In this document: piece after piece, positions 1-64,000 of the stretch | How positions within the stretch are numbered: position 1 is the first letter of the stretch | Layout: each line of letters begins with the position of its first letter | Origin: Panopea generosa | Taxonomy: Eukaryota > Mollusca > Bivalvia > Adapedonta > Hiatellidae | DNA: 64,000 bases | Assembly: GCA_029582155.1 (NCBI GenBank) | Contig: CM055903.1 | Span: 42,051,769-42,115,768 of the forward strand | Direction of reading: 5' to 3' | Program-made: the position numbers and the translations under genes | The notes under the pieces: generated by a model | What the model was told of the DNA's origin: nothing | Databases searched by the model: none | Seen by the model: only the letters and a program-made list of their open reading frames with translations

Positions 1-11020
<11,020 letters not shown>

Positions 11021-11234
11021 TTCTCGAAACTATCATAACTATGATGCGATAAGCATATTATGTGCATGTATTGATAAAACTTTGCCTTCACTATCTCTGA
11101 AAACATTCTATTTTTAAAGAGTTTTACTCATCTTTTCAACAGTTTGTTTAAATACTTTGTACTCATTTCAACCATCGGTCATTTTATCGTACCTAGAACC
11201 CCAACCACCAAAGAACTGTTTCTATGTGTTTTAT

Positions 11235-11330
11235 ATGAATATATATATCCATTTGAAAAAAAGATAGTATGACATATAACGTCTTAAATCTATCTTTTTT
11301 CAAATGAACATATAGTCATATATATACATG
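11235..11330. repeat. Short hairpin-forming inverted repeat
   Basis: CATTTGAAAAAAAGATAG and CTATCTTTTTTCAAATG face each other across about 25 bases, flanked on both sides by ATATAT. It lies 215 bases after the CPED1 stop, probably in the 3' UTR or just beyond. It could fold in RNA. Confidence 0.7.
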
Positions 11331-11689
11331 TTTATTTATGTATATTTAAGTGAGTGGGTGAGTGGGGTAGGGGTCCTAGCTATGAAACTTTGATCTGTGA
11401 TTTCAACAGCGCCGTAAGAGTCGAACACACAAAACAAAACAAAAACAAAAACAGAAAACAAAACTCTAAAATTGTTTAGATAAAACAACAGAAATGCAAA
11501 CCTCTATTTGCGATGTATCAATTGAGATATAATTATGTATGACAAGGGCACTGATTGCATGTATGTATATTACAACAGTTTGAAATACCATCTTGTTTTC
11601 TTTTCCTTTTTTAGTTCAATGCAAGTTATCCCGTATAATACATTTACTAGCAGGTATATATCATGGTAAATTGTCCGTCATCTGTCGTC

Positions 11690-12066
11690 CGACGTCCGTC
11701 CGTTACCCTTTTTCTTGTAGACCTCTGCTCTATCGTAATATAATAAGAAAAGTAGGGGTCATGTTCCATTCAAGGGTTTTTTTTTTCTGTTCAGTGTGTA
11801 CACTGTTGACAATATGAAAGTACACTTCCGAGACTAAATTTCTAAGCCCCATTTTTTTCTAAATTCACAACTGAAACATGACAATGCTTTCGAAATGTTC
11901 CAAAACATCAATAATACTTTTTAGATACAAAATGAAAATTAAAATAAAGAAAATGCATTTTAAAGAAGAAGAAACAGTGATTATTTATAACCGCCAGTAT
12001 GCGACCACCAGAGCAAGTATTGTCTATTTCCATTGGTGGTACATATACTATGCATATCTGCATTAA
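11690..12066 (+). repeat. Inverted-repeat arm A (LINE 3' debris)
   Basis: The reverse complement of 14,150-14,500 aligns along this stretch, with shared blocks such as AAGTAGGGGT, CTAAATTCACAA, AACATGACAATGCT, AATGCATTTT and TATTTATAACCGCCA. The partner at 13,875-14,201 encodes a LINE RT C-terminus, so this arm is probably a second, shorter fragment of the same element in opposite orientation. Confidence 0.7.
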
Positions 12067-12881
12067 TTCTATTTATGTTGTCGTGTTGGCCTTTTGCATA
12101 CAATGATTCCTGTTTTTAAAATTAGACAAACGCATTTTATCAGTATTAAAACCTATTTATTCTAATAAATTCTTTTTGAGATGTTTTCTGAAAAAAATCG
12201 TTGAAAATAGACGAGTAGCTCAACAGTAACAATCGATTAATTATTCTTTATGATACTGGGCATGGGTTTCCGCGTATTTGTATCGGTCTACGGACTTTTT
12301 ATTCTCGCGCTTATCCTACCTTTCCTCGTCATATAACATATTCATTCATAAACACTCACTATGACGTATTCATTCATAAATACAATTATATCCTTGTGCT
12401 ACTATAAAAATAGGCTGGAATAAGAAATCTTTAAAAACATGCCCTAGGACTTTTCATGGAAATCCGCTGCGGATAGAATATTCCGTCCCTTGGGATAACT
12501 GTTTTGGGTGGTTATGAGGCTCTATCGAGTCACGCCAAAACAATTATACTTCGACGAGTTATTGGAATTGCTGAACCACGCTGTTGGTGATTTTGTGACT
12601 TTTTGTTATGATGGCAGAGCTTCGTTACCGCTCGTTACCGCCAAAATAGTCATATCGGAACGGATTTTTCATCCTATCCCTCAAACCCATGATGAAGGAT
12701 ACTTATAATATCACCCACATAACTAAATAGTCACAAAATCAATGAGATTCGGTTATTTTAATACCTCGTATGGCCCATCATTTCTGTGGCATCGAGACTG
12801 GAACGTGACTCGATTCAGATATGTCTAAATATTCTATAGCAGTATCGCCAGCGGTAAATTTTGTCAATGATGACGTGATGT

Positions 12882-13272
12882 TACGGTGTCCCATTGGGAC
12901 CATCGCGGCATTTTTATTAAATTAAGTAAACGCGAAGATGGTGAAAATGCGAAAGAAGAAAACGCGAAACTACGATGGTAAAAAGTCGAAACTACGATGG
13001 TGAAAACGCGAAACTGCGATGATGAAAAGTCGAAACTACGATGGTGAAAAGTCGAAACAACGAAACTACGATGGTGAAAACTCGAGAATACGATGGTGAA
13101 AAGTCGAAATGATTTCGACTTTTCTCCATCGTAGTTTCGTTGTTTCGACTATTCACCATCGTAGTTGCGACTTTTCACCATCGTTGTTTCGACTTTTCAC
13201 CATCGTAGGATCGTTGTTTCGACTCTACTTAATTTAATAAATATGCCGCGATGGCCCCAATGAGACACCGTA
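12882..13272. mobile_element. Fold-back element with 46-bp TIRs and satellite-like arms
   Basis: The terminal inverted repeats begin TACGGTGTC and extend to TTAAATTAAGTA (12,882-12,928 against 13,226-13,272). A 6-bp target duplication TGATGT flanks it (12,876-12,881 and 13,273-13,278). The interior is tandem units of GTCGAAACTACGATGGTGAA type in the left half and their exact reverse complement in the right half, meeting near 13,110. It has no ORF. Structurally it is a fold-back (FB-like) non-autonomous DNA element. Confidence 0.85.
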
Positions 13273-13874
13273 TGATGTGTTGTTGTTGTTGTTGTTGCCG
13301 TATGAAGAGTCCATACAAGGTGTTGTAATAGCTGATTCACGCTGTTAACATAAGTGACTTTATGTCTTTTTGTATTAATTAGTCAATTGTTAAGATTAAG
13401 TATTTGTTTATTTTCAATATTATTATAATTTCTGAGAAAATCTCAAATAGAATGCATTGTATTAAAGGATGTTTTAAAATTGATAAGATGCGTGTGTTGG
13501 TTTGATTTCAGTGTAAACAAAACACATGGTCGGTTAGAAGTTTTGTTTAGTATGTTGTAATTTTGTTTACAACATTTGTGTGAAACATTAGAACAGAACA
13601 GAACATAATTTTCTTGACTTAAACTGTAAACAGTTTCTTAGTAGATACAAATACAAATTACATCCATATACAAACACAGGTGTTTCAATATAATCTTTAC
13701 ATCATTGTCTTAGGTTAGGTTACAGTAATGTTTTCTCTTCAAAATTCATATATGAACTGAAGAATAAACATATTTAAATAAATATTTACTCTAATTTGAG
13801 AACGATATCAAGGTGCAATATTCAGCGGTATTGCATTTCTTATATTAGATGCCTCTGCGATGAATTTACAAAGA

Positions 13875-14201
13875 TTAAACATATTCTTTTTTCCTTTTTT
13901 TTTTCAATAACTTTAAAAATTTAAACGTGCTATTTCTGTTTGTATAGTATTTTATAATACGTTTCTTTCTTATAGTAATATAAGCTTTACATTCAATGAG
14001 AAAATAGAATTCACCTTCCACATCATATTCATCACAATAAATAATAAGTCTATCTTGTCTCTCTAATATCTGTCTAGCATATCTTCCTGTTTCTATTTTC
14101 AAATTATGAGCGGAAATACGAATCTTAGTTAAGCAATAGCTGTATAGGCACAGTACGTACCACCATTGGAAATAGGAAGTGCTTCCGTGGGGTAGTCGCA
14201 T
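13875..14201 (-). pseudogene. LINE ORF2 C-terminal fragment (post-RT region with zinc-knuckle-like motif)
   Basis: The 108-residue frame has LTKIRISAHNLKIETGRYAR, then QDRLIIYCDEYDVEGEFYFL and IECKAYITIRKKRIIKYYTN. This order (arginine-rich RISAH.L.IE, a Cys-x2-Cys-like position, EGE.YFL.EC and an IRKKYI-like block) is the usual C-terminus of molluscan and cnidarian non-LTR retrotransposon polymerases. One Cys of the knuckle appears lost (IIYC). The catalytic RT domain is absent, so this is a 5'-truncated dead copy. Confidence 0.6.
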
Positions 14202-14500
14202 AATGGCGGTTATAAATAATCCTTGTTTTTTCTTCTTTAAAAATGCATTTTCATAATTTAAATGCTCATTTTTTTTATTTGAATGGTATTATTGATTTAT
14301 TTTGAACATTTTGACAGCATTGTCATGTTTGAATTGTGAATTTAGAAAAAAAGATTGATGCTTTGAAATTGGGGTATGAATACATGATTTCGGAAGTCTA
14401 CGTTCACTTAGTCAGCAGTGTACAAACTGAGCAAAAAAATCACTTATATGACACATTACCCCTACTTTTCTAAGCATATTTTGATAGTGCAGAGGTTGAC
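14150..14500 (-). repeat. Inverted-repeat arm B, partner of 11,690-12,066
   Basis: Its reverse complement repeats the order of arm A, including the CCCCTACTTTTC/GAAAAGTAGGGG region and the TATAACCGCCATTATGCGAC block. The arms are separated by 2.1 kb that holds the fold-back element. Confidence 0.7.
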
Positions 14501-14890
14501 AAACAGTAAAATGTAAGTTTCACTTCTTTCATTTGGGTCTCTCTATGAATGAAAAGCCTTCAAACTTTTATTATTTACTATAGAATAAAGAACAAAAATC
14601 AATGGTGGGTTTACACCTATAACAACATTGTGCAGTACAATGCAGTGTAGTGAATTACAGTGCAATACAGTGCAGTGCAGTGCTGTGCTGTGCAAAACTC
14701 TACTCAACGATTTATATTGTGGCTCGCATCAATTTAAGTTCCACTTCTTTCACATTTCGACGACTTTTAAGTAAAGTGCTATCCAATTAAAAACGCTTGC
14801 CTTGACAAACTAATATTTTCCTGACAAGTATATGTATGTTCTTGATGCTGGCTGCAATGCAAATAAAACCAAAAACTTTTAGACTTTTTA

Positions 14891-14950
14891 TGGGGATTGA
14901 ACCAACAACCACAAGCCAGTGAGAGAGATATTCTACCACTTAATTACTGG
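14891..14950 (-). mobile_element. tRNA-like SINE head
   Basis: On the minus strand an A-box-like AAGTGGTAGAATATC is followed about 25 bases later by a B-box GGTTCAATCCCC. It lacks a full cloverleaf acceptor stem, so it is more likely a SINE head than a functional tRNA. Confidence 0.45.
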
Positions 14951-15297
14951 CAAAAGTTTCAAAACCGTTTATTGTACCGTTAGGTAATTTACATAGTGTG
15001 TAATTTAACACAGTAAAGTAACCAATCAATTAAAGTTTCAAATTAATTTTCCTCTGAGTCACAAGATGTATAACTATGAGGTCTTGAATAAATAAAACAA
15101 CAATTTGTATCTTTTCATCTCATCTACATGTGCTTACTATGATCGATAGCATCACTGCTTAATTAGTATTTCAATAAGGCAATTTGTAAAATATATTTAT
15201 AAAAAAAATAAGAAAAATGTTTTTTAAACTGGAAATAATGATTTTTATATGACACTTATTGTTTTATGTTGAAAGCTCTTGAGAATTTACGTCTCTG

Positions 15298-15631
15298 TTA
15301 ATCATCATCGTACTCCTCCATTGGAATCTTCACTCCTTCCGTAGTGTCAATCCATTTGCCATTTCATCTGTATCTACCACCTCCTTCCCATCGATCGCCG
15401 CCTCCTTCATGCCGGTCCCCTCCTCCCCAACGGTCACTGCCACCGCCCCAACGGTCATTGCCACCTCCCCAACGGTCACTGCCACCGCCCCAACGGTCAT
15501 TGCCACCTCCCCAACGATCATTGCCACCTCCCCAACGATCACTGCCGCTTCCCCAACGATCACTGCCACCGCCCCAACGATCACTGCCTCCTCCCCAATG
15601 GTCTCCACTACCTTCTCTCGCATCGTTCATG
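15298..15631 (-). pseudogene. Minus-strand terminal exon encoding Trp-Gly-rich repeats, in-frame TGA
   Basis: A good acceptor (TTTTGTTATTAATTCAG) ends at 15,632 on the minus strand. The frame NDAREGSGDHWGGG then enters about ten copies of the heptad GG(S/N)DRWG, ending DRWEGGGRYR and a TGA at 15,364-15,366. The same frame continues past the TGA as NGKWIDTTEGVKIPMEEYDD to a TAA at 15,298-15,300, an acidic tail that looks like a genuine C-terminus. Either the stop is a mutation (pseudogene or sequencing error) or the protein really ends early. Low-complexity RGG/WGG-like repeats are common in RNA-binding proteins, but I do not recognise the gene. The other open frames here are register shifts of the 21-nt repeat. 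Confidence 0.45.
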
Positions 15632-15884
15632 CTGAATTAATAACAAAAGCCATTTCATACGTTATAGAATACGTTTATGTGTGTATATCTGTCCATAGAT
15701 ATATTTATTCAAACATGCCAAACTAATTAATTGGAAAATTATTTTACAGCCAAACTATTTTGATGATTTATTAACAAACTGAGGTTGTGTGCTCGTGACC
15801 AACTCGGTCCAAATATTTTATTTGAGAAAGTTGTCCAGGTACTTGCTGAGGGACGATGGTTCTGCTCACTCGGATACACTCAAC

Positions 15885-16356
15885 GATCACCACACAGCTG
15901 TGCCCCTTTCCCCCACGGTAACATGATTCTCACGCTTAAAAAAAATCCTATGTAATTTGGTTTTGAAATATTTTCAAAATGGTTCATAGTGGTTATGATT
16001 TCTTACTGCAGATGAGTAGAGCAAAAGTTGGTTTATCATATACTGCAATAAGACATCACTGGGGTTAAAAAAAGGGACTTTTATAGGATTTCAAGATATG
16101 CATGTATTTATGAGCATTTGAGGACTTCTTTTTTTCAAAAAATCTCAGGGTGTCACTGCACCCTCTTTTTTGAAAAAAAGAAAACAACAAGCTTGTCAAC
16201 CTAACAGTTATTGTGCATTTTTATGTGGGTATACGTTCCTGCTATGAAAAAAAAATACATTAAAAAAAAATCTTTGTGGAATTCTTTTATTACCATGAAA
16301 ATCCTAGACCTTATTTTACATAGAACAAAGGACAAAATTCAACTGTGTAGTGAGAC
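15885..16356. mobile_element. ~450-bp MITE family M1, copy 1
   Basis: Ends correspond to GTCTCACTACACAG and CTGTGTAGTGAGAC (the left end is mutated here). It shares the interior, in the same order and orientation, with 24,034-24,470 and 59,784-60,252: CCCCACGG, a TTCAAAATGGTTCATAGTGG block, ATAAGACATCACTGG, and GCATTTGAGGACTTC. Confidence 0.75.
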
Positions 16357-16456
16357 CCCAGAGTTATTCCTCAACCAATAAAACTGCATATACCATATAT
16401 AACCTGACATGTGTTGCTAATAGCGCCAAATTCCATTAAACTGTCGGATTAAATTA

Positions 16457-17652
16457 ATTCACATGCACTTATTGCTGCTTATAAAAAACAGTTATTTGTT
16501 GCCTAACAATCGCAACTTGAAAGAAATTGTCAGAAAAATAGCTTCTTTTCAAATTGATATTTTAACATGTTAAAACATGATATTTTGGAAATAGCTGTTT
16601 CGAATTTAAAAATTTAATGTATTATATCAATTTATCTAAGCATTAATACAGTTGGGTGCTTTATTTGTTGTACCAATTAGCGACGATCAATCACTAAACC
16701 TCTTTCAGGATTCAAATCAACACATGCCCAATGAGAAAATGTCTTTTCTTCATATAATTTTTATATGCAAAATAGTTGAAGTATCTTTTAAGAATCTATT
16801 TTATGGTACATGTAGGCATTCACACTGGATATACTAAGAGCTTTGACTATTTCTAATGCTGATTTGCTATAAAAGAGTACTCGCACATGTCAGTAGGGTT
16901 GATTAATATTCTCCTAACGGTGAATTGAACACAAAAAGTCGTACACAATCAAGCAAATAATAATGAAAGACGCACCGATCAAAATATCTTCCTTCGTGTC
17001 TTCCCCCATACAATTGGGCTGTAAGTAAAATACACAATACATTATACGCGCACCCATCCATCATTTATTCATTAATGTCACATTTCTCAAATACAGACTG
17101 TCAAACACCAACATTATAAATGATATATTTCCAAATTTCAGATTGTATACGGAAATTAAATAGTAAAAAATAAAAAAAAACATATACGTCCAATCCGAGA
17201 AGTATCAGTTAACGATGATCATAAATTTAAAGAGATAAAAAAAATAGAAATTTTATTTTTACCAGCCGAACCTGATAAAGTTTAGAATATCAGGCACTGA
17301 CATATTATTCTCTTTATCATGTCATTATTTGCGCGTTTCATATGACGCACCTTTCAACTTCGCGGGTCATATTGCATATAGCCAATACATTTCTTTCTAC
17401 TTGGTAACATTTTTATTTATAACTTTACATTCACACTGTAGAACACCAACGCGAACAACACAAAATCAATCTACCTTAAAAAGAATACTGAAGTCTAAGT
17501 ATTAATAATTGGATATTAACATTGCTTGACGACACAAACACATAGCCAGGCAATAGGTTTTAATGCAACTTTTCATGATACTATTTTCAACAAGTTTTAT
17601 GTCTCATCTAATTTCAAACGCCGGCAACCAAATAGAATTAAACAAGTACAAA
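16457..17652. other. AT-rich stretch without recognisable gene
   Basis: Only short open frames with no family resemblance. The first part after the MITE (16,360-16,450) resembles 3,540-3,640 (ACCA.TAAAACTG, TATAACCTGA), so it is repeat-derived. Confidence 0.5.
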
Positions 17653-17664
17653 GACATGGTAGAA

Positions 17665-17901
17665 TTTTGATTGATTGATTGAATATTTTAGCGTCATTTT
17701 TATGCCATCGAAGGCTAACATACGTTCAGTTAACCTAACCACTGTTTGGGATTAACCAGTACTCGAGCACACCCGGTCTCCGCAAGTAACTGATAACTTT
17801 CCCACTTGAATTAGTGGTGAGAGACGAATGAAAATGAGACACAGTGTCGTATATCAATCATCACGGAGACTGTCGGGCGGGGGATTCGAACTCACGACCC
17901 C
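17665..17901 (-). mobile_element. 5'-truncated tRNA-derived SINE S1 with 12-bp target duplication
   Basis: On the minus strand it starts at the B-box end of the tRNA head (GTGAGTTCGAATCCCCCGCC), runs through the same body as 35,907-36,193 and ends in a TCAA repeat tail. The target duplication GACATGGTAGAA is at 17,653-17,664 and 17,902-17,913. The A-box part of the head is missing, a typical truncated integration. Confidence 0.85.
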
Positions 17902-18695
17902 GACATGGTAGAAATCAACAACATGCACAATCATCCAATGAATTGCATGCATGTTAGTATTCTAAATCAAACGTAAACAACACGTGAATGAAATTTCTGT
18001 ATAAAGGACAGTTCTAGGACTGGTCGGCCCGATGTCAGTATAATGTGACTGGGTGGGGTATCATACCATGTGTCTGTGGCATGATATACCGGTGTGGCAG
18101 CACTTATAATACTGTCTGAAGTAGAGACACCGTTGCGATATAACTGAAACATTGTTGAAAGCGCCGTTAAACATCATACAAGCAACCAACAAACACCGGC
18201 TTATCAAAATAAATGCACTTAAATAATCAAAAAAAAATTTCAATATCGGAATTAAGATACCCTCTATCTACTAAAAGGTTTACTTTAACATGGAATGTTC
18301 TTACAATAGTTGCAATATATCAATAATTGATTTTTAAATAGATAACTGTCATAAACCTTTATTAATGTATATAAGCAATATCTGATCCTAATGTCATTGA
18401 ATTAAACGTGGTTTTCTTTTAAATTTTATTCTCTCTTTGGCGTATCGAAGTTGTTTTTTATGTCAATTAATCTCTGCTTATGTGTGTTTACTATGCAATG
18501 TTTTAGGCATGCACTTTTATTGCATATGTCACTCTTATCTTATGTATTATACTACGATACTTGTTATGTATATTAGTTGTATTCATGCTGCTTTTGTGGT
18601 TGTGCTCGTTGTATGCTACTTTTCCTGCTGGTCAAATTTTTTTCTTATTTTTGTTGAAAATATATCTCAATTATTGTACCTGATTAGAACAAAAC

Positions 18696-18890
18696 GTGGT
18701 CCAGCGGTAGAGCATTGGCGCGATGATCAGAGAGTCATGGGTTCGATCTTCCACCACAAATATGTTTGATGTCCTTGAGCAAGATACTTTTCTGCATATG
18801 GTTTAGACTGGTTCTGTACCAAGAAGATTTCGAGCGTGATTTGTATAAGTTGTAATAACTTATTTCCAAATCGAGGTCAAATAAATTAAT
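18696..18890 (+). mobile_element. tRNA-headed SINE S2 with conserved central domain
   Basis: The head has an A-box-like CAGCGGTAGAGC (18,702) and a B-box GGGTTCGATC (18,739). The body carries GTCCTTGAGCAAGATACTTT and CTGCATATGGTTTAGACTGG, the block found in fragments at 9.8, 43.4 and 45.7 kb. It ends in an AATAAATTAA-like tail. Confidence 0.7.
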
Positions 18891-18899
18891 TTAAACTAA

Positions 18900-21800
18900 A
18901 CGCTGACATGTACCACGTGTACACAGCCAACTTCAGTGCTCACTCGATGAAATAAAAGTAAATGTACTTCTGACCTTTCTTTATATAGTACGTATCGCAC
19001 TTTTTTTAAAATAACCTTTGATCAACGTCATAGCTGCGTATAATTACGCACAAGAAATTAGAGGGTCAAAGCAAACATGGTTAAGTTTTTATGAAAATCT
19101 AAGAAGGTATATTGCTATTTGCTAATTAAATGTAATAAAACTGGAACAATCCCTGTTTCTGCTCAACCACCAGACATACGCTAAGGTTTCTATTTTTTTT
19201 TTCAGAATTACCTAGTTAAATATTATGTAAATAAAATAATTTATATCAATACCTCTCCTCTTCCATTCGTCAAACAAAGATAGAGAAGATCGTCAGAGTA
19301 TTGACAAGAGCTGGTAAAATGTGTATTCACTATTTTAATGTATTAAATATGAGTAAACATGGTTCGGTTATACTAAAACAGTTGTTTTTGAAAACGTTAC
19401 TACAAGTCATACGAATACAAAACTATGAAAATATTGAAGTTACATATCAGGATATAGTAACGAAAGAAGAGCATATATGAACAATACATTGAGTAATACA
19501 AACACGAATAAGAAGCGACAGCCTTGGTATAAACTGACGAAAATAACAGTTGCTTAAATTAGATATAAACGAATCTGAAATTAATGTATGTTGCTTATAC
19601 GTGTTTTTAAGAATGATACTTATTATATTACTGTTGTGTTGTTTGCTTATCCGAGAGAACTTTATTTAGTTATTTCCGTTTATCGACACATGCTTTACAC
19701 TACTTCTTATTGATAAGTCAGAACCACTTCTTTCTTTTTTCCATTGTTTTGCAAATCCCTAAATGACGGCATATTCAATGGATTGTGGTCTAATATTAGA
19801 TAAAGAAGAGATAACAGTTTGAAATATATAATATACTGAACATTTCCATATATAAAATATCGCTACTTTTTAAGTATGTTTTTACTTATGTGATTTCACA
19901 TAAAACAGAATAAAAACAATCACTGTAATAAGCAAATCGTAAATCAGTGTTAATAAATTTACATACGTTGTCCAAACATAAAAGGCAAGAACGTTACTAC
20001 CAACGTCACCAACAGCATTTCAACGTGCATCGTCGAGCGTTCTCTCGTCCATATGATATCCCACAATGATTTGTTTTAATACGAATTGATAAGTCATACA
20101 GTTCAAGCAAAATATCTGTCTGTCATGGCGACGCGATGATTAACATTTTTTTTATGATAAAATTGACATTATGATTCACATGAAACATTGTTTAATGGAG
20201 TACTGTTATATAGATCATTTACATTGTAAAAACGGTGTGTGAATAAATGAATTTTGATTTATTAAAGAAGCAATTATTAATTAAAAACCGTCATTGTTTT
20301 ACAGGTCCATTTATAAAACAATAGTTTTACTCGTACACTTGATTGACACTTACCCATCAACATTGCTTGTTTATGTTAATTAACCTTTTGTTTGACGTTT
20401 GCCATAGAGTCTTAATATATAAATGTATATTTAGTGTTAGTTTTTTTCACTCGTCGCAATTTTATAGTTGAACAGTTATAATGGGAGCATTGAATATATT
20501 ATTCGATTTTCCTTTTTCAATATTTCGAGGATTTGTAACAAGATAACTAAAGTGGATGTTTGTCATACAAATATGCAACTGTCATCATGTTGATATCGCC
20601 AGTAATTTAAACATCTTTAACACTATTATAATTCAGAAAAAAAGAACATCCAGAAGAGTTTGAGTCAAATAGCTGCATACTTTGATAAAAGGACGACTTC
20701 CGGTTTGTGGTAAAACATGCTAAAATCAGACGTCCAATCGATGGCGTTTTTCAATGTTAAGTGCACAAATCGAACGGTTTTATGTAATTGTTATATAACG
20801 TTCATTAAGTTAATCTGTGACTTTCCTTTCTAAATGTATCATATTTGTTTGGAATGGATAGCCTACCTGAATAATAGTGTTTCATGTTAACTGTGGTGCT
20901 GTTGTACGCACACGCGAATAAATCCGTACTGGTGGCAAGCAAGCGGATTGTTAACAAAGTGCAATATAGAAATCTAATCCAAGATGTTATATTACTAAAC
21001 ATTTAACGATTGAGTAAACATTTGATAAATCACAGTTGAGTAATTGCAATGAAAATGTCAAAGTTAATTGGAATGCATTTGCTACATGCTTGACACGACT
21101 AAAGTGCACGTCAGTGTTTCTTTCCTCTGTACGTATTCTATGTGCAACCTCTGCTAATAGATGATTAGCTAACATTCCAACCTGACGATTGTTTAATGAT
21201 TTCGTTTACATTATCTACATTTGATTAATTAGATTATCAAAATTTCGTGAGTTAAGATTGTTTTTTTTTGGCCTTGATATTTACCATTTTTCGTTCATGT
21301 GTTGCTATGTTGATAAGCTTTTTTAAAATAGCGTTGGAATAAAATGCCGAGTTTAATGTGGTAAAACAATTTCTTTTGCATATTAGTATTTATGTATATG
21401 TAAAAAATAAACATATGTGTAAGAAGGATACCATGTGGAAATTGCGACAAACAAACCATAGGCACAATATCAAGACATCTGTCAAACCAATAAATTTGGT
21501 GTCGACCATGACTTATATACTATGGAATTACATGCAACACATCTGGACAGGGTTTACAAATTTACATACATGATCTGATAGCTTTATATGGGTAAGATCC
21601 AGTAAAGGATTCGTGACTACTCACATGCTTTATAAAGGACATATTTAGAAGCCCGTTGGATCATGGAGATACAGTCGTCTGGTCTGTACATTTATGTCTA
21701 GTTATTTTCAAATAATTATTTTCATATATATCATACATTTTGAATTTGCATCTGAAAATATCCTAAAAGTCTGAAATTCTGTTGTTTTTATTTCAATTAT

Positions 21801-23200
21801 ATCCCTTTATCAAATAAAATACATATGATTTCATTGTATCTTCATGATTCTGCCCATGTGTTGCAGATTTGTCAAACAGTAACCCAATGTCATTTAGCAT
21901 AATTCATGAATATATTCTAATGCTCTCATATGTGCAAAGACATAGGTATTTTTTATTTAAATTATCGTATGTTTATTGTGTACATTGTTATTGGCGATGT
22001 TTCCAACATATGCGTCTCCTATGTGTACATATGGGATTTAAAGTGCCAAACTTTCGTTTGTTCATTAATACGGCTGTACCCAATAATCAGTTTCCGTACT
22101 TATGTCGTTTTTCTTGAATCATCCTTTTTAACGTAGTGTTACGGTCTTCATCACCATCAAAATGACCATCTTTTTTATGGGACAGAAATTACTTTTTGCA
22201 AACACCAATACCATCGCATGTGACTGTGCCGATATCAAGTAAGGATAAAATGTTTGGCGGTATAAATATGCCAACGGTATGTAAATGGTAATGTTTATAA
22301 ACTAATATTTCATTATATATTCTTAACACACATATTGGGTATAATCGCAAAGATATCACGGATGGAGATGTCTTTACTAAATGCTTTTTTCGTTATATTA
22401 AAGTCCATCAAGGTGATATTGGCGTATATGATTTTTTTGACAAACTTGTGTTTGGACAAATATGTATGAAAAGTATGGTGAGGTAACTGGAACATACGAC
22501 CGTAGTACATGAAGGTAGGAGGTACTTTGGGTTGGAATAATGCTCAATTTTCAAATCTTGATTATATACTTATTGTTTTCAATAAGTTATATATAAACGA
22601 ATATGAATCAATTGATCAAGTAATTCCAAAAGTAAAATTCACTATTTGTACAATATTATAACGAATAGCTCCATCTTAATAAACAATTCAAATGTACCTA
22701 CCATCCCGCCTTCTCCAAAACATAGGATTGCCGCCAGACTGGATAAATAAACTTGAATGATCCGCGAGCAAAATCAAATGTAATACTATAACGCTGTGTA
22801 AATGTAATACCAAGAAGACGGAATCTGTCATTGACTTTGTTTAAATATATAATATATATGTATATAGTGTAGTGTAGCCATGTATGTTTTGTGGTTCACC
22901 TATTCTGTGTAATATAAATTGCTAATGTTTGTTTGTAAATCTTTATAATGAGAAGAAAAGGAATTTTAAACGTTTTGTTCAATCGAAAAATCAAAACATC
23001 ATATTAGAACACACAGTTCAGTAATATCCGTACTAGATAGACTTTAGTTATTTTCAAATCATTGCTTTTTTTTTATTTCGTGGACAACTTTAATATGTCC
23101 ATAAAATAATATGTATTATAGGATGAATCGAAATGTCAAAGACTTTGTGTTTCTCATCATTTATATCTATGGAAAATATTACTCAGAAGCCCACATACAC
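18900..23200. other. 4.3-kb stretch with no recognisable gene
   Basis: Several 60-80 codon frames exist on both strands (for example at 20,805-21,175 minus and 21,869-22,136 plus). None has splice context, motif or similarity I recognise. Composition is AT-rich, as in the introns. Confidence 0.5.
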
Positions 23201-23204
23201 CTTG

Positions 23205-23420
23205 GAAACTTAGTCTGTAGTACGGATCCAGCTCTACCGCTTGCGTCCGTTACATTTGAGCACGTTGATTGGTCAGTTGATTCGGGGATAGTTGAATGAC
23301 ATCACAGTTTGGTAAGCGTTGAGTTGCTTTAAAATATGGGAAAAGCATATAATTCCCCACCTTTTCATTAATATGAATAGATCCGATTTAGCAGTTACCA
23401 GGGACTAGAATTGACTATGG
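23205..23420 (+). repeat. Dispersed ~200-bp repeat, copy 3
   Basis: Contains TTGAGCACGTTGATTGGTCA, GAATGACATCACAGTTTGGT and AAGCGTTGAG, as in the 2,620 copy. It is followed within 30 bases by copy 4 in direct orientation. Confidence 0.6.
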
Positions 23421-23444
23421 GAAACTTGATATTAACTAGTCTGT

Positions 23445-23660
23445 AGTACGGGCCCATCTCTCCCGATTGGGTCCGTAAATATCAATGCTTGGAAAGCCCC
23501 ATTTGAGAAGGTTGACTGGTCAATTGCTTCAACTGAAAGTTTGAATGACGTCACAGATTAGTAAGCGTTCAATTGTTATGAATTGTGGGACAGGCATAGC
23601 ATTATCTGTTTTTTCTTTGGGACTAATAAACCTGATTCGGGACATATCAAGTTCTGGGAT
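23445..23660 (+). repeat. Dispersed ~200-bp repeat, copy 4
   Basis: Contains TCTGTAGTACGGGCCCA at its start, GAATGACGTCACAG, GTAAGCGTT, GAATTGTGGGACAGGCATAG and GGGACATATCA. It lies in tandem with copy 3. Confidence 0.6.
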
Positions 23661-24033
23661 ACACTAGGATATTTACTAAAACCGTATAAGCACTTCCTGC
23701 GTTTCTTCTTTATATGCATATATTTTACGAGGAATGTTAAAGTTATCGGTAGAGAACACAACATAACAGGACAGGATATGTTATACGTGTATTCGCTGTG
23801 ACTGATATTGAGTGGAAAATGAACAGAATTATATCAATCTGCTCTACCCACTCACAAAGGCCCATAGAAAAAGGGTTAATTATGGACATAAAATATTAGG
23901 AGTAACTTGTCGCCACTTCGACCGGGTACAAACTTAAGAATATATTTTTCAAGGTTATCCTGAAATCGTCACCATTTGGCCAGTTAGTTTCGTTATTTGT
24001 TCTATCTTCATTTTCCGAAAGGTATACTATCAC

Positions 24034-24470
24034 GTCTCACTACACAGTTATGCCCCTTTTTCCCCACGGTAGCAAGAGTCTTACTCTTAAAAAATAGGCC
24101 TATGTACTTTGGTTATGAAATATTTTCAAAATGGTTCATAGTGGCTGTGATTTCTTGCTGCAGATGAGTAGAACAAAAGTTGGCATAGCATATATTGCAA
24201 TAAGACATCACTGGTGTTAAAATGTGACTTTTATAGGATTTCAACATATGCATGTATTTATGAGCATTTGAGGACTTCTTTTTTCAAAAAAAGCTCAGGG
24301 TGTCATTTCACTCTCTTTAAAAAAAAAACGTGGTCAACCTACCAATTATTGTGCATTTTTATGTGTGTATACATTCCTGCTATGAAAAAAAATACTTCTT
24401 TTTTTACCAGTGAAATCCTTGACCTTATTTTATATAGAACAACGAACAAAATTCAACTATGTAGTCAGAC
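24034..24470. mobile_element. ~450-bp MITE family M1, copy 2
   Basis: The left end GTCTCACTACACAGTTATG and right end CAACTATGTAGTCAGAC form 17-bp imperfect TIRs. The interior matches copies 1 and 3. Similarity to DDE-transposase debris appears on both sides (see 24,480-25,240), so this copy probably landed in an older element. Confidence 0.8.
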
Positions 24471-24479
24471 CATCATAGT

Positions 24480-25240
24480 TATTATCTGTCCAGCTGCAAG
24501 TTGACTGCTTAAGACTGTGTTGGTCTTGCCTTTAAGAGATATAACTGCCAAGGGACAGTATGCTGCATTGGTTGGACTTTGAGGAGGTTGTTATCCACTG
24601 GAAGTCCCTTTTCGTCAACATTGAAAATCAAATGTACTTTATCAATCAGATCATCCTAATAATCTATAAAGTAGACCTGGGATATGTTCAGATACAATCT
24701 GATGTCATCTCTGTCTCAGTCATCTGGGATTAAAAATCCTCATTTCAGACCACCCTTTTCAAAAAACACACACATTCATTTTATGGTAGCAAGTTGGTCA
24801 TTTTCCTTTTTCTTCCAAACAGCACATAGTAAACATTTGCAATACCACCCACTGCACTCCTGTGTAGAATATCCAAAGCCATATTCAGGCATATTCATGA
24901 AGAGCTTGACTTAACTGTTCTCTTCATTTTTTTGAAACAGGGGTGAGTGACCAGCACAAATAATATCAGGTTGAACATTCCCAAACAATACTGGTATATC
25001 ACTTAGGTTGGTTTCTAGCACTTGAGAAGCCTGTTTGACTGTAAGCTAAACGCCTTCTTCTAAAATACATTTTTCAAGGCTTAGGAGAAATACAATGTGT
25101 TTGTCCTCCTTATTAACAGTAGGGTCATATTCATGGAGTGTGTTGCTATTTAGAGAACAAATCAGTTGTTTTAATATATCAGCTAAAAAACGAAGCCTGG
25201 TGTAAAATGGCGCATAAGTTAAATTCACAAGTTCCACCCC
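24480..25240 (-). pseudogene. Decayed pogo/Tigger-like (DDE_1) transposase remnant
   Basis: On the minus strand IDKVHLIFNVDEKGLPVDNN occurs near 24,600-24,660. The NVDEKG block is the hallmark of the first catalytic Asp in pogo-type DDE_1 transposases. Further downstream, after a frame change, comes GKTNTVLSSQLAAGQIITMM, matching the usual TT.V.A.NAAG.-IPP region. Upstream on the same strand MELVNLTYAPFYTRLRFLAD and following frames are interrupted by several stops. The remnant is clearly dead. The family assignment rests on two short motifs. Confidence 0.45.
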
Positions 25241-25529
25241 ACGAGCTACTGATCAGATAATATAGTAAAGTAACCCTCATGTCTGCTTAATGTATATAAT
25301 TAACGTTTATGATGTCATTGTGGCTGGTTCATCAAGTTAATTGGCCAGTATCTGTCACAATTACCACTACACTGGCAATCACTGCAAACAGCATTTTTGT
25401 CTCCATGTGCTTACATCTACATGACATCCTCTTTTCTGGCTTCCATCCACACCTTATCAGTTCTTGGTAAGAAGCTGATGCTTGCAGTAGGGAATAATGA
25501 GTTTAGGTGATGGAGTTAGTGACTGACAA

Positions 25530-26920
25530 ATAATGACAAATAAGGCACCATCAGCAACCTATGTTTCCATTTCGGGTTGTTCAATATCTGCTGAAGTGAT
25601 ACGTTCAGGGTAACGAAGTAAGATTTCGACAAAATCGGACAAAATGGGTGGTAAAAAGCTGGTGTTTTCTTCAGCAAAGAACTTTTCAATGTCAACTCTC
25701 GCACTTGATATAAGACGTACATCTTTCCAAAATTCGAATACGTTTATTTTCAAGACAAAACATATCTTTTGTCTCCGCAGAGGCATCTCTATGGAGCTGT
25801 CTGCTTAATAGAGGCAGGCAATTTAATCTGCTAGATATGTTCTGTAAGAAGTTTCTCTTGTGATTCCATCTTTCTTATCGCGTTAACAATACTTTTACAT
25901 ACAGTGTAGTTTGTGTCAAGTATCAGTTCATCTTCTAATTGCTCTTCAAATGTGTTACCCATATTCTACATACACTTAAGAGATATGAAAACGCAACACG
26001 GGAAGAGATGAAAATGCAACACATGTATTAGGAGGGACTTACTTGGAAATGTAAAAAACTGACACTTATACAGGAGGCACCAAATTATTCAGAAGCATCT
26101 CAAGTAAACAATTAATAACATCAATAGGCACTACTTGCTTTGTAATATGGATATATACGTTCGTGATAAATATGTTGCATTTTCATCTCTTAGTGTAGTA
26201 GAAGCAACCAAACCAGGTACCTGCTGTCAAAATTTGACATCCTTTAATTTATTTGTTCGTAATGACGCATACTCTAGTTTGTGTATACATGAATTTGGGC
26301 TGCTTTGGAAAGAATACTAGATTCATTGTCAAACTCATGTTCAGTAGCTTGATTTGGAGCATCACCTAATAGTATGTCATTATTATATACTAAGTTTCAC
26401 GACCTCGCTCATGAGCCGGTAACTTTTGGATGTTTGCCAATATTATTTTGTTGCTTTGATATATGCGTTTTTTTCTAGCCTAATATACAGTTATGTAAAC
26501 TTTGGTATAGATTTTTATAAGTTTATCTATGTAGATCACCTTAGAGATTTAACTGTATTCGAAATATAATATTTTACTTTGAGACTGAAGTTTCTTTGAA
26601 ATATATATAAAATATCTAACATCTTAGAAACTGAACAGTGAACTATTATTTTACAAATACATACATGTAATTCTGTCTTATGAACTTTGTTGTAACCATG
26701 CATCAAACAAAGGTTTGTAAATAGTAACCTCTACTAAATCACTTTCCATCGAAATGCATACATATGTTCTGGGCTACATCTGACAGAAATTTTATTATTT
26801 CATATCTACTTCACCATTGCTTTCCCAGGTTTTTAGTACATTTGATTTATTTCAAGAAGAGCTAAGCTACGGTCATAGTTGTTTGAAAAATACTAAGTTG
26901 ATTTGTTTTTAATTAGGTAA
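25530..26920 (-). repeat. Long dispersed repeat R1, copy 1 (inverted partner at 57,940-59,330)
   Basis: The reverse complement aligns over about 1.4 kb with 57,940-59,330, including GGAAAGCAATGGTGAAGTAG, the CCGGCTCATGA region, and a reading frame beginning MGNTFEEQ (ATG near 25,962) that continues YTVCKSIVNA, a Met-Glu-Ser-Gln-Glu stretch and LLTEHI, then a TAG in both copies. It may be part of an autonomous element with the transposase debris at 24.5-25.2 kb. The protein is not recognised. Confidence 0.7.
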
Positions 26921-27340
26921 TTAGGTTAAGGTCGAATGTATGTGAAAGACGTGTTTTGTCGTCAGAGAAAAAAACGTCAATTTTAAACTATTTTACATGG
27001 TTTTTAAATTTCAATAAGTGGAATATTTAATTATAAAACGTAATGGATATGCTGTGAATTGTATAAGGCACCATTTTGAAGAAGAAAAGTGGGACTATTT
27101 AAGTCTTTTTCATTGAACAATGGATATCGGACATTGGAATGTGTTATCACAATAGCAAGTATCACGTGCAAAAGCAAACTTAATAGTGGATACTAGTAGT
27201 ACACAGAGATATATACATGAACTCGGACACGGACATATAAATTTAAACTGGAGTTAACCGTTTAACAGGCAAATCTTTGTACTTTACACTAAAACTATAA
27301 TAAACAGTAACGGGTCTAGCATTTAGCGACCATAAAAAAA

Positions 27341-28400
27341 ATGCCGCAAGAAAAGGATAAACGTAAATCAAGAAAAATCAAAGGGGATGAAAGTAATGAG
27401 GAGTTAGACGCTTCTGCGTGTGAATCCCAATCAGGACAATCTCATCTGGGTTTAAAATCGGAAGAAAAAGAAGAGAATAAAAGAAAGGGTAAAACAAAAG
27501 TTGGAAACAAAACACAACAGAATACATTGGACGAGATGTTTAAATCGGACAAAGCTGAACAGGATATTCCTAAGAGCTTGAGTTTGACCCTTAAATCATT
27601 CGAGGTAAAAATTAAAGAAGGTCGCCTCACAAGAATTTATTGAAAATGCGCTGAAGAATATTCTCACCAAAGAGCTATTAACACAAAAGCTGAACGAATT
27701 GCAAACTAAAATAAGCGCCAAAATTAATTCCGAGATACACAAAGTCCGATCTACAATAAAAAGCCTTGAAGAAATTGTAACAAACCTAGATACAAGGGTC
27801 ACAGCACAACAGAATACAGTATCGGATATGGAAATAGAACATGAACAATTAAAGAAATCAATTAAACAACAAGCCAATGAAAACCTAGATCGTTTGATGG
27901 AGATGTCACATACGTTGAAGGTCCGTGAAAACGAGATTAACGAACTAGAGCAATATACTAGAAGGAATAGCGTTCGTATATACGGCATTCATGATGCAAC
28001 CCCCAAAGAACCAACCGAGGAGACAACACAGAAAGTAATAGAAATACTCAAACAAAAACTTCAAGTAGACATCAATGCCAGAGATATTGACATATCTCAC
28101 AGGATGGGACAGTTTAGAAAGGACGGAAATAGACCAGTAATATGTAAATTCGCTTCCCGTATGTCAAAACAAAAGGTGATCAAAAACCGGAGAAAATTGA
28201 AAAGATCTTCACTAATAATAAGAGAGGACCTAACATTAAAAAATGCAAAACGGCTAGAACAGGTTAATGCGACCACTGCTGTAAATAGTGCATGGAGCGA
28301 TGAGGGTCGTATCTTCTTCGCTCTGCTGAATAACGGAAGAAAGTTGCTGATTGACTTTAAAACCGATCTGTCTAAACCGCTGGTTTCAACACAAATCTAG
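27341..28400 (+). pseudogene. L1/Tx1-like LINE ORF1 (RNA-binding) with one frameshift
   Basis: A Lys/Glu-rich N-terminus (MPQEKDKRKSRKIKGDESNE) is open to about 27,613. A one-base shift then moves the frame to VASQEFIENALKN, followed by a heptad coiled coil and the conserved LEQYTRRNSVRIYGI block of the ORF1 RRM-like domain (27,945-27,990). Next come DIDISHRMG, RPVICKFAS and SSLIIREDLT, ending SKPLVSTQI and TAG. The order coiled coil, RRM-like, C-terminal domain is the L1-type ORF1 layout. Apart from the shift it is well preserved (about 340 codons). No ORF2 follows directly; the next RT debris starts at 33.3 kb after satellites. Confidence 0.75.
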
Positions 28401-28529
28401 GAACATGGTAGCCAGATAATGGACTAGTGACTTTACAAACTGTTTACTAGTGTATATGTGTACAAAAGGTTTTCAGAAGTTCGTATATATCATGGTAAAA
28501 GTATAACTAAACATGTAACAGCACTGACT

Positions 28530-29170
28530 GTGTGTTTAATCTTTAAATTTACAATAGCTCACTATCTCCTGAATCAATAAAAACAACAGCTTAAATTACT
28601 ACCCACTGCACCTCAAAAGTACAGGGGATGGCACTCAGTTGTGAACCCTTGAGCCTTAAGGTACATGAGATGGTACTCTGCTTACTATCCCTTGAACCTT
28701 GAAGTACGTGAGATGGTACTATACTTATTATCCTGTTGAACCTTAAGGTACGTGAGATGGTACTCTGCTTACTATCCCTTGAAATTTAAGGTACATGAGA
28801 TGGTACTCTGCTTACTATCCCTTGAACCTTAAGGAACACGAGATGGTACTCTGCTTACTATCCTTAGGCCTTGGGTTACATGAAATGGTACTCTGCTTAC
28901 AATCCTTTGAACCTTAAAGTACATGAGATGGTACTCTGCTTACAATCCCTTGAACCTTAAAGTACATGAGATGGTACTCTGCTTGCCATCCCTTGAACAT
29001 TGAGGTACGTGAGATCGAACTCTGCTGTAGATCTGCACATGCATGCGCATCCGGATCTACACATGTATGCGTATCCAGCTGCAGATCAGCAGGAATTAAG
29101 ACCATAAATTTACAATTTCTTACTATCAATAAACAACGGTTTACTATCCCCTGAACGTTTAAGTATGGAT

Positions 29171-29202
<32 letters not shown>

Positions 29203-29930
29203 GGCGTAGTATTATGTTGTGTATCTATGCATGTATGCTTAGCGTGTGGAAGGTCAGCATCAATTAGAACCATAACTTTACAATATATCACCATCAATGA
29301 ACGATAGTATACAGTCCCCTGAACCAAAAAGTATGTTTAGTTCAGTTTGGGGGATATTTTTCTGTTGTGGCTCTGCACGTCCATGCATACCCAGTTGTAG
29401 ATATGTACGAGTAAAATCCATGTACTTACAATATCTCACTCTCACTAAACAATAGTCTATCTTCCCCTGTATCTTATATCTACTATGCTTTGGATCTGCA
29501 CACGTATACGTATCCAGTTACAGATCTTCATGAATTAAGATTATGAATTTACAATCAAATCACTAACAATTAACAATAGTTTGCTACCCCTTGGACCTTG
29601 GAGTACAGGAGATAGTACGCGCTTGTAGATCCACACATGTGTGCGTACCAAGTTGTAGATCTGCATGAGTTAAAACCATAAATTTACAATGGCTCACTAT
29701 AAATTTATATAAATTTACTATAAATTCATACGTGTGTTCTCGGAGGAAGTGTACGCTTTTGTAAAATCCCATGTTTATTCTTATTATGATATATTTTGAT
29801 AATTAGTATTGTTTTTGTGATACAGTTTTCCTATTGTATGCATGCGCTGTTTATGTATTTCTATATATGTTTAGTTTAAACCAATGATATGTCATTGTTT
29901 TACAATATCACACTATCTCCTAAATCACCT
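28530..29930. repeat. Composite satellite (43-bp units inside ~170-bp higher-order units)
   Basis: 28,620-29,010 holds about nine 43-bp units (AAGGTACATGAGATGGTACT, CTGCTTACTATCCCTTGAAC). 29,010-29,930 holds longer diverged units with GTAGATCTGCACATG, ACCATAAATTTACAAT, CTCACTATCAATAAACAATA and CTATCCCCTGAACC. The short units look like an amplified end of the long one. Confidence 0.8.
29171..29211. repeat. Homopolymer of 41 G
   Basis: An uninterrupted G run inside the composite satellite, preceded by GAT and followed by AGGCG. Its length is certain in the given sequence but is likely imprecise in the real genome. Confidence 0.98.
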
Positions 29931-29939
29931 TACATGACA

Positions 29940-30920
29940 GGACGCACGTCTATATCAAATGTGAGTTTTAGTGACTGCTGTAATCAAAGTCACCGCCTTA
30001 TGTTGTAATATGTTCTTTGATCTTAATACATGATACATGGATATCCAATTAAAGTCTGTTAGGGTCCTATACATTATTTGTTAATAATTTTATAGAATAA
30101 GATTATAGAATTGTTAATAAACAAATACAATACAAGTTATTGTGGTTGAGAACTTGCTATATGACAAATGTTTTGAAAAGCAAAAATTCAGTAATTAAAA
30201 TTACAGTTTTTTTGCTGCACTGCAACAAGTAAGTTTTTTTTATGTATGTGTATTCTTTATTATATGAGAATAATGTTACATATGATATTGCACAGTAGAT
30301 TTGTATGTATTTGGTTAAGGAATGTATATTTAGAATAATCTTAAATATTGATCTGAATTTCAACTGATCACATAAAACTCTAATCCTGTTTACAAAATAG
30401 ACTGTAATATTATCACTTAGACTCCCTGTGCATTTTCACTGTAATGCTTATTTTGTAACTCGACTCATTTCAGCTTAATTAATCTCAATATTTTTTTTTG
30501 TAACCCACATTTACATTACATGCGACGAGATAGTAGAATATATTGTACCCTGTAATAATTATATTGTTATTTTGTGATCAGTGACTTAATTACATGTTTA
30601 TATATCTCTGCGGTAACTAACGACAGCGCTAGCATGTTTGTGTTTAGTATGTGTGTGACTGTGTGTAGGCATAAACGCCACTCATGTCCATGCAAATTCA
30701 CAAATACCTAATATATTGTTAGCACACTTAGCCATGCTGGAATGTACACGCACCATATCTAAATATAGAACCTTTCGGTGTAAAAAAACCCTGTTACTAG
30801 TCAGGTTCGGCAAACTGATTTAGATGTGTGTTTGTAACAAAGGATAGAGCTGAATATTAAAACAATATATATTTTCACCGTTAATTATGTGTCAGTAGTG
30901 TATGTATATCATTATAATTG
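29940..30920. other. AT-rich stretch without recognisable gene
   Basis: Open frames are short (68 codons at most) and show no motif. Nothing structural stands out. Confidence 0.5.
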
Positions 30921-30929
30921 AGTGCATAT

Positions 30930-31186
30930 GTATACATTAGGCATGTATATATTTATGCGTACGTGCGTGCGTATGTGAATATGTACATGCGGACGTGTGT
31001 ACGTATGTGCATGCGGACATGTGTACGTGTATGTTTACGGTTGTACATGCGTACGTGCGCATGTACATATGTGCATGTGTGTTTACGTTTGTACGTGCGT
31101 ACGTGCGCATGCACATGTATACGTGCGTGTTTATGTGGGTGCGTTTGTACGTGTTACGCATGTGCTTGTGTAAGTGCGTATGTATG

Positions 31187-31221
<35 letters not shown>

Positions 31222-31620
31222 ATGCGTGCGTGCGTATATACGTATGTATGTACGGATGTGCGTGCGTATGTACTTATGAAGGCATGTACGTGTGTGCGTG
31301 TGTATTTGCGTATATACGTGTACACGTGTGCATGTATGTACGTTTGTACATGTATACGTATGTACGTATGTACGTATGTATGTATGTATGTGTTTGCGTA
31401 TGTATGTACGTACGTGCGGGCGTTTATGCATATGTATGTGCGTATATACAGATGTGCGTTCGTATGCACTTATGTAGGTACGTATGTGCGTACGTGTGTA
31501 CGTGTGTATGTATGTACGAATGTATTTGCGTATGTACGTGTACACGTGTGCATGTGTGTGCGTATGTACGTACGTATGTATGTATGTATGTATGTATGTG
31601 TATATGTATGCACGCATGCA
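30930..31620. repeat. ~690-bp (GTRY)n microsatellite, alternating purine-pyrimidine
   Basis: Almost continuous mixture of GTAC, GTGC, GTAT and GCGT tetramers. It leaves long open frames on both strands (237 codons plus, 226 minus) made only of Tyr-Val-Cys-Met-Arg or His-Thr-Tyr-Ile; these are artefacts. Strict purine-pyrimidine alternation makes it Z-DNA prone. Confidence 0.95.
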
Positions 31621-31824
31621 TTGGCATGTAAAACCGGTTTAATATTTTGCTATAAACAGAGAGGTAACTTAAATTTAGTAAAGCCAGAACGTAAGAACTG
31701 AAAACTATATTATAGGGTGTTGTTTTCTGTTTATCTCATGTCAGTGACATGGTATATTTCCTTAACAATGTTTTTCTTAAATTAGCTACCACTATAATGC
31801 TGTTTCCATGCGCATATAGAACGA

Positions 31825-32450
31825 TATTGAGAAAAACAGGATTTACTGATCTCATGATGGCCATAAATACATCTCATTCACTGTATTTTCCTAAATGAGC
31901 ACCTTGAATTTCGTTTTTCGCTTCAACGACTCTCAAATAGGATATTACGTGTAGATCTAAACAAAGCATCTTAAATATGTCATTGAGATGCACCGGACAT
32001 ATTGATCTAACGATGGTCATAAACGCATCTCAGTCTCTTTGTTATCCTAAATGAGCACCTTGAATTTCGTTTTTAGCTTCAACGACTCTCAAATAGGATA
32101 TTACGTGTAGATCTAAACAAAGCATCTTAAATATGTCATTGAGATGCACCGGACATATTGATCTTACGACGGTTATAAACGCATCTCAGTCTCTTTGTTA
32201 TCCTAAATGAGCACCTTGAATTTCGTTTTACGCTTCAAGGACTCTCAAATAGGTTATTACGTGTAGATCTAAACAAAGCATCTTAAATATGTCATTGAGA
32301 TGCACCGGACATATTGATCTTACGACGGTTATAAACGCATCTCAGTCTCTTTGTTATCCTAAATGAGCACCTTGAATTTTGTTTTTGTTTCAAGGATTCT
32401 TCAATAGAATATAACATGTAGATCTAAAAATAGGATCTCAAATAAGCTCC
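31825..32450. repeat. 156-bp tandem satellite, four copies
   Basis: CATTGAGATGCACCGGACAT starts at 31,981, 32,137 and 32,293, giving a constant 156-bp period. More diverged units lie at each end. Each unit contains TAAATGAGCACCTTGAATTT and TATTACGTGTAGATCTAAAC. The central two units are nearly identical. Confidence 0.92.
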
Positions 32451-32454
32451 ACTT

Positions 32455-33290
32455 GTGTTCATCGCAGTCTCCTCATGCTTATGAAGAGGTGTTATTATTG
32501 TTTTTCCCGATGGCCTTAAAGCCAAATCATATATGAGTCAGAATTGTGTAGGGACTTTTGTCATGTTTTTTGTTTTTTTGTGTTTTTTTTAAAAAAAAAC
32601 AATATCTTAAACTGTGTACATATTATATAAAATAGAAATACATAACTAGCTGATGCAGTGTTGAGACACATGTACATTTATACAGCTAATTAATTATTTT
32701 TAGGTCTAATTATATGATCTATTAATAAATTAGTCTTGGTGTCATGTTAAGAATGACGAATTCAGTAGAATGTTCTGATTTTCAGTTTAAGCAGGAAAAC
32801 TGCTATCGAGAATATTTGTAACTGACGTTTCTATTATTTAGTGTCCATTGTGTAACATACCTTTGTTTAGATCATAATTGGAAACATGAATGCAGGCTTA
32901 TTTATTACTATCGAGTTTGGTTTCCTAAAAACTTTTCAAACTATGAATTTGATGGAAACAAAAAAATATGTTAAAAAACTTATACTAAGATATACATGGT
33001 CGTACTCTTGTTTTTCAAAATGAGCATTTTTTATTGTTTAGGTGTTGTTATTTTTGTGACTTTAAACATGTCACCATTCCACAGCTTTTTGCTGCTGTTA
33101 AAGATACAGAATATTGGTACAATGTTTAAACAAATAATACTTCAAAACCTTGAAGGGGAAAACTATCAAGTTCTTACTCTAGTTACTGTCGCTCTTCATG
33201 TCTGTTTAATAGAGTTATATATATTGTTAGTCTAGTTGTCTCTGGTCAGGAGAGATGGGATCTATTGCTATTTGGTTAGTTTTATAAATT
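32455..33290. other. AT-rich stretch before the LINE
   Basis: No recognisable motif. A 79-codon frame at 32,996-33,235 is hydrophobic but lacks family resemblance. It may be LINE 5' flank or UTR. Confidence 0.4.
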
Positions 33291-33293
33291 ATC

Positions 33294-36200
33294 ATGACTG
33301 ATAAAATTACATTTGTGTCCATGAATGTACAGGGTCTTGCTGATAAAAACAAGAGAACAGATACATTTAATTTTCTTAAAGAAAAAAGAAACTTTATCTT
33401 TTTTTTTTACAAAACACGCATTTTACAGATAAAGAAATTAATTACATACGCATTCTGTGGGGCTATGAATGTTATTTTAGCCATTTTACTAGCCAGTCTA
33501 GAGGAGTTGCCATTTTTTTAAATAATAATTTTGAATTTAATATTCACTCCAAAGAAACGGATCAAAATGGAAACAATCTCATATTTGAAACAACTATAGC
33601 AAATAAAAAAAATACTCTCATTAATATTAATGGTCCTAATAAAGACGAGCCCGACTTCTATAATCAAATCAAATTAAAATAATATTTTAGCTAAAGATTC
33701 TTCTTATATTATAGCAGGAGATTTCAACCTGGTTTTGAATCCAGATATAAATAGATTTAACTATATACATTTGAATAATCCAAATGCTCGATATACTGTA
33801 TTAGAATTAATGGCGGAATGCTATTTAATTGATTGCTGGCGGGATCAAAATTTAGAAAAAAAAGAATATACATGGTTCAAAAAGAATACGCAAAAGAAAG
33901 CTAGATTAGATTATTTTTTTATTTTCTGAACCTCTTATGACAGACATTGATAAAGTTACAATTAAACCAGGTTACAGAACAGATCATTCGTTAATATCAT
34001 TAACATTTGAATTTGGAAAGTTTAAAAAAGGTAAATTGTATTGGAAAATGAACAACTCATTATTAAAAGATACAAAATATGTTGAATAAATAAAAAATAC
34101 AATTAGAATGGTGAAATCTCAATATGTTAAAGAAAATCATTTCGCAGACAGACATACAAACAAAGATATAGAATTTAGCATAAATGGTCAATTATTTTTT
34201 GAAGTACTTCTTTTAGAAATCAGAGGAAAAACTATTTCATATTCATCTTTCAAGAAAAAACAACAAATTTAAAGGGAGGAAAATTTATATATAGAAATAG
34301 AACAACTAGAAAAAACAATATACTAGACCATACCACTATTGAATAAAAAAGAAAAGAACTTTACGATATTAGGGAGAAAAAAATGGATGGGAATAAAATT
34401 CGATCACGAGCAAAGTAGGTACAGGAAGGAGAAAAAAATTCTAAAATTCTTTTGTAATTTAGAAAACAGAAATTTTATTTCGAAATCAATGATAAACATT
34501 AGAACTAGTAATGGTCAAATTATTAACTCGCAAAAAGAAATACTTAAAGAAACACAATTATTTTATAAAAAATTGTACTCATATAATGAAACCACCAACA
34601 TAGATTTAAAGATTGTCCTCTCAAACGTTGATGTCCCTGTACTAGATAAAAATTTAAAATCATCACTCGAAGGCCCCGTTACTTACCAAGAAGTGTTGCA
34701 TTGTCTGAAAAACATGCAGAATAATAAAAGTTCAGGTCTAGATGGTTTAACTGTTGAGTTTTTTAAGTTTTTCTGGTATGATATAGGGGATTTCTTAATT
34801 CGTGTTATAAACGAAGGTATTATCAAAGGTGAACTGTCCATTTCCCAATGACAAGAAGTCATTACATGTTTACCAAAAGGAAATAAAGATAAACAACTTT
34901 TAAAAAACTGGTGTCCAATATCTCTGTTAAATGTGTTATACAAACTGGCATCAGCAAGTATAGCACAAAGGATAAAACATGTTTTGCCACATATTATTAA
35001 TGAAGATCAAACAGGATTTTTATCTGGCAAATATATAGGTGAAAAAATTACATTATCGTATGACCTTATGTTTTATGTTGAAAAACAACATTTACCTGGA
35101 ATGCTTCTTTTAATCGATTTTGAGAAAGCGTTTGATTCCGTTAGTTGGTATTTTATTTTCTCAGTTCTAGAGTTTTTCAATTTTGGCTCTTCAATTAAAA
35201 AATGGATACAGTTATTTTATACAAACGTTGAATCATGTGTAATTGTTTAATGGGCATTTATCTGAGTGGTTTTATCCACAACGCAGTTGTAGACAAGGTG
35301 ATCCATTATCCCCGTATATTTTTATCATATGTGCAGAGATCCTTGCTGTCCTGATTCGAACCAACCCTGATATAAAAGGAATACAAATTGGCAATACAGA
35401 ATTTTTGATTTCACAATATGCTGACGATACTTCACTCATGTTGGATGGGTCTGAGAAATCTTTATTAAACACTCTTAAGGTATTACAATTTTATGCAGAG
35501 ATCTCCGGCCTTAATGTAAATGTCGGAAAAACAAAAGCAGTTTGGATAGGTTCAATGAAAACAAGTGACTTAAAATTATGTGAACAATGGAATCTATCTT
35601 GGGTTAATGAGTTTACGGTATTGGGAATACACTTTTCTGTTGATTTAGATAAAACTGTAAACATAAACTATGAAGATACAACAGATTAAACAACTTTTAA
35701 TAAATTGGTCAAAGAGAATCCTTACCCCAATAGGAAAAATTACAGTTTTAAAAAGTCTGGCGATATCGAAAATAAATAATTTAATTTTAACATTACCGAA
35801 TCCAAAAAAAATCAAATAAAAGAATTAAATTCATTATTTTTTTAATTTTTATGGAAAGGGAAACCTGATAAAGTCAAACGTTTGTTAGTTTATCAGTCGT
35901 ACTTGATTTGATTGATTGATTGAATATTTAGCGTCATTTTTATGCCATCGAGGGCTTACAGACGATCAGTTAACCTAACCACTGTTTCCTGGGATTAACC
36001 AGTACTCGAGCACACCCCATCTCCGCAAGTAACTGATAACTTTCCCACTTGAATCAGTGGTGAGAGACGAATGATAATGAGACTCAATGTCGTATATCAA
36101 TCATCACGGAGACCGTTGCCGGGCGGGGGATTCGAACTCACGACCCCTGGATTGATAGTCAGACGCGTAACCGACTGAGCTAATCGGGTCCGGCAGTCGT

Positions 36201-37365
36201 ACTTGAAAGGAGGTTTAAAAATGGTTAACTTAGAATTATTTATTTCCTCTCTAAAACTGACATGGATAAGACATCTATTAACAACTGACAAAAAATATTT
36301 GGATATTTTTAAAACAATGTATCCGTTTATATTAAACTTCACCGCATTTGGTTCAGATTGTATTAACAACCACATCAATAGAATTCATAATCACTTTTGG
36401 AAAGATATTTTCATGTCATACAAAAAGTTTTCATCAAACATCGAACCTACCACATGGTCTGTTTAACAAAGTTCATACATTTGGTACAACCCTAATCTTA
36501 AGGTCGGAGGCTCGAGTATTTTTTATAAGCATTGGTTTTCTAAAGGAATAATAGTTATAAATGATCTAATGAATAGCAATGGCAATTTGTATACCATTAG
36601 AGAATTCATCAACAAGTATAATATCAATCCAAATTTTTTCTTGAATTTGAAGGGCTTATTGCATCAGCAAGACAATACGTAAATAAATTTAAGTGTAACA
36701 CTTAGCCAGTAATTGCCAGAACCCTATATGTCCACTTCCAGTCTTGACTATTGTTAAAGATAAAAAGGGTTGTAGAGCAATATATAAAACATTTTTTTCA
36801 GAAAATAGTGAACCTTCTTCAAAATGTAAGTAAGAAGAGGAGTTAGATATAAGAATTAATTTAAGATGGTCAAAATATTATGCTCTACCATTTAGTTTCA
36901 CTACAGATACAAATTTACAATGGTTTCAATATAGAATCAACCATAAAATATTGGGTACAAACTCACTCCTGAAGAAAATGAATATCGCTGTTTCAGAAAT
37001 GTGTACATTCTGTCAGACAGAAATTGAAACCATAAAATATCTATTTGTAGACTGTGCAACATCAAAACAATTTATGTCTAGTCTTGTTGACTATATCAAA
37101 GAAAAGAACAGTGCTATTATTACAAACTGGTCAATTATTGATATTATATTTGGAAACAAAGAGTTTGACCCAGTGTTAATAAATTACTTTTGATAACAAA
37201 AAAATCATCTTCAACCATAAATTAAATAAAGAAGAACTCTGTTTAACAAACTTTAAACATTATTAGCGAAATCTTTATAACACAGAAAGACATATAGCAA
37301 AAATAAACTTTAATTTGGTAGGATTTGATGCTCTTTGGGAGGTCTATAAACCTCTTGTAATCTAA
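33294..37365 (+). pseudogene. L1/Tx1-like LINE ORF2 (endonuclease-RT), heavily decayed and SINE-interrupted
   Basis: Ordered blocks across frameshifts: APE endonuclease start ITFVSMNVQGLADKNKR (33,300), AGDFNLVLNPD (33,720), RTDHSLISL (33,980), RT block KSSGLDGLTVEFFKFFW (34,725), ISLLNVLYKLASASIAQRI (34,920), LIDFEKAFDSVSW with a catalytic Asp (35,115), RQGDPLSPYIFI (35,290) and the YADD box in ISQYADDTSLM (35,410). The post-RT region continues past 36,206 to MCTFCQTEIETIKYLFVDC (37,000), a Cys-His knuckle, and ends at a TAA at 37,363-37,365. At least five stops or shifts are visible, for example TGA at 34,850. It is split by the SINE at 35,907-36,193. A (TTA)n run at 37,471-37,492 probably marks the 3' end. 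Confidence 0.85.
35907..36193 (-). mobile_element. Full-length tRNA-derived SINE S1 inserted in LINE ORF2, 13-bp target duplication
   Basis: On the minus strand the tRNA head has a canonical A-box TTAGCTCAGTCGG and B-box GAGTTCGAATCC, then a body shared with 17,665-17,901 and a (TCAA)n tail. CAGTCGTACTTGA is duplicated at 35,894-35,906 and 36,194-36,206. The LINE frame resumes after it, so the insertion postdates the LINE. Confidence 0.93.
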
Positions 37366-37750
37366 GATACATTATTGATTTCCCTCCGGGTTTTTGAGGT
37401 TAAATTGCTTTAAATATTTATACAATCAAGTACAGTAAACTTGATCCTTCCAATCTTTTTTTTCATACAATTATTATTATTATTATTATTATATAAAAAA
37501 TGCTTCTATTTAGTATTTAAAGAACATGAAAAAAAAAAACAAGCAATTTTATCAGTCTCAGATGTTTTTAATGTCTATAAATAAGTAAATGTTACATAAT
37601 TCTTTAAATTAGAAATATATATAATGTTACATAGTCATTCTTCGATATTACATATATTGTACAAAGCGGGTTTCTGTTTCACCAGCATTTTCTTTGGTTT
37701 ACCGTTTTAACCGATTGTAGAATGGTGATTGTAGAATTGATGGGCATCGT

Positions 37751-37768
37751 CACGTGATCAAGATGGCG
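37751..37768 (+). promoter_or_regulatory. CACGTG E-box plus YY1-like site in LINE 5' UTR
   Basis: CACGTG (37,751-37,756) is followed by CAAGATGGCG (37,759-37,768), a YY1-type core, 310 bases upstream of the ORF1 ATG at 38,077. YY1 sites at the start of LINE 5' UTRs are known from mammalian L1. Function here is inferred from sequence only. Confidence 0.5.
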
Positions 37769-38076
37769 ATGTAGTGTTTATTTTTACGGAGCTCAGAGGT
37801 GAACAATTTTGGATTGAAAGTGACTTTAAAATGAAATTTTAGGGAAAGTCGGACAATATATGTGTATCAGAATATAAGTGTTATGTAGTGCTTTTGAAAT
37901 TCCTTGAAATGGACGGTTGAAACGTGAGTAATCCGTAATAGAAATTTTGAACAGTACGTTTTATCTACATTGAACTCTGTTTTGACCCCGGAATCGCCAG
38001 CGCAATTTTGAATACCTGTCACGCTCAATAATTTCGTAACTATACTGTTCGGCAAAGATCCGGTGCAAGTTTTGTC

Positions 38077-38575
38077 ATGTCGTTTGCTGATATTGTTGCA
38101 TCGACTCCCAACAAGTCTGACGAGACTACTAAAAAACGCGAACTGTCAGCTTCATCTCTGAACCAATCCTTGATTAATCCAGAGAAAAAGACCAAACAGT
38201 CCGACATTTCAGACATTTCAGACATTGCTGACAACGCTGAACCAGCTCTAGTCCATTTAGCAGACTCTGAATTCACGAGGATTGCAACAATGATGAAGGA
38301 AATGATAAACTCGCAAGTTGAGCCTCTCGTCAAGTCAATCATTTCAGATGTCACGCTCACTCTTCAACGGCGGATCGATTCGCTTGAAAAGGAAAAGGTT
38401 GACCTGGTCGAACAGGTAACACTCTTATCCAGCAAAGTTGACAGAGGTTGACCGCGACACTGCTGAACAATACAGTCGTCGCAACTGCATTCGTATTGTT
38501 GGTGTTAAAGAGTGCGAGTCAGAAAACACCGATGCCATCGTTATGGACATTGCGTCCCAGATCCAGTCCAACATA
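38077..38575 (+). pseudogene. LINE ORF1 remnant, frameshifted and 3'-truncated
   Basis: The frame MSFADIVASTPNKSDETTKK runs through a Ser/Asp-rich linker and a coiled coil (SLEKEKVDLVEQVTLLSSKV). A single-base shift near 38,445 then moves it to the frame with VDRDTAEQYSRRNCIRIVGV, the signature just before the RRM-like ORF1 domain. It breaks off after IVMDIASQIQSN, and a (TATG)n microsatellite follows. It could be the ORF1 of the element whose ORF2 starts at 39,552, but about 1 kb of unrelated sequence intervenes. Confidence 0.7.
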
Positions 38576-38639
38576 ATAATACTATTTAATGTTTCAATAA
38601 TGTATGTCATTTCATTTCATAAATTAATACATAAATATA

Positions 38640-38880
38640 TATACGTATATGTGTGTGTATGTATATGTATAAAATATGTACATGAGTATATGTATTTGTG
38701 TGTGTATGTGTATATATGTATATGCATATGTGTATGTATACGAATGTATATATATGTATGTATATGTATATATGTGTATGAGTACATGTGTGTTTATGTA
38801 TGTATGTATGTATGTATGTATGTATGTATGTATGTATGTATGTATGTATGTGTATGTGTATTTGTATGTGTGTATATGAA
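38640..38880. repeat. (TATG)n microsatellite
   Basis: TATG/TGTG tetramers with a pure run of about 18 TATG units around 38,795-38,848. Tyr-Val-Cys-Met frames on the plus strand and His-Thr-Tyr-Ile frames on the minus strand are artefacts. Confidence 0.93.
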
Positions 38881-39551
38881 TCAGTTATGTACAAGTAATG
38901 TGTTTATCAATAATATACGTCAATTATAACGAAGTAATGTTCGCCATTTGTCGTCGGTCCGTCCGTACAGTAAACCATGTGTTATTGCATATCATAATTA
39001 TTCAAGTTATTTTTGCGTCAACATATATAGTTGTCCGTCCATACAGTTAACTAGTTTCTGTCAATATTACGTAGTATAGTTGACAACTATGTAATGTCTG
39101 CTATATGTCGTCGTCAGTTCGTCAGCACAACAAACCACTTGTTTGAATGAACATTTAAAACACACCTTGTTCTGGTCGAAATTATCAAACCTCAATTAGC
39201 TCCAATATTCCATGAATTTTGAGTCACCATGATTATATTAATTGAATTCTTTTCGATATCTACTCTTGTTGAACCGTCCTACAGTTCAATCCACTTCAAC
39301 TGCTTGTTTTTATGCTTCCATTGTTTCTCTTTTATGAGGCGGCTCTACCATAGGTATACACTTTTCATATTGTTCAACCGATTGTCATTTCTCATAGTCT
39401 CTATTTTTGTGTTACCTCATAGGTAATGATGTAACTGCGTGGAGAATGGCAATCGGATTATAAAAAGTCAAGTTTTCAAACATACCTAATTGTTTACGAT
39501 TGTACTTATATTTTTGTTTGGACTAAAAAGGAATTAACATATTACAGTTAT

Positions 39552-42500
39552 ATGTTTTACTCCTTCATCCGTGATTGCACTTTAAACATAAATTTTGCTT
39601 CAGTCATTCTTTTACTAGTCTTGATGTCGGGCAACATTGCCGAAAATCCAGGACCGTGTGAAAACTTAAATGAAATACACAAAGGTCTTTCAATAGCTCA
39701 TTTAAATATTAGAAGCATTCGCACGAAACAAGATTACATCAAGGATTTTTTGCTTGATTTTGATATTCTATGCTTTACAGAGACCCACCTTACTGACGAC
39801 ATTACGAACGAATATCTTTTATTGGACGGTTTTTCGGCCTCTTTGCGACTGGACAAGACTGCATTCTCAAGTGGCCTGTTGACTTATGTTTCAAATAAAT
39901 TAGTTGGTAAACGTTTAACATGTTTAGACAATCCATCTATTGACTCAATTTGGACAGAGATTAAGTACAAAGGAACCACAGTAATATTATGTAATGTATA
40001 TCGACCCCCTAATTCAAATGTTTTATTCTGGGATAATTTTAATATTTCAATAGAAATGGCCCTTGATATTAACAATAATATCGTTATTGCCGGTGACTTA
40101 AACGATGACCTTTTAAACCCAAATTGTCAACACCTTAATAATATCATGTTTTTAAATAATCTACGCAATGTTATAACCGAACCTACCCGAATTACAAATA
40201 CAACGGCCACATTGATAGATCCAATTATTATATCTGATTCTGTTAAATCATTAAATGAAGGAACTATAAATGTACCTTCCGAAATAAGCGACCATAAATC
40301 TACTTTTATTATTTTTCCTTTTACTGTTATTTTAACTCCTGCAGTTAAACGTAAAGTATGGTTTTATAAACGTGGAGACTTTGATAAATTGAATAACAGA
40401 ATCTCAAATACTAATTGGGATTTTATTAATAATAATAATATAGATTATGCTTGTTCGCAGTTTACTGACTTAATTCTACAATACATGAACGAGTGTATTC
40501 CATCCAAAGATGTAACTATTCGACCAAATGATAAACCTTGGTACAATTCAGAAATAAGAACATATTCAAGAAAACGAGACAGACAAATGACAAAAGCTAT
40601 ACGGACGCAAAAAACAGAAGACTGGACAAAATACAGACATTTAAGAAATAAGGTTAATAATAATAATAATAATAATGCCAAGGAGCAATATTTTAGTAAT
40701 ATGGAAGAAATGATTGTAGACAGTAGTAAGACTAATCCTAAATTATATTGGAAATTACTTAAACAATTAATAAGAGCAAATAAAAATTGTGAAACTATTC
40801 CTCCATTAAAAACTACATTAGATAACGGCGAAGAAAAATACTATTTTGACGATATCGACAAAGCCAATAGTTTAAACGATATTTTTGTATCAATTTCATC
40901 AATAAGTCATGAGCAAAACAATACTTTACTACCAACTTGTTCTCTTAAAACAAACAATACTCTAACAAATATCAAGATAACTGAAAATGAAATTAAGGAT
41001 ATTATAGATACATTAAATCCCGACAAATCAGTTGGAGAAGATAAAATCAGTCATAAACTTTTAAAATTAACAAAAAACTGTATTTCTAAACCACTGGTTA
41101 TGCTTTATAATAAATCACTAGAAGAATGTAAATTTCCAGAGTTATGGAAACATGGTTTAATAATGCCACTATTCAAAAAAGGAAATACGAATAAATTGTC
41201 TAATTATAGGCCAATAACACTCTTTAGTTGTGTGGGTAAATTAATGGAAAGAGTTGTTTACAAACATATCTATAATTTATTTGTTGCAAATAACTTGATA
41301 TACAAGTTACAGTCAGGATTTTTAAAAGGTCACTCAACTGTTCATCAGTTAATCGACATCTACCATCAAGTTTGTCTGGGTATCGATGCAGGTCAATTTA
41401 CATGTATGGTTTTCTGCGACGTTTCCAAAGCATTTGATCGTGTGTGGATAAAAGTTTTTCTTTTTAAGCTAAAACAGAACGGTGTTAACGGTGATATCTT
41501 AAAATGGGCGGAAAGTTATTTAACCGGACGTCAACAAAAGGTCTTTGTAGGTTCAAGTTTGTCCGACAGTCAGGCAACATCTGCTGGAGTTCCTCAAGGT
41601 TCTGTCCTATGACCATTATTCTTTTTAATTTATATTAATGATATTGCCGAACATTTATTAAGTATTACTAGAATATTTGCTGATGATACATCTCTTGCAT
41701 TCACGGCATCTAATATAACAGATATTGAAGGCATTTTAAACCATGATCTAAGTATGATTTCAGATTGGTCAAAACAATGGTTGGTTAATTTTAACCCAAA
41801 CAAAACAGAAGCAATCTTATTTACTCTAAAAAAAATATCATATATCCTTCTTTGACTTTTAATAATACCAGTGTCAAGTTTGTAGATCATCATAAACATT
41901 TAGGACTCACATTAAGTAACGATGGGAAATGGCATGAACATATACAAAATATTTTACACTCTGCATCAAAGGTTTTAGGTAGGATCAGAAAAATCAAGTT
42001 TACAGTTAACAGAACAGCTTTTAATCAAATTTATATGTCATTTATTCGACCTATTCTAGAATATGGATCTGTAGTGTGGGGTGGGTGTACCCAATATGAA
42101 AAAGAAAATCTTGAAAAAATTCAACACGAAGCGGCTCGTATTGTATCCGGTTTAACTCGGTCTACTTCTCTTCGTAACTTATACAAAGAACTAGGTTGGC
42201 TTTCTTTAGAAGATAGAAGATTATGCCAAAAATTAATTGTTGCTTATAAAGTAAAAAAAGGGTTAACTCCAGAATATTTAAACAATATTTTTCCTGAAAC
42301 TGTAGGAATAACTACACCATATAATCTAAGAAATAATAGTATTTATTCTTTATTAAATACAAGAACCCAATTATTTAGAAATTCTTTTATTCCATCATGT
42401 ATTTCTTTTTGGAATAATCTTCCGGAACACTTACGCAATTCTGAAACTCTACCATCATTTAAACGCCAGCTTATGAATCATTTGTTTAAACCCACCAAAA

Positions 42501-42847
42501 TACCATGTTTTTATTTAACAGGTTCTCGCAAATTACCTATTTTTCATGCACGTTTAAGAAATTGTTGCAGTAACCTTAATTATGATTTATTTGTCAACAA
42601 ACTAAAATTATATTCAACTTGTGAAAAATGTGAGCATGAAAAAGAGGATGCCGAACACTATTTCATGCAATGTCCTCCTTTTTTAAGCGATCGACTTCGT
42701 CTCTTTCATGCTACACGTCACCTTCATCCTTTAAGTGTTAAAACCCTGTTACACGGGAGAGATGATATTTCAGACGATGAAAATATTGCTGTATTTAACA
42801 ATGTACAGACTTATATTAAAGACACTAAACGTTTTGATAAAGAATAG
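39552..42847 (+). pseudogene. CR1/L2-like LINE ORF2 (APE endonuclease and reverse transcriptase), nearly intact
   Basis: A 686-codon frame is followed by a 331-codon frame. The N-terminus is hydrophobic (FASVILLLVLMSG) and carries a 2A-like NIAENPGP. Endonuclease blocks: LNIRSIRTK, CFTETHL, NVYRPPNS, IAGDLNDD, ISDHKSTF. RT blocks: NYRPITLFSCVGKLMERV, GFLKGHSTV, FCDVSKAFDRVW (catalytic Asp), GVPQGSVL and then FADDTSL. Post-RT: HLGLTLSNDGKW, RPILEYGSVVWGG, and the knuckle CEKCEHEKEDAEHYFMQC. Only two defects are visible: a TGA at 41,610-41,612 where the family has Gly in the GSVLGPLFF block, and a +1 shift in the A8 run at 41,828-41,835. CR1/L2 membership is inferred from the endonuclease and C-terminal pattern. 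Confidence 0.88.
39630..39656 (+). other. 2A-like translational recoding motif at N-terminus of LINE ORF2
   Basis: Residues 27-35 read GNIAENPGP, immediately after a hydrophobic stretch and before the endonuclease. The consensus is D-(V/I)-E-x-N-P-G-P. Here the Asp is Asn and the Glu is Ala, but x-N-P-G-P and the preceding leucine-rich run are kept. 2A-like sequences at this position are documented in APE-type non-LTR retrotransposons of invertebrates. Confidence 0.6.
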
Positions 42848-43110
42848 ATCTTATTAATTTTAGTATTTACCTCACAATGGAGCCTCTCATTTAAGGTCAG
42901 CATCGGAAGCATATATTTTAACAATGTATCCTATTTCATTTTTTCTTCTTACTTCGTATATGAATATGTTTTACTGCTATCTTGATTGTTTTTTGTAAAT
43001 AATTTGTTGTTGGGAAGGGCCGATTTTAACGTTGGATAACTTTTGGACCAACCCTTTTGCTACTACATGTATATAAAAAGGCAATAAAATTTAAAGTAAA
43101 GTATAACTTA
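42848..43110 (+). other. LINE 3' UTR with AATAAA
   Basis: Non-coding after the ORF2 stop, with AATAAA at 43,083-43,088 followed by AAAGTAAAG. The likely 3' end is just before the (AT)n tract. Confidence 0.6.
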
Positions 43111-43122
43111 TTTGATATCAAT

Positions 43123-43126
<4 letters not shown>

Positions 43127-43191
<65 letters not shown>
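43127..43191. repeat. (AT)n microsatellite
   Basis: About 65 bases of pure AT dinucleotide directly after the LINE 3' end. Confidence 0.97.
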
Positions 43192-43194
<3 letters not shown>

Positions 43195-43349
43195 AAGGGG
43201 AGTTAACATCCTCACTAAAAAACTTGGAAAGTTTGCCCTTAATTTTACAAATGTGAAAATGTTGAATTCTGCATATATTATATTATAATGTGTTTCTTTA
43301 CATCTGGTATTGTTAAACTGTTACAATGAAATAAAAAATTACAAAAAAA

Positions 43350-43430
43350 AATGTCTTGCTCAAGGACACCACACGTAGTCGTGATGACGGATCAAATCTG
43401 CGACCCCCCACCACCCACAACCCCCACCCC
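43350..43430 (-). mobile_element. SINE S2 fragment
   Basis: On the minus strand a B-box-like GATTTGATCC is followed by GTGGTGTCCTTGAGCAAGAC, the S2 centre. Only about 80 bases remain, just outside the left palindrome arm. Confidence 0.5.
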
Positions 43431-43571
43431 CATGAGCGAACAGATCTCGATGTATTGACGTACGTCAGCGGTTGACATATCACATTAACAACTTAGTTAT
43501 GACAATTAACATAACCTTTATTTCGTTTTCATGACAACTGTGGCGTATCAATCAATATCCAACTGGTATGC

Positions 43572-43607
43572 TATATAAAGGTTTGCAGGGACTTTCTTTG
43601 GTCAGTA
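43572..43607 (+). promoter_or_regulatory. TATA box and initiator of left PH-domain gene
   Basis: TATATAAAG at 43,572-43,580 and an initiator-like TCAGTA at 43,602-43,607, about 30 bases apart as expected for a TATA-dependent RNA polymerase II start. The same pair is conserved in the right arm. The predicted 5' UTR is about 195 bases. Confidence 0.65.
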
Positions 43608-43800
43608 ACTTGTTATACCGCACATCGTATGTAGTCGGGAATCATTGACAGTTGCGTGTAATAGGTACGTGACATAGACATTATTATTGATATCATCGTA
43701 AGAAAAAATAACGTTTTCAGTTGTTTGAAGGATCTGTGTAAGAAATAAACATCTAGTGGAGATCACTTACAAATAAGCGTGAGTTTATAAAGAAACAAAA

Positions 43801-44250
43801 ATGCAAAATATGAGTTTGCCCGATTCTAAAATAATATCCCGTCGACGGGAGAGGTCGGGTTGTGATATAGAAATCAAAACAGGAATCATCTTCGTGCTGG
43901 TTTCGAATGGGCAGAAGCAGATTCGAGCTAAGGTATACATGAAAGTGCTAGGGAATAGCTACGAGCATCACGCCCAGATGTACACAGACTCTAATCATAC
44001 TGTTATGTATGGCACCGTTAGTTTGAGGAACTGCAACGTATCCATCATTGGAAAACATTCACAGACGATTGTTATTTCATCAAATACAAAAAATTGGGAC
44101 GCAGTGTTTTCGGGGGGACATTTGCAGTTTGAGGCTCAATCGAAAGCCGATGCTGAAGACTGGCTCAGGGCATTGACGCCGCGGTATGTTTTACCGCTTA
44201 AAACGTGTTTATCGCCACAAATACCCGCGAGGTTCAAATGTAAGAAATAG
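43801..44250 (+). CDS. Small PH-domain-like protein, left-arm copy (149 aa, intronless)
   Basis: Start ATG at 43,801 after AAACAAAA. A basic N-terminus (SRRRER) is followed by beta-strand blocks TGIIFVLVSN, QIRAKVYMKVLG and TVMYGTVSLRNCNVSIIG, then TIVISS, HLQFEAQSKADAEDWLRAL. The last block, a helix with the invariant Trp, is the classic end of a pleckstrin-homology domain, so residues about 20-127 form a PH fold. That would imply lipid or protein binding, but I cannot name a ligand and no other domain is present. It is one uninterrupted exon and ends KCKK with TAG. The right-arm copy has about 22 amino-acid differences by eye. Most nucleotide differences between them are replacements, so constraint is uncertain. 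I do not recognise the specific gene. Confidence 0.7.
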   Translation: MQNMSLPDSKIISRRRERSGCDIEIKTGIIFVLVSNGQKQIRAKVYMKVLGNSYEHHAQMYTDSNHTVMYGTVSLRNCNVSIIGKHSQTIVISSNTKNWDAVFSGGHLQFEAQSKADAEDWLRALTPRYVLPLKTCLSPQIPARFKCKK

Positions 44251-44281
44251 ATTCATGATATACTGAATACGTCATTTAGCA

Positions 44282-44500
44282 TCAATTTCCACTGTGTGGA
44301 GCAAAAGAACAATAAAACAAAACAACACTATGCTTTGGTGTTGATGTCAATTCTGTGCGAGGGCAGATATAATATCGATACAATGAACGAGTTTCATGGC
44401 GTTGAAGAAAGGTACTCGTCGGTGTCTTCCATGGAATAGGACAAATGACGATTTTCTGTAACTTATGTTTGAACAAACCCATCAAAATTATGAGATGCAT
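44282..44500 (-). other. Antisense open frame in PH-gene 3' UTR, conserved in both arms
   Basis: A minus-strand frame with ICPIPWKTPTSTFLQRHETR and SLYRYYICPRTELT. The right arm keeps an equivalent frame at 56,103-56,306. No family is recognised. Preservation may simply reflect about 90 percent nucleotide identity. Confidence 0.25.
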
Positions 44501-44661
44501 ACGTTTAATGCATGTTGGGAGTTAACTCACCTCCATATTGTATTACATAATTTGTTTGAAACGTCTGTAAAATACTGTTTTACTGTCTTAAGTTGTGTGT
44601 CATATTTCTATTTATTTAATGCTATTTCACTGTTTCTTAATCAAACATTGTAAATTTAGCA

Positions 44662-44667
44662 AATAAA
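44662..44667 (+). terminator. AATAAA poly(A) signal candidate for left PH gene
   Basis: AATAAA lies 412 bases after the stop. The corresponding right-arm bases read AATAAG (about 55,922-55,927, minus strand), a weaker signal. Confidence 0.45.
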
Positions 44668-45654
44668 AAGATAAATACCATTACAAGATCATTTATACAT
44701 ATTGTTACTTTGTTCTTCCAAACAAGAGCCAGATTTGTTATCGTACTGGTTCAGGTATTTGTACAATGATTGTCATATTAGCCCAAGGTCCAATAACTGA
44801 AGGCTACTAACTGGAGCAATGCGTTATCCCACCATAAATAACATTTTTTATCAATTATCAACCGGAAGTTATCGTATTTACCCAGTTCCGGTTCACACTG
44901 GACTTGTTGTGTTTTGTATTGACTCAATTCGTTAACATGGAACGAAACAATATAACTGAAATTAAAACATGGATATTCTATTTGCCAGAAATATGTATGC
45001 AGATTATCAAGCTGAGATTATAAAACAATGTAATATATTTGAATAAATATACACTTTGTCATCCTTTGGCATTACATGAAACCAAAGGCGGTGTGACTTG
45101 TTTTCACACCTCTATTTTTTAATGAAAGAAGTTTGTTTATTTTGTAAAGTAAACACTTCAGGGGTTTATATAGAATATAGAACGACCCAAGAACAGGTTC
45201 CGGATAAATAGAGGAGCAATCGACGCCCGTCTTTTAAATGTGACAAGAAGAGTTAAATTGGCTTAAAGTCAAACACTATGACCGGCCACATGTATACATA
45301 TTAGACCCCTGATAGTGTCTATGTACTCTGCTAATCACGACATCCCTGCACACACAAATACTCGCGTGCACGCACACACACATTGAAGCGTATGCTTCCC
45401 TAACCATTATATCATGAATGCGCCACAGATGCAAACACTACGATTGCTACATAAGTGTAGAAGCTCGAGGACAACTCATTGAAGACCGCGAATGGCGTCC
45501 ATTTTAATGAAAGAAATTAGTAAATATTTTACACCGACAATCTTAAAGGGTTATAGAAAAGAAAACATATCTCTGGGTGAACGAACGCTTTGTGTTTTTA
45601 TTTAAACGTATTTATTTTATCTCGATTGCAAATCATGCTCGATGTCTTTCTTGG

Positions 45655-45800
45655 TAAATCCAGTATAAAGCATATGCAGATAAAGTGTCTTGCTCAAGGA
45701 CATAACACATAGCTGCAGTAGTGAATGGAACGGACGCGCTCCGAGATTTGTTAACGGCAGATGGACACTGCGATTCTTTTGTGTTTGCATATTTTTTTAG
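45655..45800 (-). mobile_element. SINE S2 fragment present only in left palindrome arm
   Basis: The minus strand carries GTCCTTGAGCAAGACACTTT and TCTGCATATGCTTTATACTG. In the right arm the homologous position (about 54,935-54,970) lacks this block and reads straight from GGTAACTTAC to CCCTTATGGCACTGG. Confidence 0.65.
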
Positions 45801-46369
45801 TTCTGTCTTGTAACCACGGAACCCTTATGGCACTGGTAACAGTAGGCGCAGTTCACTTTAAATAAAAAAGGTTAAAATTTAAAAAAAAAACAACAAAACA
45901 TTGCACTAATAACATCCATATTTTAACAATATTTTATCTAAACGGTTCATCAAAATAATGAATTTGAAGTCTAAAATATCAAAATTTACCATTCCTCAAC
46001 TACACGTTATGATGTTGAAAAGTCTTAGAGGCATATGAACGTCCAAAGTCCAAGGTAGATAGAGTATTAGTCATTCCCGCCTAAACAATGTTCCGTTAGG
46101 ATGGAATTGGTTCCAATCGTCTGCCTCTAATAGCAGTCACTAGTTTGGTAATATCATGAAATTATCCAGAGGAAATGTCTAAATTCGCAATTTAACGATT
46201 TAATTAGATAAACAGGGAAAAAGATAAAGGAACTATTCACTGCTACCTGCTTTCTTTATTTTCTCTAAGCACAGGGAGCTGTCAATTCTGATCGCCCTTT
46301 GTCAGTCTATATCTGTATCTGAATAATAGTAAGTAGATTCCAGTACTGGTATATAACTACAGTCGTCCG

Positions 46370-46712
46370 TCCATCGTTTTCCATCAGAATGTTTTTGTGT
46401 GCACTCTACCACTAACAGTTTTCATTGGATATTCATCAAATGCACTGATAGTGTGTGCACTGTATCATCAGAATTTTTATTTGATCTTCAACAAACTTAT
46501 ACTTTGTCTCAAAAAGGTTCAAGAACTGGCAAAATTGGATGATTAATTGTGTGAATCGAAACATCCAGTTATTGACATCGGTGTATTCCCGCACTTGCTT
46601 TTTCATTTGATCCTCACCAAACTTACAGAGTAATTATATAACCATAATATGTCGATTCAGTTATTTATCTGGTAAAATAAGATAATTGATGACCTTTGAA
46701 TTATCAAAATAC
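46370..46712. repeat. Diverged ~190-bp tandem repeat, left arm part 1
   Basis: Repeating order TTTGATC.TCA.CAAACTTA, CA.AGTAATTATATAACCATA, a TGGCAAAATTGGAT-type block and a GCACT.TA block. It continues at 48,340-49,560 after the inserted element, and is mirrored at 53,050-54,280. Confidence 0.65.
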
Positions 46713-46724
46713 ACTATTTGACTC

Positions 46725-48319
46725 AGTTACGTGAAAGTGGCTATGAGATCGTCTATCGTAGATCAACATTCAATGCAGATCCAGGTCTGAGATCGTAGAT
46801 CAACATTCAAAAATAAAGTCAAAATTTGAATAACAACCCAGGTCTGCAATCGTAGATCAACATTAAATGCAGATCCAGGTCTGAGATCGTAGATCAACAT
46901 TCAAAAATAAAGTCAAAATTTGAAAAACGACCCAGGTCTGCAATCGTAGATCGACATTTAAACGACCTGGGTCTGTATTCAAGTTTTGTCCGTCTTATAA
47001 CTTTTATTTTGAATGTTGATCTACGATCTCATGTTGATCTACGATCTCAGACCTGAGTCTGCATTCAAGTTAAGTCCGTCTTTTAATTTTTATTTTGAAG
47101 GTTGATCTATGATTGCAGATCTGAGTCGTTATTCAAATTCAGACTTTTAATTTGAATTGTGATCTACGATCTCAGACCTGGGTCTGCATTCAAGTTTAGT
47201 CCGTCTTTTAACTTTTATTTTGAATGTCGATCCACGATTGCAGACCTGGGTCTTTTTTTCAAATTTTGACTTTATCTTTGAATGTTGATATACGATCTCA
47301 GACCTGGATCCGCATTGAATGTTGATCTACGATTGCAGATCATGATCGTTATTCAAATTCCGACTTTTATTTTGAATGTTGATCTACGATCTCAGACCTG
47401 GGTCTGCATTCAAGTTAAGTCCGTCTTTTAACATTTATTTTGAATGTCGATCTACGATTGCAGACCTTGGTCGTTATTCAAATTCCGACTTTTATTTTGA
47501 ATGTTGATCCACAGCTCTCAGGCCTGGGTTTGTATTCAAGTTTTGTCTGTCTTTTAACTTTTATTTTGAATGTTGATCTACGATCTTACACCTGAATCTG
47601 CATTCAAGTTTTGTCCGTCTTTTCACTTTTATTTTGAATGTTGATCTACGATCTCAGACCTGGGTCTGCATTCAAGTTAAGTCCGTCTTTTTACTTTTAT
47701 TTTGAATGTCGATCTACGATCACAGACCTGGGTCGCTTTTAAATTCCGACTTTTATTTTGAATGTTGATCTACGATCTCAGACCGGGGTCTACATTCAAG
47801 TTTTGTTCGTCTTTTAACTTTTATTTTGAATGTTGATCTACGATCTCAGACCTGGGTCTGTATTCAAGTTTTTCCGTCTTTAAAAGTTTATTTTGAATGT
47901 TGATCTACGATCTTAGACCTGAGTCTGCATTCAAGTGAAGTCCGTCTTTTAACATTTATTTTGAATGTCGATATACGATTGCAGACCTGGGTCGTTATTC
48001 AAATTCCGATTTTTATTTTGAATGTTGATCTACGATTTCAGACCTGAGTCTGCATTCAAGTTTAGTCCGTATTTTAATTTTTATATTGAACATCGATCGA
48101 CGATTGCAGACCTGGGTCGTTATTCAAATTTTGACTTTATCTTTGAATGTTGATCTACGATCTCAGACATGGATCAGCATTTAATGTTGATCTACGATTG
48201 CAGATCTGGGTCGTTTTTCAAATTCCAACTTTTATTTTGAATGTTGATCTACTATCTCAGACCTGGATCTGCATTGAATGTTGATCTACGATTGCCAATC
48301 GCATAGCCAACTTCACGCA
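46725..48319. mobile_element. 1.6-kb fold-back element with satellite interior; empty site in right arm
   Basis: The ends form imperfect TIRs (CGTGAAAGTGGCTATGAGAT against CGTGAAGTTGGCTATGCGAT on the other strand). ACTATTTGACTC is duplicated at 46,713-46,724 and 48,320-48,331. The right arm has the single uninterrupted sequence CACTATTTGACTCTGTGTAC (minus strand, near 53,845-53,864). The interior is tandem units containing GTTGATCTACGATCTCAGAC and a CTGGGTCTGCATTCAAG block, in one orientation at 46,750-46,960 and the opposite from about 46,960 to 48,300. There is no ORF. It is a non-autonomous DNA element. Confidence 0.85.
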
Positions 48320-48339
48320 ACTATTTGACTCTGTGTACT

Positions 48340-49560
48340 CACTAACGCATGTATTTTTATTCAAATTAATCCATACTTACAAAGTTCCATAAAATCCTTT
48401 CTCGAAGAAAATCTTAAACTGGTCAAATCGGGTAATGTCCATGATCCATAAAATCATCAAAATACATGTTATTTGGTGTTATGTGCACTCCAGCAGTCGC
48501 AATTTCATTTTTGGTAAGCTCAAAACATACAGAGTAGTTACATAATCTATTTCGAACGAGTTCTCGACTGGCCAAATCGGGATGAAATTGTCAGAATTAT
48601 TGCTAGTGAACCATCAATAATTGCATAATTAAACTTTGAGTGTACTTTAGGACACACATTTTAATTGATCCTGATCAAACTGACAGTACAGTTTTATTAT
48701 TATAATTATAATTATATATTATTCATTTGAGGTGGTGCTAACACTGACAGTTTTCATTCAATATTTTCCAAATTTACACAGTAATTATATAACAATCACA
48801 TCTTGAACAGCTTGTTGGACTTGTCCATTCGAAAGTTCATCTCAGGGTTATTATCCTTCAGTCATCACAAAATGTGTTTTTTGATGTTGTGTGCACTTTA
48901 GCATCTTCAGTTTTCACTGGATCCTTGCTAAACTTACTCAGTAGTTACCATAATAATTTAGATTAATTGTTGAACTGACTAAATCGGATAGTTAATGTTG
49001 GAGTTACGATCCTCAAAACTTTCATTATGTGATGTTATGTGCACTACAGCGCGCAATTTTCATTTGATCTTCCTCAAATTTACTAACAAAGTAGTTATTT
49101 CAACCAAATTATCTTAGATAAAATTTTGAATTGGCCAAATCGGATAATTACTGGCAGAGTTATGGCCCCCAAATCGTCAGAAAGGCGCTTTATATAATGA
49201 GTGTAGTTTTGCAGTTTTTCATTGATTTTTTTTTCAAACTTACACAGTAGTTATGTATAACCATAATATCTTGCACAAGTTTTAGATCTGTCCAAATAGG
49301 ATAATTACGGACAATAATTTGATATTTTATGCACTCTAGCACTCTCAAATTAACTTGATCTTTATCAAACTTACACAGCAGTCATATAATCAAATATATT
49401 GAACACGTTCTTGATCTGTCGAAATCTGATTTTTCTGTTACTTATGGCTCTTTTAAGAGTCAACAAAGTTGTGTTTTTTGCACTCTTACATCCTCAATTT
49501 CCCTCAGTTCTTCAGCAAATTTACACAAAAGCTATATTTCTTTAACATCAGATAACCAAC
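48340..49560. repeat. Diverged ~190-bp tandem repeat, left arm part 2
   Basis: Further units of the pattern seen at 46,370: TTGATCTT..CAAACTTACACAG, TATATAACCA, CTGGCCAAATCGGATAATTA, GAGTTATGGC and GTTATGTGCACT. Units are heavily diverged. Confidence 0.7.
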
Positions 49561-50644
49561 TTTAAATCTCTGAGGAATGGCCATCGCTGTATCTAAAATT
49601 ACTGTCTATTGGCATTGTCTCTCTGCCACAGTTGCGCGATATAGGACCAACGTGGCCATCTAGTTTCAACGTGTTCCTGTTCAATCTTCCTGACGTTATA
49701 TTGCATAAGCATCAATATTTTTAACTCGTTTTAAAATTCTAAGTTTAAAATGACCAGGTTTTCGAAGCCCCAATATCTGTCCTGTAAAATGCATTTTTTT
49801 AAAAAAACTTTTTTTTTCAGCAAAACGTAATGTATTTGTATTAAATATACATTATTATTTGATATCATATGTATATTTTACTTTAAAGTTTTTTTTCTCT
49901 ATTCATAACATAATTTCCAAAGATAATTAATTAAAGAAAATGCTAATGTCCCCACAATGTTGTCCAAGTTTACGCATTTAAATAGTACTTAAGCCACACA
50001 TAGATATTTAACCTGATCACTGTCTAGTACACTCTGAGCAATATGTGTAAGTATTTTCTTGTGGTAAGAGTACCTTCATTGTTAAAAGCAAGCAAGATCT
50101 ATTTACATAAAATGACATATTGTATATCTCTGTGCGTGTACATTTAAATGGTATTATTTTAAGCGAAAAATATAAAATTGAAAAAGAAAGTGTATAGTGC
50201 CATTTTCGTGAACTTTGTCCTTTACACCGTCTCTAAGCTAATAGTATTTATAGTAACCGAGTGTAGCATTTGCAGTTTATGTGCAGGGATGAACACATTT
50301 TGTAAACAATAATTTGATATTCACTTGTTTGAAATTCACAATAACACAGTTGAAAAATTAAATAAAGCAATATTCCTGGCGGATATTACTCTCTATATAT
50401 AGACTCAATCAATATTAAAATTGTCTTTGTATAAGCGTATTCTAAATAATAGCTTCTACTTATGTTTATAAATATATTTCTAATTTGATCATGCTTGTTA
50501 CCGTGGTAATGTTAATGTATTTTAGTCACAGCGTACTTGTTTCAAACTCCTTTGTCAGGTTTTAGATGGCAATGTATTGTATATTATAATCTAGATTTAT
50601 TATACAGATCTATTTATATATTTAATAATTAATTATTTTCTCCC

Positions 50645-50654
<10 letters not shown>

Positions 50655-50701
<47 letters not shown>

Positions 50702-50930
50702 TGTGTGTTTATAAAATCAACTACGAGAATCACAATGGATCTATATATATACATGTGTATGTTTATAAAATCAACTACGAGAATCACAATGGATCTATAT
50801 ATACATGTGTATGTACAAAAAAACAACTACAAGAATCACAATTGATCTATATATACATGTGTATGTACAAAAAAAACAACTACGAGAATCACAATGGACA
50901 ATCTTTTATAGCTTTTACTTTTAGATGACT
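50655..50930. repeat. (GT)n and 55-bp tandem units at inner end of left arm
   Basis: About 40 bases of GT, then four units of AAATCAACTACGAGAATCAC, AATGGATCTATATATACATG and TGTATGT. Mirrored at 51,910-52,130. Confidence 0.85.
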
Positions 50931-50985
50931 TAAATAATGTGTTATTTTTACGCACAAAAATAGTACTTAAGAAACACCTAACTTA

Positions 50986-51824
50986 GTCATATATGGTCAG
51001 CTACCACCATTGAGACGAGCTCTCTGATTGGCTGAAAAAAGTATAGGGATGTTCAGGGCATATGTTTTTATGGTAAGCTTAATTCTGGTTGAATGAAAAT
51101 ATTAAACTGGCAAATGATCACAATAAAATATACGTTTATTATGTTTGTGTCAATAAAAAATTAGAATTATGTTTCTGTGACTGTCTAAATTCATTTTATC
51201 AAGGAAACTGCATGGAAAGTAAAATTTGTGAAATTTACTTTTTTTCGTGCTGAAAGTGGGGGTACCCAACTCCAGGGGGCAAAAAGTAGTAAAAAGTGGT
51301 ACTTTTGACCCAATTTTGGGGACATTTTAATTTGAGTCTAGGACAGTACTTTAATATGATATACGACTTTTTGGTCCGCGGATGATAGAAATAGTGAAAA
51401 TTAGGTCAAACGCTATAATGTAAGTCTATGGAAAACGTAATGCTGGTAGCTGATCATATAATGGTTGACTTTCCCTTTCCTAGTCAATTTCATTGTACGC
51501 TTTGTATAGCAAAGAACATATTTCACAGTCAGTACGCGTGTCGTCATCGCCATATTAACGCTAGTAATTCGTAAACAATTAATAGCGTAGTACTTTCCGA
51601 ACTATTTTACATTCGGCACATGAAACTCCCACATGACACATGATTGGTACATTATTTGGTTACCCCCAAATAAATTGTCTTTATCTTTATTTAATGAAAA
51701 TAATGCACATTTTGTTTGTGTTTGTGCATTGACTAATGAGGCATTTACAATTTTACAGACGTCAACATCCCGTAGGGAAATATGAGCTGTATGAAAGTAG
51801 TAAATTTCTTTTTGTTCATTATAT
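50986..51824. other. Spacer of the large palindrome
   Basis: About 840 bases without inverted partner. It has no open frame above 60 codons and no motif I recognise. It keeps the two arms from forming a perfect hairpin. Confidence 0.75.
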
Positions 51825-51909
51825 ATGACTAAGTTAGGTGTTTCCTAAGAACTATTTTTGTGCGAAAAATAACACATTATATAAGTTATCTATCAGTGAA
51901 GGCTATAAA

Positions 51910-52130
51910 GGCTTGTCCATTGTGATTTTCGTAGTTGTTTTTATAAAGATACACATGTATATATATATCCATTGTGATTCTCGTAATTGATGTTATAAAA
52001 TACAAATGTATATATATATCCATTGTGATTCTCGTAATTGATGTTATAAAATACAAATGTATATATAGATCCATTTTGATTCTCGTAGTTGATTTTATGA
52101 ACATACACATGTATGTATAGATCTGTATTA
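51910..52130. repeat. 55-bp tandem units at inner end of right arm
   Basis: Four units with CCATTGTGATTCTCGTA.TTG and ATTTATAAA/ATGTTATAAA blocks, mirroring 50,700-50,900. The (GT)n tract is absent here. Confidence 0.8.
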
Positions 52131-53049
52131 TAAATCCAGATCATAATGTTCAATACATTGCCATCTAAAACCAGACAAAGGTGTTTGAAACAAACACGCT
52201 GTGACTAAAATACATTGACATTACAACATCAAGTAGACATCTGGAATTACCATGGTAACAAGCATGATCAAAATAAAGATATGTTTATAAACATCAATAT
52301 AAGCTATTATTTAGAATACGCTAATACAAAGATAATTTTAATATTGATTGAGTCTCTATAAAGAGAGTAATATCCGCCAGGAATATTGCTTTATTTAATT
52401 TTTCAACTGTGTTATTGGGAATTTCAAACAAGTGAATATCAAATTATTGTTTACAAAATGTGTTCATCCCTGCACATAAACTGCAAATGCTACACTCGGT
52501 TACTATAAATACTATTAGCTTAGAGACGGTGTAAAGGACAAAGTTCACGAAAATGGCACTATACATTTTGTTTTTTAATTTTATATTTTTTCGCTTAATA
52601 CAATACCATTTACATGTACACGCACAGAAAAAATTCAATATGTCATTTTATGTAAATATGTCTTGCTTGCTTTTAACAATGAAAGTACTGTTACCACAAG
52701 AAAATATTTACACATATTGCTCAGAGTGTACTAGACAGTGATCAGGTTGTGTGGCTAAAGTACTATTTAAATGCGTAAACTAGGACAATATTGTGGGGAC
52801 ATTAGCCTTTTCTTTAATTAATTATCTTTGGAAAGTATGTTATGAATAGAAAAAAAATCTTTAAAATAAAATATACATATAATATCAAATAATAAAGTAT
52901 ATTTAATACAAATACATCATGTTTTGCTGAAAAAATAAGTTTTTAAAAGAAATGCATTTTCCAGGACAGATATTGGGGGTTTGAAAACCTGGTCCTTCTA
53001 CACTTAGAATTTTAAAACGAGTCAACAATATTGATGCCATTCTTAAGAG

Positions 53050-54280
53050 ATTTAAAGCTGAGATATTAAAGAAATATAATATTTGTGTAAGTTTGGTGAA
53101 GAACACATGAAAATTAAGGATGCAAGAGTGCATATGAATACCAAATAACACAATTTTTTTATTCTTAAATGTGCCATAAATAAAAGAAAAATCAGATTTC
53201 GACAGTTCAAGAACGTGTTCAATATATTTGACTATATGACTGCCGTGTAAGTTTGGTGAATATCAACTGAAAACTAAGAGTGCTAGAATGCATAAAATAT
53301 CAAATCATTTTTCGGTAATTATCCTATTTGGACAGTTCTAAAATTTGTCCAAGATACTATGGTTATACATAACTACTGTGTAAGTTTGAAAAAAATGGAG
53401 AATATTAAATGAAAAATGTCAGTGTTAGCACCACCTCAAATGTATAATATATAATTATAATTATAATAATATAACTACACTGTAAGTTTGATCAGGATCA
53501 ATTACAAATGTGGGTACTAAAGCACACTCAAAGTTAAATTATGCAATTATTGATGGTTCACTGGCAATAATTCTGACAATTTTATCCCAAGTTAACCAGC
53601 CGAGAACTCGCTCAAAAGAGGTTGTTATGTAACTACTCTGTATGTTTTGAGCGGACCAAAAAAGAAATTGCGACTACTGTGGTGCACATATCATTAAATA
53701 ACATGTATATGATGATTTAAGGGTCATAGACCCGACATTACCCGATTTGGACAGTTTAAGATTTTTTCGAGAAAGGATTTTATAGAACAACTGTGTAAGT
53801 TTGGAGAAGTTCAAATAAAAATGCAGAAATGTGTTAGAGTGTACACAGAGTCAAATAGTGTATTTTGACAATTCAAAGGTCAGAACTCCGACATTTGTAC
53901 CAGAATAACTAAATCGTTATATTACGGTTATATAATTACTCTGTAAGTTTGGTGAGGATCAAATGAAAAATGCAAGTGCTAGAATGCACCGATGTCAAAT
54001 ACTGGATTTTTTATGTTTCGATGCACATAATTAATCATCCAATTTTGCCAGTTCATGAACCTTTTTGAGGGTATAAGTTTGTTGAAGATCAAATAAAATT
54101 TCTGATGATACAGTGCACATAATAGCAGTGCATTTTCTGACGATTCAAGGGTTATAACTGATGTTTATTCGATTTTGCTAGTTCAAGAGCCAGAGATATT
54201 AGGATTATATAACTACTATGAGCATATGGTGAATATCCAATGATAACTGTGAGTGGTAAACGTTCTGACGATGGACGGAC
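53050..54280. repeat. Diverged ~190-bp tandem repeat, right arm
   Basis: Inverted counterpart of 46,370-49,560, with TGTGTAAGTTTG.TGAA.ATCA recurring about every 190 bases. It retains the empty site of the 1.6-kb fold-back element near 53,845-53,864. Confidence 0.7.
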
Positions 54281-55007
54281 GACTGTAGTTATATACCAGT
54301 ACTGGAATCTACTTACTATTATACAGATACAGATATAGACTGACAAAGGGCGATCAGAATTGACAGCTCCCTGTCCTTAGGGAAAATAAAGAAAGCAGGT
54401 AGCAGTGAATAGTTCCTTTATCTTTTTTTCTCTGTTTATTTAATTAAATCTTTAAATTGCGAGTATAGACATTTCCTCTGGATAATTTCATAATATTACC
54501 AAACTAGTGACTGCTATTAGAGGCAGACGATTGGAACCAATCCCATTCTTATGGATCATTGTTTTGGCGGAAATGAATAATAATCAATCAACCTTGGACT
54601 TCAGAGGTTCATATGCCTCCAAGACTTTTCAACATCGTAACGTGTAGTTGAGGTATGGAAAATTTTGATATTTAAGACTTAAAATGCATAATTTCATTGA
54701 ACCGATAAAATAGTGTTGTTTTTATTCTTTAAGAGTAAACAAAAATAAACGGGGGAAACACACAAAAAAATGAGTGTCCTCCAGCTATTTTTTTTATATG
54801 AGAAATATTGCATTCCAATGAAATTCAAGTTAAAATATAGTTGTTATTAGAGCAATCTTTTGGGATTTTTTTTACTGATAAACGTTTTTTTTTTATTTAA
54901 AGAGAACTGCATCTACTGGCACCAGTGCCATAAGGGGCTCATTTTATAAAGTAAGTTACCAGACCTCGAGCATCATTTGTTTCACAATCGAGATAAAATA
55001 AGTACGT

Positions 55008-55199
55008 TTAAATAAAAACACAAAGCGTTCGTTCACCCAGAAATATGTTTTCTTTACTATTACCCTTTAAGATTGTCGGTGTAAAATATTTATTAATTTC
55101 TTTCATTAAAATGGACGCCGTTCCCTGTCTTGGACGAGTTGTCCTCGAGCTTTTACACTTATGTAGCAATCGTAGTGTTTGCATCTGTGACGCATTCAT
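55008..55199 (-). other. 63-codon open frame conserved but broken in the other arm
   Basis: Minus-strand frame MNASQMQTLRLLHKCKSSRT, continuing to an ILMKEINKYFTPTILKGN block. The left-arm equivalent (45,415-45,606 plus) has nearly the same residues but an in-frame stop after about 27 codons. No family is recognised and it is probably not a gene. Confidence 0.25.
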
Positions 55200-56102
55200 G
55201 ATATAATGGTTAGGGAAGCGTACGCTTCAATGTGTGTATGCGCACGCGCGTATTTGTGTGAGCGGGGTGGTCGTGATTAGCAGAGTACATAGACACTATC
55301 AGGGGTCTAATATGTATACATGTGGCCGGTCATAGTGTATTAAACCAATTTAACTCTTCTTGTCACCTTTAAAAGACGGGCGTCGATTGCTCCTCTGTTT
55401 ATCCGGAACATGTTCTTGAGACGTTCTATATTCTATATAGACACCTGAGTTGCTTACTTTACAAAATAAGCAAACTTGTTGTAGTAAAAATAGAGGTGTG
55501 AAAACAAGTCACACCGCCTTTGGTTTCATGTAATGCCAAAGGATGACAAAGTGTATATTTATTCAAATATATAACATTGTTTTATAATCTCAGCTTAAAA
55601 CTCTGCATACATCTTTCTGGCAAATAGAGTATCCGTGTTGTAATTTCAGTGTTATCGTCTAATGTTAACGAATTGAGTCAATAAAAAACACAAGTCAAAT
55701 GTGAACCGAAACTGGGTAAATACGATAACTTCCGGTTGTTAATTGATAAAATTGTTATTTGTGGAGGGATTACGTATTGTGCCAGTTATTAGTCCTCAGT
55801 TATTGGACCTTGGTCCAATATGACAATCATTGAACTATTAACTAAACCAGTATGATAACAGGTATGGCTCAAAGAACAAAGTAACAATATATATAAATGA
55901 TCTTGTAATGGTATTTAACATCTTATTTGCTAAATTTACAATGTTTGATTAAGAAACAGTGAAATAGTATTAACAAAATAGAAATATGACACACAACTTA
56001 AGACAGTAAAACAGTATTTTACAGACGTTTCAAACAATTATGTAATACAATATGGAACTGAGTTAACTCCCAGCAAGCACTTAACGCATACATCTCATAA
56101 TT

Positions 56103-56306
56103 TTGATCGGTTTGTTCCTATATAAGTTACAGAACATCGTCATTTGTCCTATTCCCTGGAAGACACCGACGAGTACCTTTCTTCAACGCCATGAACCTCG
56201 TTCATTGTATCGATATTATATCTGCCCTCGCACAGAATTGACGCCATCTCCAAGGCATAGTGGGGTCTTTTTTGTTTGTTCTTTTGCTCTTAACAGTGAA
56301 AATTGA
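56103..56306 (+). other. Antisense open frame, right-arm counterpart
   Basis: Keeps ICPIPWKTPTSTFLQRHEPR and the SLYRYYICPRTELT block seen at 44,282-44,500. It is antisense to the PH-gene 3' UTR. Coding status is doubtful. Confidence 0.25.
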
Positions 56307-56337
56307 TGATAAATGACGTATTTAGTATATCATGAAT

Positions 56338-56784
56338 CTATTTCTTACATGACCTCGTAAGTAGTTGTGGCGATAAATACGTTTTAAGTGGTAAAACATA
56401 CCGCGGCGTCAATGCCCTGACCCAGTCTTCAGCATCGGCTTTCGATTTAGCCTCAAACTGCAAATGTCCCCCTGGAAACACCGTACCACACTTCGTTGTA
56501 TTTGATGAAATGACAATCGTCTGTGAATGTTTTCCAATGATGGATACGTTGCAGTTTCTCAAACTAACGGTGCCATACATAACAGTTTGATTGGAGTCTG
56601 TGTACATCTGGGCGTGATGCTCGTAGCTATTCCCTAGCACCTTCATGTATACCTTTGTTCGAACCTGCTTCTGTTCATTCGAAACCAGCACGAAGATAAT
56701 TCCTGTTTTGATTTTTATATCACTTCCCCACCTCTCCCGTCGACGGGATATTATTTTAGAATCGGGCAAACTCAAACTTTGCAT
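56338..56784 (-). CDS. Small PH-domain-like protein, right-arm copy (148 aa, intronless)
   Basis: The ATG is at 56,784 on the minus strand. The architecture matches the left copy: SRRRER basic start, TGIIFVLVSN, KVYMKVLGNSYEHHAQMYTD, TVSLRNCNVSIIGKHSQTIV, and the closing helix FEAKSKADAEDWVRAL with the PH-type Trp. It differs by about 22 residues, clustered near positions 19-24, 37-43, 97-104 and 135-144, plus one in-frame codon loss near the C-terminus. No stop or frameshift separates the copies. Both copies point toward the palindrome centre. Confidence 0.7.
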   Translation of the reverse strand: MQSLSLPDSKIISRRRERWGSDIKIKTGIIFVLVSNEQKQVRTKVYMKVLGNSYEHHAQMYTDSNQTVMYGTVSLRNCNVSIIGKHSQTIVISSNTTKCGTVFPGGHLQFEAKSKADAEDWVRALTPRYVLPLKTYLSPQLLTRSCKK

Positions 56785-56983
56785 TTCTGTTTCTTTACAA
56801 TGTCACGCCTATTTGTAAGTGATCACCACTAGATGTTTATTTCCGACGCAGATCCTATCAAACAACTGAAAACGTTATTTTTTTCTTACGTTGATATCAA
56901 TAATAATGTCTATGTCACGTACCTAAACTATAACACGCAACTGTCAATGCTTCCCGACTACATACGATGTGCGGTATACCAAG

Positions 56984-57020
56984 TTACTGACCAAAGAAAG
57001 TCCCCACAAACCTTTATATA
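56984..57020 (-). promoter_or_regulatory. TATA box and initiator of right PH-domain gene
   Basis: On the minus strand TATATAAAG (57,012-57,020) precedes TCAGTAA (56,984-56,990) with the same spacing as in the left arm. The surrounding ACATCGTATGTAGTCGGGAA block is identical in both promoters. Confidence 0.65.
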
Positions 57021-57112
57021 GACCACTTTAATACGCCAATATAGTTGTAACTAAGTTGTTAATTTGATATGCCAACGGCTGACGCATGTCAGTAAATACA
57101 TACGATATCACT

Positions 57113-57939
57113 TCGCTCTACCCAATGCAAGCGTAATTTGTCCTATTTTGTAAGAATTTGTTTCAAAAAGATGTAAAATAAATAAGCTAACAAGAGACGT
57201 GGAACATCCCCGAAAACAATGTTATTCAAACATTTTAGCTATTCTGTAACTATAACTCTATTTCATGCCAGAATTTTATATACCTTGAAGCAGAAATTAA
57301 AAAAGCATACGATTCAATTTTTTTTTTTATTTGTAAAACATTGATGCAATAGTTTTGTTAATAAAACATGAAATAAAGTTTTTCTCTTGTTTCTGTGCTT
57401 TTCACTGGATGTTTGGCTAAAATATTACTTCCGTGATTTACATTATGAAAGATGTAATATGATTATACTCGGAAACAAACATGCATATTCATAAAATAAT
57501 ACATCAATATTTTCACATTTTGCATTGAGGCTTAAGTGATGGTATTATTTCCAGTGCTTACCGATAGGAGGTAAGTCACACATGCTTAACTGATAGCAAC
57601 AGTTTCTTAAACACGATATTTGATTCTACAAATATATTACAAAATGCATCAAACTATATGAGAAATTCAGCTGTGTTGTAAAAAAGGGCCATAACTCTGA
57701 AGATAATAGTCCGTATTGGCTGGTTATCGAACTTGGTCTAGATTTTATAGAGATGCACACTTTATGTACATTTGCTTCAGTTCTGATACAGAATAATTTT
57801 ATCATCTTTGTGTAAGTTTTGGTTCAGTTCCGATGAAAAATACTCTAGTTGGAAACGAAAAACTTGACGCTGCCCATCCGCCCACCTATCCGCCCACTCG
57901 CCAATCTTATAACCAGGTTTTCAACTTTGAAAAAAAACT
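57113..57939. other. Non-coding stretch with dispersed-repeat look
   Basis: Contains GGGCCATAACTCTGAAGATA and a CCCATCCGCCCACC block, patterns seen in molluscan dispersed repeats. No gene is visible. Confidence 0.4.
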
Positions 57940-59330
57940 GTTAAAAAAAACAAATCAACTTAGTACTTTTAAACAACGATGACCGTAGCTTAGCATTTCT
58001 TGAAATAAATCAAAGTACTTAATGTACTAAAAACCTGGGAAAGCAATGGTGAAGTAGATATAAAATAATAAAATTTCTGTCAGATGTAGCCCAGAACATA
58101 TGTATGCATTTTGATGGAAAGTGATTTAGTACAGGTTACAATTTACAAGCCGTTGTTTGATGCATGGTTACAACAAAGTTCATAAGACAGAATTACATTG
58201 TATTTATTTATAAAATAATAGGTCACTGTTCAGTTTCTAAGATGTTAGATATTTTATATATATTTCAAAGCAACTTCAATCTCAAAGTAAAATGTTATAT
58301 TTCGAATACAGTTCAATATATAAGGTGATCTACATAAATATACATATAAAAATCAATACTTAAGTTTACATAACTGTGTATATTAGGCTAGAAAAAACGC
58401 ATATATCAAAGCAACAAAATAATATTGGCGAACATTCAAAAGTTACCGGCTCATGATCGAAGTCGTGAAACTTTGTAAGTATATAATAATGACATAGGTG
58501 ATGCTCCAAATCAAGCTTCTGAATATGAGTTTGACAATGAATCAAGTATTATTTCCAAAGCAGTCCAAATTCAAGTATACACAAACTGGAGTATGTGTCA
58601 TTACGAACAGGTAAAATAAAGGATGTCAAATTTTTACAGCAGGTATCTGGTTTGGTTGCTACTTCTACACTAAGAGATGAAAACGCAACATATTTACCAC
58701 GATTGTATATATCCATATTATGAAGTATTTAGTGTATATTGATGTTATTAATTGTTTACTTGAGAAGCTACTGAATAAGTTAATGCCTTCTGTATAAGTG
58801 TCAGTTTTTTACATTTCCAAGTAAGTCCCTCCTAAACCATGTGTTGCATTTTCATATCTTCCTGTGTTGCGTTTTCATATTACTTAAGTGTATGTAGAAT
58901 ATGGGTAACACATTTGAAGAGCAATCAGAGGTTGAACTGATACTTGACACAAACTACACTGTATGTAAAAGTATTGTTAACGCGATGAGAAAGATTGAAT
59001 CACAAGAGAAACTTCTTACAGAACATATCTAGCAGATTGAATTGCCTCTATTAAGCAGACAGCTCAATAGAGATGCCTCTACGGAGACAAAAATTATGTT
59101 TTGTCTGGAAAATAAACGTATTCGAATTTTGAAAAGATGTACGTCTAATACCAAGTACGGGAGTTAACATTGAAAAGTTCTTTGCTGAAGAAAACACCAG
59201 CTTTTCACCACCCCACTTCCGACTTTGTTGAAATCTTACTTCGTTACCCTGAACGTATCACCTCAGCAGATATTGAACAACACGACAAGGAAGCATAGGT
59301 TGCTGATGGTGCCTGATTTGTCATTATTTC
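57940..59330 (+). repeat. Long dispersed repeat R1, copy 2 (inverted partner at 25,530-26,920)
   Basis: Matches copy 1 over about 1.4 kb. A frame from the ATG at 58,901 reads MGNTFEEQSEVELILDTNYT, then VCKSIVNAMRKIESQEKLLT and EHI before a TAG shared with copy 1, and resumes with LLSRQLNRDASTETKIMFCL. Coding remnants continue to about 59,740 (EETDTRLSLHTFDATIL, resembling an EEADTRI.LH motif common in uncharacterised mollusc and cnidarian proteins). It is dead, and the family is unknown. Confidence 0.65.
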
Positions 59331-59783
59331 GAAAATCGACATCTTGTTTAACATTCAAAAACAAGCTGGTTATATATTAAAACCTTACCCGAAGATAACA
59401 AACGCCAAAATAAACAGTGTTGATATACTATGAGGTATAAATATTTCTGATACCCTAAAAGAAAACTATAAAATCAAAGCGAGGAAAAGCTGTACAATTA
59501 AAATTATTACCCGACCCACGAATTCAGGCAACTGAGATGCTTTCCTCAAAGTGAAAAAAAAACAAAACAGAAATGTTTCAGTACCTTGCAGACAAGTGTT
59601 TAGACATTTCAGCAGATTATATTAACCAGTCGATAATATATTGTATTAAATGTTAATCTACCCACTGACACTCTTACACCATGCACATATGAGGAAACCG
59701 ATACGAGACTGTCATTACATACATTCGATGCTACAATTCTTGTTATAGGCGATCAATTATAGTTTGAAACGGTGTTTATTTAC

Positions 59784-60252
59784 GTCTCACTAAACATGTA
59801 CGCCATTTTTTTGCCACGGTTACATGGTTCTTACGCTTAAAAAAGTCCTATGTAATTTAGTTTTGAAATATTTTCAAAATGGTTCATAGTGGTTATGATT
59901 TCTTGCAGCAGACGAGCAGGGCAACAGTGAGCATAGCATATACTGCAATAAGACATCACTGGTGTTAAAAAGTGACGTTTATAGGATTTCAACATAGGCA
60001 TGTATTTATGAGCATTTGAGGACTTCTTTCTTTTTTAAATTTCAGGGTGTAACTGCATCCTGTTTAAAAAAAACAAGCTGGTCAATCTACCATTAATTGT
60101 GCATTTTTATGTAGTATGCATTCCTGCTATGAGAAAAGATACTTTTAAAAAAGTCTAAATTAAATATGGATTATTTTTTATCATGGAAATCCTAGACCTT
60201 AATATATATATATATATATAACAAAGAACAATTTTCAACTGTGTAGTGAGGC
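59784..60252. mobile_element. ~450-bp MITE family M1, copy 3
   Basis: Left end GTCTCACTAAACATG and right end CAACTGTGTAGTGAGGC. The interior keeps CCACGG, the TTCAAAATGGTTCATAGTGG block and ATAAGACATCACTGG. A (TA)n tract has grown near its right end at about 60,200. Confidence 0.75.
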
Positions 60253-60392
60253 CTTAAACGGTATAATGGGTGCAATAGCAAGAATTGTATTACACCTGGT
60301 GATTAGCCTGGTATATATATTTCAAAATAAGAATGAATAATAAATGTTAAATGTTCAAAGTCGTAAAACGCTAGATCAGTAACATTCGCAGA

Positions 60393-60615
60393 GTTTGATG
60401 TTTCCGACTGTACTAGCCTGGCATTTCTTTTAATGTTTTTTCTGTGTTAAATGTATTTTTAATTTCATTTACTTTCGTTCTGTTCAATGGTGATTAGAAC
60501 AGAACATGAACAAATACATTGTAAATGACTTTTGTGTATTTCATATTCTTAAACACAATCAAATGCAGTAATTAATATTTACCAAGGATCGGAGGGTCGT
60601 GTATACGATAACACA
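60393..60615. repeat. 223-bp direct repeat, copy 1
   Basis: Appears identical to 62,269-62,491 with no indel, from GTTTGATGTTTCCGACTG to GTATACGATAACACA. Separation is 1.65 kb, with a mariner remnant and the B-box pseudogene between. No LTR-type flanking duplication was found. Confidence 0.9.
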
Positions 60616-60639
60616 CACCCGATGCTAGATGTGGTATCA

Positions 60640-61038
60640 CTGGGCCCAGACATGATCACCTCTGGTATAACAATGCCCCAGCACAGACCTCTGTCCTTAT
60701 ATCGGATTTTTTAAGTCTGAGAAATTTACAGTGCTAACACACCCACCCTTACTCCCCAGACCTTGCACCATGTGACTTCTTTTTTTTCCAAATTGAAAAT
60801 CTCCTCTCCGGTCGTAGATATAGGCCATGGCTGGCTCATGGTTCTGCCGTAAACCAGTGCTTTCGTAGTATACCCCAATCAGCCTATCGTAAAGCTTTCC
60901 AGAAATAGCTCAAAGACTAGAATTATGTATTTCTATCCGGGGACAGTACTTTGAGGGTATGAAATGAAGCCATAAGCGATTTAGTTAGTTATTAATGGTA
61001 AGAGGTCAAATACACAATACATTTCGAACACCCCTCGT
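60640..61038 (+). pseudogene. Mariner transposase C-terminal remnant and 3' end
   Basis: WYNNAPAQTSVLISDFLSLR is followed, after a TAA, by HTHPYSPDLAPCDFFFFPN, the SPDLAPCDFF block around the third catalytic Asp of mariner (D,D34D) transposases. More stops follow. It ends with TTTCGAACACCCCTCGTA at about 61,021-61,038, a typical mariner terminal sequence. The N-terminal two thirds are missing. Confidence 0.75.
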
Positions 61039-61281
61039 ATATATCACGAAACATTAATTGTTAGTATTATTATAGGAAGTGCATATAGGCATTAGTATAT
61101 GTACATGATTATTTACTGCATATGCTGGATTCGTTTGGCACGTTCACCATAGAGGCATGGTGTCTTAAATATTATTTCGAGTGTATGTTTAAAAATAGCT
61201 AGACTACATGTTTGTGTCAACGTTTCATATACTTCAGTATTTACACATAAAATCAGACATTACAATACAATGTTATAGCCT

Positions 61282-61657
61282 TCATTGCTTACAATATTTC
61301 AACCAGTATATTTCAGCAACACACCTGGCACTCACAGACACACAGGTGGAACAGCAGACGACACCATGATTAACGCAGTATGTATCAATCAGGTTACCAT
61401 GGTGTTCCTTACACCGTTCTGTTAGCTGAGACAATTGCGGTTTCCGCGTCTTCATTCCAGCCTTCTCCAAAAGTGTATGGGTCCTCATTATAGCGACTTT
61501 ATTGTGATCATTCAGAACAGAAATCTTCAAAACAGTCCACGCAGAAGTTGGCTGACTCCACATTGTGTCCTCCTTTAGAGCAAGACGAACACGTAAAGTC
61601 ATATAATTCCTCCGAACTTTTGTCAACCGATCTAACAAACGTCCCCTTCGATGCTAT
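61282..61657 (-). pseudogene. TRIM-like double B-box zinc finger gene fragment, broken
   Basis: On the minus strand the frame ASKGTFVRSVDKSSEELYDF begins next to ATA where a Met is expected (61,655-61,657). It then gives TCSSCSKGGHNVESANFCVD and CFEDFCSE, a first B-box. A one-base shift near 61,520 moves to HNKVAIMRTHTLLEK, then LTERCKEHHGNLIDTYCVNH and GVVCCSTCVSVSARC, a second B-box with Cys/His ligands. It stops at 61,282. There is no RING, coiled coil or NHL/SPRY part. Lost start, frameshift and truncation indicate a pseudogene or displaced exon of a TRIM-family gene. Confidence 0.7.
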
Positions 61658-62268
61658 TTTATCGATCTACTGCTCGACCTACTTTAATGTACTGATATTT
61701 AAACTTCCTTTTCATATGTTTTTATCTCTCCATTGTGGGTTTATATCTTTCCGTTACCGTGTACGGCGCGGTGTGTTATGTTTATCAAAACAACACATTT
61801 TGCTATTTTCTTTTCATAACAATATTTGCGTGAAGTGTTGAATAATAATGTTTAATAGCTCTGTACAAGAACTTGTATATTATCTCTATATAATTCCTTG
61901 CTCTGTAATACAAATCAAATTACATATCTTGTTAATAAAACATTTAAAAGATTAGTCAATATTTAAAACTTTTAACCCTGGCCTGTATTGCACCAGTTTT
62001 CAGCAGACGTTGTTGGAATTGATATTCGTAAACAAAAGGTTTTGTTTGAACTGATAAATAGACATTGTCAGAATTATATTTTAGATCTGTATTATAAAAT
62101 GACTTTCTAACTTGTGTCGGAAGACTAGCGACCAAACCCTATATAAGGGCGAGTTAAGAAATTGACTCTGGGCGCTGCCATATTGAAACGTCATGATCAC
62201 GTGTTAAAAACACGGCATTCGCCACATGGAAGTTGCCATTGTTTTTCTAAACAGTTCATCATGAAAAT

Positions 62269-62491
62269 GTTTGATGTTTCCGACTGTACTAGCCTGGCAT
62301 TTCTTTTAATGTTTTTTCTGTGTTAAATGTATTTTTAATTTCATTTACTTTCGTTCTGTTCAATGGTGATTAGAACAGAACATGAACAAATACATTGTAA
62401 ATGACTTTTGTGTATTTCATATTCTTAAACACAATCAAATGCAGTAATTAATATTTACCAAGGATCGGAGGGTCGTGTATACGATAACACA
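62269..62491. repeat. 223-bp direct repeat, copy 2
   Basis: Identical by eye to 60,393-60,615. Flanks differ immediately on both sides (AATG before, TTCC after). Confidence 0.9.
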
Positions 62492-63095
62492 TTCCGGCTA
62501 AGAGGAATATTCAAATGCGGTGTGTGTAATAATTGATTGTGACGTTTTAATGCACTCATTGATATAACTATGAATAGTTCTTTGCATATTTAATCAGGAA
62601 AAAAAATGATAATACCTTAAATCAAGGAATTTTCTAAAATTCCTTTCGTAAATGAGGTCTTGAAACTATCTTTTTGACAATTTATCGCCGTTTCTGACAG
62701 ATTCCTACCGAGTTAATGTAAATAATTTTCAAATAACGATGTATTTACTTAATAATTATAATATGCTGAACCCAAAACAATAAAAATAATAACAAAATTA
62801 AACAGCTATGTACAGTTGTTTATTTTATTAATATAAAGATAGTTTCCGGTGTGGCATATTTTCCGCACGTCGTCAGAATCAGATATATCGCCGAATACAT
62901 AAGTTTTGGAAAAACAGTAATTTTTAACTGTTGTTTTTAAAAATGATATATCCACAAATTAATTTAAAATATGGATACGAATTATTTTAAAATATATTAT
63001 TATCACAGTAGTAAATTGTATAGAACAAAGCAGTAAGTACGTTAGACAATTATAAGGTAAGTTTTTTTTATAAATATGCAAATGGCGGGTCTCAC
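62492..63095. other. AT-rich stretch without recognisable gene
   Basis: No open frame of note. Nothing structural is visible beyond A/T runs. Confidence 0.5.
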
Positions 63096-63895
63096 TATTT
63101 AGCGTCAAGAAGCGTCAAGAGCTTTATTATTAATAAAAGTTACCGTCAGGAAATAACCATGTGTATATTATACATATATAAACATATATCAGTTGATATT
63201 TTTAAATTCCATTCATTAATAAAGTCATAATTGAACTGTGTTTCTCCGTTGCAATACCGACAAGAAGATCCGCCATTTTGTTTATGCAAAGGATAGTAAC
63301 CAATTAGCGTCAAGAAGCTGTATTGGCGTATGTGATACCAGTGATAAACATTGTCTACACTTACACTTATTTTTCAATAAATTAATTACATTCCAATATT
63401 TTTTTTTATAAGTGTTGTGATTGCTAAAAAGCGTATCGGTACATGTTAACCTATTACAAAATATCAGCATCAAGAAATCTGATAACTAGCGTCAGGAGGC
63501 ATAGTTTTGTAAAAATCGTTTCAAAATATCAGCGTCAAGAAATCTGATAACTAGCGTCAAGAACAATCACGTTGAAGAAATAATAAATTGATATGTAAAA
63601 AAATCAACATGAAGCATAACCTTGTAAAAATTGTTTCAAAATATCAGCGTCAAGAAATCTGATTACTAGCGTCAAGAAGCATAACCTTGTAAAAATTGTT
63701 TCAAAAATCAGCGTCAAGAAATCTGATTACTAGCGTCAAGTAGCATAACCTTGTAAAAAGTGTTTCAAAATTTCAAAATATCAGCGTCAAGAAATCTGAT
63801 AACTAGCGTCAAGAACCATCATGTTGAAGAAATAATAAATTGATACGTAAAAAAAATCAACATGAAGCATAACACTAACTTTATCTTTGAAGGAC
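63096..63895. repeat. Satellite with AGCGTCAAGAA core
   Basis: Sparse AGCGTCAAGAAGC copies at 63,101 and 63,306, then dense ~67-bp units from 63,460: CAGCGTCAAGAAATCTGAT, TACTAGCGTCAAGAAGCATA and CCTTGTAAAAATTGTTTCAA. A longer variant unit contains GAAGAAATAATAAATTGATA. Confidence 0.88.
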
Positions 63896-64000
63896 TCGTA
63901 GCATCAGTCAGATACTACTTAGATAAGTTATCTTTTCAACATTTATCATGCATTTGCCTTAACCCTTTAATACCATATATAATGTCAACAATCCTGAAAG

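What the first reader, a model, noticed from the sequence alone, without database searches (positions are those of the whole stretch)
43446..57112. 13.7-kb imperfect palindrome carrying two convergent PH-domain genes
Two long arms (about 7.5 and 5.3 kb) align in inverted orientation nearly end to end around an 840-bp spacer, each with an intact intronless PH-domain-like gene and promoter. Gene-bearing palindromes of this size are unusual and can be maintained by arm-to-arm gene conversion. The alternative is an assembly join of two diverged haplotypes in opposite orientation, a real risk in highly heterozygous invertebrates.
Basis: seen in the sequence. Interest (0 to 1): 0.75.

Follow-up and report, generated by a model that had tools for sequence, protein, structure and literature searches.

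The report
Old inverted duplication of small gene
A stretch of a probable clam genome was copied in mirror-image long ago, giving two facing copies of a small gene whose surroundings have since drifted apart and filled with mobile DNA, which looks like an ordinary event rather than a specially maintained palindrome.

Summary
The palindrome is real and is best read as an old inverted segmental duplication. Arms at about 43434-50994 and 51821-57118 align at 91.0% over 4,688 sites in seven well-aligned blocks. Each arm carries an intact, inward-facing ORF of 148-149 codons with weak PH-domain similarity, below Pfam's cut-off. The window's own assembly is held (1.47 Gb, 39 contigs; the window lies in a 70.8-Mb contig). 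The gene's DNA has exactly two matches in it, one per arm. A second inverted block pair outside the finding (25528-26910 / 57946-59329) is full-length only twice among the candidates scored. I therefore extend the duplication to about 25.5-59.3 kb, its left half split by 16.5 kb that includes LINE sequence. In 40 kb on either side only short dispersed repeats match in mirror orientation. Most of the arms are not being homogenised (9% divergence, one-arm insertions). A 204-bp stretch with a single difference suggests an old conversion tract or a constrained element. Both ORFs show mild signs of constraint (dN/dS 0.44 or 0.62 by method; no frameshift where 3.7 are expected). A false join of haplotypes is unlikely but needs reads to exclude. 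Interest is low.

The parts
43434..50994 (+). left arm of the inverted duplication
   Evidence: aligns to the reverse complement of 51821-57118, 91.0% over 4,688 sites in seven chosen blocks
51821..57118 (-). right arm of the inverted duplication
50995..51820 (.). spacer: a ~470-bp element with short terminal inverted repeats (about 50991-51459) followed by ~360 bp; neither part matches elsewhere in the window
43801..44250 (+). intact ORF, 149 aa, weak PH-domain similarity
56338..56784 (-). intact ORF, 148 aa, weak PH-domain similarity
43572..43579 (+). TATA-like motif upstream of the left ORF, conserved in the right arm
   Evidence: sequence read, edge alignment
57013..57020 (-). TATA-like motif upstream of the right ORF
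   Evidence: sequence read, edge alignment
46725..48322 (.). left-arm-only insertion: ~237-bp terminal inverted repeats, internal tandem array, 9-bp target-site duplication (46716-46724 / 48323-48331); the empty site is in the right arm
48771..49227 (.). left-arm-only stretch of diverged repeats
45634..45821 (.). left-arm-only stretch, part of it similar to dispersed repeats at 18761, 9831 and 43348
50191..50394 (+). nearly identical tract (1 mismatch in ~204 bp) paired with 52362-52565
25528..26910 (+). probable outer block of the same duplication (left copy)
57946..59329 (-). probable outer block of the same duplication (right copy)
26911..43433 (.). sequence separating the left arm from its outer block; it contains LINE reading frames (reverse transcriptase at 34.9-35.2 kb; endonuclease and reverse transcriptase at 39.4-41.6 kb)

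Best explanation
This is an old inverted segmental duplication in a probable bivalve genome. A segment of at least ~5 kb was copied in opposite orientation beside itself, leaving ~360 bp of DNA without a partner between the copies. The segment holds one small gene with its promoter and probably, further out, a 1.4-kb block. The copies then diverged to ~9% by substitution. Transposable elements landed in single places: a foldback-type element in the left arm, a small terminal-inverted-repeat element in the spacer, and LINEs between the left arm and its outer block. Both gene copies stayed open, under at most mild constraint. Shown: anatomy, copy number for the pieces that could be searched, one insertion with its empty site, open frames. 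Inferred: origin by fold-back or template-switch repair, order of events, expression of the genes, membership of the outer block, and an old local conversion event at the near-identical tract.
For: Arms 91.0% over 4,688 sites. The gene DNA has 2 matches in the 1.47-Gb assembly, both here, and both first-look candidates were scored. The outer block has 2 full-length matches, both here and in mirror order (40 of 1,638 candidates scored). The inner arm piece 49712-50613 has 2 full-length matches, both here (40 of 703 candidates scored). In 40 kb on either side there is no N and no mirror homology other than short dispersed repeats. Left-arm insert with exact 9-bp target-site duplication and the empty site in the right arm. 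No frameshift in the ORFs against 3.7 expected (P 0.025); both frames stop-free in 16% of neutral simulations; dN/dS 0.44 by NG86. The ORF is the longest frame found open in both arms, scanning left-arm frames of 40 codons or more.
Against: No reads, depth or second individual were examined. Constraint on the ORFs is weak: dN/dS is 0.62 by YN00, and 22 amino-acid differences in the 145 compared positions lie within the neutral simulation's 95% range of 20-39. The outer block is separated by 16.5 kb on the left but 0.8 kb on the right, and those stretches do not match each other, so its membership is inferred. Its ungapped identity, 93.0% of 1,369 sites, is a little above the arms' 91.0%. Parts of it match dispersed repeats elsewhere in the genome. 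Genome copy number was not obtained for 44251-45633, the spacer or the right gap.
Confidence: 0.85

Rival explanations
1. Assembly artefact: two diverged haplotypes of one locus were joined in opposite orientation.
For: Small insertions and one-arm transposons are what diverged haplotypes also show. Erroneous scaffolding is stated to be able to create artificial palindromes (PMC7953838, passages).
Against: No N in the window or in 80 kb of flank. The locus lies inside a 70.8-Mb contig. Mirror homology other than short dispersed repeats stops on both sides. 9% divergence would be very high for alleles (general knowledge, not looked up). The spacer has no partner in the window, unlike a direct fold-back. 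The gene DNA has no third match on any contig.
Confidence: 0.1
2. A palindrome actively kept alike by arm-to-arm gene conversion, as on mammalian sex chromosomes.
For: Mismatch density along the arms is uneven (dispersion 2.45; 0 of 2,000 shuffles reach it). There is a 204-bp tract with one mismatch and a 147-bp identical run not reached in 2,000 shuffles. Unevenness remains in noncoding sites without that tract (1.77; 1 of 2,000 shuffles).
Against: Overall identity is only 91%. Arm-specific insertions persist. The tract's G+C (0.324) is not raised over the arms (0.339 and 0.330). Uneven constraint or mutation explains the same pattern.
Confidence: 0.04
3. The whole palindrome is one giant foldback transposon whose long inverted ends carry a captured gene.
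For: Long inverted arms with internal tandem arrays.
Against: Only two matches of the gene-bearing arm DNA in 1.47 Gb. No target-site duplication seen by eye at the outer edges, where similarity tapers off. The largest array lies inside the one-arm insertion at 46725-48322; the others are short arrays, mostly near the spacer.
Confidence: 0.01

Closest known systems
Inverted segmental duplications / convergent inverted gene duplicates
   Same: Two copies of one gene in opposite orientation with flanking DNA, a short unpaired spacer, ordinary divergence and later transposon insertions
   Different: Nothing of substance seen; the gene itself had no relative at E <= 1 in the protein collection searched
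Mammalian X- and Y-chromosome palindromes
   Same: Gene-bearing inverted arms around a spacer
   Different: Those hold arm identity above 99% through conversion (PMC8981503 and PMC3723533, start of abstract in the listing); here 91% with one-arm insertions
Genomic palindromes reported in Adineta vaga and Folsomia candida
   Same: Homologous copies in reverse order on one scaffold
   Different: Those were counted by collinearity of annotated genes, with the warning that misassemblies may be among them (PMC7953838, passages); here one gene per arm inside an N-free stretch

Membership tests
Inverted segmental duplication | Same sequence twice in opposite orientation well beyond one gene | tested here: met
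Inverted segmental duplication | Sequence low-copy, not a dispersed mobile element | tested here: met
   gene DNA 2 matches of 2 candidates; outer block and inner arm piece 2 full-length matches each among the 40 candidates scored of 1,638 and of 703; both also hold old dispersed repeats over part of their length
Inverted segmental duplication | Both copies physically linked in the organism's DNA | not testable with these tools
   no reads available; N-free assembly only
Conversion-maintained palindrome | Arm-to-arm identity near 99% or more | tested here: not met
   91.0% over 4,688 sites
Conversion-maintained palindrome | Locally homogenised tracts | tested here: inconclusive
   one 204-bp tract with 1 mismatch; constraint not excluded
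Foldback transposon | Multiple copies in the genome | tested here: not met
   2 matches only of the gene-bearing arm DNA
PH-domain protein | Pfam PH match above curated cut-off | tested here: not met
   19.6 and 21.0 bits against a cut-off of 25.1
PH-domain protein | PH fold | tested here: inconclusive
   model from 2 sequences has mean pLDDT 31.7 and is not usable

The most novel reading that the evidence does not exclude
An inverted gene pair of about 34 kb in a bivalve in which short-range arm-to-arm conversion has homogenised patches (a 204-bp tract) while the rest diverged, with both copies of an otherwise unknown small PH-like gene kept in use.
Probability: 0.2. Interest if true: 0.35.

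Novelty: new member of a known kind. Interest (0 to 1): 0.18.

Why it matters
It is a clear example of how an inverted gene pair ages when conversion does not keep it alike, and a caution that such palindromes in transposon-rich genomes can extend past the visible arms. The small PH-like gene, with no relative found in the protein collection searched, is a minor lead.

Tried and rejected
Homologues of the PH-like ORF: none at E <= 1 in the protein collection (14 candidates) and none in viral contigs (115 pattern matches, none confirmed). By sequence, the PDB gave one short marginal match (E 0.0013 over 36 residues). Structure prediction from two sequences was unusable, so no fold search was made. 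Rfam (gathering thresholds) and tRNA scans of the window were empty.

Reading the outer block as a dispersed transposon was considered and set aside: of 86 matches in the genome only 2 are full-length, 38 are partial at 70-84% identity and 46 are short at 78-93%, over query positions of about 45-452 and 721-956 (40 of 1,638 candidates scored). Mirror homology beyond the outer blocks was sought in 40 kb each side: of 27 inverted matches at E <= 1e-10, 19 of 150 columns or more were printed; 9 of those belong to the arms and the outer block, and 10 are short matches (about 150-360 columns, 75-88%). One of these 10 (59839-60028 with 5774-5962) does lie in mirror order, but its family also has direct copies at about 15.9 and 24.0 kb, so I count it as a dispersed repeat.

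Papers: listing of 6; passages of two read; no paper with all four terms; one paper listed, not used; 12 of 44 listed; 10 of 124 listed, not used. PMC5916493 passages report palindromes in the 2013 A. vaga assembly and none in A. ricciae, and discuss scaffolding errors.

A paralogue search of the own genome with the PH protein was sent 14 times and never answered, so diverged relatives of the gene elsewhere in this genome remain unsearched. Genome copy number of 44251-45633, of the spacer and of the right gap 57119-57945 likewise did not complete.

Full report
Observation. A self-comparison of the window shows two arms, 43434-50994 and 51821-57118, in inverted orientation around an ~826-bp spacer. 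In seven blocks that I chose as well aligned, 420 of 4,688 aligned sites differ (91.0% identity). Stretches between those blocks, present in one arm only or poorly aligned, were left out of the count. Each arm has one intact reading frame, 43801-44250 on the + strand (149 aa) and 56338-56784 on the - strand (148 aa), pointing to the centre. They are 85% identical and match Pfam PH weakly, below the curated cut-off. A TATA-like motif upstream is conserved in both arms.

It is probably larger than reported. A second inverted pair, 25528-26910 and 57946-59329, follows in the same mirror order outside the arms, with 93.0% identity over 1,369 ungapped sites. The right copy lies 0.8 kb from its arm and the left copy 16.5 kb from its arm. 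The 16.5 kb contains LINE reading frames with reverse transcriptase and endonuclease domains. In a search of the window's own assembly, of 86 matches only these two cover the block's full length; 38 others are partial at 70-84% identity and 46 are short at 78-93% (40 of 1,638 candidates were scored). I read it as the outer part of the same duplication. Membership is inferred from order, orientation and copy number, since the two intervening stretches do not match each other.

Copy number and context. The window lies in a 1.47-Gb assembly of 39 contigs, on a contig of 70.8 Mb. The gene-bearing stretch 43571-44250 has exactly two matches in it, the two arms; both first-look candidates were scored. 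The inner arm piece 49712-50613 has two full-length matches, again the arms, and 39 partial ones at 68-78% that mark an old dispersed repeat within it (40 of 703 candidates were scored). In 40 kb on each side there is no N, and no further mirror homology apart from 10 short matches that I take for dispersed repeats. Thiodiazotropha lives in lucinid clams and such bins may carry host DNA (recalled), so a bivalve is likely but not proven.

Later events. The left arm alone has a 1,598-bp insert (46725-48322) with ~237-bp terminal inverted repeats, an internal tandem array and an exact 9-bp target-site duplication; the right arm has the empty site. A target-site duplication of 9 bp recalls the MULE group (recalled, not tested). 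The left arm also has ~190 bp partly resembling dispersed repeats (45634-45821) and ~450 bp of diverged repeats (48771-49227). The spacer begins with a ~470-bp element with short inverted ends.

Are the genes maintained? In 4,241 noncoding sites there are 41 indels, 35 of them not multiples of three. The same rate predicts 3.7 frameshifts in the coding frame, and there is none (P 0.025); the one indel there is of 3 bases. In a neutral simulation both frames stay stop-free in 16% of runs. dN/dS is 0.44 by NG86 and 0.62 by YN00 (ratios of the values). The count of amino-acid differences, 22 in 145 compared positions, is within the neutral range of 20-39. This is mild evidence at best that both copies were kept. 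No expression data were available.

Is conversion at work? Mismatches are unevenly spread (dispersion 2.45, 0 of 2,000 shuffles), and 50191-50394 pairs with 52362-52565 with one difference, including a 147-bp identical run not reached in 2,000 shuffles. Noncoding unevenness remains without that tract (1.77, 1 of 2,000). G+C there is not raised. An old conversion tract and a constrained element are both possible. Mammalian sex-chromosome palindromes keep arms above 99% (start of the abstracts of PMC8981503 and PMC3723533); these arms do not behave so.

Is it an assembly error? Work on parthenogens warns that erroneous scaffolding can create palindromes (PMC7953838, passages). The passages seen of PMC5916493 report palindromes in the 2013 Adineta vaga assembly, none in A. 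ricciae, and discuss scaffolding errors. Here the stretch has no N, homology ends on both sides, the spacer has no match elsewhere in the window, and the gene DNA has no third match in the assembly. I put a false haplotype join at about 10%. Reads would decide.

Verdict. An ordinary, old inverted duplication with one small gene per arm, probably larger than first described, decorated by later transposons, possibly with one old conversion patch.

Noticed in passing
window 44311-44316 and 56240-56300: The left gene has an AATAAA shortly after its stop codon; the matching place in the right arm lacks it, read by eye, so the copies may end their transcripts differently
   Followed up: no
window 4893-5600: 28-bp tandem array, 25 copies, 93% matches
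   Followed up: no
window 6103-6537: ORF with an NXPE4_C match (E 2e-07), probably an exon of an NXPE-like gene
   Followed up: no
window 39435-41612: LINE frame with endonuclease and reverse transcriptase domains; the best named relatives are listed under Candidatus Thiodiazotropha genome bins, perhaps host DNA in symbiont bins
   Followed up: partly
window 31847-32444: 156-bp tandem array, 3.8 copies, 92% matches
   Followed up: no
window 60393-60615 and 62269-62491: 223-bp direct repeat at 100% identity, so presumably much younger than the palindrome
   Followed up: no
window 61282-61653 (-): ORF with a weak B-box zinc-finger match (E 0.00029, below cut-off)
   Followed up: no
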